This document shows, piece after piece, positions 1-43,254 of a DNA stretch of 43,254 nt (positions are counted from its first letter, which is position 1; each line of letters begins with the position of its first letter). Source of the DNA: Flavobacteriales bacterium (GTDB lineage: Bacteria; Bacteroidota; Bacteroidia; Flavobacteriales_C; GCA-002722245); assembly GCA_947444925.1 (NCBI GenBank), contig CANFBW010000025.1:1-43254 (forward strand). Direction: 5' to 3'. Both the position numbers and the translations under genes were made by a program. The notes beneath the pieces are model-generated. The model made no database searches. It was given only the letters and a program-made list of their open reading frames with translations, and was not told the DNA's origin.

Positions 1-874
1 GCAGTACATTTGAAAAAGTCATCAATTCTGCAAGCACAGGGTCACCGCCTTGAGCTGCCGAATGGTCATCAAAAAAAAGAGCTTGCTCGGCCTCATACAC
101 ATCGATACCGAGCGCACCTATGTGCCCGCTGCGCAAAGCCTCTATCGCGGCTTGCGTATCGATCAAAGCGCCTCTGCTGGTATTGATGAGCATCACCCCT
201 TTTTTCATTTTAGCAATACTACTTTTGTTGACCAAATATTTGGTGTCGGGCAATAAAGGAAGGTGCAAAGACACAATATCAGACTCAGCACAAAGCTGGT
301 CAAAAGACACATAACGCAATCCAAAACGCGAGATCAATTCTTGATTTTCTATTTTATCACAAGCCACCACCTTACAGCCAAAGCCATGCAATATCTGCAC
401 TGCCACAGCACCTATGGTACCCGTACCAAAAATGCCAACCGTTTTATGGTGCATATCAAAACCAACCAATCCATCCAAAGTAAAATTAAAACGATGCACA
501 CGTTCATTCGCAACAATCAGTTTGCGGTTCAAGGCCAACATCAATGCTACCGCGTGCTCCGCAACAGCGTGGGGCGAATACGCTGCCACACGCGCAGCCG
601 ACATTTTTAAAGCACGCAATGCAGCCACGTCAACGTTGTTGTATCCTGCGCAACGCAGCGCCACAAAACGCACACCCAAATCCGATAAGCCATGCAATAT
701 TTCTGCAGACACATCGTCGTTCACAAACACCGATACAACTTGGCAACCCGTGGCCAAATGCAGCGTTGATGCATGTAGTTTTTGATCGATAAAAAGCAAA
801 TCATGCTCTTGCGCATTGGCATTTTGCAAGGCTTCTTTTTCGTAAGCGCGCGCGCTGTATACTGCTACTTTCAT
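1..874 (-). CDS. D-lactate dehydrogenase-type 2-hydroxyacid dehydrogenase (3' end missing)
   Basis: This is a D-isomer-specific 2-hydroxyacid dehydrogenase, most like fermentative D-lactate dehydrogenase (pyruvate + NADH to D-lactate) in the cytoplasm. I translated the minus strand from the ATG at 874-872: 291 codons stay open to the window edge. The protein starts MKVAVYSARAYEKEAL and has the early LRCAGYNNVD motif, a Rossmann loop GIFGTGTIGA near residue 150, the substrate-binding Arg in INTSRGALID near residue 235, and the YEAE acidic pair near residue 262. Family members have about 330 residues, so roughly the last 40, including the catalytic His, lie outside the window. It is divergent from the small gene at 1022. 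The choice of lactate over other 2-hydroxyacids is an inference from overall resemblance. Confidence 0.9.
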   Translation of the reverse strand, partial: MKVAVYSARAYEKEALQNANAQEHDLLFIDQKLHASTLHLATGCQVVSVFVNDDVSAEILHGLSDLGVRFVALRCAGYNNVDVAALRALKMSAARVAAYSPHAVAEHAVALMLALNRKLIVANERVHRFNFTLDGLVGFDMHHKTVGIFGTGTIGAVAVQILHGFGCKVVACDKIENQELISRFGLRYVSFDQLCAESDIVSLHLPLLPDTKYLVNKSSIAKMKKGVMLINTSRGALIDTQAAIEALRSGHIGALGIDVYEAEQALFFDDHSAAQGGDPVLAELMTFSNVL

Positions 875-1021
875 TTTTACAATTTTAAAAATCGTATGCT
901 AATATTGGCAAAAATGAACTAAAAAAAAGAATAAACAATGCTGCTGCGACAGCTTTTGTAATGAGTCCTATCAGTTTGTGGTGGAACACTTTTGTAGTAA
1001 ACAGAAATATAAATCTATCAC

Positions 1022-1234
1022 ATGCTATACTTTTCTGAGGTACTTATACCAGCGTATATTTGGGTTGTAGCTGCTATTGCAATTATTTGCATACTTTTGT
1101 ACAAGCTGGAACAACGCAATGATACTTCAAAAGCAAAGGAAAAATATTCACCAAAAGAAGCTCTGCAACGCAAATATGCAGAAGGACTCATTAGCCGTAG
1201 CGAATACGAAGAGGAACTAAAAAAAATAAACTAA
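1022..1234 (+). CDS. Small single-pass membrane protein with SHOCT domain
   Basis: A 70-residue protein. Residues 8-28 form one hydrophobic helix (IPAYIWVVAAIAIICILLYK region), followed by a charged linker. A C-terminal SHOCT motif covers about residues 43-70: the part reading EALQRKYAEGLISRSEYEE has the typical Leu-x-x-Tyr-x-x-Gly-x-Ile-(S/T) pattern. SHOCT segments are short oligomerisation or anchoring tails found on many bacterial membrane proteins; no enzymatic role is implied. It stands alone between a divergent dehydrogenase and the convergent pst block, with a decayed inverted repeat 3 bp past its stop. The domain assignment is good, but the biological role is unknown. Confidence 0.75.
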   Translation: MLYFSEVLIPAYIWVVAAIAIICILLYKLEQRNDTSKAKEKYSPKEALQRKYAEGLISRSEYEEELKKIN

Positions 1235-1237
1235 ACA

Positions 1238-1400
1238 AAATGATTATCCGGAATCGTACCAGTAGATTTATGTCTAAGGCGATAGATCCTTCAAAAACCG
1301 AAACTTCGTTTCTCCTCTTAATCTCAAGAATACAAATGCGCGCTATTTCCCACAAATATTTTCTGATCGAGGCTGTACTCCACAGGATTTACGGTTAACT
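1238..1400. repeat. Inverted-repeat element, copy 1 (decayed, central part reversed)
   Basis: It begins with the outer arm AAATGATTATCCGGAATCGT, shared with the copy at 14588. It continues into GCGATAGATCCTTC and a segment reading CCGAAACTTCGTTTCTCCTC, which is the reverse complement of the central part of the other two copies. The distal half is still alignable (GTACTCC, AGGATTTACGG) but degenerate, and no closing arm is visible. It lies between the stop codons of convergent genes. The right boundary is approximate. Confidence 0.8.
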
Positions 1401-1470
1401 CAACAATAGCAGCACTAAGAATCGAGGCAGTCAAAAAGCATTTTTATTCCTCCACAATTTTTGTCCAGTG

Positions 1471-2235
1471 CTAGGAAAAAAATCCTTTAACGTAGTCTTG
1501 CGTTAGTTTCTCTTTGGGATGCAACAGCAGTTCCTCGGTAGGTCCAAATTCCACAATTTCACCGTTGTATACAAAGGCAACATAATCAGATACGCGGCGT
1601 GCTTGACGCAAAATATGCGTCACCAAAACGATGGTGTACTTTTCTTTCAGCTCCAAAAAAAGCTCTTCAATTTTTTGCGTCGACTTTGGATCAAGCGCCG
1701 ATGTTGGTTCGTCACCCAAAATAATTTCAGGCTCTACAGCCAAGCCGCGCGCCAAACACAAACGCTGCTGCTGGCCAATGGACAAGCGCGACGCAGGACT
1801 TTTCAAGCGGTCTTTTACTTCGGGCCACAAGGCCACGTCTTTCAAATAACGCTCTACAATTTCGTCAAGTTTGTGACGGTCTTTTTCACCGTGAATTCTT
1901 GGGCCATAAGCAATGTTGTCGTAAATCGACATCGGCAAAGGAAAGGGGCGTTGCGACAGCAAACCCATTTTTTTGCGTATCGAAGTCACTTCCGCATTTT
2001 TGTCGTAAATATTTTCCCCATCGAGCAACACCTTTCCCTCCACCCTAACTTCCAAAGAAGAGTCGTGCAAACGGTTGAAAGTTTTCAGCAAAGTTGTTTT
2101 TCCGCAGCCAGATGGCCCGATAAACGACGTTACTTTTTTGTCGGGAATATCAATATTGATATTCTTCAAAGTATGGTGATCGCCATAGTACAGATTCAAA
2201 TTTTGAACGCTGATATGCGGAGTTGCTATAGTCAT
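1471..2235 (-). CDS. pstB: Phosphate ABC transporter ATP-binding protein PstB
   Basis: The ATPase subunit of the high-affinity phosphate importer PstSCAB, at the inner face of the cytoplasmic membrane. At 254 residues it has the family's usual length. Visible motifs are Walker A GPSGCGKT (40-47), the Q-loop LSQRPFP with the PstB hallmark PMSIYDNIAYGPRIHG (101-116), the ABC signature LSIGQQQR (151-158), Walker B IILGDEP (171-177) and the H-loop His207. The signature has Ile in place of the first Gly of LSGGQ, and Walker B has Gly where Met or Leu is usual. These look like clade features rather than damage, because all catalytic residues are present. It overlaps pstA by 4 bp, so the two are translationally coupled. 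No phoU follows; the next feature is an inverted repeat. Confidence 0.96.
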   Translation of the reverse strand: MTIATPHISVQNLNLYYGDHHTLKNINIDIPDKKVTSFIGPSGCGKTTLLKTFNRLHDSSLEVRVEGKVLLDGENIYDKNAEVTSIRKKMGLLSQRPFPLPMSIYDNIAYGPRIHGEKDRHKLDEIVERYLKDVALWPEVKDRLKSPASRLSIGQQQRLCLARGLAVEPEIILGDEPTSALDPKSTQKIEELFLELKEKYTIVLVTHILRQARRVSDYVAFVYNGEIVEFGPTEELLLHPKEKLTQDYVKGFFS

Positions 2236-3077
2236 ATTTTGTTTTTTGAAAGTCGTTTGCTCATCATCCGTGCGCTGATGCTAATCAACAGCACAACAAT
2301 AGTCAATATCAATGCAGCACCATATGCACGGGCTTGTACTTCTTCAACAGGACTGCTCAATTGGTTGAATACTGCGAGAGGCAAAGTTGATGCAGGATCT
2401 TGCAAACTTTGCGGTAAATCGTTGCTAAATCCAGCTGTAAACATCACGGAAGCGACATCGCCGATCCCACGACCAAAGGCCAACAAAATGGCCGTAAAAA
2501 TACCGGGAGCTACTTGTTTCAAAAGCACAAATGCAGTTTCGTAACGCGTTGCACCCAGAGAATAAGAAGCTTCAAACAATTCTTTGGGAACGCTGCGCAC
2601 CACCTCATCCATAGTGCGCACCATGATTGGAATAATGAGCAAAGTAACAGCTATGATACCGCCAAGAAGAGAAGCTTTCATTCCTAAATAAATCATCAAT
2701 GTAAATCCAAAAGCACCATAAACAATAGAAGGCATGCCAAACAACACGTCGTATCCTAAACGCGTAAGATTACCCATCCATGAACTTTTTTTCAAATACA
2801 CATTGATATAAATAACGATGGGCAAAGAAATCAGCAAAGCCAGTAAAGAGGAACCTGCTGCGATGTACAAAGAGCCAACGATAGAATTTAAAATTCCACC
2901 TTCACCACCCATGTAAAAATCTCCTGTGGGAATTTCACTGAGCATCTCCCAACTTAAGGATGGCAAGCCTTTTGAAACAATGGTTCCCACGATGAGAAAA
3001 AAACTCGCAACGATCACCACTGTAGACAAAATCATCAGCGCTTTAAAAAACTGTTCTTCTATTTTTTTCCACTTCAT
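2232..3077 (-). CDS. pstA: Phosphate ABC transporter permease PstA
   Basis: A membrane-spanning subunit of the phosphate importer that forms the translocation path with PstC. The 281-residue protein has about six hydrophobic segments (roughly residues 13-35, 62-95, 108-135, 137-155, 190-215 and 255-275). The cytoplasmic coupling loop is seen as ELFEASYSLGATRYETAFVL near residue 170, containing the EAA-like EAxxxLGA pattern typical of PstA and PstC. The C-terminal GFSNDLPQSLQDPASTLPLAVFNQ region also fits the PstA family. It sits 6 bp after pstC and overlaps pstB by 4 bp, as expected for one transcript. Confidence 0.95.
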   Translation of the reverse strand: MKWKKIEEQFFKALMILSTVVIVASFFLIVGTIVSKGLPSLSWEMLSEIPTGDFYMGGEGGILNSIVGSLYIAAGSSLLALLISLPIVIYINVYLKKSSWMGNLTRLGYDVLFGMPSIVYGAFGFTLMIYLGMKASLLGGIIAVTLLIIPIMVRTMDEVVRSVPKELFEASYSLGATRYETAFVLLKQVAPGIFTAILLAFGRGIGDVASVMFTAGFSNDLPQSLQDPASTLPLAVFNQLSSPVEEVQARAYGAALILTIVVLLISISARMMSKRLSKNKI

Positions 3078-3083
3078 ATACTA

Positions 3084-3974
3084 CTATTCTATTCTTTTTT
3101 TGATGCGACCGAGCACAATTCGCGAGACGGCATTGAAAAGAAAAATGATTGCAAAAAGCAAAAAGGCCGCAAATAACAATGCCGATTCATATTCAGGTGC
3201 CGACAGCATTTCGCCATAATTATTAGCGATCAAAGCAGGCAAAGGATAACCTGAATCAAAAACAGATTGAGGCACAATGGCCACACTTCCGCACACCATC
3301 AATACCGCAATGGTTTCACCAAAAGCCCGAGATACCGCTAGTACAACAGAGGCAACAAGACCGGGCAATGATTTTTTCAACAGTACAAATTTCACCGTTT
3401 GCCACTTGGTGGCACCGACAGACAATGATGCATCGCGCATTTCGCGTGGAACGGCAGAAAAAACTTCTAAAAAAAGAGCTATAATCAAGGGGAAAATCAT
3501 CACACCCAAAACAATTCCGCCGGCCAGCACACTGTAACCCATTGGATAGGCAACAAAGTGCGGAGCGACATAATTCTCAATAAAAGGAACCACCATTAAA
3601 ACACCCCAAACCCCAAATACAACAGGAGGAATTCCCGACAATAAATCCACCACCGGCACAATGATTTTGCGCAGACGAGGATGTGCATATTCGGAAATAA
3701 AAATACTACTCAACAAACACAACGGCAAAGCGAGCAGCACAGCAATAGCAGTAACCCACAGGGTTCCCATAATAAAAGCAAAAAAACCGAACTGACCTTT
3801 CGATGGTTTCCATGCAGAGGAAGACAGCAAGTCCCACAATGTGTTTTTTTCCAACAAAGGCAGCGATTTGTAATACAAACCCCAACCCACTAAAACGGCG
3901 AGCAGCACCGACAGTATAGTAAGCACCAACATGGTGCTGCCCGCAATTTTATCTTTTACAATTCTGAACTTCAT
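3084..3974 (-). CDS. pstC: Phosphate ABC transporter permease PstC
   Basis: The second membrane subunit of the phosphate importer. The 296-residue protein starts with a transmembrane helix at about 13-34 and has five more hydrophobic segments. The VDLLSGIPPVVFGVWGVLM segment near residue 110 and the coupling loop EMRDASLSVGATKWQTVKFV near residue 178 are characteristic of PstC. In gene order it lies between the peroxiredoxin (11 bp gap) and pstA (6 bp gap), so it is likely read on the same transcript as both. PstC is preferred over PstA because it comes first and has the more complete N-terminal region; the two paralogues are similar, but the order PstS-C-A-B is conventional. Confidence 0.94.
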   Translation of the reverse strand: MKFRIVKDKIAGSTMLVLTILSVLLAVLVGWGLYYKSLPLLEKNTLWDLLSSSAWKPSKGQFGFFAFIMGTLWVTAIAVLLALPLCLLSSIFISEYAHPRLRKIIVPVVDLLSGIPPVVFGVWGVLMVVPFIENYVAPHFVAYPMGYSVLAGGIVLGVMIFPLIIALFLEVFSAVPREMRDASLSVGATKWQTVKFVLLKKSLPGLVASVVLAVSRAFGETIAVLMVCGSVAIVPQSVFDSGYPLPALIANNYGEMLSAPEYESALLFAAFLLFAIIFLFNAVSRIVLGRIKKRIE

Positions 3975-3985
3975 TGAAAATCAAA

Positions 3986-4618
3986 CTAGTTGGGTTGCGG
4001 AGTGTATCGTAAATAAGGTTTAATTTTTGTGAAGCCTTTTGGAAATTTAGCAGCGATTTCTTCGTCTTTGATAGCAGGCGCAATAATCACATCTTCGCCA
4101 TTTTTCCAGTTCGCAGGAGTAGCAACACTGTAGTTTGCCGTCAATTGCAATGAATCAATCACACGCAAAATCTCGTCGAAATTTCTACCTGTAGACGCAG
4201 GATAAGTAAGTGTCAATTTCACTTTTTTGTCGGCACCAATTACAAACACCGAACGCACTGTAAAATTATCGTTGGCATTGGGATGAATCATGTCGTACAA
4301 GTTGGCCACTTTTCTTTCAGGGTCAGCAATTATAGGATAATTCAAGGTCACGTGTTGCGTTTCGTTGATGTCGGGCACCCATTGATTGTGTGATTCTAAA
4401 GAGTCAACACTGATCGCAATTGGTTTCACATTTCTTTTGTCAAACTCACCTTTTAATCGTGCTACAGTGCCCAATTCTGTAGTACAAACAGGAGTGAAAT
4501 CTTTTGGATGAGAAAACAGGATGCCCCATTTATCACCCAACCATTCCTGAAAATTAACAACACCTTCGGTTGTTTCTGCGGTAAAGTCGGGAGCAATGTC
4601 CCCTAATCGGATAGCCAT
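3986..4618 (-). CDS. 1-Cys (Prx6-type) peroxiredoxin
   Basis: A thiol peroxidase that reduces hydrogen peroxide and organic hydroperoxides in the cytoplasm. The 210-residue protein has the peroxidatic motif FTPVCTTELG with Cys45 and the usual Thr and Pro, a later conserved Arg in FTVRSVFVIG near residue 141, and the long C-terminal extension (YSVATPANWKNGEDVIIAP onward) that marks the Prx6 subfamily. No resolving Cys is visible. The gene is placed between pstS and pstC. The 52-bp gap in front of it carries a perfect TATATTTG box, so it probably has its own promoter while still allowing read-through into pstCAB. A peroxiredoxin inside a pst operon is unusual. No signal peptide is present. Confidence 0.95.
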   Translation of the reverse strand: MAIRLGDIAPDFTAETTEGVVNFQEWLGDKWGILFSHPKDFTPVCTTELGTVARLKGEFDKRNVKPIAISVDSLESHNQWVPDINETQHVTLNYPIIADPERKVANLYDMIHPNANDNFTVRSVFVIGADKKVKLTLTYPASTGRNFDEILRVIDSLQLTANYSVATPANWKNGEDVIIAPAIKDEEIAAKFPKGFTKIKPYLRYTPQPN

Positions 4619-4644
4619 AATTTTAAGTTTAAGGTTTGTGTTTA

Positions 4645-4652
4645 CAAATATA
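4645..4652 (-). promoter_or_regulatory. Putative -7 box (TATATTTG) upstream of the peroxiredoxin
   Basis: On the minus strand the sequence reads TATATTTG, a perfect match to the Bacteroidota -7 consensus TAnnTTTG, 26 bp before the peroxiredoxin start. A TTG lies about 14 bp further upstream, which is closer than the usual -33 spacing. It falls in the only sizeable gap of the phosphate block, suggesting an internal promoter. Confidence 0.5.
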
Positions 4653-4670
4653 TCATTCCATCATTACAAT

Positions 4671-5645
4671 TCACTTGAGCTTAGCAAGTTCTAACTCCAA
4701 TTTCTCCTTTGAAAATGGAACATAGCCACTGGCAAAAACAAATTTTTGACCGTCGGCAAGCACCCAATTAAGAAAGGCCAATACGGCAGCACTTTTTGGT
4801 TTTCCTTTGCTCACTAAATACAAATCGCGAGCGGGTGGTGAAGGAAATTTTCCGGCGACAATAGCTCTTGACACATCGTCTAAGCTGCCGTATATATTTT
4901 CGTCGGCATCAATTTGTCCATTATCATTTAAATCTATAGGCACCACGCACACGCCTTTATTGGCTTTTCTTGTCTTAATGTTATAAGCAAAACCAATGTT
5001 GTTGTAGCCAATGCTACGAATGTCTTTTTTAATTGCTTGTAACAGACCAGGGTCACCAAAAACGCCAATTCCCTGCAAGTCTTCTTGTTTTTTACCAAAG
5101 TACTTTGCCCATGACTCCGCAGCTCCCGCTGCATCAGAACGCGTATATACATGCAAGGGCAAAGCCTTCGCAAAGCCCATTTCTTCCCACGAGTGGTAGC
5201 GTTGTTCAACAAATATTTGGGCGAAAACACGAGGTGACATCCCTTTGCGCAGTAATTCACTTAAATTTGGATTCATCGCATTAACCACTGGCACAACGGC
5301 GTCTTTGCTGACGGCAAGAACAAATGCACCTTTCGACAACTCAGAATCATTGAGCGAGCGAGACACCATACCAAGATCAACCAATTCACCCAAAGCATCT
5401 GAAATACCTTTGCCGGCTCCACCTGCAGATACATTGAACCGCACATTGGGATGTATTTTTTTAAATTCTTCACTCCACTTTACCACAATCGGGTATAGCG
5501 CGAAGGCACCGGAAATATTAATCGTTCCATGTAAAGAATCATTTCCATTGACCTTAATTTCTTGTGGCGTTGAACATGAAATAAAATAAAGCGCCACAGC
5601 AAAAAGCAAGAGTTGAAAAGGACTATTTAAAATTATTTTCTTCAT
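4671..5645 (-). CDS. pstS: Phosphate-binding lipoprotein PstS
   Basis: The periplasmic substrate-binding protein that hands phosphate to PstCAB. I chose the ATG at 5645-5643 (324 residues) over one 20 codons upstream, because it gives a clean lipoprotein signal (MKKIILNSPFQLLLFAVALY then FISC, Cys24) and a 5-bp gap to the preceding gene instead of an overlap. The SGAFALYPIVVKWSEEF segment and the SAGGAGKGISDALGELVDLG segment match the phosphate-binding loops of PstS proteins, and YTRSDAAGAAESWAKYFG is also typical. The chain ends after a periplasmic-binding-protein type C-terminal helix. It directly follows the porin gene, implying joint expression. Confidence 0.93.
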   Translation of the reverse strand: MKKIILNSPFQLLLFAVALYFISCSTPQEIKVNGNDSLHGTINISGAFALYPIVVKWSEEFKKIHPNVRFNVSAGGAGKGISDALGELVDLGMVSRSLNDSELSKGAFVLAVSKDAVVPVVNAMNPNLSELLRKGMSPRVFAQIFVEQRYHSWEEMGFAKALPLHVYTRSDAAGAAESWAKYFGKKQEDLQGIGVFGDPGLLQAIKKDIRSIGYNNIGFAYNIKTRKANKGVCVVPIDLNDNGQIDADENIYGSLDDVSRAIVAGKFPSPPARDLYLVSKGKPKSAAVLAFLNWVLADGQKFVFASGYVPFSKEKLELELAKLK

Positions 5646-5650
5646 GATCA

Positions 5651-7033
5651 CTAATTTTTTGCAGGCCATAAACGCGGCGTAAAACTGGCTTGCATATACG
5701 TCCAATGCGCTACATAATCTTTATTTCCTCCCGAGATAGCTTGCATTGAATTGCTTGCCAACAACCATGAAAAACCCAAATCCACCGTTGTATAGCCATT
5801 AGGTTTATAAGTTAAAAGTACGTCGTTTTCAAAACCTAAGTAGGTTTGATCTTGCAATTGCAGCTGCGCATTAATCGGACGCCATTGCGAAAAGAAAAAG
5901 TGGTTTTGCAACGAGAACGAAATTTTATCATTGACGCGTTGTTCCACAAAAAAGTAAGGATCAAACAATCCCACATCCTTGCTTGATCCCACATAATTTG
6001 ACGTAAAATACTCCATCGTACCATTGAAGCGATGGGCAACGCCATGCGGATATTGAAAAGAGTGATCCACTGCGCGGTAATCAGCGTTATTACTTGAAGT
6101 ATTGTTGCCGCTTTTAAATTCAGCACCCAAACGAAATGCCGTCTTTTTAAGCGAGTATTTTATTTCGGGTTGAAGGTAAAATGCTGAAAGTATTTTACCA
6201 GAAGGATTGTGTCCATGTTGCAAATACCCACTAAAAGTAAGCCACCATCGTTTACTGCTGTATGTAATTCTACCTCCATCGGTGTAGCGAAAATTTTGTG
6301 CATCGGACCCAACATTGTTAGCACTCTGCTGTTGAAAGCCTTCAAAATAATTGATGCTTGTGAGCACCCACTTTTCATTGCTCGACGTGTACTTGTAATA
6401 ATGCACCCCCAAGGTTTTGTATTGCAAAAAACCAATGGGGGCGAAATTTGTAAACCAAGTATTCTCGCCGCTTTGATTGAAAGCAAGCACCAACTCACTT
6501 TCAACGCGACCATTGTAATAGCGCAAATTCACAGCATCATGTGTAGCGCCACTTTGCCGCCAGTCGCTTTGCGCAAACAAGCGCTGGTTGTCATACATTA
6601 TTTTTTGCTTACCCAAACGCAACGACAATTTACTATTGAAATATGGCTCAACATAAGCCTCAAAAATTTGCAGTGAAGCGCTTGTCGACACAGGGTTGGC
6701 TGCTCCCCAAATTCGAACATCTTGCAGCGAAAGAGCAGCGCCAAATCTATCCTTTTTAAAAGTCAAATTCAATCTACTGCGCTGTGAAGTAAAAAATGCA
6801 GCTTGACTGCTGTCGCTTCTCAACTGGCGAAAACCATTGCGGTATTCTGTTCGCGGACGAATATCCAAATCAATATGAAAGTCTTCCTTTGCTTGCTGCT
6901 TTGCGCTTGATGAAATCGAAGTACCGTAAATCGTATCGCTTTGCGCCTGCGCAACACCGCCTGTTACAAGCAAAAGCTTGAACAAAAAAACGAAGCGCTG
7001 ATAGTACAAAATACTTTTCATTATATAAAGCAT
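5651..7033 (-). CDS. Outer-membrane porin (alginate-export-like family), likely phosphate entry porin
   Basis: A 460-residue outer-membrane beta-barrel protein. The signal peptide ends near VAQAQS (residues 26-32 counted from MLYIMKS); Met5 is an equally good start. The barrel has alternating hydrophobic and aromatic strands, the family-like RPRTEYRNGF segment near residue 60, SQRSRLNLTFKKD near 84, and FEAYVEPYFNSKLSLRLGKQ near 125. This resembles the alginate-export or porin family of Bacteroidota. Because it opens the pst operon (5 bp before pstS) and lies behind its own TATATTTG box, I infer a role in phosphate entry across the outer membrane. Substrate selectivity is not visible in the sequence. 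Confidence 0.82.
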   Translation of the reverse strand: MLYIMKSILYYQRFVFLFKLLLVTGGVAQAQSDTIYGTSISSSAKQQAKEDFHIDLDIRPRTEYRNGFRQLRSDSSQAAFFTSQRSRLNLTFKKDRFGAALSLQDVRIWGAANPVSTSASLQIFEAYVEPYFNSKLSLRLGKQKIMYDNQRLFAQSDWRQSGATHDAVNLRYYNGRVESELVLAFNQSGENTWFTNFAPIGFLQYKTLGVHYYKYTSSNEKWVLTSINYFEGFQQQSANNVGSDAQNFRYTDGGRITYSSKRWWLTFSGYLQHGHNPSGKILSAFYLQPEIKYSLKKTAFRLGAEFKSGNNTSSNNADYRAVDHSFQYPHGVAHRFNGTMEYFTSNYVGSSKDVGLFDPYFFVEQRVNDKISFSLQNHFFFSQWRPINAQLQLQDQTYLGFENDVLLTYKPNGYTTVDLGFSWLLASNSMQAISGGNKDYVAHWTYMQASFTPRLWPAKN

Positions 7034-7069
7034 ATAGATTTAATAGGGATTCTAAAAAATCAAAGCCCG

Positions 7070-7077
7070 CAAATATA
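7070..7077 (-). promoter_or_regulatory. Putative -7 box (TATATTTG) of the porin-pst operon
   Basis: On the minus strand TATATTTG lies about 37 bp before the porin start and matches TAnnTTTG exactly. TTG-containing sequence lies about 13 bp upstream. No clear Pho-box direct repeat was recognised next to it. Confidence 0.5.
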
Positions 7078-7185
7078 CAACAAAGTCTATCAATTTAGTA
7101 TAGATTGCAATATATTTTGACAATCTCAGTAAAAACAAGGCACAGCGCGGCACAATAAGCCATGACTACCACAAAAGACTGGAAT

Positions 7186-7647
7186 TTATTTCTTCGATGA
7201 TTTTTTAATCTTGACCTTCGCCAATTTCTTTTCTCTTTGCACCAAATCCCAAATACTGGTATTCGACAAAATTTCCAAGCTAGCATCGCGCACCTTGAGC
7301 GCTATTTCTCGCAAGGCACAAGTGACCTCATTGGTGCACTCTTCGCAGCGCTCGTAAAAATTCAAACTCACGCAGGGTATCAAGGCGATGGGGCCGCCGG
7401 TAATTCGAATCACCGAACTCAATACCACATCCTTAGGATCTTTAAGCAAATAGTAGCCACCATTGACCCCCTTTTTACTGCCCAGAATGCCGTGTTTGCG
7501 CAGTTCTAAAAGAATAGCCTCTAAAAACTTAGTCGGTATTTTTTCGCTTTCAGCAATTTCAGCAATGCGCAGCGGCCCTTCTGTTTCATAATGTCGGGCG
7601 AGGGCTACTAAAGCTTTAATGGCGTATTTTGATTTTTTGGTCAGCAT
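7186..7647 (-). CDS. Rrf2-family transcriptional regulator with cysteine cluster
   Basis: A 153-residue DNA-binding regulator of the Rrf2 family (IscR, NsrR, CymR relatives). The N-terminal winged helix covers residues 1-75: MLTKKSKYAIKALVALARHY, then IAESEKIPTKFLEAILLELR as the recognition region, and SKKGVNGGYYLLKDP as the wing. Cys92, Cys101, Cys104 and Cys110 lie where IscR-type members bind an Fe-S cluster, so it could sense iron-sulfur or redox status, although the spacing differs from IscR. The Lys-rich tail is unusual. It has its own TATATTTG box at 7666-7673. The target genes are unknown; neither the neighbouring lon nor the pst block is an established target of this family. Confidence 0.92.
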   Translation of the reverse strand: MLTKKSKYAIKALVALARHYETEGPLRIAEIAESEKIPTKFLEAILLELRKHGILGSKKGVNGGYYLLKDPKDVVLSSVIRITGGPIALIPCVSLNFYERCEECTNEVTCALREIALKVRDASLEILSNTSIWDLVQREKKLAKVKIKKSSKK

Positions 7648-7665
7648 CGGCTCATTTTACTTATA

Positions 7666-7673
7666 CAAATATA
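7666..7673 (-). promoter_or_regulatory. Putative -7 box (TATATTTG) of the Rrf2 gene
   Basis: A perfect TAnnTTTG match on the minus strand, 18 bp before the start codon, with TTTTTTG about 15 bp further upstream. It implies a very short leader. Confidence 0.5.
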
Positions 7674-7727
7674 ACAGAACTGCGCTATCAAAAAAGCAGA
7701 CCATCAAAGGTGATCCATAAACAAGAT

Positions 7728-10157
7728 CTATTTTCCTTTTTTCAGCAACGAAAGCGTAAGCACTTCTGCCGCTGTTTTAACATAGTGAAATTTCAAATCT
7801 TTGACATATTTGGCATTGATTTCTTCGATGTCTTTTTGGTTTTCGCTCGACAAAATAATTTCCTTAATGTTTGCTCTTTTGGCGGCAAGAATTTTTTCTT
7901 TAATCCCTCCTACCGGCAATACTCGGCCGCGCAATGTAATTTCGCCCGTCATCGCCAATTTATTTTTAACGCGACGACCGGTAAACACAGAAGCCAAGGC
8001 AGTCAGCATGGTGATACCTGCCGACGGTCCATCTTTAGGTGTTGCGCCTTCAGGCACATGCACGTGAACATTCCACTGCTCAAACATTTCATCGGCAATT
8101 CCCAAATCGGCAGCATGCGATTTCAGATATTCTAAAGCCAATACAGCCGACTCCTTCATGACGTCTCCCAGGTTTCCGGTAAGGGTTAATTTGCCTTTGC
8201 CTTTACTTAAACTTACTTCAATAAACAAGATATCACCACCCACTGCTGTCCATGCCAAGCCTGTAACAACGCCAATCACATCGTTTCCTTCGTACTTGTC
8301 CTTCATGCGTGCAGGTCCCAATATTTTGTGCAAACTGGCGAGCGATACTTTTTTAGTCACCTCCTCTTCCATCACAATGCTTTTCGCTTGATGACGCACT
8401 ACTTTCGCGATTTTTTTATCCAATGAACGAACGCCCGATTCACGGGTGTAGCCTTCGATAATCGCTTCGATCACTTTATTGTCAAAACTAATTTGCGCTG
8501 CCTTCAGTCCGTGCTCCGCAATTTGTTTAGGGATCAAGTGCTTTTTGGCAATTTCAATTTTCTCTTCTTCGGTATAACCCGTTACATCAATTATCTCCAA
8601 ACGATCGCGCAGGGCGGGCTGAATGGTACTTAAAGAATTGGCAGTGGCGATGAAAAGAATTTTACTCAAGTCGTAATCCATCTCCACATAGTTGTCGTAA
8701 AACTTATCGTTTTGCTCGGGATCTAGAACCTCCAGCAAAGCCGACGACGGATCGCCGTGTGAATCGCGGGTAACCTTGTCAATTTCATCCAACACAAAAA
8801 CAGGATTGGACGACTTTGTTTTTTTTAAATTCTGAATGATGCGTCCCGGCATCGCACCAATGTAAGTTTTGCGGTGGCCGCGAATTTCAGCTTCGTCGCG
8901 AATGCCACCCAGCGACATGCGCACATATTTGCGACCGAGTGCCTCTGCCACCGATTTACCCAGCGACGTTTTACCAACGCCCGGAGGTCCGTACAAACAA
9001 AGAATGGGCGCCTTCATGTCTTTTTTCAGCTTGAGCACCGCAAGATGCTCCAAAATACGCTCCTTCACATCATCGAGACCGTAGTGGTCGCGGTTCAATA
9101 TTTCTTTGGCTTTATTTAAATCAAAATCATCTTCCGTATACTCGTTCCAGGGCAAGTCGCAGAGCACTTCCAAATAATTCAGACTCACCGAATATTCAGA
9201 AGCTTGCGGGTTCATACGTGACAATTTTTGAATTTCCTTGTCAAAATGCACTTGTACTTCATTGCCCCATTTTTTCAATTTCGCCTTTTCTTTCAGCGCT
9301 TCAATTTCGCGTTCGTTAGAATTGCCACCCAATTCTTCTTGAATGGTTTTCAATTGCTGGTGCAAAAAATACTCGCGCTGCTGCTCGTCGATACCTACTT
9401 TTACCTTTGATTGAATTTGATTTTTCAATTCCAGCAACTGCAATTCCTTCGTCAAATGCCCCAATGCCGCCGTAGCTCTTTCAGAGAGATTGCTGATCTC
9501 CAACATTTTTTGTTTCTCCTGAACAGGCAAGTTCATATTTGACGCAATGAAATTGATCAAAAAAGAAGGGCTCTCTATATTTTTGATCGCAAATGCTGCG
9601 TCAGAAGGGATATTGGGAGATTGACGAATAATTTGCAAGGCCAAATCTTTGAGCGACGAAACCGTAGCTGAAAAATTTTTGTCGTTGGCTTTGGGACGCG
9701 ACTCGGTCAACTGCGCAATTTTTCCAATAATGTATGGATCTTCTTTCACCACATCCGTGATTTCAAAACGGCGTTTGCCTTGAATAATCACCGTAGTATT
9801 GCCATCAGGCATGCGCAGCACCTTCATAATTAAAGCCACTGAACCAATTTTATTGAGGTCTTTAAAACCAGGCTCCTCCACCTCATTGTCTTTTTGCGAA
9901 ATAACGCCAATGATCTTGTCTTTTCTGTACGACTCCTGAATGAGTTTGATAGACTTGTCGCGACTCACCGTTATCGGAATCACCACACCGGGGAAAAGCA
10001 CCGTATTGCGCAAGGGCAGTATGGGCAATTCGGCAGGCACCTCAAAAGTATTCGAGCTGTCGTCTTCGTCGGTAGTCATCAATGGAATAAACTCAGTTTC
10101 ATCGTCCAAAATATTGCTCACTATCATTGGATTAAGGTCAAATGCATCGTCTTTCAT
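7728..10157 (-). CDS. lon: ATP-dependent Lon protease
   Basis: A cytoplasmic AAA+ serine protease that degrades misfolded and regulatory proteins. At 809 residues it is the typical length. The N-terminal LON substrate-binding domain starts near residue 43 ([16 protein letters not shown]), a coiled region covers about 240-300, the AAA+ module has Walker A GPPGVGKT (390-397) and Walker B VFVLDEID (453-460), and the C-terminal protease domain has catalytic Ser712 in [11 protein letters not shown] and Lys755 in [11 protein letters not shown]. The Ser-Lys spacing of 43 equals that of E. coli Lon. The start gives a short acidic leader before the LON domain, as in other members of the phylum. It stands alone, with 430 bp of non-coding DNA upstream including repeat copy 2. 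Confidence 0.98.
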
Positions 10158-10385
10158 AATCAGTATTTCTTTTTAATGACCTATCCCAATCCACCTTACT
10201 GCAATCAACACTATTCAGTTTCAACTAGGCGTTTTGGTACTCGGTCAATTTGTCATTACTATTTCATTGTAGCGCTTTACTTTCGTTCATTAATTAAACA
10301 GAAAGTATTTTTAAGCAGCGAATGCCTATTGTTCAATGCTTGTGCCAAGGCATTAATTGCGACATTATGTCGGAAACACCGTTTT
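10158..10385. other. Non-coding stretch upstream of lon
   Basis: No gene was found here on either strand. It should hold the lon promoter, but no exact TAnnTTTG box is present. A weak inverted repeat (AATGCCT at 10321-10327 and AAGGCATT at 10347-10354) precedes repeat copy 2. Confidence 0.6.
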
Positions 10386-10600
10386 AATGATTGTCCGCAA
10401 TTGCACCATTTATGTTCCGCAAGTGGCGATAGATCCTTCGGAGTACCTCAGGAAGACAAATGTGACCAATTACAAATAAACTTGTTTTGAATACCCTTGT
10501 CTTCCTGAGATTTGAGATTAAGAGGAGAAACGAAGTTTCGCTATTTGAAGGATCTATCGCATTAAACATAAATTTGCAGGTACAATTGCAGACAATCATT
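10386..10600. repeat. Inverted-repeat element, copy 2 (intact 215-bp palindrome)
   Basis: The outer arms are AATGATTGTCCGCAATTGC at 10386 and, read inward from 10600, the complement of ATTGCAGACAATCATT; they pair almost throughout. Inside, GCGATAGATCCTTC (10426-10439) pairs perfectly with GAAGGATCTATCGC (10547-10560). CTCAGGAAGACAA (10447-10459) pairs with TTGTCTTCCTGAG (10497-10509), and GAAACGAAGTTTC (10527-10539) is a small hairpin. The whole element can fold into one branched structure. The right end overlaps the TGA stop of the next gene. Confidence 0.92.
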
Positions 10601-11753
10601 CTGTTTTACTTTCAAACAAATGATTCAAAATATTTTTTTCGGCAGCGCTGTATTTTTCACCTTTCAATGAAGCGAAGCGACTGTTGGCAAGGTGCAAGTG
10701 ATCCATTTTCATTTGTGCATTTAGTCCATAAGAAAACGATGGAAGAAAAACGGGCACAGCGCCGTGCTCAAAAATATGGCAGGCCACTGCTATTACTGTT
10801 CCGCAGGTCAATCGGGTACTGATGGCGGTGCGACAATAGTCACCCATAAATACGCCGCAAAAATTTTGTCCGCTGGCCTGCATTTCGCTAATTTTCATAT
10901 TCCACACCTTGATTTCGCCCAAAGTATTTTTCATGTTAGATGCATTGGTATCGGCGCCCAAATTACAAAAAGAGCCAAGCACAGAATTGCCCATGTAGCC
11001 ATCGTGCCCCTTGTTGGAGCAGTCGTTGAAAATGCTGTTTTTTATTTCACCACCCACCGTGCATTTTGCACCAATGGTAGTTCCGCCGTATATCTTCGCG
11101 CCCATTTTCACCGTGCTGTCTTTACCTATATAAACAGGGCCCCGCAGCATCGCTCCCTCCATCAGCATGGCGCCGTCGTCAATAACAACAGGTCCGTCCG
11201 CACAATTAAAAAAAACACCTTGTGCCTGCACTCCTTCACCAAAATAAACGGCGTCGCCCCCGTAAACAAAGCACGAAGCAAGCTGCTGCGCATTGGCCTT
11301 TTTACAGTGCTGGAGCGCTACATCACTTTTAATTTGAGCAGCATTTTTTAAAAATAAATCCCACATGTGTTCAATGCGCTCAACGGTTTCCAGCTCCGTA
11401 AAATCGATCAAAATTTCACAGTTCAGTACATTGTCAATTGCTTGCTTACTCTTAAATGCAACAATGCAGTCGCCGCAGCGCAAACCTTGTTCAGGCAACA
11501 AGGCCTTTATTTTTTCACGCAATAAGGCAGTGGGCAATACGCTCGAATTGACAGCAAGGTAAAAACCCTCCTGCGCAGGCGCGTATTTTTCTTGCAAGTA
11601 GTCGCTCGTTCGCACAGCGAAAGGCAAATGCAAATACCTTTCCCATTTCTCGCGCAGGGTGAAAATACCCAGTCGCAAATCAGAAAGTGCCTTGGTGGCG
11701 GTCAGCGGCAAAAAATTATCCCGCGTATCGTCGTCGAAAAGAATTGCATTCAT
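10596..11753 (-). CDS. Alternative GlmU-type UDP-GlcNAc pathway protein
   Basis: A 385-residue protein of the Bacteroidota-type GlmU family (putative sugar nucleotidyltransferase plus left-handed beta-helix acetyltransferase), expected to supply UDP-N-acetylglucosamine for cell wall and lipid A. The N-terminal part (MNAILFDDDTRDNFLPLTAT, then DLRLGIFTLREKWE) matches the family opening. From about residue 185 the hexapeptide repeats of the beta-helix begin (VVIDDGAMLMEGAMLRGPVYIG and on), followed by KGHDGYMGNSVLGSFCNLGADT and a WNMKISEMQASGQNFCGVFMGD segment. The stop TGA lies within the outer arm of repeat copy 2, so the last residues may have been set by the insertion. It is divergent from the phosphatase at 11848. 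Confidence 0.88.
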   Translation of the reverse strand: MNAILFDDDTRDNFLPLTATKALSDLRLGIFTLREKWERYLHLPFAVRTSDYLQEKYAPAQEGFYLAVNSSVLPTALLREKIKALLPEQGLRCGDCIVAFKSKQAIDNVLNCEILIDFTELETVERIEHMWDLFLKNAAQIKSDVALQHCKKANAQQLASCFVYGGDAVYFGEGVQAQGVFFNCADGPVVIDDGAMLMEGAMLRGPVYIGKDSTVKMGAKIYGGTTIGAKCTVGGEIKNSIFNDCSNKGHDGYMGNSVLGSFCNLGADTNASNMKNTLGEIKVWNMKISEMQASGQNFCGVFMGDYCRTAISTRLTCGTVIAVACHIFEHGAVPVFLPSFSYGLNAQMKMDHLHLANSRFASLKGEKYSAAEKNILNHLFESKTE

Positions 11754-11847
11754 AGTGGAAAGTTAGCACAGCAAAATCAATAAATAAATGTTTTTCCTTT
11801 TAATATTGATCCCTTTCAATAATTTAGGCGCTGAAATAAATCAAGGC

Positions 11848-12312
11848 ATGAAAAAAATACTGATGGTTTGCTTGGGCAATATTTGCCGCTCACCAGTAGC
11901 CGAGGGGCTAATGAAGCACCACGCGCTGAAACAAAAACTAGAACTGGTGGTAGCATCAGCCGGAACATCGGGATGGCACGAAGGAGAAACGCCCGACAAG
12001 CGGTCAGCTGAAAATGCTTTGGAACACGGCATTGACATTAGAAAACAAAGATCGCGACCAGTGCGCAAAGACGACTTCACGACCTTTGACTTGATTTTCG
12101 CTATGGATCAAGCCAACTACGACCACCTTATTGAAATGGCGCAGCCAGAGCAGCATGCAAAAATAAAGATGATTCTTAATGAGGCGCATCCCGGCAAAAA
12201 CCTACCCGTGCCTGATCCCTATTATTCTACCGACGGATTCGAGGAAGTTTACCAACTCATCAATGAGGCGTGTAACGTCATTGCCCAAAAACTGAAAAAC
12301 AATGAATACTAA
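11848..12312 (+). CDS. Low-molecular-weight protein-tyrosine phosphatase
   Basis: A cytoplasmic phosphatase of the LMW-PTP family, 154 residues. The P-loop CLGNICRSP (CX5R followed by Ser) is near the N terminus (residues 8-16), and the general-acid Asp lies in PDPYYSTDGF near residue 129. I start at the ATG at 11848 because MKKILMVCLGNICRSP is the normal family N terminus; an upstream in-frame ATG at 11788 would add 20 residues that do not belong to the fold. It overlaps the next gene by 11 bp. In bacteria such enzymes often act on tyrosine-phosphorylated polysaccharide kinases or arginine-phosphorylated proteins; the target here is unknown. Confidence 0.94.
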   Translation: MKKILMVCLGNICRSPVAEGLMKHHALKQKLELVVASAGTSGWHEGETPDKRSAENALEHGIDIRKQRSRPVRKDDFTTFDLIFAMDQANYDHLIEMAQPEQHAKIKMILNEAHPGKNLPVPDPYYSTDGFEEVYQLINEACNVIAQKLKNNEY

Positions 12313-13015
12313 AGGAAATCTATTCCTCTTTCCTACGCTGCTTGGCGAAAATCATTTTGAGGAAGTGCTTCCCCTGAAAACACTGAGTTTCATGCGCAGC
12401 ACGAAGTATTTTATTGTAGAGAACGAGCGCACGGCCCGCCGCTTTTTATCGGCCATCAAAAGTTCATTTCCGATACCCGAATTGATTTTTTGGACGATAG
12501 ACAAACACGACAACATTGGCGATTTCAGTGAAGCATTTAAATTAATGGAAGCTGGTGAAAATGTAGGACTTCTTTCAGAAGCCGGCTGCCCAGCCATTGC
12601 CGACCCAGGCAACAACATTGTTGCAACGGCCCATCAAAAAAGAATTCGCGTTGTGCCTTTTACCGGGCCAAGTTCAATATTATTATCGCTGATGGCGAGT
12701 GGATTCAATGGACAAAATTTTCAATTTCACGGCTACCTGCCGCGCGACAAATCGCCCTTGAACCAAAAGCTTAAAAGTTTGGAAAACGAATCACGCAAAA
12801 ACAAAACGGCACAAATATTTATTGAAACGCCTTACCGCAACCAAGCCATTCTCGACGAAATTCTCATCGCCTGCCAGCCGCAAAGCATGTTGTGCATTGC
12901 AGTTGACCTCACTTTAGAAACAGAAGAAATCATTTCAATGCCCATCGCCAACTGGAAAAAAAATACCTTGCTTTTCAACAAACGACCGGCAATTTTTTTA
13001 CTGCAAGTCTTATAA
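12302..13015 (+). CDS. RsmI-like SAM-dependent methyltransferase (tetrapyrrole methylase fold)
   Basis: A 237-residue protein of the tetrapyrrole-methylase superfamily, in the group related to RsmI (16S rRNA C1402 2'-O-methyltransferase). Recognisable parts are the N-terminal LFLFPTLLGE strand, LLSEAGCPAIADPGNNIV near residue 95 (the RsmI counterpart reads SDAGTPxISDPG), VVPFTGPSSILLSLMASGFNGQNFQFHGYLP near 120-150, and IFIETPYRNQAILDEIL near 177. It is shorter than RsmI and lacks its C-terminal helical domain, so it is a paralogue rather than RsmI itself. It overlaps the phosphatase gene by 11 bp, implying coupling. The substrate is unknown. Confidence 0.88.
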   Translation: MNTKGNLFLFPTLLGENHFEEVLPLKTLSFMRSTKYFIVENERTARRFLSAIKSSFPIPELIFWTIDKHDNIGDFSEAFKLMEAGENVGLLSEAGCPAIADPGNNIVATAHQKRIRVVPFTGPSSILLSLMASGFNGQNFQFHGYLPRDKSPLNQKLKSLENESRKNKTAQIFIETPYRNQAILDEILIACQPQSMLCIAVDLTLETEEIISMPIANWKKNTLLFNKRPAIFLLQVL

Positions 13016-13032
13016 ATTTGTATCTTACTACC

Positions 13033-13545
13033 ATGAGAAATATTTTACTAGTTGCTCTTCTTTTAAATTTTCAATTGTTTTTTGCGCAAGCTGATGCTTT
13101 TACAACTTCCACCTCAAAAGATGGAAAATACAGCATCAAACATTTGAAAACATGGTCGGTTGCTTTTCAAAACAATGGCTGCGAAATGGCCATCACTGTG
13201 CCCGCTTCAAAAGCAAATCAAATTGAAGCCGAATACCGGTTGACAAAAGAAGACAACTTACCCAAAGACTTTAATTTAGAAATGCTCACTACGCGCAACT
13301 CCCTGCTGATAAGCAAGTTTTTGGTTGCCAGTGCAGAAGAAAGCGGATCAGCCAACTTTAACGGACTTACACCCAACTGGGTGACCTATACTTACGAAGA
13401 TAAAATGACGACCATCAAGGGACGTTCGTATTTCTTTTTGATCAACGGTGTTGCCTATCAACTCACGCTTACAGCACCTGAAAATGATTTTAAAACATCG
13501 GCTGTTCTATTTCAACAAGTTGCCGAATCATTGACTATCAAATAA
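13033..13545 (+). CDS. Small secreted protein, PsbP-like, function unknown
   Basis: A 170-residue protein starting with a signal peptide (MRNILLVALLLNFQLFFAQA), so exported to the periplasm or envelope. The mature part resembles the PsbP or DUF1795-like fold seen in many small bacterial secreted proteins: SKDGKYSIKHLKTWSVAFQN at the start, a middle with mixed strands, and a final FQQVAESLTIK helix-strand. This resemblance is tentative. I prefer Met at 13033 to the ATG at 13018 because the latter adds MYLTT in front of the signal. A TAAATTTG box at 13013-13020 could be its own promoter. It faces the glycosyltransferase gene tail to tail with 13 bp between. Confidence 0.7.
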   Translation: MRNILLVALLLNFQLFFAQADAFTTSTSKDGKYSIKHLKTWSVAFQNNGCEMAITVPASKANQIEAEYRLTKEDNLPKDFNLEMLTTRNSLLISKFLVASAEESGSANFNGLTPNWVTYTYEDKMTTIKGRSYFFLINGVAYQLTLTAPENDFKTSAVLFQQVAESLTIK

Positions 13546-13558
13546 TACTCTTACTGCA

Positions 13559-14551
13559 CTAGTTGCGCAGTAACAACTTCAGCACCTCTTCAGGTTTGAC
13601 CTCTTTCACCAAGGCATCCAGTTCAGCATCGCTGGCGCCATCAGCAGTTTTACCCAATACAAAGGCATTTGCACCAAGAGGTCTCCAACGGCCTGCATGC
13701 ACCGGACGGCGCGCTGAATAAATACCAATGGCTTTTTTACCCAGTGCTGCCGCAATGTGCAGCGGCCCTGTACTGCATGCCACGATGGCATCACAATGCT
13801 GAATCAGCACCATGAGTTCTTGCAGATCCAATTTCCCCATCGCATCTATCACACCTGGGTGCCTAAACAAACTTGACGTCGCTATAGATTTTTTTTCACT
13901 TGCGGTTCCAGTAACAATAACCTGAAACCCCTTGCTCAACAAAAGTTCAGCACATTTCTCAAAATTTTCAATCCCCCATTCCACAGCACTTCCCTGAGAT
14001 TTTGGGTGCAGAATTACTTTTTGTTTGTTCAGCGAAAGCAACATTCCCTTCGACAAATCACCTGTCACAGTCAATCCAAAAGCAGTTGAAAGTGCATCCA
14101 ACGACGGAATCTCCGAAATGCCCAAAGGAGCCAATAACTTGAAATTCAGCTGCGCCTCGTGCAAATCACTATTTCTCCGCGAGAAAGCAACTTTGTGGTT
14201 GCATGCAATCCAGTTGTAAATACGGTGACTGCTTCCAATTCTATTGGCAATATCCGCCTTGCGCGCGATGTGCGCCAAATCCTTGCGCGGGTATACATGC
14301 AAGAAAACGTCGGCACGTTGGCGCTTCATTTCTTCCACCTGCTCGTTTCTATCTAATTTTAGGAGCGCATCATAGTCCATGAAATCATCAATAAAACTAC
14401 AATTTTTTAGCACCGGTATCGTATATTCGCGTCCTAAAAAAACCAAAGTCGTTTTGGGGAAACGTTTTTTTAAATAAGCCACCAAAGGCAGTGTCAACAC
14501 TACATCTCCGATGCCGTCTGTTCTGCTGATAATTATTTTGTTGTAGTGCAT
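13559..14551 (-). CDS. Glycosyltransferase family 9 (heptosyltransferase-like)
   Basis: A 330-residue inverting GT-B enzyme that transfers heptose or a related sugar from a nucleotide donor to the inner core of lipopolysaccharide, at the cytoplasmic face of the inner membrane. The N terminus IIISRTDGIGDVVLTLPLVAYLK is the GT9 signature loop. The C-terminal half contains ILHPKSQGSAVEWGIENF, a GFQVIVTGTASEKK segment and CSTGPLHIAAALGKKAIGIY, the family's donor-binding motif. No signal or membrane segment is seen. The gene is isolated, with repeat copy 3 starting 37 bp upstream of its start codon. The exact acceptor sugar cannot be read from the sequence. Confidence 0.93.
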   Translation of the reverse strand: MHYNKIIISRTDGIGDVVLTLPLVAYLKKRFPKTTLVFLGREYTIPVLKNCSFIDDFMDYDALLKLDRNEQVEEMKRQRADVFLHVYPRKDLAHIARKADIANRIGSSHRIYNWIACNHKVAFSRRNSDLHEAQLNFKLLAPLGISEIPSLDALSTAFGLTVTGDLSKGMLLSLNKQKVILHPKSQGSAVEWGIENFEKCAELLLSKGFQVIVTGTASEKKSIATSSLFRHPGVIDAMGKLDLQELMVLIQHCDAIVACSTGPLHIAAALGKKAIGIYSARRPVHAGRWRPLGANAFVLGKTADGASDAELDALVKEVKPEEVLKLLLRN

Positions 14552-14587
14552 TTTATTCTTTTGTAGTGGATAAATATATCAATTTCC

Positions 14588-14804
14588 AAATGATTATCCG
14601 GAATCGTACCAGTAGATTCATCTATATGGCGATAGATCCTTCGGAGTACCTCAGGAGGACAAATGCGAACAATTTCCAACATAGGTTTTTCGAGAATGAT
14701 TGTCTTCCTGAGATTTGCGATTAAGAGGTGAAACAAAGTTTCGGTCTTTGAAGGATCTATCGCCACTTCTGTCACAGGACTGGCATAACTACGAATAATC
14801 ATTT
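14588..14804. repeat. Inverted-repeat element, copy 3 (intact 217-bp palindrome)
   Basis: It starts AAATGATTATCCGGAATCGT and ends with the matching inverted arm TACGAATAATCATTT. Inner arms GCGATAGATCCTTC (14629-14642) and GAAGGATCTATCGC (14750-14763) pair perfectly. CCTCAGGAGGACAA and TTGTCTTCCTGAG form the next stem with a G-U pair, and GAAACAAAGTTTC the small hairpin. The outer arms differ from copy 2, but in both copies the two arms remain complementary. Confidence 0.92.
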
Positions 14805-15260
14805 TTTTGAACATGTGTTGCAACAATTTGTCAAATATCAATCGCCCCGCATCTATTGCAAATTCGTCGAACAATTATTTGCTTTTGAAGAAAAAGGAAG
14901 TAACTTTAACGGCTAAGGGCAATCATCGTTTTTGAACAAACGGAATAGATACAAAAAGGCGTCAAAATTCAGTTTTTATTTCAAAAACACAGGGTCTTCT
15001 GCATAAAGCAAAAGAGCCGTCAAAGGGGGGAATGCAGTGCGAAAACACAACTATGTCAAGCACTTGCAATGACCATTACCAAAACACCAACAACAAACGA
15101 AAAACAATTTCAAATCTATTCTCATAGACTTGTAACTTTTATTGTTTGAGTTTGTCTTAGTTGTGGGAAGGGTAAACGCAGCAAAAAAAAGGGTCATTAA
15201 AAAGCTCTCAATTTCGCTTCGTGTATTGATAAACACACAGTTTTTTGGTGTCGATTACTG

Positions 15261-15291
15261 AATGAGAATAAAACTCATTAGCGCTCGCTAA
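15261..15291. promoter_or_regulatory. Paired small palindromes, possible operator
   Basis: AATGAG (15261-15266) pairs with CTCATT (15274-15279), and the overlapping TTAGCG-CT-CGCTAA (15278-15291) is a perfect inverted repeat. They lie about 45 bp upstream of the -7 box of the giant gene. A regulator binding site is possible; this is inference only. Confidence 0.3.
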
Positions 15292-15332
15292 CTTTAATCA
15301 AATTCATTCGTATGACTTTGATATTAATCGAA

Positions 15333-15340
15333 TACATTTG
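15333..15340 (+). promoter_or_regulatory. Putative -7 box (TACATTTG) of the giant secreted protein gene
   Basis: An exact match to TAnnTTTG, 34 bp before the start codon. A TTTG occurs 12 bp upstream, which is closer than the usual -33 spacing. Confidence 0.45.
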
Positions 15341-15374
15341 CAACACCAAATAACACCTTCAAAAATTAAAAAAC

Positions 15375-18300
15375 ATGATGATTCCCAAAGTCAGTACACC
15401 AATTTTAGGCAAACTAAAAAAGTCTGTATCACTTTTTGTTCTATTTATCCTCGCTGTCAATAGCTATGCGCAACGCGATTTAGGAATATCTGGAGGAAAC
15501 AACGTATCGAGTATGGTTTGTGCCAACAAACAAATTTACGTTTGGGGACAAGGCAATTCTACACCCACCCCAGTGGTATTTCCAGGAGGTTTAACTATCA
15601 GCCAGGTTAACTCCGGTTCAGGAGGACACTACGTGGCATTAGCCTGTGACAAAACTGTTTGGTCATGGGGTGGAAATGACAAAGGTCAATTGGGAAATGG
15701 CATTTGTTGTGCAAATGTTGCCACACCAACTAAAGTTAAAGCCTCTCCTACTCTTCCGGCTGCATTTAGAAACGCAAGCAATGAACTTATAAATGCTGAT
15801 GTAATTTACGCTGGTAATGAAAATAGTTTCGCTATTATGAAAGACGGATCACTGCTTTCATGGGGAGGAAACACCAATACTGGCGCATATGGAAATTCCA
15901 ATCAAGGTCAATTGGGAAATGGAAAAGTTGGAGATCAATATTTTGCTGATTACGTTGTTGACTGCGCTGGAGCTCCTTTGAAGGGTGTTGTTCAGGTTTT
16001 CGCAGGTGACAATTGCGCTTATGCTTTAGTGGATGTAGATGGTGATGGAATTGGTACAGTATATTCATGGGGTCAAGGCTTAAACGGATCTTTAGGAAGA
16101 AATGCGGCAGGTACCGCCAATCCAAAAGATGCTGCAACGGTAATTAGCAACAGAGCATGCCCAGTGCAGTATTCAGCCCCTGAACATATCCCTGGTGACA
16201 TGAACAACATTAGGGCAATTTCCTGTAGTGATGGTACCGGACAAGCTTTGGATGTTGATGGATATGTTTGGACATGGGGAAATGGTGGATGGAATAATGC
16301 TACCGGAAACACAACTGTGTCTTATACAGGATCTGATCCACGTAGAGTTTTGAAAGGAAGTACTACTGGCGCAAGTAATGACGGCACTTATTTATTGGCC
16401 AAACAAATTGGCGGTGGACAAGGATACGGGATGGCAGTAACAGTTGACGGAAAGCCTGTGGCATGGGGCGGTGGTGGCTGTACCGACGGAGGCGCTACGG
16501 GAAATGGAACCATGACTGGTTCAGGAGCAACAGGAACTGGGTACATTAAATTTGGTCCAGGCGTGAATGATGTTCACAGTACTGTAATTCAAATTAACAG
16601 AGGTGATTTATGGGGATTCTACCAAACTGCCGACAATAAATATTATGCCTGGGGTTGCGGTGCAAACGGAGTTTTAGGAACTGGAAATAACACCAACCTT
16701 CCGTACGCTACTAACCTTGTTCCCCCTACTGCATGTGGATTTAGAGATCCTATTCCAGAAGTGCTTTTAACTCCAGGTGACACCGCTGTTTGTGCTTCTT
16801 CTTTAACGGGCATTACTTTAAAATCAGGCTTTATTATTTCAGCAGCATTGGCTCCTTCTTATAAGTTGAATTGGTATAAAGACAACGGGTTAGTTAAAAC
16901 AGGAACCGCTGCTACCGACATCAACTATACTGCAACTACGCCAGGAACGTACAAAGTAGAAGTAATATACATTGGCTTAAATGCTGGTTGCGATCCTTAC
17001 GATACTGCAAGAGCAGAAATGACCATCTCTACTTTCCCTGTGACTTTTACCGTTCCTACCAACCTCACTTATTGCGGAGCTACTGGGACAGTAAATGTAA
17101 ATTCTACTGCAGCAACAAAACCTGCCTATATATGGTACCCAACTGCAGTGAGTACAACACCAATGGATACAACTATCGCAAGTGGCACTACCATTATTAA
17201 CCTTGCTGGAATAACCGCAGCAGGAAATGGAGATAAATGTGTATGGGTAGAAGAAGGCTCCTACGCAAGTGGAAGCGTATTTAAGAAAACACAGGGACTG
17301 GATGCCACTTGGAGCAATATGGAATTTTTAAATCCAGGCGCACAAACCAATACTGTTGAATCAGGATTTACAGTGACTGAAGCAATGACGCTCACGAGCA
17401 CTCAAATTCGCATGTCTGATGAAATGTACGGTGCTGGAACACATAGCGGCACCATGACATTTGGTGTTTATAAATCCAAAACAAACAACGGCGGGTTAGT
17501 TGCCGACGACGCTAACAAAATTGGAACATTTACCTACAGTTGGTCACGAACAGCTGCTGCTGCCGGTAATGTTTTTACAGACGCTACCGTTGCAATTAAT
17601 GTTAATCTACCAAGCGCAGGCGTATACTTCATCTCCCTGGACAACAGCACACTTGTTGGAGCTGGTAATGTGAAAATTGGAAAAGGCGCGTCCAACGGCC
17701 AAGTTACTACTCTTCTTAAAGATGATTCTAACGGATCCTTAATTTCATTCACCAATTCAAGTGTTAATGGAAATCCGCAAACAGGAGGTAATTTAAATCA
17801 AGGAAATTTCTTTAATATTAATTTTCAAAGCAGCCAACACTACTGCGATAGAAAACAACTTTGTTTGAAACAACAATGCCCATGTCAACAACCTGCGTCA
17901 GTTACGATCACGGCTGTTCCAACGGCTGTTGCTAAGGTTGTAACCGTTTGTCCGAGCAGTGCTATTACACTGTCGGGAACATACATTGCTGGAACCACTC
18001 CTGCTAGTGTAGTAGACGCCATCAGATTTGTATGGTACAAAAAAGGAACCACACCGGGCGCTTATGCTTTAGCACCCGTTGCAAATAAAGTATTGACAGG
18101 CATCCCTGCTGACGCCGGAATGTGGTACTTGCGCGTTGAAGATGGTGCAGCTGGAACAGCAAGTTGCTACAGAGAAGATAGCGTAACCATTGTTTTCAGC
18201 ACGGTACCAGCACCTACTGCAATGACAGCCAAAATATGCAGCGGATCTGCATTTAGTGTAACTCCAGTCAACGTTACCAATGGTGTCGTTCCAGCAGGAA

Positions 18301-21300
18301 CAACCTACACATGGTCAGCGCCAACAGGTACTGGTTTCTCAGGAGGTACAGCGCAAGCAGTTGACCAAACGAGCATTGGACAAACATTGACCAACACCGC
18401 CACAGGTATTTCAACTGCCGTGTATTCAGTGACACCAAAAACTGGAACTTGCTCAGGCACTCCATTTAATGTAACGGTAAGTGTTGAAAAAGATGTGGAT
18501 GCTGCAGTTGCCGGTACCGCCACTTCCACTTGCGCTGCACTTTTTCAATTGGGTGCTACACCAGTGACAAACGGAACGGGTACATGGACTTCAGTTCCTT
18601 CAACAGGAATTACCTACACGACAGCCAACGCGAATTCACCAACAGCAACGGCCAACGGACTCGCTGCAGCAACGGCATACACTTTCACTTGGAAGGTGAG
18701 CAATGGCGCAGGCGCAACTTGTCCCGACAAACAAGCCACCGTTGTCATTACAAGAACCGACATCACTTCTGCTACACCGGTATCGACTCAAACTAAAACC
18801 ATTTGTTCAAGCGCAGCCGCTCCTCTATTGAACACAACAGGAGTAGCAACTTTGAAACTACAAGAAACAGGAACATGGGCTGCCACAGGCCCTGCAACGA
18901 TCAATGCCACAACTGGTCAAACAGCCGGTTTGGTGACGGGGGCCAATGTATTTACCTACACCATTACCAGCACTATCGCAAGTTGTACTCCTTCTGTGGG
19001 CACAGTAACTATTACCGTTGAAAAAGAAGTAGATGCTTCAGTAGCTGGAACTCCAGACGCTACCTGCGCCACCAGCTACCAATTGGGCGCTACCCCAGTG
19101 ACCAACGGCGTTGGTACCTGGACAGCATCACCTTCGACAGGAATCACTTTTACAGCCAACGCGAACACTGCCACTGCAGTAGCTGCAACGTTGACAGCAA
19201 ACACTGCATATACTTTCACGTGGACCGTTAGCAATGGTGCTGGCGCAAAATGCCCCGACAAAGTTTCTACTGTGCTTATTGCACAAGCAGGCGACATCAC
19301 TTCAGCTACACCTGTATCGACACAAACAAAAACAATTTGTGCAAATATTGCAGCCCCTTTATTAAACACAACAGGCGTTGCGACTCTTAAAATAACCGAG
19401 AGTGCCGCATGGTCAGCTGTATCACCTGCTACCATTACTCCTCTAGGACAAACAGGTGCTTTGGCACTTGGCGACAACGTGTTTAAATATACTATCACCA
19501 GTTTAGTACCTGGTTGTGCGCCATCAATAGGAGTTGTGACTATCACTGTTCTTCCATTGCCTGGACCTGCTGACCCAATTGTAGGTTTACAAACTGTTTG
19601 CGCCGGCACAGCAGGTGTTACCTACACTGTGCCTGTAGTGTCAGGTATTGGCTACAATTGGACAAGACCTGCGGGCTCAACAATTACTGCGGCTACTGCC
19701 GATTCAAGCAGTATTACCGTTACATTTGGAAATACAGATGGCACATTCGACTTTGTTGCTACTCCTAAAAACTCATGTGGAACTGGCACGCCTTCAAAAC
19801 TTACGGTGACTGTGAAGAAAAACTTGACTCCTACCGTGACGATCTCTGGGCCAACCGAAATTTGTGGCGGTGGAAATGCTACTTTCTTTGTTAGCGGTTC
19901 AACAGATGGCGGCACTGCTCCCACTTATGAATGGTATGTTGGTTTATTGAAACAATCAAGTACAACCACTTCTTTTTCAACAACGACCTTGGCCAACAAC
20001 GACATCATTACTGTAAAAATGACCTCTAACGAAGGCTGTGTTACCACTGCAAAAGTGACATCAAACGCTATTCAAGTTAAAGTCGTGGGAATGGTTAGAC
20101 CTAAAGTTACCCTTGACCCTAAATTTGCTTGTAAAGGTGTTGCCCAAACCATTACCGCTTATCCTGAAAACGAAGGTGATGCAACAGCTGTATTCGAATG
20201 GAAACTCAACACCGTCATCGTTCAAACTGGAACCGGAAGAACTTATACCAGTTCCGCTTTTGTAAATGGTGATGTATTGGAAGTACAATTGACTTCTAAC
20301 CTATCTTGCGCTGGACCAAGTAAAATTGCCGACACTAGCGCAGTGATTGACGTTCGACCAGTGCCGGTTGCTACCGCGGTAGACGCATCGGTTTGCAGCA
20401 AAGTAAAATCAGTTGTACAAATGAAATCAAATACCAGCGGAACCGTGTTTACATGGACGACAGTGGCACCATCTGGCATTAGCGGTTCAAATCCTGCGGG
20501 AGGAAACAGCACACCAACCGACAGTACAATTTCTGAAAACCTGAGCACTAGTTTACTTGCCGCAGGTGACGTTGTATATACCATCACGCCAACTGCAGGA
20601 ACTTGTGTTGGCGCTGCCATTCAAGCCAAAGCAACGGTAAAACCTTTGCCTTCAGCGATTGCCACTGATGATTTGTTGTGCGATGGCAAAACGAGCAACA
20701 TTCCTTTGACTTCCGATGTCACTGGCGCTACTTTTAATTGGACGGCCTCAGGTGTTGGTGTCACGGGGCAATTGGCCGACAATACGGGTACTTTAACAAA
20801 CATTGCCCAACCCCTCATCAACACGGGTACTGTAAATGGAACTGCCACATACGTGGTGACAGCTACGCTAGCAGGATGCTCGGGTACAGCAAAAACAGTG
20901 AATGCCGTTGTTAAACCAACGCCTGTTTTGACGCCTGTAACACCTCCTGCAATATGCAGCGGAGCCAAAGCCAATATCACTTTGGCTTCGAACCTTGCAA
21001 CTGCCACATCATACGGCTGGTTAGGCGCTACATTGAGTGCTGACATTACTGGAATTGTATCGCCTAATACAGGCGCAAAAATTGACGACGCGCTGATCAA
21101 CAGCGGAACTGCCGATGCCACTGCTACATACAGTGTTGTACCGGTTAGTTTGGGATGCATTGGTATAGCCGCCAACATCAACATCACTGTTAAACCAAAA
21201 CCAGTACTAACCGTAACTTCTACCTTAGCTACCATCTGCGGTGGTAACGATCCAGGTATCGACGTACAATCTTCAGTAAGTGGTACAACTTACAATTGGA

Positions 21301-22820
21301 CAGCGGTAGCAAGTGGCGCTGGCACAGCTACGATCACTGCACCAACAAGCGGCACAAACGTAGCTACTGGTGCTTTGGCAACGTTACTAAACAACACCAG
21401 CAACGCTCCAGGCATCATCACTTTTACAATGAAGCCAAGTGCGGCAGGTTGCACCGGTACTGACGCCCCTATCGCCATCACAGTGAATCCTTCACCAGAC
21501 GCGAAGTTTATTTCGGGTTCACTTTCTATATGCTCAGGTGCGACGACAGATTTAAAAATCAATACCAGCATTTCTATTCCAGTTACCTTCGATTGGACGG
21601 CTGCGAGCACAGATGTAACAGGATTTAGTCCAACTGGCACGTCAACTGCTTTGCCAACAACCATTGCGGAAGTATTGACCAACGCTGGTTCGGCAAACGG
21701 ATCTGTGGTTTACACCATCACTCCATCAGGTGGCGGCTGTATTGGAACACCACTTGTAAAAACGGTGGTTGTAAAACCAATTCCTGTTGCAACGGCAACC
21801 AACAACGTTTTAGAATTGTGCAGCGGAAGTGCCACTTCTATAGCCTTGAGCTCACTGACCCCCGGCGCTACTTTTGATGTAACTGCTGCAGCAAAATTCA
21901 GTAAAGCAAGTGGAATGCATTCAGAAAGTGCTTTGATCATTGGATCAAGTATTCAACAAACCCTGTCTTCAACAGGAACGGATACGGTAACTTATACCAT
22001 CACTCCAACAGCGGCATCTTGCGCAGGTTTGCCGATCAAAGCAAAAGTGACGGTGTACGAAATACCTATTTCTGACGCAGGAACAGCAGCTCCTTATTGT
22101 GCTGGTGACAGCGCAATTATTGGAGGAAGCTCTGTGCTTGGCTACACTTACTTGTGGTCACCCGCTACAGACCTAAGTGCAACCAACATTTCAATGCCCA
22201 CAACAACTGCAAAAAGCACTACGCCATATACGGTTACTACAACATTAACCGCATTTCCGTCTTGTTCTTCTAGCGCGAACATAACGGTAGCAGTTTCACC
22301 TCAATTCACGGTTGATGCTTTACCTGATTTTGAAACTTGTGCCAACCGTTTGACACCTTTGACATCAAGTCCTTCAGGACTTGTATTGTATACTTGGACA
22401 GACAGTATTTTCAAAACAACCCAAGATGGTCAGAACATTCAAATTCAAACAGAAAATACAAACACGTATTATCTATTGTCATCTAATGGCGGTTGTTTGG
22501 CGAGAGACACAGTAACGGTGAGTATAAAAGACGATTTCAAACCGACACTATTCCTTCCAAATGCTTTCACGCCAAACAATGATGGCACAAATGAAATCTA
22601 CCGAGTTGGAGCGTTTGGCGTTGAAGAATTTGAAGCCATGATTTTCAACAGATGGGGCGAGAAAATTTTCACCTGGAATGATGTAAATGGAGGTTGGGAT
22701 GGAACACGAAATGGACGTTTGGTGCAAGAAGATGTATACATCATTGCAGTGCGCGTAAAAAACATTTGCGACCTCGAATTCAACGATTACCACAGGGGTA
22801 CCATTACCGTACTGAGGTAG
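15375..22820 (+). CDS. Giant secreted protein: RCC1-like repeats, PKD-like repeats, T9SS type-B C-terminal domain
   Basis: A 2481-residue surface or secreted protein. The signal peptide ends near NSYAQ (residue 33). Residues about 45-455 carry RCC1-type beta-propeller blades, each with a W-G-x-G or SWGGN motif and often QLGNG (VWSWGGNDKGQLGNG, VYSWGQGLNGSLG, YYAWGCGANGVLG). A Cys-containing Ig-like domain covers about 465-550, and a beta-rich unknown domain about 610-830 ends in a Cys cluster. PKD-like domains follow: one at about 945-1036, two copies of a 178-residue unit at 1037-1394, further Ig-like domains to about 1660, then six PKD-like repeats of about 90-105 residues to about 2235. 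The last 93 residues (FLPNAFTPNNDG, then FNRWGEKIF and GWDG) are the gliding-associated type-B sorting domain. It therefore should cross the outer membrane by T9SS. Adhesion is the likely role; no catalytic motif was seen. Confidence 0.93.
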   Translation: MMIPKVSTPILGKLKKSVSLFVLFILAVNSYAQRDLGISGGNNVSSMVCANKQIYVWGQGNSTPTPVVFPGGLTISQVNSGSGGHYVALACDKTVWSWGGNDKGQLGNGICCANVATPTKVKASPTLPAAFRNASNELINADVIYAGNENSFAIMKDGSLLSWGGNTNTGAYGNSNQGQLGNGKVGDQYFADYVVDCAGAPLKGVVQVFAGDNCAYALVDVDGDGIGTVYSWGQGLNGSLGRNAAGTANPKDAATVISNRACPVQYSAPEHIPGDMNNIRAISCSDGTGQALDVDGYVWTWGNGGWNNATGNTTVSYTGSDPRRVLKGSTTGASNDGTYLLAKQIGGGQGYGMAVTVDGKPVAWGGGGCTDGGATGNGTMTGSGATGTGYIKFGPGVNDVHSTVIQINRGDLWGFYQTADNKYYAWGCGANGVLGTGNNTNLPYATNLVPPTACGFRDPIPEVLLTPGDTAVCASSLTGITLKSGFIISAALAPSYKLNWYKDNGLVKTGTAATDINYTATTPGTYKVEVIYIGLNAGCDPYDTARAEMTISTFPVTFTVPTNLTYCGATGTVNVNSTAATKPAYIWYPTAVSTTPMDTTIASGTTIINLAGITAAGNGDKCVWVEEGSYASGSVFKKTQGLDATWSNMEFLNPGAQTNTVESGFTVTEAMTLTSTQIRMSDEMYGAGTHSGTMTFGVYKSKTNNGGLVADDANKIGTFTYSWSRTAAAAGNVFTDATVAINVNLPSAGVYFISLDNSTLVGAGNVKIGKGASNGQVTTLLKDDSNGSLISFTNSSVNGNPQTGGNLNQGNFFNINFQSSQHYCDRKQLCLKQQCPCQQPASVTITAVPTAVAKVVTVCPSSAITLSGTYIAGTTPASVVDAIRFVWYKKGTTPGAYALAPVANKVLTGIPADAGMWYLRVEDGAAGTASCYREDSVTIVFSTVPAPTAMTAKICSGSAFSVTPVNVTNGVVPAGTTYTWSAPTGTGFSGGTAQAVDQTSIGQTLTNTATGISTAVYSVTPKTGTCSGTPFNVTVSVEKDVDAAVAGTATSTCAALFQLGATPVTNGTGTWTSVPSTGITYTTANANSPTATANGLAAATAYTFTWKVSNGAGATCPDKQATVVITRTDITSATPVSTQTKTICSSAAAPLLNTTGVATLKLQETGTWAATGPATINATTGQTAGLVTGANVFTYTITSTIASCTPSVGTVTITVEKEVDASVAGTPDATCATSYQLGATPVTNGVGTWTASPSTGITFTANANTATAVAATLTANTAYTFTWTVSNGAGAKCPDKVSTVLIAQAGDITSATPVSTQTKTICANIAAPLLNTTGVATLKITESAAWSAVSPATITPLGQTGALALGDNVFKYTITSLVPGCAPSIGVVTITVLPLPGPADPIVGLQTVCAGTAGVTYTVPVVSGIGYNWTRPAGSTITAATADSSSITVTFGNTDGTFDFVATPKNSCGTGTPSKLTVTVKKNLTPTVTISGPTEICGGGNATFFVSGSTDGGTAPTYEWYVGLLKQSSTTTSFSTTTLANNDIITVKMTSNEGCVTTAKVTSNAIQVKVVGMVRPKVTLDPKFACKGVAQTITAYPENEGDATAVFEWKLNTVIVQTGTGRTYTSSAFVNGDVLEVQLTSNLSCAGPSKIADTSAVIDVRPVPVATAVDASVCSKVKSVVQMKSNTSGTVFTWTTVAPSGISGSNPAGGNSTPTDSTISENLSTSLLAAGDVVYTITPTAGTCVGAAIQAKATVKPLPSAIATDDLLCDGKTSNIPLTSDVTGATFNWTASGVGVTGQLADNTGTLTNIAQPLINTGTVNGTATYVVTATLAGCSGTAKTVNAVVKPTPVLTPVTPPAICSGAKANITLASNLATATSYGWLGATLSADITGIVSPNTGAKIDDALINSGTADATATYSVVPVSLGCIGIAANINITVKPKPVLTVTSTLATICGGNDPGIDVQSSVSGTTYNWTAVASGAGTATITAPTSGTNVATGALATLLNNTSNAPGIITFTMKPSAAGCTGTDAPIAITVNPSPDAKFISGSLSICSGATTDLKINTSISIPVTFDWTAASTDVTGFSPTGTSTALPTTIAEVLTNAGSANGSVVYTITPSGGGCIGTPLVKTVVVKPIPVATATNNVLELCSGSATSIALSSLTPGATFDVTAAAKFSKASGMHSESALIIGSSIQQTLSSTGTDTVTYTITPTAASCAGLPIKAKVTVYEIPISDAGTAAPYCAGDSAIIGGSSVLGYTYLWSPATDLSATNISMPTTTAKSTTPYTVTTTLTAFPSCSSSANITVAVSPQFTVDALPDFETCANRLTPLTSSPSGLVLYTWTDSIFKTTQDGQNIQIQTENTNTYYLLSSNGGCLARDTVTVSIKDDFKPTLFLPNAFTPNNDGTNEIYRVGAFGVEEFEAMIFNRWGEKIFTWNDVNGGWDGTRNGRLVQEDVYIIAVRVKNICDLEFNDYHRGTITVLR
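18483..19547 (+). repeat. Tandem duplication of a 534-bp unit inside the giant gene
   Basis: Unit 1 (18483-19016) encodes VEKDVDAAVAGTATSTCAAL onward, and unit 2 (19017 to about 19547) encodes VEKEVDASVAGTPDATCATS onward. The two agree over their length, including QLGATPVTNG, YTFTWxVSNGAGA, SATPVSTQTKTIC and APLLNTTGVATLK. They are in frame, and synonymous differences are many, so the duplication is not recent. Confidence 0.9.
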
Positions 22821-22835
22821 CAACAACGCAATTTT

Positions 22836-22873
22836 AAAAAGCCTGTTTAAAATATTTTAAACAGGCTTTTTTT
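22836..22873 (+). terminator. Rho-independent terminator after the giant gene
   Basis: AAAAAGCCTGTTTAAA pairs with TTTAAACAGGCTTTTT around a 4-6 nt loop and ends in a run of T. It lies 16 bp after the stop codon and would work in both directions. Confidence 0.88.
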
Positions 22874-22923
22874 ATGAAGTGCATTTACAATAAATAACGA
22901 TCTTTGTATTGAAATAAAATAGT

Positions 22924-23493
22924 ATGCAACTCGTTTTCGCCACCAACAATAGCAACAAACTTGAAGAAGTCAGACACCGTCTGCCACAATACCAAATACA
23001 GAGTATGCAAGACATCGGTTGTTTTGATGACATTGCAGAAACAGGAAGCACCTTTGAAGTGAATGCGCGCATTAAAGCACTGTACCTGCAATCACGCTTT
23101 GGCTGTGATTGCTTTGCTGATGATTCGGGTTTAGAGATTGAAGCACTCAATGGCGCACCAGGAGTGTATTCAGCGCGCTATGCTGGCAAGCACAACGATG
23201 CCGAAGCCAATATTGCAAAAGTGCTGAAAAACATGGATGGAAAAACAATGCGCAAAGCTAAATTTGTGACTGTTATTTGTCTGCTCAAAGAAGGCAAAGA
23301 AGTTTACTTCCGAGGGGAGATTCACGGCACCATTACATCAACTAAAAAAGGCGAAAAAGGTTTTGGCTATGATCCTATTTTTTTACCAGATGGCTACTCC
23401 ACTACCTTCGCAGAAATGACGATAGATGACAAAAGTAAAGTCAGCCACCGCGCAATAGCTATTGAAAAAATGACGAAGTGGCTCGAGGCTTAA
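22924..23493 (+). CDS. rdgB: XTP/dITP diphosphatase (RdgB/HAM1)
   Basis: A cytoplasmic house-cleaning enzyme that hydrolyses non-canonical purine NTPs (dITP, XTP) to the monophosphate. The 189-residue protein shows all family motifs: FATNNSNKLEEV at the N terminus, FADDSGLEIEALNGAPGVYSARYAG near residue 64, GFGYDPIFLP near 145, and KVSHRAIA near 170. Length is typical. It follows the strong terminator of the giant gene. A near-consensus -7 box (GATCTTTG at 22899-22906) precedes it. Its stop codon overlaps, on the other strand, the stop of the 55-residue gene, sharing the palindrome TTAA. Confidence 0.96.
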   Translation: MQLVFATNNSNKLEEVRHRLPQYQIQSMQDIGCFDDIAETGSTFEVNARIKALYLQSRFGCDCFADDSGLEIEALNGAPGVYSARYAGKHNDAEANIAKVLKNMDGKTMRKAKFVTVICLLKEGKEVYFRGEIHGTITSTKKGEKGFGYDPIFLPDGYSTTFAEMTIDDKSKVSHRAIAIEKMTKWLEA

Positions 23494-23657
23494 TCTTCGT
23501 CAAAGAACAAATCCAAACCATCCAAATCACCTCCGACAAAATCATCTTCGTCTTCTTCGAAAGCTTTCTTCTTGATCTGTATTTTTTCTTTTTTTGTGCT
23601 GTCAGCGCCAAGAGTTTTTTTCTTAACGGGCTTCTTGTCGAATTCTTTCTTTTTCAT
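23490..23657 (-). CDS. 55-residue highly charged protein, function unknown
   Basis: A small minus-strand reading frame, ATG at 23657-23655, stop at 23492-23490. The N-terminal half is strongly basic (MKKKEFDKKPVKKKTLGADS, then KKEKIQIKKK), and the C-terminal half is acidic and glycine-containing (AFEEDEDDFVGGDLDGLDLF, ending FDED). Such lysine-then-aspartate/glutamate bipolar layouts occur in small conserved Bacteroidota proteins of unknown role. A perfect TATATTTG box lies 67 bp upstream. The stop shares the TTAA palindrome with that of rdgB. I regard it as a real gene because of the bipolar composition, promoter and convergent packing, but homology was not tested. Confidence 0.65.
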   Translation of the reverse strand: MKKKEFDKKPVKKKTLGADSTKKEKIQIKKKAFEEDEDDFVGGDLDGLDLFFDED

Positions 23658-23723
23658 GGTTCAAACGATAACTAATCCTTACCTGTCAATCCAAATAAAT
23701 TAATAATAACACTATTGTTGTTT

Positions 23724-23731
23724 CAAATATA
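23724..23731 (-). promoter_or_regulatory. Putative -7 box (TATATTTG) of the 55-residue gene
   Basis: An exact TAnnTTTG match on the minus strand, 67 bp before the small gene's ATG, in the divergent space shared with the thioesterase gene. Confidence 0.4.
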
Positions 23732-23818
23732 ATGGAGGAAAATAATAAATTCAAACAATTTTAAAAAAAGTAATATGTTAGCATTGATTTTATACAAACC
23801 TGCACCAAGTCTATCACC

Positions 23819-24202
23819 ATGAACCTCAATGAAAAAATAGCAGCCGCTGAAACCCATATTTTTAAAGCAGTATTCCCCAATACCACCAACCACTACGACA
23901 CCTTGTTTGGCGGCACTGCGATGAGTTTAATGGATGAAGTAGCCTTCATCACTGCTACACGTTTCAGTAGAAAAAAAATGGTTACCGTGAGCAGTGACCG
24001 CATTGATTTCACCAAGGCTATTCCAGCAGGTGTAATTATTGAATTGATTGGCAAAATTGTGCACATTGGCAATACCAGTCTTAAAGTATCGGTAGACATT
24101 TATATTGAAGAAATGTATGCAACAACAAGAGAAAAAGCCATCAGCGGCACCTTTACTTTTGTGGCCATTGGCGACGACAAAAAATCGGTTTCTGTATTGT
24201 AA
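23819..24202 (+). CDS. Acyl-CoA thioesterase, hotdog fold (YciA/BACH-like)
   Basis: A 127-residue cytoplasmic hotdog-fold enzyme that hydrolyses acyl-CoA thioesters to free acid and CoA. The motif NHYDTLFGGTAMSLMDEVAFITA near residues 22-47 contains the Asn and Asp-Glu of the active site of this thioesterase class, followed by VSSDRIDFTKAIPAGVIIEL, the second family block. The protein is a single hotdog domain, so it should form dimers or hexamers. It ends 12 bp from the convergent esterase gene without a clear terminator. Chain-length preference is not visible. Confidence 0.9.
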   Translation: MNLNEKIAAAETHIFKAVFPNTTNHYDTLFGGTAMSLMDEVAFITATRFSRKKMVTVSSDRIDFTKAIPAGVIIELIGKIVHIGNTSLKVSVDIYIEEMYATTREKAISGTFTFVAIGDDKKSVSVL

Positions 24203-24214
24203 ACATGAAACTAT

Positions 24215-25024
24215 TTATTTCACGGCCTCGCAAAACTTATTGATATGTACGGAAATCGTTTTGTTCCAATACAACCAATTGTGGGCACCAGCAGAAACAA
24301 AATACTCATGCTTCACACCCAACTTTCGTAGCTTTTGATCAAACAGATTGTTGGCAGCAAAAAAAAAGTCTTCACTACCACAGTCCAGCACCAATTTAAA
24401 TTTCAGCGTTTGCACGTCCACGTTATCCAACATATAGTAAGGAGAATACATTTTCCATTGTTCAATATGGGTGCTTTGTTCACCCAAAATAACAGGTAAG
24501 CCCCAGTTTTTAGGGAAGGGCAAAATATCTACCCCACCACTTGTACTTCCCACATATGCGAAGAGAGATGGATGTCGTAGCGCCAAAGAAAGCGATCCAA
24601 ATCCGCCCATACTCAAACCCGCCACTCCCCGTTTCGAACTCATAGAATAGTGTTTAGCAATATAGGGAAACAGCTCGTCGCTGATGTATGAATCATAAGC
24701 AGACTCCTTCACGACGGGAGAATTAATGTACCATGAAGCTTCGCCATTCACACAAACCACAATGATTTTGTACAGATCAACATTCGAAAGCAAATTCATG
24801 TCAGATAGAATATACGAAGCACAATCGCCACCATGACCATGCAGTAAATACAAAACGGGCAATGAGTCTGAATCGTCATAAACGTCAGGTAATACTACAT
24901 TGACAGGAGATTCCTTCCCTAAAAAAACACTGCTTATTTTGATGGATTCAACGCGCGCTGCTAAGAGCTGTATTGATGCTAAGATCAAACAAAAAAAAGT
25001 CAACGTTTTTTTTGCGTTAATCAT
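24215..25024 (-). CDS. Secreted esterase of the esterase D / S-formylglutathione hydrolase-like family
   Basis: A 269-residue alpha/beta-hydrolase with an N-terminal signal peptide (MINAKKTLTFFCLILASIQL, cleavage near LAA). The nucleophile elbow is GLSMGG with Ser138; LPVLYLLHGHGGD near residue 55 forms the oxyanion side, Asp219 in CGSEDF and His248 in AGAHNW complete the triad. It belongs to the putative-esterase family that includes tributyrin esterases and feruloyl or acetyl-xylan esterases. The location outside the cytoplasm suggests action on an extracellular or envelope ester. It lies 3 bp after the 128-residue gene, probably in one transcript. Confidence 0.92.
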   Translation of the reverse strand: MINAKKTLTFFCLILASIQLLAARVESIKISSVFLGKESPVNVVLPDVYDDSDSLPVLYLLHGHGGDCASYILSDMNLLSNVDLYKIIVVCVNGEASWYINSPVVKESAYDSYISDELFPYIAKHYSMSSKRGVAGLSMGGFGSLSLALRHPSLFAYVGSTSGGVDILPFPKNWGLPVILGEQSTHIEQWKMYSPYYMLDNVDVQTLKFKLVLDCGSEDFFFAANNLFDQKLRKLGVKHEYFVSAGAHNWLYWNKTISVHINKFCEAVK

Positions 25025-25027
25025 TCT

Positions 25028-25414
25028 TTAACTATTTGAAGCAGTCACATATTGCTGCAGCCAAACATTAGCTTCCTGTTCATTTGAAAAAGCCCTAACC
25101 GGACAATGACGTGTGTACAACCTGTACCACACATTCAACATTCGTTTTTGTAAGGTCGAAGACACCAATACCGCCAATGCTGAAGCACTTTCCAGATTGT
25201 TGGCATGAATGAGTCGAGAATAATAACGCAAGGTGATTTCGTCAACTTTTGTAACATTTACCAAAACAGGTGCTTTCTTGCCATTCAACATTTGTCGGAT
25301 CGTGTTGCTTTGTTCAATGATGTATGCCAATTTAAAACCTGACTTGGTTTTAAATACATTTTGCACCACACCAAAGGAATCTATATCAATCGAGCTCGTT
25401 GTTGTTTTGACCAC
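25028..25414 (-). CDS. Conserved-looking 128-residue protein, possible STAS/SpoIIAA-like fold
   Basis: I do not firmly recognise it. It has no signal or membrane segment. The order of elements (a strand GFKLAYIIEQ, a helix SNTIRQML, a strand APVLVNVTKV, a helix ITLRYYSRLIH, a strand ASALAVLVSS, then a helix KRMLNVWYRLY, and a final CPVRAFSNEQEANVWLQQY) resembles small SpoIIAA/STAS-like domains whose C terminus reads FxxxxEAxxWL. The similarity is structural intuition only. It precedes the secreted esterase by 3 bp and is likely co-transcribed. Its short upstream gap shows no standard -7 box. Confidence 0.7.
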   Translation of the reverse strand: MVKTTTSSIDIDSFGVVQNVFKTKSGFKLAYIIEQSNTIRQMLNGKKAPVLVNVTKVDEITLRYYSRLIHANNLESASALAVLVSSTLQKRMLNVWYRLYTRHCPVRAFSNEQEANVWLQQYVTASNS

Positions 25415-25488
25415 CTTATCTTGTTAAGAGTGGAAAATTAGCCATTAATTCAACTCTACAAAACACATTCAAACGCTACTTATCAACA

Positions 25489-26202
25489 TTATCGCGACAA
25501 TTTATCAGCATAACGCGCAACAGCTACTGCTGTATTTTCAGAAATCACCATTTTATTTTTTTCAATTTCCCAGCATTGATTAGCACAAGCCTGAATAAAT
25601 GACAAATTGTGAGAACTTACAAAAATGCATTTGTTTTGATCCCTGCTCAACGATTTTACAATACGCACCAATTCGGATTGATTTTCAATATCTAAAAATA
25701 CAGATGGTTCATCCAAAAGCAATATTTCAGCATTTTTCATCAATAACGCCGCCACCTCCACCTTCTTTTTTTGTCCTTCGCTTAAATGGTGGTAGGGCTT
25801 CTGCAAAAATTCTTCAAGATGCAACAAAGCAATCACGTCATCCATTTGTTGCAGCACCTTTACCTGCTGTACTGCTGTGCCAATAAGTAAATTCGGAGAA
25901 GAAAACGTCAATACTTCAAAAACGAGTAAGCGTTCTTCCAACGCTTTTCGTGCGGGCAGCCAAGCAAAAACGGGCTGTCTTTCTGCATAGGAGAACTGTG
26001 CCAAATCTTTCCCTCGAAAATTCAAAGTACCGTCCATCAATGGAATCGCTCCCATTAAGGTTTTAAAAAAAGTCGTTTTTCCACTGCCATTCAAACCCAA
26101 TAAGCCAACCACCGTGCCTGGTGCAATGCTAAAATCAAAAGGTTCTACCAATGTATGATCCCCATGTCCAAAGACTATATTTTTCCCTAACAACAATGTC
26201 AT
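25489..26202 (-). CDS. ABC transporter ATP-binding protein (FecE/BtuD type)
   Basis: A 237-residue ATPase subunit of a type II importer for iron-siderophore, heme or cobalamin. Walker A GLNGSGKT covers residues 36-43, the signature reads LSEGQKKKV, and Walker B is ILLLDEPSVFLD; the H-loop is seen in VSSHNLSF. The signature has Glu in place of the second Gly of LSGGQ, which is tolerated in this family. It overlaps the permease gene by 4 bp. The three genes 28236 to 25489 form a compact FecB-C-E like unit. Substrate is unknown; no TonB-dependent receptor or biosynthesis gene is adjacent to help. Confidence 0.92.
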   Translation of the reverse strand: MTLLLGKNIVFGHGDHTLVEPFDFSIAPGTVVGLLGLNGSGKTTFFKTLMGAIPLMDGTLNFRGKDLAQFSYAERQPVFAWLPARKALEERLLVFEVLTFSSPNLLIGTAVQQVKVLQQMDDVIALLHLEEFLQKPYHHLSEGQKKKVEVAALLMKNAEILLLDEPSVFLDIENQSELVRIVKSLSRDQNKCIFVSSHNLSFIQACANQCWEIEKNKMVISENTAVAVARYADKLSR

Positions 26203-27248
26203 ATGGAAGATTGTCGGGATTTAAAAATCATAAAAACAATGATAGGAATGCCAAAAAGGGCGGTAACAGCGTTGACTGGTAAAGAATGATTGGTCCATGG
26301 CATGGTGGATAGTAAATCACACATTAAAGCAACGGCAGCCCCCAGCATAATGGAGCCTGGAAGTAAATATTTATGATCAGAAATGCGCAAAACAAAACGC
26401 AGTAAATTGGGAATTGCAATACCGATAAAAGCAATCGGGCCGCAAAAGGCGGTGACAAAAGCAGTAATTACGCCACCTAACAGCAACAAAAGCAAAACCA
26501 ATTTCCGCTTCTTTTGCTCATTCACCTCATCCAACTCCCCTATCAAATATAAATTCATCAAATGGCGATGGCGATGCACAATGATATATGAGATAAGTAA
26601 CAACGCCGAAAGCAAAGCAATTTCACCGTAACCCATGCGCGAAAAACTGCCCATCCCCCATAGTGTAAATTCTTTAAGTGCATCGTTGTCACTCATGAAA
26701 ATCAAAATATCTACCACCGCACCTGCCAAATAACTGATCAACATACCAACGATCAACACCGACGCGTGATCCTTAAACCTACCTGCAATTGAGAACAAAA
26801 GAAACAGCACGGCCAACGAAAAAACTATTGCCGCTGCTACTTTAGGAACTTCATCGGAAATGAAAAAAGAATTAAACCCGGCCATCGTCACCAAGGCAAC
26901 GCCTAAACTGGCGCCCGATGAAATACCGAGCACTGATGGACCAACCAATGGATTTCGAAAAACAGTTTGAAGCAGCAAGCCAGCAAACGACAGCGTGGCG
27001 CCAATTAACACAGCCGTTAGCAATCGCGGAATACGAATTTCACGCAAAACGAAAAGTGCATAATCACTTTTTGGAAACAACACTTCAATAAACGAAACGC
27101 CAGCGCTGCCTAAGCTCAGCTCAAGCAGTGAAAAAACCAATACGATGAAGAGCAGCAAAAGCATCCAAAATCGGAACCTCCTTTTTTCCTTCGCCAATAT
27201 GTTAGCAATGCTACTCAATTTCAATTTTTCTGTAAAAATGAATTCCAT
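26199..27248 (-). CDS. FecCD-family ABC transporter permease
   Basis: A 349-residue integral membrane subunit with about ten hydrophobic segments, of the FecCD/BtuC family. Typical family segments are REIRIPRLLTAVLIGATLSFAG near residue 70, LLLQTVFRNPLVGPSVLGISSGASLG near 90-115, and FCGPIAFIGIAIPNLLRFVL near 265. The long N-terminal stretch before the first helix is slightly unusual. The start at 27248 overlaps the binding-protein gene by 38 bp; the next Met would cut into the first helix, so I keep it. It functions with the ATPase at 25489 and the binding protein at 27211. Confidence 0.93.
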   Translation of the reverse strand: MEFIFTEKLKLSSIANILAKEKRRFRFWMLLLLFIVLVFSLLELSLGSAGVSFIEVLFPKSDYALFVLREIRIPRLLTAVLIGATLSFAGLLLQTVFRNPLVGPSVLGISSGASLGVALVTMAGFNSFFISDEVPKVAAAIVFSLAVLFLLFSIAGRFKDHASVLIVGMLISYLAGAVVDILIFMSDNDALKEFTLWGMGSFSRMGYGEIALLSALLLISYIIVHRHRHLMNLYLIGELDEVNEQKKRKLVLLLLLLGGVITAFVTAFCGPIAFIGIAIPNLLRFVLRISDHKYLLPGSIMLGAAVALMCDLLSTMPWTNHSLPVNAVTALFGIPIIVFMIFKSRQSSI

Positions 27249-28236
27249 TTTCTCCTTGAATCATGCGACTCAAATCTAACAACTCCTGATCGGGGTGCAA
27301 TAAAGCTTCTTCAAAATAGGCACTTTTGTTCACATCGCAATACATCACTGCCTTCAAACAGGTAGGGAAAAGCGAAAACTGCTGTTGTATTTCAAGTTTT
27401 GTTAATTTACATGGCTTCCAATCCATCGGCGTGAGTTTGCGCCAATACGTCGCCTCTCTAAAAAGTGAAGCGAAAGCTTCCTTACTCATTTGAATAGTGG
27501 CGCGCCCCTCATTTTTCACGAGGTATTCAGCCCCGGCGTCATTAAGGATACGGGCAATGTAAGATTGTGAGCCAGGCACCGACCAAAACCCGTCGTAAAA
27601 ATCGCCTACAATCACTTTTACGCCCTTCTTTCGAACACCTTTTTTCACTGCCAGATAGCGCGCCTCAATACTTTTAAAAATTGAATCGGCCATGGCATAA
27701 CGTCCCGTGAGAACACCAAAAACCTTGATCCATTCTGCTTTTCCCAAAGGATGTTCTTCTAAATATTCATTGATAGAAAAAATACGAATCCCCAGTTCCT
27801 TTGCATTTTTTTGGGACAACGAAAAATGTTGGTAGCCCAACAAAATACTGCTCTTATGCTTCAACAAAGCCTCCCAATCGGGGGCAGATGCTGTTTTAAA
27901 GTTGATCAATTGTCCGCTACTCAGTTTTGCATTCAACAAACTATCGCTAAAAATATTGGGATCCACCAGCCCTACCATCTGCTTGCTAGCAGCCAAGGCT
28001 TTTAAAAAAGTGGCTTGCGTGGTACTTGACACAATGAAGGTATTACGCGCATCTTTTTTGGCGAAAGAAATTTTAACTTCCCCCAACTCCAAATCAAAAG
28101 AATCAGCACGCTCGTACAAATGAAATCCCACTGCATACTTCGCCAACGAGGCCGATTTCACTTCTTTTTTTTGCTGCGGATGAGCACAGGAAAAAAATAA
28201 AAAAAGTAAAAATCCAAATTGCAAAAACATCTTCAT
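27211..28236 (-). CDS. Periplasmic binding lipoprotein of a FecBCD-type importer
   Basis: A 341-residue lipoprotein with signal MKMFLQFGFLLFLFFSC (Cys17). The fold of type III periplasmic binding proteins is seen in two lobes joined by a long helix (about 165-200). Segments AKKDARNTFIVSSTTQATFLKAL, LLGYQHFSLSQKNAKELGIRIF and the C-terminal MYCDVNKSAYFEEALLHPDQELLDL match heme, cobalamin or siderophore binding proteins. The second lobe contains VIVGDFYDGFWSVPGSQSYIARIL, where family members read a similar GxxSYxxxLL pattern. It starts the three-gene importer unit; the msr gene lies divergently 90 bp away. Confidence 0.88.
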   Translation of the reverse strand: MKMFLQFGFLLFLFFSCAHPQQKKEVKSASLAKYAVGFHLYERADSFDLELGEVKISFAKKDARNTFIVSSTTQATFLKALAASKQMVGLVDPNIFSDSLLNAKLSSGQLINFKTASAPDWEALLKHKSSILLGYQHFSLSQKNAKELGIRIFSINEYLEEHPLGKAEWIKVFGVLTGRYAMADSIFKSIEARYLAVKKGVRKKGVKVIVGDFYDGFWSVPGSQSYIARILNDAGAEYLVKNEGRATIQMSKEAFASLFREATYWRKLTPMDWKPCKLTKLEIQQQFSLFPTCLKAVMYCDVNKSAYFEEALLHPDQELLDLSRMIQGENGIHFYRKIEIE

Positions 28237-28326
28237 GTGGTGAATTTAAGGGAAGTTCTGTCAGGAACTAAAAATAGTCACGTCAAATTCACAAAGAATT
28301 GAAAATTTAAACCTAACATTATCCTT

Positions 28327-29274
28327 ATGAACAGAAAAAAAATATCCATTGTTCTTTCCTTAATCACCTTGCTCATCTTTCAAAGTTGTGCACAAAAACA
28401 AAATTCTATGACAAGCGATGACCACACCTATAATGCACTCAACAAAGAAGAAGAACGCGTAATTGTAAACAAAGGTACCGAGGCGCCTTTCACTGGAAAA
28501 TACTATTTGGCAAAAGACTCAGGACTTTATTTGTGCAAACGTTGCGACACTCCTTTGTACAGCTCTAGCGATAAGTTCAATAGTGGATGTGGATGGCCTA
28601 GCTTTGACGACGCCATAAAGGGAGCCGTGAAAGAAACGCCCGACCTCGACGGGCACCGCGTTGAAATCACTTGCAACAAATGCGGCGCTCATCTCGGACA
28701 CGTGTTCAAAGGCGAAGGCTTTACCGACAAAAACACCCGTCACTGTGTCAATTCTATTTCATTGAATTTTGCGCCCGAAGTTGAAAACGCAAAAACCGAT
28801 ACCGCAATTTTTGCAGCCGGCTGTTTTTGGGGTGTTGAGTACCACATGCAAAAAGAAGTGGGCGTCATCACTGCTGAATCAGGCTACATCGGCGGACACG
28901 TTAAAAACCCAAGCTACAAGGAGGTGTGCACTGGTCGAACAGGACATGCAGAAGCGGTGCGCGTTATTTTTGATCCCAACAAAACATCTTACAAAAAATT
29001 AGCGATGTTGTTTTTTGAAACACACGACCCTACTCAGGTGGATGGCCAAGGCCCCGACCTCGGCAACCAGTACCGTTCTGAAATATTTTATTTGAATGAC
29101 GCGCAAAAAAACACAGCACTTGAACTCATTCAAATACTTAAGCTAAAAGGCTACGACGTAGCTACTAAAGTCACTGCAACGAGTACATTTTATGTTGCAG
29201 AAGAATACCACCAAGACTACTACGAAAGCAATGGTCACATGCCCTACTGCCATCGTTACACCAAACGATTTTAA
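28327..29274 (+). CDS. msrBA: Bifunctional methionine sulfoxide reductase MsrB-MsrA, lipoprotein
   Basis: A 315-residue envelope enzyme that repairs oxidised methionine. The signal ends in the lipobox FQSC (Cys21). The MsrB domain covers about 36-150: zinc cysteines Cys70 and Cys73 (CKRC), Cys116 and Cys119 (CNKC), catalytic Cys140 in RHCVNSISLNF. The MsrA domain covers about 158-315 with catalytic Cys166 in GCFWGVE, YxGG in GYIGG and the acidic pocket further on. In this order both stereoisomers (R by MsrB, S by MsrA) are covered by one chain. Being a lipoprotein, it protects periplasmic or outer-membrane proteins; the electron donor would have to be another envelope thiol system. Confidence 0.97.
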   Translation: MNRKKISIVLSLITLLIFQSCAQKQNSMTSDDHTYNALNKEEERVIVNKGTEAPFTGKYYLAKDSGLYLCKRCDTPLYSSSDKFNSGCGWPSFDDAIKGAVKETPDLDGHRVEITCNKCGAHLGHVFKGEGFTDKNTRHCVNSISLNFAPEVENAKTDTAIFAAGCFWGVEYHMQKEVGVITAESGYIGGHVKNPSYKEVCTGRTGHAEAVRVIFDPNKTSYKKLAMLFFETHDPTQVDGQGPDLGNQYRSEIFYLNDAQKNTALELIQILKLKGYDVATKVTATSTFYVAEEYHQDYYESNGHMPYCHRYTKRF

Positions 29275-29283
29275 AAAACCAAA

Positions 29284-29316
29284 CCGCCCTTCAGCACAAT
29301 GAAGGGCGTTGTTTTT
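29284..29316 (+). terminator. Rho-independent terminator after msrBA
   Basis: CGCCCTTCA pairs with TGAAGGGCG around a 6-nt loop and is followed by TTGTTTTTTG. It starts 10 bp after the msrBA stop. Confidence 0.88.
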
Positions 29317-29363
29317 TGCATACAATTCGTTTACCTTTCGGGCACTACTAACAATTCAGTGCA

Positions 29364-30551
29364 ATGACAAACAACAGAATAATCGCCATAGATTTCCTGC
29401 GTGGATTTACAATAATGATGATGATTTTGGTAAACAACCCAGGATCATGGAACCATTTATTCACCCCGCTATCTCACTCCCATTGGAACGGATGTACTCC
29501 TACCGATCTTATTTATCCTTTCTTTATTTTCATTGTAGGCGCATCCATCGCCTTTGCCATGCAAAGCAAAAAATCGGTCCCACAGGAACACCAAAGCTTG
29601 ATTCTCAAAATCATTAAGCGGGGTGCCATCATCATCGCTCTTGGCATTCTAAAAGACAATTTCCCGTACTTCACACTTGACCAAGGCAGCTTTCACGCTT
29701 GGCTACCCGACCAATGGCGCTTACCTGGCGTATTACAGCGCATAGGTCTCGTATTTATTTTCACCGGAATTCTCTTTGTGAAAACAAAAATAAAAACGCA
29801 AATCATTGTACTCGTAACCCTTCTTTTGGGCTATTGGTGGTTGATCAATATAGAAATACCTTCTGCCTACATAAAAAATTTAAACCTACCAGGCGCTCAC
29901 AATTTCTCGGCCTGGTTCGATGTTCAATTATTGAGTGCAGACCACTTGTGGAAATATTCGAGAACAGAGGGCTGGGATCCTGAAAGCCTATTAGGAACTC
30001 TTCCTGCTATTGGCACTTGTTTGCTGGGACTGATCGCTGGACAAATCATTCGCGGCGAAAAAACTTTGCTTAACAAAATAAAAACACTCGCCTACACCGG
30101 TCTAGCGCTAACGGTTTTGGGCCTTTTATGGAATCATGTATTCCCCATCAACAAAAGCTTGTGGACCAGCTCCTATGTACTGTTCAGTGGAGGCATCGCA
30201 CTTATGTTCACTGCACTTTGTTTGTGGTTCATGGATTACAAATCCTATCAGCGCGGCACCGGCACCTTTCTGTATTTTGGATCCAATGCCATCGTCGCTT
30301 ACCTGGGCTCCGAAATATTGAGCACAATCGCACATCTTGTGCCTTGGAATGCAAGTCAATCACTATCTGAAGCAATGGCAAACGCTTTGCTGTCGCTATT
30401 CAGCAGCGCATCCTACGCCAGCATTGACAGTAATCATCCCGATTACTTTTACGCACAACTGGCTTCTCATCTGTACGCGCTGCTGTGGCTGATCCCCTTC
30501 TATTTTGTGTTGCGCTACCTGTATCAAAAAAAGATATTCATCAAAGTATGA
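29364..30551 (+). CDS. HGSNAT-like membrane acyltransferase (DUF5009-type)
   Basis: A 395-residue integral membrane protein with about ten transmembrane helices. The N terminus RIIAIDFLRGFTIMMMILVNN is the hallmark of the family, which includes human heparan-alpha-glucosaminide N-acetyltransferase. It has the conserved HSHWNG motif (His40-Trp41-Asn42-Gly43) and TDLIYPFFIFIVGASIAFAM, then WRLPGVLQRIGLVF near residue 116. Family members move an acetyl group from cytosolic acetyl-CoA to an amino sugar outside the membrane. It points toward the NagB-PIG-L gene and shares a bidirectional terminator with it, so an amino-sugar substrate is plausible here. No enzymatic proof exists for the bacterial homologues known to me. 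Confidence 0.9.
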   Translation: MTNNRIIAIDFLRGFTIMMMILVNNPGSWNHLFTPLSHSHWNGCTPTDLIYPFFIFIVGASIAFAMQSKKSVPQEHQSLILKIIKRGAIIIALGILKDNFPYFTLDQGSFHAWLPDQWRLPGVLQRIGLVFIFTGILFVKTKIKTQIIVLVTLLLGYWWLINIEIPSAYIKNLNLPGAHNFSAWFDVQLLSADHLWKYSRTEGWDPESLLGTLPAIGTCLLGLIAGQIIRGEKTLLNKIKTLAYTGLALTVLGLLWNHVFPINKSLWTSSYVLFSGGIALMFTALCLWFMDYKSYQRGTGTFLYFGSNAIVAYLGSEILSTIAHLVPWNASQSLSEAMANALLSLFSSASYASIDSNHPDYFYAQLASHLYALLWLIPFYFVLRYLYQKKIFIKV

Positions 30552-30574
30552 TGCCTTGATCTTTGTGTCAAAAA

Positions 30575-30605
30575 AAAAAGCCCTTGTTGTCAAGGGCTTT
30601 TTTTT
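30575..30605. terminator. Bidirectional terminator between convergent genes
   Basis: AGCCCTTG pairs with CAAGGGCT around TTGT, flanked by A-runs on the left and T-runs on the right. It serves the acyltransferase gene (+) and the nagB fusion gene (-). Confidence 0.9.
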
Positions 30606-30623
30606 GTGCTAAATAAAAATGTA

Positions 30624-32525
30624 TTACAATACTTCTCCTGCTTGAAAATTCCATCTTCTGAATGCTTCCATGGCTTCGTATTCAGGTAAGCCAAGCGTAT
30701 CATAAAGTTGCGCAGTATCTTCATTACGCTCTTTAGCACGTTGCCAAAATTCGCGACTGTCGTTACCCGGAAACACTGGTACATCTTTTTGCGACTGGTG
30801 TTTGAAGATCGCCATTTTTTTACGCGTTACTTCATTTGGACTCAATGGCACTGCCATGTGAATTTCGTGGATTGGCCATTCATGCCATGCACCGCGGTAC
30901 ATCCATACATAACAATCCTGCATGAATTTTTCGCCTTTCAAACGATTTACAGCCTCAACAATAATATCTAAACAAACCTTGTGCGTGCCATGTGGATCCG
31001 CCAAGTCACCTGCCAAATAGATTTGATGTGGTTGAATTTTTCGAATCAAATCCATCGTGATTTTGATGTCGTCTTCTCCAAATAAATTCTTTTTCACTTT
31101 ACCTGTTTCATAGAAAGGCAAACTCATGAAATGTGCATTTTCATCAGGCACACCGCAATATCTGCATCCCGCTTTGGCTTCCATTCTTCTGATAGCACCT
31201 TTCATTGCGCGAACGTAGGCCGCATCGTCTGCACCAATTTCTTTTTGATTGAACAACGTTCTAACGCGATTGTAAAAATCTTCTGCTTTGTCTTTTGGCA
31301 AACCAATAATTTCAGCAGCTTCGCGCATAAAATCAGCGTAGCAAATTACGTCGTCATCGTGAACGGCGATGTTTCCCGAAACCTGATAAGCAACGTGCAC
31401 GTCGTGGCCTTGATCTACCAAGCGAATAAAAGTACCGCCCATTGAAATAACGTCGTCATCAGGGTGTGGACTAAATATGATGGCGCGTTTGAATTGCGGA
31501 CTCGGTCTCTCAGGACGATTTTGTCCTTCAGTCCCAGGCTTACCGCCTGGCCATCCAGTGATGGTGTATTTAATGCGCTCAAAAGCTTTAATGTTGATTT
31601 CGTATGCAGATCCGGCCTTTGAAACCAAATCCCCCATGCTGTACTTGTTATAATCCTCATCGGTCAATTTCAAAATTGGTTTTTTGAGGTGCAAAGCCAG
31701 CCACATTACAGCGTTGTACGTCAACTCCTCCGTCCAATCGCAAGCGCCCACCAACCAAGGTGTTTTGTGTCGCGCCAATTCCTCAGAAGCTGCTTTATCA
31801 ATAACAAATGTAGTATCGGGATGATTTTGCAAATAAGTAGCAGGAACTTGGTGCGAAACATCTCCTTCCACCGTTCTTGCAAGGATTGACGCTTTGCCAA
31901 TACCCCACGCCATGAGGTAAACTGTTTTTGATTTAAAAATACTACCAACACCCATCGTAATGGCTGTACGCGGTACATTTTCTTCACTAAAGAAATCAGA
32001 TGCCGCATCTCTACGGGTAATTCTATCTAAGGTAACAATTCTTGTTTTTGATTGCACTGCTGAACCTGGTTCGTTAAAACCAATGTGACCCGTGCGACCA
32101 ATACCCAACAATTGAATGTCGATACCGCCGGAAGCAACAATGTCTTCTTCGTATTTCTGACAAAAATTTTCTACATCCTTAATATCAATAGCGCCATCAG
32201 GAATATGTACATTTTCTTTTTTGATGTCGATGTGGTTGAATAAATTCTCGTGCATAAAGCGATGGTAGCTTTGTATCGCCGCTGGTTGCATTGGAAAATA
32301 TTCATCGAGATTAAAAGTCACCACATTGGCAAAACTCAATCCGTCCTCTTTGTGCATGCGAATGAGTTCCTCATATAACTTCAAAGGAGATGATCCCGTT
32401 GCCAAGCCCAAAACTGTTTTTTCGTTTTTTTTGTTTCTTGATTCAATCAGCGTACGAATTTTATCGGCAACAAATTTTGATCCCGATACATCGTCATTGT
32501 AAACAAGCGTTTTAATCTTTTCCAC
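30624..32525 (-). CDS. nagB: Glucosamine-6-phosphate deaminase fused to PIG-L-type deacetylase-like domain
   Basis: A 633-residue cytoplasmic fusion. Residues 1 to about 280 are a NagB domain (glucosamine-6-phosphate to fructose-6-phosphate and ammonia): LGLATGSSPLKLYEEL near 39, TFNLDEYFP near 70 with the catalytic Asp of NLDEY (Asp74), and LGIGRTGHIGFNEPGS at 140-155 with His147. Where classic NagB has Asp-Gly-His, this protein has Thr-Gly-His. From about 347 on lies a PIG-L/LmbE-type domain starting FSPHPDDDVISMGGTFIRL (zinc ligands in HPDD) with a later ADPHGTHK motif. Long NagB proteins of this layout are known in Bacteroidota. The second domain may deacetylate GlcNAc-6-phosphate, making the protein a NagA-NagB bifunctional enzyme; this is inference. 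Confidence 0.93.
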   Translation of the reverse strand: MEKIKTLVYNDDVSGSKFVADKIRTLIESRNKKNEKTVLGLATGSSPLKLYEELIRMHKEDGLSFANVVTFNLDEYFPMQPAAIQSYHRFMHENLFNHIDIKKENVHIPDGAIDIKDVENFCQKYEEDIVASGGIDIQLLGIGRTGHIGFNEPGSAVQSKTRIVTLDRITRRDAASDFFSEENVPRTAITMGVGSIFKSKTVYLMAWGIGKASILARTVEGDVSHQVPATYLQNHPDTTFVIDKAASEELARHKTPWLVGACDWTEELTYNAVMWLALHLKKPILKLTDEDYNKYSMGDLVSKAGSAYEINIKAFERIKYTITGWPGGKPGTEGQNRPERPSPQFKRAIIFSPHPDDDVISMGGTFIRLVDQGHDVHVAYQVSGNIAVHDDDVICYADFMREAAEIIGLPKDKAEDFYNRVRTLFNQKEIGADDAAYVRAMKGAIRRMEAKAGCRYCGVPDENAHFMSLPFYETGKVKKNLFGEDDIKITMDLIRKIQPHQIYLAGDLADPHGTHKVCLDIIVEAVNRLKGEKFMQDCYVWMYRGAWHEWPIHEIHMAVPLSPNEVTRKKMAIFKHQSQKDVPVFPGNDSREFWQRAKERNEDTAQLYDTLGLPEYEAMEAFRRWNFQAGEVL

Positions 32526-32549
32526 AGAAGTAGTTTTTTAGTGTAGTCA

Positions 32550-32557
32550 CAAATATA
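32550..32557 (-). promoter_or_regulatory. Putative -7 box (TATATTTG) of the nagB fusion gene
   Basis: A perfect TAnnTTTG match on the minus strand, 25 bp before the start codon. Together with the terminator at 32641-32676 it separates nagB from the chitinase operon. Confidence 0.55.
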
Positions 32558-32640
32558 TAAGAATATTTAATCAGCGAAAGAACGAAAGCATACTTTTTCA
32601 TCAACAAAAATCAATGCTTTCAAACAGCATTCTTTCTTTT

Positions 32641-32676
32641 AAAAAAAATGAGGATCCAAAAGCGAATCCTCATTTT
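32641..32676 (-). terminator. Rho-independent terminator of the chitinase operon
   Basis: On the minus strand AAAATGAGGAT pairs with ATCCTCATTTT around a 10-nt loop and is followed by eight T. It lies 20 bp after the stop of the last operon gene. Confidence 0.85.
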
Positions 32677-32695
32677 GTTTTGGTGTACTATTTTT

Positions 32696-33739
32696 CTAAT
32701 AATTACGTTTCACAATTTCCTTATATGGAGCGTCAACAGTAAGTATCACGAAGTCCAACAATAATTTTGATTTACTATTTTGTTCCGGACCAGCACCCAA
32801 GCCCATTCCCAAAGAACCAATACCTGCCGTGGTGGTGAAAGGATGCAGGTTCACGAATTCTGAAAATTTAATTGACACCATTCTCCATCCATCCCAATCG
32901 ACACTAATGTTGTTGTTTTTAGATTCCATCACTGAACCTGATTCCAAATTCACCATCTGACCTTCCAATGAAAGCTGCAATTGCGTATTCGGATGTGTAG
33001 AGTTGTACCCTCTGATGTACATATTCAGATAAATACGACTTGGATCGGTGACACCTGCACTCTTAAGTATGTTCAATTGTGCAATAATGCCTGAAGAGAA
33101 ACCTCCGTAGTACCATAGCTTGGCTACCGGACTGGCCGTAGAGTCAATAACAGCGCCGTAGTAAAGCATTGCTTTTCCACCTTGTGCCGAAGTGTCTTTC
33201 ACCACACTTGCAGTGCGCACAACTTGTTTAACAAGGTCATTGCCCCATCCACCCAAGATACTGTAGGTGCTGGGAGAATCGAAATCAATAATCATGGTGC
33301 CAAAATCAATATTCTTCATTGCAGGCTTCTTGGAATAGGTATAATGCAAGGTAGTGCTGCCTAAACCGCAGCCTAACTCAAGCACAACAGTGCAAGGCTC
33401 TGCTTGAAAGAAATGTTCACTGGACGAATTCCCATAGAAGTCAACATTCAGTGAATCTGTTTTCGCACTGAACGTTTTAACTGCTTGCGAATGATCGCCT
33501 TTGATAGTCAATATCCAATCCACAGGCTCGCTGAAAGCCGCAATTATATTCAGCTTTCCAACAGACGGATCAACCGTAGTGCTGCTAATTGCGAAAGGCG
33601 TTGTGAATTTAAATGCCGAGGTAGGACAAACAGTTTCACCCAAACTTTCTTTCTTGTGACAGCCCGCCGCCATCAAGGCAGCGCACAAAAAGAGTGCAAA
33701 GTGAGCAAAAGAGATTTTATGTTTTGAAGTCATAAACAT
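32696..33739 (-). CDS. Outer-surface lipoprotein with Ig-like and CBM-like domains (paralogue of the next gene)
   Basis: A 347-residue lipoprotein, lipobox MAAGC with Cys27. Residues about 45-130 look like an Ig-like beta-sandwich (AAFSEPVDWILTIKGDHSQA). The rest resembles a jelly-roll carbohydrate-binding domain: it opens with MIIDFDSPS near 155, has IYLNMYIRG near 240 and ends with VDWDGWRMVSIKFSEF and LLDFVIL. The WxGWxxVxxPFSxF-type motif is common in CBM11-like and CIA30-like modules. It is a clear paralogue of the lipoprotein upstream in the operon (33745-34872). As last gene of a chitinase operon it may bind chitin or its oligomers at the cell surface; no direct evidence. It is not a SusD homologue. 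Confidence 0.8.
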   Translation of the reverse strand: MFMTSKHKISFAHFALFLCAALMAAGCHKKESLGETVCPTSAFKFTTPFAISSTTVDPSVGKLNIIAAFSEPVDWILTIKGDHSQAVKTFSAKTDSLNVDFYGNSSSEHFFQAEPCTVVLELGCGLGSTTLHYTYSKKPAMKNIDFGTMIIDFDSPSTYSILGGWGNDLVKQVVRTASVVKDTSAQGGKAMLYYGAVIDSTASPVAKLWYYGGFSSGIIAQLNILKSAGVTDPSRIYLNMYIRGYNSTHPNTQLQLSLEGQMVNLESGSVMESKNNNISVDWDGWRMVSIKFSEFVNLHPFTTTAGIGSLGMGLGAGPEQNSKSKLLLDFVILTVDAPYKEIVKRNY

Positions 33740-33744
33740 GAATT

Positions 33745-34872
33745 TTAATATTTAGGAACAAATGGACCGCCTTCAGACAGGATAATATAATCAACATCAG
33801 CTGCTACATCGCCGCCATACTGTGGATCAGAAAGCAAGGAAACCGCCATAGCGCAAATTTTCCAAGGCTCCTTGATGTGATTGCCAGCGCCGCCTTTAGT
33901 TAAATCGTTGTCAACTCTAAACTCTGAAAAAGGAACACTCACCAATTTCCAGCCTTCCCAGGTTACACCAACAGTGCTGACCCATCCATCGTTTTGGCCT
34001 TGCATTGGCGTGGTAAAAACAAAATTGGCGTCGGTCATAACATCTACCAAGTTTTGTGGAGAAGTTGCTGCATCGTACTCGTAAATTTTCAATGCAATTG
34101 CCGAATTTGGCTTGCCTGTTCCACGAATGTATAAATTGATGTAAAAATTTTCTGGCGTTGTTGAAGCCACATTGTCGGCCACTGTTGCACTCACCATCTC
34201 ATTCAAATTCGTATGGTTCATACTCGCTATCCAACCATTGTTGTTGTAGTCGATGCCATTCATGTGAAAAGCACTGCTTCCATTGATAGGTCCAATGCTT
34301 GCAATTGCATAAGCTGGTGAACCTAAATCAGCCATGTCTAACGACACCGATTTCATCCCAGCTGTCCCCATGTGATTGCCATCAAAATCTTCCACCAAAA
34401 GATAGCGCACATTGTCAACAGTACGTTTGTGGTAAGACATCAATTTATCAATCACCAATTTTGCAGAAGAGATAGCCGTGTCAATTCCTTGCACGTACAA
34501 AGAAGCAGTACAACTGTCGCCCTTTCTAAAAAAAACAGTGCTCGTTGCATCGCCTTCCCAAACAGCATTCGTATTGTCAATAACAGTTCCCGTTCCCTTG
34601 ATTTCTCTGACGGCGTGTGATGCTTTTCCTTGAATCACAATTTTCCAAGAAACATCCGTATTAAATGCCGCCGAAAAAGACAATGCCGTACCCACCAATT
34701 TGTTGTTGACGTTGAAGTCGATCAGCGCATGATTAACGGTCAAAGCTGTGTTGGCAAGCAAAGGATTGCTTGAAACAAAATAGGTTTTCTCACCCACTAA
34801 GGTCTCTCTCGTACAGCCAGTCGCCATAATGACGATGAGCGATAGAGATGTAAATATTATTTTTTTATACAT
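33745..34872 (-). CDS. Outer-surface lipoprotein with Ig-like and CBM-like domains (first paralogue)
   Basis: A 375-residue lipoprotein, lipobox MATGC with Cys20. An Ig-like domain covers about 55-135 (SAAFNTDVSWKIVIQGKASHA), then a jelly-roll module from about 155 opening with LLVEDFDGNHMG, continuing with FYINLYIRGTGKPNSAIALK and ending with VTWEGWKLVSVPFSEF and DVDYIILSEGGPF. Each of these blocks aligns with the 32696-33739 protein in the same order, so the pair arose by duplication. The module has the look of a carbohydrate-binding domain. It follows the 569-residue beta-barrel gene by 11 bp and precedes its paralogue by 5 bp. Confidence 0.82.
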   Translation of the reverse strand: MYKKIIFTSLSLIVIMATGCTRETLVGEKTYFVSSNPLLANTALTVNHALIDFNVNNKLVGTALSFSAAFNTDVSWKIVIQGKASHAVREIKGTGTVIDNTNAVWEGDATSTVFFRKGDSCTASLYVQGIDTAISSAKLVIDKLMSYHKRTVDNVRYLLVEDFDGNHMGTAGMKSVSLDMADLGSPAYAIASIGPINGSSAFHMNGIDYNNNGWIASMNHTNLNEMVSATVADNVASTTPENFYINLYIRGTGKPNSAIALKIYEYDAATSPQNLVDVMTDANFVFTTPMQGQNDGWVSTVGVTWEGWKLVSVPFSEFRVDNDLTKGGAGNHIKEPWKICAMAVSLLSDPQYGGDVAADVDYIILSEGGPFVPKY

Positions 34873-34883
34873 AGTAGTAGCGC

Positions 34884-36593
34884 TTAAAATTTGCCTGTGT
34901 ATGATAAAAGCAATTGAGAAATGTTATACGATCCCGCAGTAAGCAAAGTATTGTTGTAGTTCACCATATTGTAGTGCACTGAAAATGCTTGCATGGTAGA
35001 GAATCTCAACTGCGCGCCCACTGATGCGATGCCTTCTGTTGAGTTCACACTAACAGCTGTTAACGCAGTGACTTCGTTGAAAGCGTTTCTTGGTGCCTGA
35101 AATTCATTGCCATTGGCCATCAACATTTTGTAACCGAAAAGCAAATCAATTTTTTTCACCACCTCAAAAGCAACACCAGCATCTGCAACAGTGCTTGCCA
35201 AGTCAACTTTACCTGCACCCGCTCTGCTTGTTTTTTCCATTCTGCCGCCTACTGAGAAGTCCAATTTACGGCCCAAGGCCATCATCTTACCAATTTCCAA
35301 TTTAACACCTCCTTTAACCACCATGAAGTTTCTAAGGTCAGTTGTTCCTTCACCAACGATCTCATTCAAATAATCAACACCAGCTTCAAAATTGATGTTT
35401 TTCATCGCTGTATCAGACGACACCATAAGGGAAGCGCCCATTCTATTTGGCGTTGCTTTGCCATAAGGCTGAGCGTTGTTGAATTCATTCAAATAAGGAG
35501 ACAACACATAAGCAATTTTGCTATTGTACAATTGTTCTGAAGTCATTCTATCGAACAAAATTGGCGCACGCATTACGCTTGCGTTGTTTACCATTCCAAA
35601 CAATGATGGATTCATATTGTCAACCACTCTTCTTGTTTGAGCAGTTGGACTGTTGAAATATTGTCCAACATCGGTTACGTTCAACGTAAATTTAATACCA
35701 GGTCCTTTCAACGCCAATTGCGCAGTCAAATCCAAAAAGTAATCTTGAAAAGATTTAGTCGTGTCATTCACTGCCGCTTGATTTTTGTAAATGAAGCTTG
35801 ATGCACCACCTTCAAACTTCACTGTCAATGCAGAAGCATCAGAATTCTTAATGTATTCAACATCTCCTGTTCCTACATAATTTTTGTACGAATATTTAGC
35901 CGACTGAATGTCAACATCACTCAAACCAACATAAGTAGCACCGATCTTCAATGACTCACCGCAGTGCACGCCCAATCTTCCACCCGACAGCAATCGGTCA
36001 GAAACGCTCATTTCATTGGTAGCGGTTGTTCTGGTTACAAAACCATAGGCACCCACTCCGCATTTTTCAAATTCGTGTTTGTATTGCAAATGCGCACCTT
36101 GCAGCAACCATCCGCTGCCCACATTCATGTTTTCATATTCAGAAATACTTCTTCTAACTTGAAAAATTTCAGACTCGTATTTGTGGTACATGTCGCCAAA
36201 ATTAAACACTGTAAAAGGAGTCAGCTCAACGCGAACATCTCCAATTTCATATTTAAATTCTTTGATCTTTCCCATCAACTTAAACTGACGAAACTCAAAG
36301 GAGTTGGCACTTCCGTAAAAGGAACCAAACTCACTGCGCACCCTGTACACCGCCATGGCTTGAAAAGCAGAATCTACTGCCAAATTATTTTGAAGGTCAA
36401 AAAGGTTGTAACCGCCCAATCCCGCGCTGTGCGTTTTGGTGTCCCCAGCCATAATATTCCCGCTCAATTGGTTATTAGTAATGAAAGACCTGCCTAAACC
36501 GTTCAAAGAAAATTTAGCTGGGCTTTGTGCTTGAGAAGAAACTCCAAAAGCTACTATTAACGCCGACGTAAGTAATAATTTTTTGTTTTGCAT
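34884..36593 (-). CDS. Outer-membrane beta-barrel-like protein, 569 residues, function unknown
   Basis: The protein has a signal peptide (MQNKKLLLTSALIVAFGVSS, cleavage after QAQ) and a chain of alternating polar and hydrophobic strands ending in YTGKF, the C-terminal Phe typical of beta-barrel outer-membrane proteins. Segments such as AMAVYRVRSEFGSFYG near residue 80, FRQFKLMGKIKEFKYEIGDV and repeated short beta-hairpins fit a porin-like barrel. No TonB plug or SusC-like N-terminal domain is seen. It is the third gene of the chitinase operon, 12 bp after the 711-residue barrel, so a role as glycan channel or as anchor for the two lipoproteins is possible. Family could not be named. Confidence 0.8.
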   Translation of the reverse strand: MQNKKLLLTSALIVAFGVSSQAQSPAKFSLNGLGRSFITNNQLSGNIMAGDTKTHSAGLGGYNLFDLQNNLAVDSAFQAMAVYRVRSEFGSFYGSANSFEFRQFKLMGKIKEFKYEIGDVRVELTPFTVFNFGDMYHKYESEIFQVRRSISEYENMNVGSGWLLQGAHLQYKHEFEKCGVGAYGFVTRTTATNEMSVSDRLLSGGRLGVHCGESLKIGATYVGLSDVDIQSAKYSYKNYVGTGDVEYIKNSDASALTVKFEGGASSFIYKNQAAVNDTTKSFQDYFLDLTAQLALKGPGIKFTLNVTDVGQYFNSPTAQTRRVVDNMNPSLFGMVNNASVMRAPILFDRMTSEQLYNSKIAYVLSPYLNEFNNAQPYGKATPNRMGASLMVSSDTAMKNINFEAGVDYLNEIVGEGTTDLRNFMVVKGGVKLEIGKMMALGRKLDFSVGGRMEKTSRAGAGKVDLASTVADAGVAFEVVKKIDLLFGYKMLMANGNEFQAPRNAFNEVTALTAVSVNSTEGIASVGAQLRFSTMQAFSVHYNMVNYNNTLLTAGSYNISQLLLSYTGKF

Positions 36594-36605
36594 TTTTATA
36601 AATTA

Positions 36606-38702
36606 TTAGAAGAAAATTTTAAACTCTATTGTTGTTTCATTGCCTTGGAAAACATCTCTCGTGAAATTAAAATCCTGATGCGTCATGTATCTTTGACGCA
36701 AATGGATATTCATTGTTCTAGAGATATCATAGTCAATACCAAAGGCCATTGTTGTTCCAAGTTGATTGATCACCCTGTCTTTAGCAGCATAAGCAACATT
36801 GTCTGAATCCAACACCTTATCAGGAGAAAGATCTACCATCGTGCTGCCGTGTACAGTTTCAAAACCCAGCTCGCCAACGACCGACAAATTTTTGAAAATA
36901 CTGTAGGCCACTGTCAAGTCTTCATAGAACACGGAGATGAAAGTATTCTCGTTCATTCCTGGAAGCGGAGAAAATCCTTTTTGTACCGAGTTAAAGCTGT
37001 TGTAGTTCAAAATAATCAATTTGTGTTTGCCAATTTGGTACTGCCCTTTCAACAACAATTCAGCAGCATTGAAGCCCTTAACATAAGCGCCACCGCCTGT
37101 TTTTGTGGTATCAATGGTAATGGTTTCATAAGTACGAAACCAAGCCGATTTAACTCTGTGGTAAGGACCATCCGCTTGAAACCAAGGTCGCATTCTTGAT
37201 CTTGAGAAATCATTCACGCGGTGCTGAATGGTAATGGTATCGTGCGTGTTTTCAATTTCAGATCCGAAAGCATAGCCAAACTGAATTCTGATGTTTTTAC
37301 CCAAACCGCCTTCAGCTCTGAAGTTTACACCCTGACGATTATTGGCGATTTGTCCAACCTCTTGTGACAAATTAGGAAGGTATAAAGCGTCATATACTTT
37401 ATCAGTAGTATAACCACCCTGACCTAAAGTTTGATTAGAGTTCATAATCGATCCGTCTAAACTCGCCATTCCTTTATTGATGTGGTAGTACTCAATAGAG
37501 AAAGGCACCAACACAATACGCTTGTCGAATTCTGTTTTAAAATAGTAGCCTTGTCCTATTGGCGCAGATGCGGCAGTACCCGGATTTTCAATTTTACCAA
37601 TACCAAACTCACCCGACACATTTACCTTTTTGATTTTAAAACTAAAATCCAAAGTCGTCACGGTATTGTTATCGGGCGCTTTGTTTTCAAATGATACCTG
37701 AGCGCGTTTCGCGTAAAAATTCAAACCCATAGTTCCCGACATGAAGCGTTCGAAAACCACCTTTTCCAACTTCACCACTCCTGTATAAGACGGGAAATAG
37801 TTGATACTTTGCGACAGAATCACGTTGGAACTCGTTCTTCCAAACATACCGCGAACGCCCACCTGCAATGGCAAATATTTGGTTTCAAAAACAACCCCAG
37901 TCATAGCGCTACCGCCCAATCCTTGAGTTCCGATATTGGTTGACATAGAGAAGTATTCTTCAAAACGCTCAAAACTTCTTCTGTACCAATCCCAAGGCAA
38001 ACGATTGAAATAGTTGTCTCTGTACTCCGCTTGTCCCATTGTGAATTTGCTCATTTTCAGCCACAGGATTTCTCCAGCAGTAATTGAGGTTTCAAAGAGA
38101 CCACTTCTCACTCTACCCGAAAAATTAATGTTTTGTCGCGCACTAATACTTCTGCTTCCGCCATTTTGCACATCTCCTGTGAAAATTGGCGACAATGAGT
38201 AACCGACGTTGAAATCGATTTTACTTTTCAGTTTAGAGGAAATATTCAACTCCAACATCGGATAACCACCACCATTGGTGGTACCAACGTTTGCAGTAGG
38301 ATAATCCGAAAACGCAATGCTCTTTTCACTAGTGATGTTGTCGTCATAGGCCTTTTGCATGTCGCGGTAAACTACCAAGGCACGCATTACCCCCGACACC
38401 ACTACATCATCGGCAAACAAAGCCTTGCCTTCATTTCCGCCCAGATAATTAAAATGGTCGTTCAATTTTGTGCCGCTGCCAAATTGAGCGTAGTTCGGTT
38501 GCAGCATTAAGCTCGTCGTTCCAATAAAAGGAACTTGGTGCTCTTTGCTGAAACTAAAGTGTACGCGCAACGACAAGGAGTCGTTGGCCCTTTGTATTGA
38601 ATCGTTTGCGTGGCCGCCGGCAAAGGCACTGCCACAGCCCAACAGCAAGCCAAAGGTACCTAGCAAACGAAAGTTGCGTTTATGTGAAATCTTATTCATC
38701 AT
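36606..38702 (-). CDS. Large outer-membrane beta-barrel-like protein, about 700 residues, function unknown
   Basis: I favour the Met at 38702 (698 residues) because it is followed by a proper signal peptide (KISHKRNFRLLGTFGLLLG, cleavage near SAFA); an in-frame ATG at 38741 lies 12 bp after the chitinase stop and is the alternative start. The mature chain is rich in amphipathic strands and aromatic girdle residues, and ends IEFKIFF with terminal Phe. It has no plug or TonB box that I can see. Segments like VMRALVVYRDMQKAYDD resemble AMAVYRVRSEFGS of the next gene, hinting at distant relationship between the two barrels. It is the second gene of the operon. Transport or surface assembly of chitin-active proteins is possible. 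Confidence 0.8.
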   Translation of the reverse strand: MMNKISHKRNFRLLGTFGLLLGCGSAFAGGHANDSIQRANDSLSLRVHFSFSKEHQVPFIGTTSLMLQPNYAQFGSGTKLNDHFNYLGGNEGKALFADDVVVSGVMRALVVYRDMQKAYDDNITSEKSIAFSDYPTANVGTTNGGGYPMLELNISSKLKSKIDFNVGYSLSPIFTGDVQNGGSRSISARQNINFSGRVRSGLFETSITAGEILWLKMSKFTMGQAEYRDNYFNRLPWDWYRRSFERFEEYFSMSTNIGTQGLGGSAMTGVVFETKYLPLQVGVRGMFGRTSSNVILSQSINYFPSYTGVVKLEKVVFERFMSGTMGLNFYAKRAQVSFENKAPDNNTVTTLDFSFKIKKVNVSGEFGIGKIENPGTAASAPIGQGYYFKTEFDKRIVLVPFSIEYYHINKGMASLDGSIMNSNQTLGQGGYTTDKVYDALYLPNLSQEVGQIANNRQGVNFRAEGGLGKNIRIQFGYAFGSEIENTHDTITIQHRVNDFSRSRMRPWFQADGPYHRVKSAWFRTYETITIDTTKTGGGAYVKGFNAAELLLKGQYQIGKHKLIILNYNSFNSVQKGFSPLPGMNENTFISVFYEDLTVAYSIFKNLSVVGELGFETVHGSTMVDLSPDKVLDSDNVAYAAKDRVINQLGTTMAFGIDYDISRTMNIHLRQRYMTHQDFNFTRDVFQGNETTIEFKIFF

Positions 38703-38753
38703 CAGATTGAAAATATTAATTTCTAATTTTTTGAATTGCATTGTTACGGAAGT

Positions 38754-40067
38754 CTATTTCCACCTTTTTTTGATGCGTGGACGAACAACTTGGTTGGTCC
38801 CAAAAGTATTCACCAACTCATCCACAAGTGGCGTTCCTGTTATCAAAGAAGAACCTGGTTTTTTTTCGATATAATCACCAAAAACGTCCCAGATAATTGC
38901 ACCCGCACATTTGTTTTTCACAATGTATTCCGCCTTTAACTTCACCGATTTTACGTTGTCAAACGAAACAAAAGATTTTTCATCTTCACTCACCAAATAA
39001 GGTACTTTAGCAACATCGTCCCAATATTCTTTGTAGCCATGTTTTTTGTACTCTTCCATGATATTGAAATACTGCGGCATTCCTTCGTGCTCAGCAAAAA
39101 CCACATCGTCTTGCTTTTTCTGATGCCCTGTTCTGTAGATAGTAATGGGTTGATCGCCATCAAACCCGCGCAATGTTCTGCCATAAAAAGCAACACCTAA
39201 ATTTAATTTTTCAGCAGGCACTTTGTATTTGGTCGTCATGAGACGGTAGGCCTCATCTAAACTTCCTTTGTAGCCTTTTGATGGGTTGTATAAAGGTGAA
39301 TTGTGATTGGCATCGTCACTCCAAGTACCATTGAAATCGTAGGTCATCATGTTGATGTAATCCATAAAGGGAGCAACAACATCCCATTGTATCTGGTCCA
39401 TTTGCGGAATGTTTGCGCCGTAGGCACCCGTGAGCAAAAATTTATAATCGATGGTTTTTCCATAGGCGTCAATAGAGTCGCGGATGGCCTTCATAAAGAG
39501 CGGGTAATTTGCTCTGTCTTGCGGCGTTCCGCTATGCTCTGCATAACCAGGATATTCCCAGTCAATGTCAATACCGTCGAATTGATAGTGTTTCAAAAGG
39601 CGCACACATTCCTGCGCAAAATGTCCTCTTTTTTTAGGATCTGCTGCAATTAAAGGAAAATTATCTGACAGCGTCCAACCGCCAATTGACACCATTACTT
39701 TTACACCGTATAAGTGCGCATAGTCTATCAAACTTGAATTGGGATAGTAGGCAGGCTGAGGCTTACTCCAGTCAATTCTGCCTTTCAGCAAAATGGTATC
39801 GGCCCAAGGATCCGTTCCTTCAATGTTCGCTTCTTTATCAGGCGAATAAAAAGAGTAATTTAAAATGGTGTAACGACTGTAGTCCAATACCTCAGGCACA
39901 ACACAACCGTTGCGCTTGTACATTTGCCAAGAAGGAAAGTATGCAATGATTTCTTTTGGATTGCCGGTGCTGGCGACAGCAAGATCTTGTTTCTGCTTTT
40001 GTGCATTCAACACTTGACAAAAACTGGTGCACAATACTGCGAAGGCAATGAGAATGGGTTTCTTCAT
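38754..40067 (-). CDS. GH18 chitinase, secreted
   Basis: A 437-residue glycoside hydrolase family 18 enzyme that cleaves beta-1,4-GlcNAc linkages of chitin. The signal peptide runs to about NAQ (residue 23). The barrel motifs are all present: KVMVSIGGWTLSDNF (SxGG) near 124-137, FDGIDIDWEYPG with catalytic acid Glu171 and the assisting Asp167 and Asp169, and MMTYDFNGTW near 239. The insertion GYKGSLDEAYRLMTTKYKVP and the following GVAFYGRTLRG belong to the chitinase insertion domain of subfamily A. No carbohydrate-binding module and no T9SS C-terminal domain are visible; the chain ends in a basic KKRWK tail. It is the first gene of a five-gene operon with two barrels and two lipoproteins. Confidence 0.95.
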   Translation of the reverse strand: MKKPILIAFAVLCTSFCQVLNAQKQKQDLAVASTGNPKEIIAYFPSWQMYKRNGCVVPEVLDYSRYTILNYSFYSPDKEANIEGTDPWADTILLKGRIDWSKPQPAYYPNSSLIDYAHLYGVKVMVSIGGWTLSDNFPLIAADPKKRGHFAQECVRLLKHYQFDGIDIDWEYPGYAEHSGTPQDRANYPLFMKAIRDSIDAYGKTIDYKFLLTGAYGANIPQMDQIQWDVVAPFMDYINMMTYDFNGTWSDDANHNSPLYNPSKGYKGSLDEAYRLMTTKYKVPAEKLNLGVAFYGRTLRGFDGDQPITIYRTGHQKKQDDVVFAEHEGMPQYFNIMEEYKKHGYKEYWDDVAKVPYLVSEDEKSFVSFDNVKSVKLKAEYIVKNKCAGAIIWDVFGDYIEKKPGSSLITGTPLVDELVNTFGTNQVVRPRIKKRWK

Positions 40068-40416
40068 AATTCAAACTTTTAAGCAAAGCACCTGTGATTT
40101 TAATTTCTTAAAATCCTAAAACTTTGCATTTAAATAAAAAATCGAAAACGTTTACAAGAAAAGTAAAACGAAACCCTAGTCCGACGAATGTATAAAAATA
40201 TATTCTCCTTCCAAACATCTTTGCATAATATTTTTGTGCGCCCCCCTACTTTAGGCATCACATTTTCTTTTCTTGCCACCTTCTACCGCAACTAGCGCAG
40301 AATGTTACAAGAAAAATAAAAACTTGACAATCACGCTAAATAAAAGATTTTCCAGAAAAAAAAAAGCCCCACTTCGCAAGAAGCAGGGCTACAAACAATC
40401 TTTTTATTTGGGGTAT
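40068..40416. other. Non-coding region between the chitinase operon and pfkA
   Basis: 349 bp with no supportable gene. It must hold the chitinase-operon promoter, but no exact TAnnTTTG box is seen on the minus strand. The pfkA terminator is at its left end. Confidence 0.55.
40355..40390 (-). terminator. Rho-independent terminator of the gap-pfkA operon
   Basis: On the minus strand AGCCCTGCTTC pairs with GAAGTGGGGCT (two G-T pairs) around TTGC and is followed by ten T. It lies 26 bp after the pfkA stop. Confidence 0.85.
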
Positions 40417-41412
40417 TTAAATAGACAGTATGTTTGCTACACGCAAAACTTCTTCATCAACATAATCTTTCTCGATGATGGCATCTTCAAATGAAGTATA
40501 AACGACTTCATTTTTAATCATTCCCGCCATCACATTCTTTTTACCGGCAATCAAACCTTCTACCGCTGCAACACCTAAACGGCTTGCTAAAATACGATCG
40601 AAAGAGGTTGGATTTCCTCCTCTTTGAATGTGTCCGAGAATAGTCACTTTAGCATCAGAGTAATTCAACTTTTCGCATACTAGTCGAGCAATCTCAACAG
40701 TTGAACCTAACTTACAACCTTCTGCAACCACTACTATACTGGATGTTTTTTTACGCAATCGACCTTTTTCAAGTTTCTCAACAATGGCATCAATACTTCC
40801 TTCTTTTTCGGGAATCAAAATATCTACTGCGCCAGAAGCCAAACCTGTGTTGGCGGCAATAAAACCAGAATTACGGCCCATCACTTCCACAAAAAACAAG
40901 CGGTTGTGCGACATAGCTGTGTTACGGATATTGTCAACTGCACTAATAGCTGTGTTGGTCGCTGTATCAAAACCAACGGTATAATCTGTTCCGTTCAAAT
41001 CATTGTCTATTGTTCCCGGAATACCAATTATTGGAATGCCGTGTTCTTTTGACAATAATTCAGCACCAGTAAAAGTACCGTTACCACCAATCGCAACCAA
41101 AGCATCAATTTTGCGCGCCTTCAAATTTTTGTAGGCTTTCAATCGGCCTTCCGGAGTTCTAAACTCCTCGCAGCGCGCTGACTCGAGAATGGTACCACCT
41201 TTTTGCAAAATCTGATTAACAGAACGAACATCCATCTCATCGATAATGTCGTTGTCAATCATCCCCTCATAGCCACGGTAGATACCAGACACCGTTAATC
41301 CGTAATACACCGACGAACGAACGACTGCCCGAATGGCAGCGTTCATTCCCGGTGAATCTCCTCCTGAAGTATAAACTCCTATTTTCTGTATCTTCTTCAA
41401 TGCTTCAGCCAC
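40417..41412 (-). CDS. pfkA: ATP-dependent 6-phosphofructokinase
   Basis: A cytoplasmic glycolytic enzyme converting fructose-6-phosphate to the 1,6-bisphosphate. The 331-residue protein has the ATP site GGDSPGMN (17-24), IPGTIDNDLNGTD near 131 with catalytic Asp136, MGRNSGFIA near 178 and the effector-site region typical of bacterial PfkA. One odd point: the GGDG motif that binds Mg-ATP reads IGGNGTFTGA, with Asn111 where E. coli has Asp103. It is 2 bp behind gap, so the two glycolytic enzymes are read together, and a terminator follows. It would take up fructose-6-phosphate coming from NagB. Confidence 0.96.
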   Translation of the reverse strand: MAEALKKIQKIGVYTSGGDSPGMNAAIRAVVRSSVYYGLTVSGIYRGYEGMIDNDIIDEMDVRSVNQILQKGGTILESARCEEFRTPEGRLKAYKNLKARKIDALVAIGGNGTFTGAELLSKEHGIPIIGIPGTIDNDLNGTDYTVGFDTATNTAISAVDNIRNTAMSHNRLFFVEVMGRNSGFIAANTGLASGAVDILIPEKEGSIDAIVEKLEKGRLRKKTSSIVVVAEGCKLGSTVEIARLVCEKLNYSDAKVTILGHIQRGGNPTSFDRILASRLGVAAVEGLIAGKKNVMAGMIKNEVVYTSFEDAIIEKDYVDEEVLRVANILSI

Positions 41413-41414
41413 AA

Positions 41415-42443
41415 TTATTTTTTACCTGTGAAGATAAGCGCCAACTCCGCCATACGGTGAGAGAAGCCCATTTCGTTATCGTAGAAACTTGTCATTTTAA
41501 CAAGTGTATTTCCGTTGCTAGGAACAACCAATACGTCATTCATAATCATTGAAGAAAAAGGCTCTCCAACGCAGTCTCTTGAACACTCGTAGAAATCACC
41601 GAAGTAAGCTACTTGTTTCAATATAGTACCGCTGTTGATTTTTTCAACGTTCGCAGTCATGGCAGCAGAGATTTCTGCAGCACTGTGATTTCCTTCAATT
41701 AAGTAAACAGCTTCAACAACAGAACCAGTATCCGTTGGAACTCTCAATGCAGTACCATTCAATTTACCGTTCAAGTGAGGAAGAACTTTTCCTACCGCTT
41801 TAGCAGCACCTGTAGATGCAGGAATAATGTTGTTTAATGTAGCTCTGTTTTTTCCACCACCGAAAGCATCCGCAACTTTTTGAGTAGCTGTAGCAGCATG
41901 TGTTGTAGAGATCAAACCAGAGATTACTTTAAAAGTATCGTCTAATGCTTTAGTCATTGGCGCCAAACAGTTGGTAGTACAAGAAGCGTTAGATACAATT
42001 TTATCGTCAGCGCTGATTGAATCGTGATTAACACCCAATACCACTGTTTTTGTAGCATCGTTACAAGGAGCAGAAACAATTACTCTTTTCGCGCCTGCAT
42101 TGATATGTGCTTGTGCTTTTTCAGTAGTCAAGTAAAAACCTGTACATTCAAAAACAACATCAACATCATGAGCAGCCCATTTAATATTATTGGCATCTTT
42201 CTCAGCGTATACTGTGATTGTATGTGTACCTACTTGAATAACATTGTCAGAAACTAAAGTAACTGGAACTGGAAATCTACCAAAAATAGAGTCTTTTGGA
42301 AGTCCACTTGCAATTTCTGAAGCGGGCACTAAGTCGTTACCTGCAACGATTTCAATTTGATCGTTAAATTTTTCAACGATAACTCTCATTACGTTTTTGC
42401 CGATACGGCCCATTCCATTGAAAGCAACTTTAATTTTAGCCAT
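41415..42443 (-). CDS. gapA: Glyceraldehyde-3-phosphate dehydrogenase, divergent type I
   Basis: A 342-residue glycolytic enzyme oxidising glyceraldehyde-3-phosphate with NAD and phosphate. The NAD loop is NGMGRIG (9-15), the active site SNASCTTNCLAP holds Cys155, and His182 in STTHAATATQK is at the standard 27-residue spacing. IPASTGAAKAVGKVLPHLNGKLNG and the terminal SFYDNEMGF are present. Differences from classical GAPDH include the Met in the glycine loop, LRVPTDTGSVVEAVYLIEG in place of RVPTPNVSVVDL, and DNEMGFSHR in place of DNEWGYSNR. It is thus a divergent branch, still with all catalytic residues. First gene of the gap-pfkA operon. Confidence 0.95.
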   Translation of the reverse strand: MAKIKVAFNGMGRIGKNVMRVIVEKFNDQIEIVAGNDLVPASEIASGLPKDSIFGRFPVPVTLVSDNVIQVGTHTITVYAEKDANNIKWAAHDVDVVFECTGFYLTTEKAQAHINAGAKRVIVSAPCNDATKTVVLGVNHDSISADDKIVSNASCTTNCLAPMTKALDDTFKVISGLISTTHAATATQKVADAFGGGKNRATLNNIIPASTGAAKAVGKVLPHLNGKLNGTALRVPTDTGSVVEAVYLIEGNHSAAEISAAMTANVEKINSGTILKQVAYFGDFYECSRDCVGEPFSSMIMNDVLVVPSNGNTLVKMTSFYDNEMGFSHRMAELALIFTGKK

Positions 42444-42771
42444 GATGTTTAGATATTAAGATTGAACATTGTTATTTAGCCTCAAAAAAGGCGAAGCCGC
42501 TAAAATAGGATTTTCTCAGTAAAACAAATACAACTTATTCGAAAAAGTTGAAAAAAAATGTTTTGCTCATCTAAACTTAACCTTAAGCCAACAGCTCTTC
42601 AACACTAAAATCAGGAACAACGTACTCCATTTTGCTAAATAAACACTACAACAACACTTGATAAAGAAGTCTTTTCGTTCCTACAAGCGAGCGAACAGCG
42701 AAGTTCCTTATAGGCGAGCGCGCGGTATATAAAATTGATTCTCTACCTTTAGCCCGACCAAAAAGCGCAAT
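42444..42771. other. Non-coding region between gapA and bshB1
   Basis: 328 bp between divergent genes. A near-match -7 box on the minus strand (TGTATTTG at 42525-42532) could drive gapA, and TACCTTTA near 42744 could drive bshB1. A 15-codon minus-strand frame (42583-42630) is too short to support as a gene. A small palindrome lies at 42680-42714. Confidence 0.5.
42680..42714. repeat. Short inverted repeat with GCGAGCG motifs
   Basis: CCTACAAG (42680-42687) pairs with CTTATAGG (42707-42714) with one G-T or mismatch, enclosing GCGAGCGAACAGCGAAG. The following GCGAGCGCGCGG repeats the inner motif. It resembles small intergenic palindromes common in Bacteroidota genomes; no second copy is in this window. 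Confidence 0.4.
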
Positions 42772-43254
42772 ATGACACAAAGACTCGACATCTTAGCTTT
42801 CGCTGCACATCCCGACGATGTGGAACTGGCTTGCTCTGGCACCCTCATCAAACACATAGAACAAGGCTTCAAGGTGGGCATCATCGATCTTACTGAAGGT
42901 GAACTGGGCACACGCGGCAGTAAAGAATTGCGCCGCGAAGAAGCCCAAAAGTCGGCAACGCTCATGCAACTCACTGCACGAGAAAACTTGCAAATGGCCG
43001 ATGGATTTTTTGATTTGTCGCTGGAAAATAAAATGAGCATTGTGCGCATGATCCGCAAATACCAGCCGCGCATCGTGCTGGCCAACGCTGTTGCTGACCG
43101 CCACCCCGACCATGCCCGCGCAGCACAACTGGTGAGCGAAGCTTGTTTTTTATCGGGACTCTCAAAAATCGACACCAATCAACAAGCGCACCGTCCCGCT
43201 TTTGTTTACCACTATATTCAAGACCATTATTGCCAACCTGATTTTGTGGTGGAC
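42772..43254 (+). CDS. bshB1: Bacillithiol biosynthesis deacetylase BshB1 (3' end missing)
   Basis: A PIG-L/LmbE-family zinc deacetylase that converts GlcNAc-malate to GlcN-malate in bacillithiol synthesis. 161 codons are open up to the window edge; full members have about 235-240 residues. The zinc motif AAHPDDVELACSGTL holds His13, Asp15 and Asp16, followed by DLTEGELGTRGSKELRREEA near residue 39 (TRG is the BshB1 family signature), LQMADGFFDLS near 72, and the second zinc motif ADRHPDHARAA near 107. Cytoplasmic, no signal peptide. It indicates that the organism uses bacillithiol as its low-molecular-weight thiol, in line with other Bacteroidota. Confidence 0.95.
   Translation, partial: MTQRLDILAFAAHPDDVELACSGTLIKHIEQGFKVGIIDLTEGELGTRGSKELRREEAQKSATLMQLTARENLQMADGFFDLSLENKMSIVRMIRKYQPRIVLANAVADRHPDHARAAQLVSEACFLSGLSKIDTNQQAHRPAFVYHYIQDHYCQPDFVVD

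Follow-up and report, generated by a model that had tools for sequence, protein, structure and literature searches.

A palindromic repeat in a Flavobacteriales genome is very probably an IS1595-type MITE with a REP-like dimer as cargo

The window, which is the whole stretch of 43,254 nucleotides analyzed here, is contig C25 of a 3.24-Mb draft genome of a Flavobacteriales bacterium. It contains a palindromic repeat that the preliminary description had given as three 215-bp copies sharing GCGATAGATCCTTC and its complement, a CTCAGGAAGACAA-type stem, and a GAAAC/GTTTC hairpin. Copies 2 and 3 are indeed palindromic and full-length, each 213 bp between the true ends, and contain all of these shared elements. 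Copy 1 is a decayed half, in which the left end, outer motif, and hairpin survive but no CTCAGGAAGACAA stem or right arm is recognizable. The features are located as follows.

1240..~1329, − strand: decayed half copy (copy 1), with left end, outer motif, and hairpin module only
10379..10386, + strand: copy 2 target duplication, left, CCGTTTTA; 7/8 match with a one-base offset
10387..10599, + strand: copy 2, a full-length MITE of 213 bp; 25 copies of its family have both ends
10387..10409, + strand: copy 2 left terminal inverted repeat, 23 bp, A side
10426..10439, + strand: copy 2 cargo palindrome, outer stem, left, GCGATAGATCCTTC
10447..10459, + strand: copy 2 inner stem, left half of the head-to-head REP-like dimer, CTCAGGAAGACAA
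10497..10509, + strand: copy 2 inner stem, right half of the dimer, TTGTCTTCCTGAG
10510..10546, − strand: copy 2 40-nt hairpin module, within the right dimer half; its GAAAC/GTTTC stem spans 10527-10539
10547..10560, + strand: copy 2 cargo palindrome, outer stem, right
10577..10599, − strand: copy 2 right terminal inverted repeat, 23 bp, B side
10601..10608, + strand: copy 2 target duplication, right, CTGTTTTA
14590..14802, − strand: full-length MITE copy (copy 3), 213 bp; end order opposite to copy 2, module in the other dimer half

The flanks of copy 3 match at 5 of 8 positions, which gives no clear target duplication. The right terminal repeat of copy 2 supplies the stop codon TGA of a glmU-like gene (TIGR03991, 10596-11753), indicating an insertion at the 3' end of the gene. 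Elsewhere in the window, an open reading frame at 15375-22820 encodes a 2481-aa product. It carries a T9SS type B sorting domain, which points to Bacteroidota, and has internal repeats at 18758-18901 and 19292-19435 that are 72% identical.

From the outside in, a 23-bp terminal inverted repeat is followed by 16 bp that are specific to each side and then by a 135-bp core. The consensus of the terminal inverted repeat is ATGATTATCCGCAATTGTACCAG for one end of the element and ATGATTATCCGGAATCGTACCAG for the opposite end, and the A-side and B-side consensus differ in the base at positions 12 and 16. In the core, GCGATAGATCCTTC is followed by a short half (GGAGTAC) and by the inner stem CTCAGGAAGACAA; a loop of ~37 nt then leads to the second copy of the inner stem and to a long half with the 40-nt module.

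The core motif occurs at 91 sites of the genome with at most one mismatch, compared with none for the reversed control, and 73 BLAST matches were obtained, much more than chance would give. In the stretches read around motif matches, rather than over the whole genome, we counted 41 paired cores (about 40 core-length copies) at a spacing of 121 ± 2 bp. The core length is exactly 135 bp in 29 of the 41. Both ends are kept in 25, and 13 of these are exactly 213 bp long. Target duplications were examined in those 25, each with both ends within two mismatches of 10 and the boundary set at ATGATT...AATCAT; the other 16 paired cores were dropped, and at least two of them look like chance pairs. A perfect 8-bp duplication flanks 9 of the 25 copies and none of 600 mismatched flank pairs. 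The mean flank match at 8 bp is 0.750, against 0.396 in mismatched pairs. It drops to 0.440 for a length of 7 bp and to 0.578 for 9 bp, an intermediate value such as a 9-bp frame around the 8 should give. The excess is small or nil at 5, 6, 7, 10, 11, and 12 bp. When one base of slack is allowed, 21 of the 25 copies match at 7 or 8 of 8 positions, a total reached by none of 20,000 permutations. Examples of the duplications, which are AT-rich, are AACTTTAA, TTTAATTT, TATCATTT, and TTGTGGAA.

The repeat is short, non-coding, and multicopy with terminal inverted repeats, as MITEs are, and its AT-rich 8-bp duplication has the length typical of the IS1595 family, for which Siguier 2009 is reportedly the founding paper. 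An IS1595-family member, ISApl4, makes AT-rich 8-bp duplications according to an excerpt of PMC12561309. Searches for the core outside the genus gave no match at E 0.001 in 55 relatives of other genera, and one exact core pattern had no match in a genome-contig database. Single IS1595-type ends with neither partner nor core nearby also occur in the genome at C73:9123 and C12:45270, the latter ~180 bp upstream of an apparent start codon.

A search of the genus with the MITE end sequence gave matches in three of five genomes. In the genus mate G004, two facing ends (C92:229304-230307, stretch L200), each identical to the MITE consensus at 22 of 23 positions, enclose 1004 bp with a 307-aa open reading frame. 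This frame matches only PF12762 (DDE_Tnp_IS1595; IS1595/ISXO2 transposase domain) with an E value of 2.1e-24, and the target duplication ATTAGTTA was read by eye. The insertion sequence is thus an autonomous relative with the same ends and a putative parent, and it holds the only open transposase gene with MITE ends, in another species of the genus. The genome of the window itself has pieces of a decayed IS1595-type transposase gene at C15:33195-33583 (L221 and L224; 61% and 45% identity) with an end-like sequence just upstream, probably the relic of a former autonomous element. Together with the consistent ends and the 8-bp duplications, the putative parent bears out the earlier suggestion of a MITE-like mobile repeat. 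Like IS1595 insertion sequences and their MITEs, the element has AT-rich 8-bp duplications, matching terminal inverted repeats, and a putative PF12762 parent. It differs in the interior, which is unrelated to the insertion sequence and consists of an independent extragenic palindrome dimer and a hairpin module. Between end and core, the 16 bp match neither the interior of the insertion sequence nor each other from side to side.

The interior is a head-to-head dimer of a TGTC-tagged REP-like extragenic palindrome, which is also found alone. Cores without the ends occur in the same genome (for example on C4, C8, C45, C59, C61, and C64) and in all four genus mates. All 24 genus palindromes that we collected have the same kind of middle box in both halves (CTTCG, GGAGTACC-like, or AACAAGT). 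The TGTC tag at both loop-side heads, the head-to-head pairing of the cores, and the lack of a nearby RAYT resemble the CGTC-tagged REP superfamily, in which TGTC is a listed tag variant and which occurs in several phyla (excerpt of PMC3733652). With its 8-bp stem and 5-nt loop, one genus variant, TGTC-ATCCTGAA-CTTGT-TTCAGGAT-CTA, agrees with CGTC-type REPs as defined in the literature. In the other genus palindromes, the tag and the head-to-head order are shared and the stems are poorer: a stem of 8-9 bp starting with AT, a 4-5 nt loop, and a short tail are found in only one of the 24 (ACTTGTT type). The inner stems of the window copies, read by eye, are ~5 bp, imperfect, and start with TT or CT. 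Compared with the CGTC REPs described in that excerpt, the stems of the window copies are shorter and imperfect, one half contains a hairpin module, and the outer palindrome consists of transposon-like ends with target duplications.

Other cargo lies under the same IS1595-type ends in the genus mates, namely a GCCTCATCC palindrome in G001 and a CGTCATTGCGA palindrome in G004. Short matches to the CGTCATTGCGA repeat are abundant in G001-G004 and stop before the ends, and the G001 cargo also has matches confined to the palindrome. In the genome of the window, the sole match of the CGTCATTGCGA repeat is beside an otherwise orphan end at C79:5113. The stretch C79:5037-5133 (L096) is the remnant of a second MITE type with CGTCATTGCGA cargo and the same ends.

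We consider it highly probable that the repeat is an IS1595-type MITE with a REP-like dimer as cargo, presumably moved in trans by an IS1595-family transposase. Judging from the ends and flanks, a transposase of this group would act on the 23-bp terminal inverted repeats and produce the AT-rich 8-bp target duplications. The head-to-head TGTC-tagged dimer, which is not derived from the insertion sequence, would have been captured between two ends. A separate 40-nt hairpin module would have been inserted independently into the left or right dimer half.

A structured RNA, or a transcription terminator or mRNA-stability element, in which pairing is selected and mobility is secondary, had also been considered for this repeat. 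The predicted folds of the window copies are very stable (z-scores of −9.9 and −5.9), the core is fixed at 135 bp in 29 of the 41 paired cores, the gene at 10596-11753 has copy 2 at its 3' end, and the 40-nt module has several different pairing stem sequences. The strong folding, however, follows from the palindromy of the element. The preliminary description had proposed selection for pairing, or arms copied together, on the ground that copies 2 and 3 differ in their left outer arms with matching changes in the right arms. Most of this matching is absent: the left arms differ at end positions 7, 12, 16, and 18, and position 7 alone has its counterpart change in the two right arms. Within copy 2, the arms disagree at 4 of 23 positions, and within copy 3 at 6 of 23; the differences at positions 12 and 16 of the end consensus are tolerated mismatches. 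Over all subfamilies, within-copy end identity is 18.08 of 23 against 17.35 with shuffled partners (reached by 17 of 20,000 shuffles). The excess is gone in the main subfamily (18.41 vs 18.16; 1065 of 10,000 reach it) and remains in a subfamily of eight copies (17.38 vs 16.22; 10 of 10,000). For the core stems, we used 29 of the 41 cores, those with the exact 135-bp length and a recognizable half. They have 10 doubly changed cells, compared with 5.7 in the shuffled sets (19 of 1000 shuffles attain 10), and 4 stem pairs with a double change, compared with 2.8 (257 of 1000); G-T pairs show no excess (16 vs 18.2). Shared subfamily ancestry and the shared role of both ends as transposase sites would be enough for the slight excess of matching in ends and stems. 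Rfam had no match in the whole window at the gathering level; with E up to 1, the region 10300-14900 gave nothing at the element and a sole chance-level match at 12906-12966. With little excess covariation, no G-T bias, no Rfam match at the element, and target duplications that show insertion, we regard the RNA reading as unlikely.

The MITE reading also has to be weighed against other routes of movement and assembly. Since the interior is a REP-like dimer and Y1 transposases are present in all five genus genomes, a RAYT (Y1) transposase might have moved the repeat as a REPIN-like element, with the outer arms as part of a REP array. The core motif was found within ~1.5 kb of none of the 16 RAYT loci examined (among 18 Y1 matches listed), and the loci read from one RAYT group are flanked by other repeats. 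An 8-bp target duplication is a signature of DDE-type transposases, and Y1 enzymes are not known to make target duplications. Mobilization by RAYT is disfavored for these reasons and seems very unlikely. The same MITE may, on the other hand, have been assembled in the reverse order, with a simple MITE first and the REP dimer inserted later. REP dimers are described as inserted within palindromes (Di Nocera et al., 2013, PMC3733652, excerpt), and Halothiobacillus copies with similar ends have a non-REP interior. No empty two-ended copy lacking the dimer was seen in the genome of the window. We regard this order as possible albeit doubtful, and under either order the dimer is MITE cargo now. A simple fold-back origin, in which one end of the insertion sequence was duplicated through a palindrome, was rejected on inspection by eye, since the 16-bp stretches next to the two ends are unlike each other.

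As the dimer sits inside a MITE that was probably moved by an IS1595-family transposase, it would spread as passenger DNA of a DDE-type transposon. CGTC REPs seem to have no dedicated transposase, and a broad spectrum of transposases might mobilize them (Di Nocera, De Gregorio, Rocco 2013, PMC3733652). The same source, in the excerpt used here, gives the CGTC dimers of H. neapolitanus as lying inside 41-bp palindromes, which are left unexplained. Through one arm of this 41-bp palindrome, we reached a Halothiobacillus draft genome. The merged end pattern there (GGGCACCTCGAAAAACC ends; GGG-ends) is found at 142 sites and its reversed control at 7. Facing ends have a perfect 4-bp duplication in 14 of 24 pairs, some of which are overlapping or spurious end pairs, against 6 of 552, and no other length stands out. 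A second set was made of 20 stretches chosen mainly by the spacing of the REP-bearing type, and some copies are common to both sets. It has 17 paired elements, 15 of which hold at least two REP units; the perfect 4-bp duplication is present in 11 of these 15, against 1 of 272 mismatched pairs formed from the full set of 17. Other copies have similar ends around an interior that is not a REP. The outer palindrome of Halothiobacillus behaves as the transposon ends of another family, and no autonomous parent was found for these elements in our search.

The spread of CGTC/TGTC REPs by riding as cargo of unrelated DDE-type elements is supported but not proven. The support comes from IS1595-type ends and 8-bp duplications around at least two different CGTC/TGTC palindromes in a Bacteroidota genus, and from unrelated GGG-ends and 4-bp duplications in Halothiobacillus. 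We tentatively suggest, as something short of probable, that CGTC/TGTC REP dimers are transposase-agnostic passengers taken up repeatedly between the ends of unrelated DDE-type families. Palindromic interiors may favor the formation or survival of MITEs. How CGTC REPs move was left open in 2013, and two lineages with different duplication lengths make the idea of broad transposase use directly testable. The transposon-end reading also offers a reason for the REP dimers seen inside long palindromes. Our search of the open-access literature found no paper linking CGTC REPs to transposon ends, and a motif search of it gave unrelated papers only.

REP-bearing MITEs are already known, and the present element extends this kind. 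The nearest precedent is QMITE2 of Coxiella burnetii, a 150-190 bp MITE that contains a REP and has direct repeats of 7-11 nt; its smaller copies resemble a REP without ends (PMC5896051, excerpt). It differs in that the REP is a GTAG REP and that no parent is named in that excerpt. A review, as excerpted, reads the small QMITE2 copies as truncations and not as an independent source of cargo (PMC10969869). BrickBuilt of Porphyromonas gingivalis is likewise a Bacteroidota MITE with foreign repetitive DNA inside, a minisatellite of tandem 23-mers instead of palindromic REP dimers (excerpt of PMC4596501).

The 40-nt hairpin module has the form AAGACC-[stem-loop]-TCCTCTTAATATCAAA and occurs at 46 sites in the genome of the window and 17 in the four genus mates. 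The boxes AAGACC and TCCTCTTAATATCAAA are constant, and the stem varies (GAAAC, GAAAG, GAAGC, GAATGAGT, AAAGCCAT) with pairing mostly kept. In the window, the module is at 10510-10546 and 14713-14749; further examples are in stretches L230, L237, and others. Its placement in the MITE was tallied in 37 rows, of which 32 were scored, with C21:52180 counted twice among the module-less rows. Of the copies with a module, 15 have it in the right half and 15 in the left, and two elements have none. These two, C21:52180-52362 and C30:553-723, have symmetric halves and possibly represent the ancestral form. The loop is in phase with the ends in 29 of the 30 scored module-bearing copies, the reference direction of loop types 2 and 3 being arbitrary. 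Because a single core inversion would also reverse the loop, the two module positions would come from either two nested inversions or separate insertions. Inversions of Wolbachia insertion sequences through terminal-repeat recombination (PMC3004938, excerpt) are a precedent for inverting a segment between inverted repeats; here, in contrast, the loop is in phase with the ends and one simple inversion is insufficient for both positions.

In the contexts examined, the module lies mostly within other palindromic repeats, including repeats like those around genus RAYT genes. If REP dimers are such transposase-agnostic passengers, the 40-nt unit, with its conserved boxes and freely changing stem, would form a third order of passenger and insert into REP hairpins. 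The genus RAYT genes (L093, L262, L263, L264, and L270) are flanked by their own repeats of the GAAGCTTTCAGCTTC and AAGTTTAGCG types, and such flanking repeats appear to be sites into which the module inserts.

Follow-up and report, generated by a model that had tools for sequence, protein, structure and literature searches.

The use of glycans by Bacteroidota usually rests on a SusC/SusD pair, and the chitin locus of Flavobacterium johnsoniae is a canonical PUL with SusC/SusD. The stretch of DNA analysed here (43,254 nucleotides, hereafter the window) comes from a freshwater Bacteroidota genome and carries a putative chitin operon at 32696-40067 that includes neither partner, as the initial annotation had claimed and as we confirmed at the locus. 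This raises the question of how a GlcNAc polymer might be taken up by such a set of genes. In our judgement the operon is quite probably a PUL that handles chitin or a soluble GlcNAc polymer independently of SusC/SusD; its homologue is chu_1276-1280 of Cytophaga hutchinsonii.

Five minus-strand ORFs fill 32696-40067 exactly, bearing out the initial reading of a GH18 enzyme, two barrels and two lipoproteins on one strand. The first encodes the GH18 chitinase (38754..40067, 437 aa; Pfam PF00704), followed by two large plugless outer-membrane β-barrels, B711 (36606..38741, 711 aa) and the ~22-stranded B569 (34884..36593, 569 aa), and by two lipoproteins, the surface-glycan-binding-like L375 (33745..34872, 375 aa, lipid-bearing residue C20) and its paralogue L347 (32696..33739, 347 aa). 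The intergenic gaps, in operon order, are 12, 12, 11 and 5 bp; the short spacing described earlier is thus real, but the range given for it (5-50 bp) narrows to 5-12 bp. The single terminator noted at the operon end is present on the same strand 3′ of L347 (32642..32676), with a 13-bp stem and a U-run. RNA folding gave its hairpin -16.5 kcal/mol and a z-score of -5.57, with 0/200 shuffles equally low. A search for Bacteroidota-type promoter patterns identified none at the operon, the match count being no higher than chance.

A NagB-like glucosamine-6-phosphate deaminase fused to a PIG-L deacetylase domain (30624..32525, minus strand; NF002557, NCBIfam score 1010 against a cut-off of 384) begins 170 bp past L347 and is likely a separate transcript. 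Most GH18-type loci of the same family have this gene behind the operon; in the GH18 loci of two other families NagB is not adjacent. The conserved upstream neighbours, phosphofructokinase (assigned by Pfam) and GAPDH (assigned by eye from the sequence), lie at 40417..42443 on the minus strand, with a terminator of pfk's own at 40390-40365. They are outside the operon, though syntenic in same-family genomes.

Neither B711 nor B569 matched a Pfam or NCBIfam family. Pfam searches of 49 B711 homologues returned no family beyond sporadic weak porin matches, and no plug. The TonB plug (PF07715) is absent from both barrels and from the homologues aligned with them (49 and 64 rows), while 13 plug matches occur elsewhere in the same genome. 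AlphaFold2 modelled each as a large β-barrel, B569 with ~22 strands (pLDDT 91, pTM 0.86) and B711 with ~22-24 strands (pLDDT 76), and in neither case was a plug domain modelled, in line with the earlier view that both lack one. Sequence searches of the PDB with barrel and lipoprotein profiles found no real relative; one barrel profile (A4) had no match and the other (A5) a single weak, unrelated one (E 0.03). By structure, Foldseek and VIA-align against the PDB gave ties among generic barrels, including ushers, AlgE, OprD-type proteins, TonB receptors and BT1763, with the chitoporins 7vtz, 7vu2 and 5mdq among the many. Because so many generic barrels tie, no fold family can be named for B711 or B569, and the lack of a better PDB fold match carries no information; nor did the PDB hold a relative of the barrels showing a mode of transport.

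Identity came instead from C. hutchinsonii, in which chu_1276-chu_1280 has been described as an ‘atypical PUL’ for cellulose (PMC12016534). Its genome was recognised in our set by a 375-aa ORF matching all published CHU_1279 residues (W89, F92, F180, Y253, F256, F343, Q48, E204, E212 and Q375). B711 aligns with CHU_1276 at 25% identity over 633 columns (E 1.6e-44), with a profile match on CHU_1276 at E 3.9e-175. B569, directly downstream of B711 across a 12 bp gap, aligns with CHU_1277 at 34% identity over 613 columns (E 1.9e-95). L375 aligns with CHU_1278 at 25% over 322 columns (E 1.5e-27), and L347 is a more distant CHU_1278 homologue (E 1.3e-11). No window protein matches CHU_1279 at E 1e-3. 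The two lipoproteins, proposed at the outset to be paralogues, are so only distantly, at 21% identity (alignment A3). Residues 188-326 of L375 resemble the Pfam family SGBP_B_XBD (E 6e-4), at 20.4 bits and hence below the cut-off of 26.4; CHU_1278 has no Pfam match.

The two clusters have their barrels and a CHU_1278-type lipoprotein arranged in the same order; each also includes a single hydrolase without a T9SS tail and two surface lipoproteins, and neither has SusC/SusD. They differ in that the window has a GH18, placed first, whereas C. hutchinsonii has a GH9, placed last; a second CHU_1278-type lipoprotein stands in place of the tandem-CBM CHU_1279; and the window operon lies beside nagB, with its barrels in a separate 100/100 clade. 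Since its enzyme is a GH18 and not a GH9, the operon is a variant of the cellulose locus, and most likely the chitin version of the C. hutchinsonii cellulose-uptake cluster. A cellulose-type copy with the same gene order is also present in the window’s genome. The suggestion of an undescribed system is therefore not borne out, given the homology of the barrels to CHU_1276 and CHU_1277. Of the two outcomes named in advance as speaking against it, the barrels do fall in a characterised SusC-independent family with another substrate, but the gene order is not unconserved.

Indeed, the order GH18-B711-B569-lipoprotein-lipoprotein recurs in genera of the same family and, beyond it, in two further families, represented by three genomes. 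More broadly, 73 of the 80 B569 homologues with readable context are flanked directly by a B711 homologue on the upstream side and a lipoprotein homologue on the downstream side; in most of the others a contig end or an untrimmed ORF interrupts the pattern. A search of plasmids by tblastn with B569 proteins gave no match. The barrel-barrel-lipoprotein core occurs across the phylum, mostly with GH16/GH3 β-glucan genes. These SusCD-free β-glucan loci (B711-B569-SGBP-CBM30-GH3-GH16-SSF) have the same core triplet, hydrolases and SSF symporter, and an SSF symporter also lies inside the operon of sister genomes; they carry GH16/GH3/GH2-like enzymes and a CBM30 tandem protein where the window has GH18 and a second lipoprotein. 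L347 fills the place held by CHU_1279 or the CBM30 tandem protein in other versions.

The core is a general SusCD-free platform to which differing sugar-cutting enzymes are attached. A 2025 paper on CHU_1279 (PMC12016534) reports its cluster from three cellulolytic species, all close relatives of one another, and from no others. Our searches for a published description of the phylum-wide core or the β-glucan loci found none, a weak negative as they were swamped by unrelated papers. New here are this recurrence across the phylum, the probable periplasmic location of the operon GH18 (below) and the GH18/chitin version itself, conserved in three families. Like canonical SusC/SusD PULs, it co-locates a hydrolase, surface binders and a putative outer-membrane route for polysaccharide; unlike them, it has no SusD member and no TonB plug, and its barrels are of an unrelated sequence family. 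The SusD families PF14322 and PF07980 were found in none of the 10 family genomes searched. Some carriers of the core nevertheless encode SusD as well (G010 and G425; in the latter it lies ~7 kb away), so SusCD is not replaced in every case.

The GH18 enzyme itself is clear. Its domain scores 231.7 bits against a Pfam cut-off of 29.6 (E 2.1e-68), the catalytic motif DxxDxDxE is present as DGIDIDWE, and chitinases head the list of its relatives of solved structure (5gzu, E 1e-88). An N-terminal signal peptide is visible by eye and the C-terminus is basic and conserved (RPRIKKRWK). Comparison of sequence tails found neither a lipobox nor a T9SS tail, features which, together with one orthologue fused to an OmpA domain (G007), suggest that the enzyme is probably periplasmic. 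Of the surface apparatus first envisaged for binding, cutting and import, the binding and import parts fit the SGBP-like lipoproteins and plugless barrels, but cutting at the surface does not fit the probable location of the GH18. The GH9 enzyme CHU_1280 has been reported as periplasmic (PMC12016534, PMC5553014, PMC6247017), although it was also found in equal measure in periplasm and medium (PMC6247017), a point against the periplasmic reading.

It has to be asked, then, whether GH18 could act at the cell surface after all, with only small products (chitobiose, GlcNAc) diffusing through the barrels. How plugless barrels would be coupled to an energy source is not evident, and the title of Zhou 2016, as cited in PMC5553014, links CHU_1276 to uptake of glucose, a small sugar. 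We nevertheless consider this unlikely in view of the OmpA fusion and of the missing sorting signals of the operon GH18s, whereas the genome’s other GH18s carry T9SS tails.

We favour uptake of longer chains through the plugless barrels. T9SS-tailed chitinases encoded elsewhere would open the polymer outside the cell; L375 and L347, as two-domain CBM-like outer-membrane lipoproteins, would keep hold of the chain and probably lend the barrels stability; and B711 and B569 may jointly conduct chains or long oligomers into the periplasm. There, the operon GH18 would shorten the chains, the SSF-type symporter seen in sister operons would move the products inward, and the neighbouring NagB protein could channel the amino sugar into glycolysis.

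The barrels could alternatively serve to bring the lipoproteins and enzymes to the surface, by assembly or export, leaving uptake to an ordinary TonB-dependent receptor. The genome has 13 plug-bearing receptors that could serve, and CHU_1276/1277 are reported to be important for keeping cell-associated β-glucosidase activity (PMC5553014). The phylogeny makes this quite improbable: in both trees the barrels divide into enzyme-specific clades, with the GH18-type sequences in one 100/100 clade for B711 and likewise for B569 (10 of 11 rows, the exception being a copy without GH18). Such division suits substrate channels better than a general exporter, and genes for glycoside hydrolases and sugar symporters accompany the core.

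As for the substrate, the two pointers to chitin are GH18 and NagB, and the GH18 family also cuts other GlcNAc glycans. Turnover of another such polymer (peptidoglycan recycling, N-glycans or the cell’s own exopolysaccharide) would be in keeping with the endo-β-N-acetylglucosaminidases in GH18, with weak Pfam matches to EndoS and GH85, and with the OmpA fusion, which puts one orthologue at peptidoglycan. We regard it as less probable again, as nearly all of the 60 closest relatives with solved structures bear the name chitinase and sister versions accompany enzymes for environmental polymers (cellulose, β-glucan). Use of chitin or a similar GlcNAc polymer, as first proposed, would still explain the operon best. 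That the five genes are chance neighbours can be dismissed, with the order conserved in three families and 73/80 triplets intact.

In C. hutchinsonii, mutants with chu_1276, 1277, 1279 or 1280 deleted or disrupted are impaired in the use of cellulose (PMC12016534, PMC5553014, PMC6247017), and CHU_1279 binds cellulose (PMC12016534). A 2018 proteomic study stated that its cellulose capture and transport proteins were not known (PMC6247017). With the core now seen beside GH18 in three families and beside β-glucan enzymes phylum-wide, what looked like a peculiarity of cellulose use becomes a general platform. Tentatively, and with somewhat less than even confidence, it may be a second class of outer-membrane importer for chains of polysaccharide, one free of a TonB plug, phylum-wide and retargeted between β-glucan, cellulose and chitin by barrel divergence and enzyme exchange, with cutting mainly periplasmic.

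The core also predicts genomes that depend on it, here a family without any SusD, and PUL finders using susC/susD as marker would overlook such loci. Natural barrel pairs with different substrates are available for comparison; in B569, the residues P-G-A-T-P-N-R between 376 and 384 are highly conserved.

The five-gene operon is a variant, most likely chitin-directed, of a system so far known for cellulose. It occupies exactly the span initially annotated (32696-40067) with five minus-strand ORFs: a GH18 gene (38754-40067), the genes of two barrel proteins of 711 and 569 aa, B711 (36606-38741) and B569 (34884-36593), and those of two lipoproteins of 375 and 347 aa, L375 (33745-34872) and L347 (32696-33739). 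The gaps, first put at about 5-50 bp, are indeed short, but at 12, 12, 11 and 5 bp they do not approach the upper figure; the proposed terminator, which combines a 13-bp stem and a U-run, lies immediately 3' of the last gene. Pfam identifies the first gene as GH18, whose solved relatives are chitinases. B711 and B569 match no family in Pfam or NCBIfam, and structure prediction gives large β-barrels without a plug domain, supporting the earlier reading of two outer-membrane barrels that lack a TonB plug. The two lipoproteins are distant paralogues of one another. GAPDH (recognised by eye) and PFK genes lie upstream and a NagB-PIG-L fusion gene downstream, positions kept across the family. Close to the nagB fusion is a further amino-sugar gene (29364-30551, plus strand), a NagX-like transmembrane glucosamine N-acetyltransferase homologue scoring below the NCBIfam cut-off.

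According to a 2025 study of CHU_1279, chu_1276-1280 of Cytophaga hutchinsonii is an atypical PUL for cellulose, comprising two outer-membrane proteins, two SGBP-like proteins and one endoglucanase (PMC12016534). In a genome matched to this organism, a 375-aa ORF carries all six aromatic and all four domain-boundary residues published for CHU_1279 (PMC12016534); it is preceded by homologues of B711, B569 and the lipoproteins and followed by a GH9 gene. In pairwise comparison, B711 matches CHU_1276 (25% identity, E = 1.6e-44), B569 matches CHU_1277 (34%, E = 1.9e-95), and both L375 (25%, E = 1.5e-27) and L347 (E = 1.3e-11) match CHU_1278, while CHU_1279 matches no window protein. Given this homology of barrels and lipoproteins, the operon, initially proposed as an undescribed system, is not categorically new. 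Nor is it ordinary: whereas the C. hutchinsonii cluster carries GH9, the window operon carries GH18. Our literature search, limited in reach, found no earlier report of a GH18/chitin variant or of a phylum-wide core.

The five-gene order recurs in same-genus and same-family genomes wherever the contig is long enough, and in three genomes (L226, L227, L231) from two other families of C. hutchinsonii's order. One contig (contig 42 of G003) has the four downstream genes without GH18. There, two very large proteins (1461 and 1623 aa) precede the barrel-lipoprotein genes, the nearer bearing a T9SS signal, the CHU_C tail of the 1461-aa protein, and a LiaF/histidine kinase/LytTR set follows; the same genome retains another, complete GH18-type copy. 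In the B711 tree, the 12 copies from GH18-bearing loci form one clade (100/100) on a long stem; in the B569 tree, a single clade, likewise supported at 100/100, unites ten such copies with the copy that lacks GH18. Both CHU_1276 and CHU_1277 branch among copies from GH9-bearing loci. The chitin-type barrels thus look to have a single origin among the sampled genomes, having diverged along with their enzyme.

Among 395 Bacteroidia genomes sampled, 49 gave a match to a profile of the second barrel (all close relatives included; one match, in G278, is spurious at 62 residues). So did 23 of 394 near-complete Bacteroidia genomes (the same caveat applying), 9 of 392 drawn from the whole phylum, six of these from other classes, and 14 of 393 of C. 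hutchinsonii's order. All these counts are lower bounds, since few candidates were scored per genome. Among 80 B569 homologues with context, a B711 homologue lies directly upstream in 77, a CHU_1278-type lipoprotein directly downstream in 76, and both in 73. This core is usually accompanied by GH3, GH16, a GH2-like TIM barrel, a CBM30 tandem lipoprotein, an SSF symporter and a regulator; with the GH3/GH16/CBM30/SSF set it is a β-glucan locus without SusCD. In two loci (L054, G002:C15; L058, G004:C107) the core comes with a CHU_1279-like lipoprotein of half length (219 aa), and a GH97 gene adjoins it in L054; these possibly serve yet another substrate, α-glucan. In L177 (G425:C35), a SusD gene lies ~7 kb from the triplet on the same contig, so the two systems can coexist; B711 there is possibly frameshifted, since it is split between ORFs of 290 and 424 aa. 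Core genes also occur outside class Bacteroidia (L168-L173; G863, G1007, G945, G831, G993, G874), and hence the family predates the class or was transferred between classes. We regard the core as a phylum-wide alternative to SusC/SusD, and count the operon as evidence for this.

Roles of the window proteins are taken by homology from published C. hutchinsonii work. Efficient cellulose use is reported to depend on CHU_1276, CHU_1277, CHU_1279 and CHU_1280 (PMC12016534, PMC5553014), and a part in glucose uptake has been reported for CHU_1276, one in cellooligosaccharide assimilation for CHU_1277 (PMC5553014). CHU_1280 is reported as periplasmic, yet seen outside too, and a proposal for C. hutchinsonii has long chains imported into the periplasm, the transporter left unnamed (PMC6247017). 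The window operon fits this model. We found neither T9SS tail nor lipobox on the operon GH18s, and other GH18s in the genome bear T9SS tails. One operon-type GH18 (G007, L051:7160-8923) has an unusual architecture, with a C-terminal OmpA peptidoglycan-binding domain fused on, which argues that this chitinase is periplasmic. Together with an SSF symporter gene within the operon in sister genomes and the NagB gene after it, these features suggest that polymer would be bound outside the cell, pass through the barrels, be cut by the operon GH18 in the periplasm and yield products taken up by a symporter; we infer the barrel passage, as we do the energy source and exact polymer.

The window corresponds to contig 25 of a Bacteroidota assembly totalling 3.24 Mb, whose named relatives are MAGs with isolate names pointing to lake and groundwater samples. 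The initial annotation saw no SusC/SusD in the operon; across the ten genomes of the window's family, neither SusD family was found in any; the window's genome has 13 plug-type TonB receptor matches and eight GH18 matches. It also holds a second GH18 operon copy, cut off by the end of contig 67, and, on contig 1, a cellulose-type cluster in the same order as the five C. hutchinsonii proteins (43, 48, 30, 42 and 58% identity). Elsewhere in the window, 15375-22820 (plus strand) encodes a giant secreted surface protein of 2481 aa that combines RCC1 repeats with seven PKD-like stretches and bears a CHU_C signal for type IX secretion.
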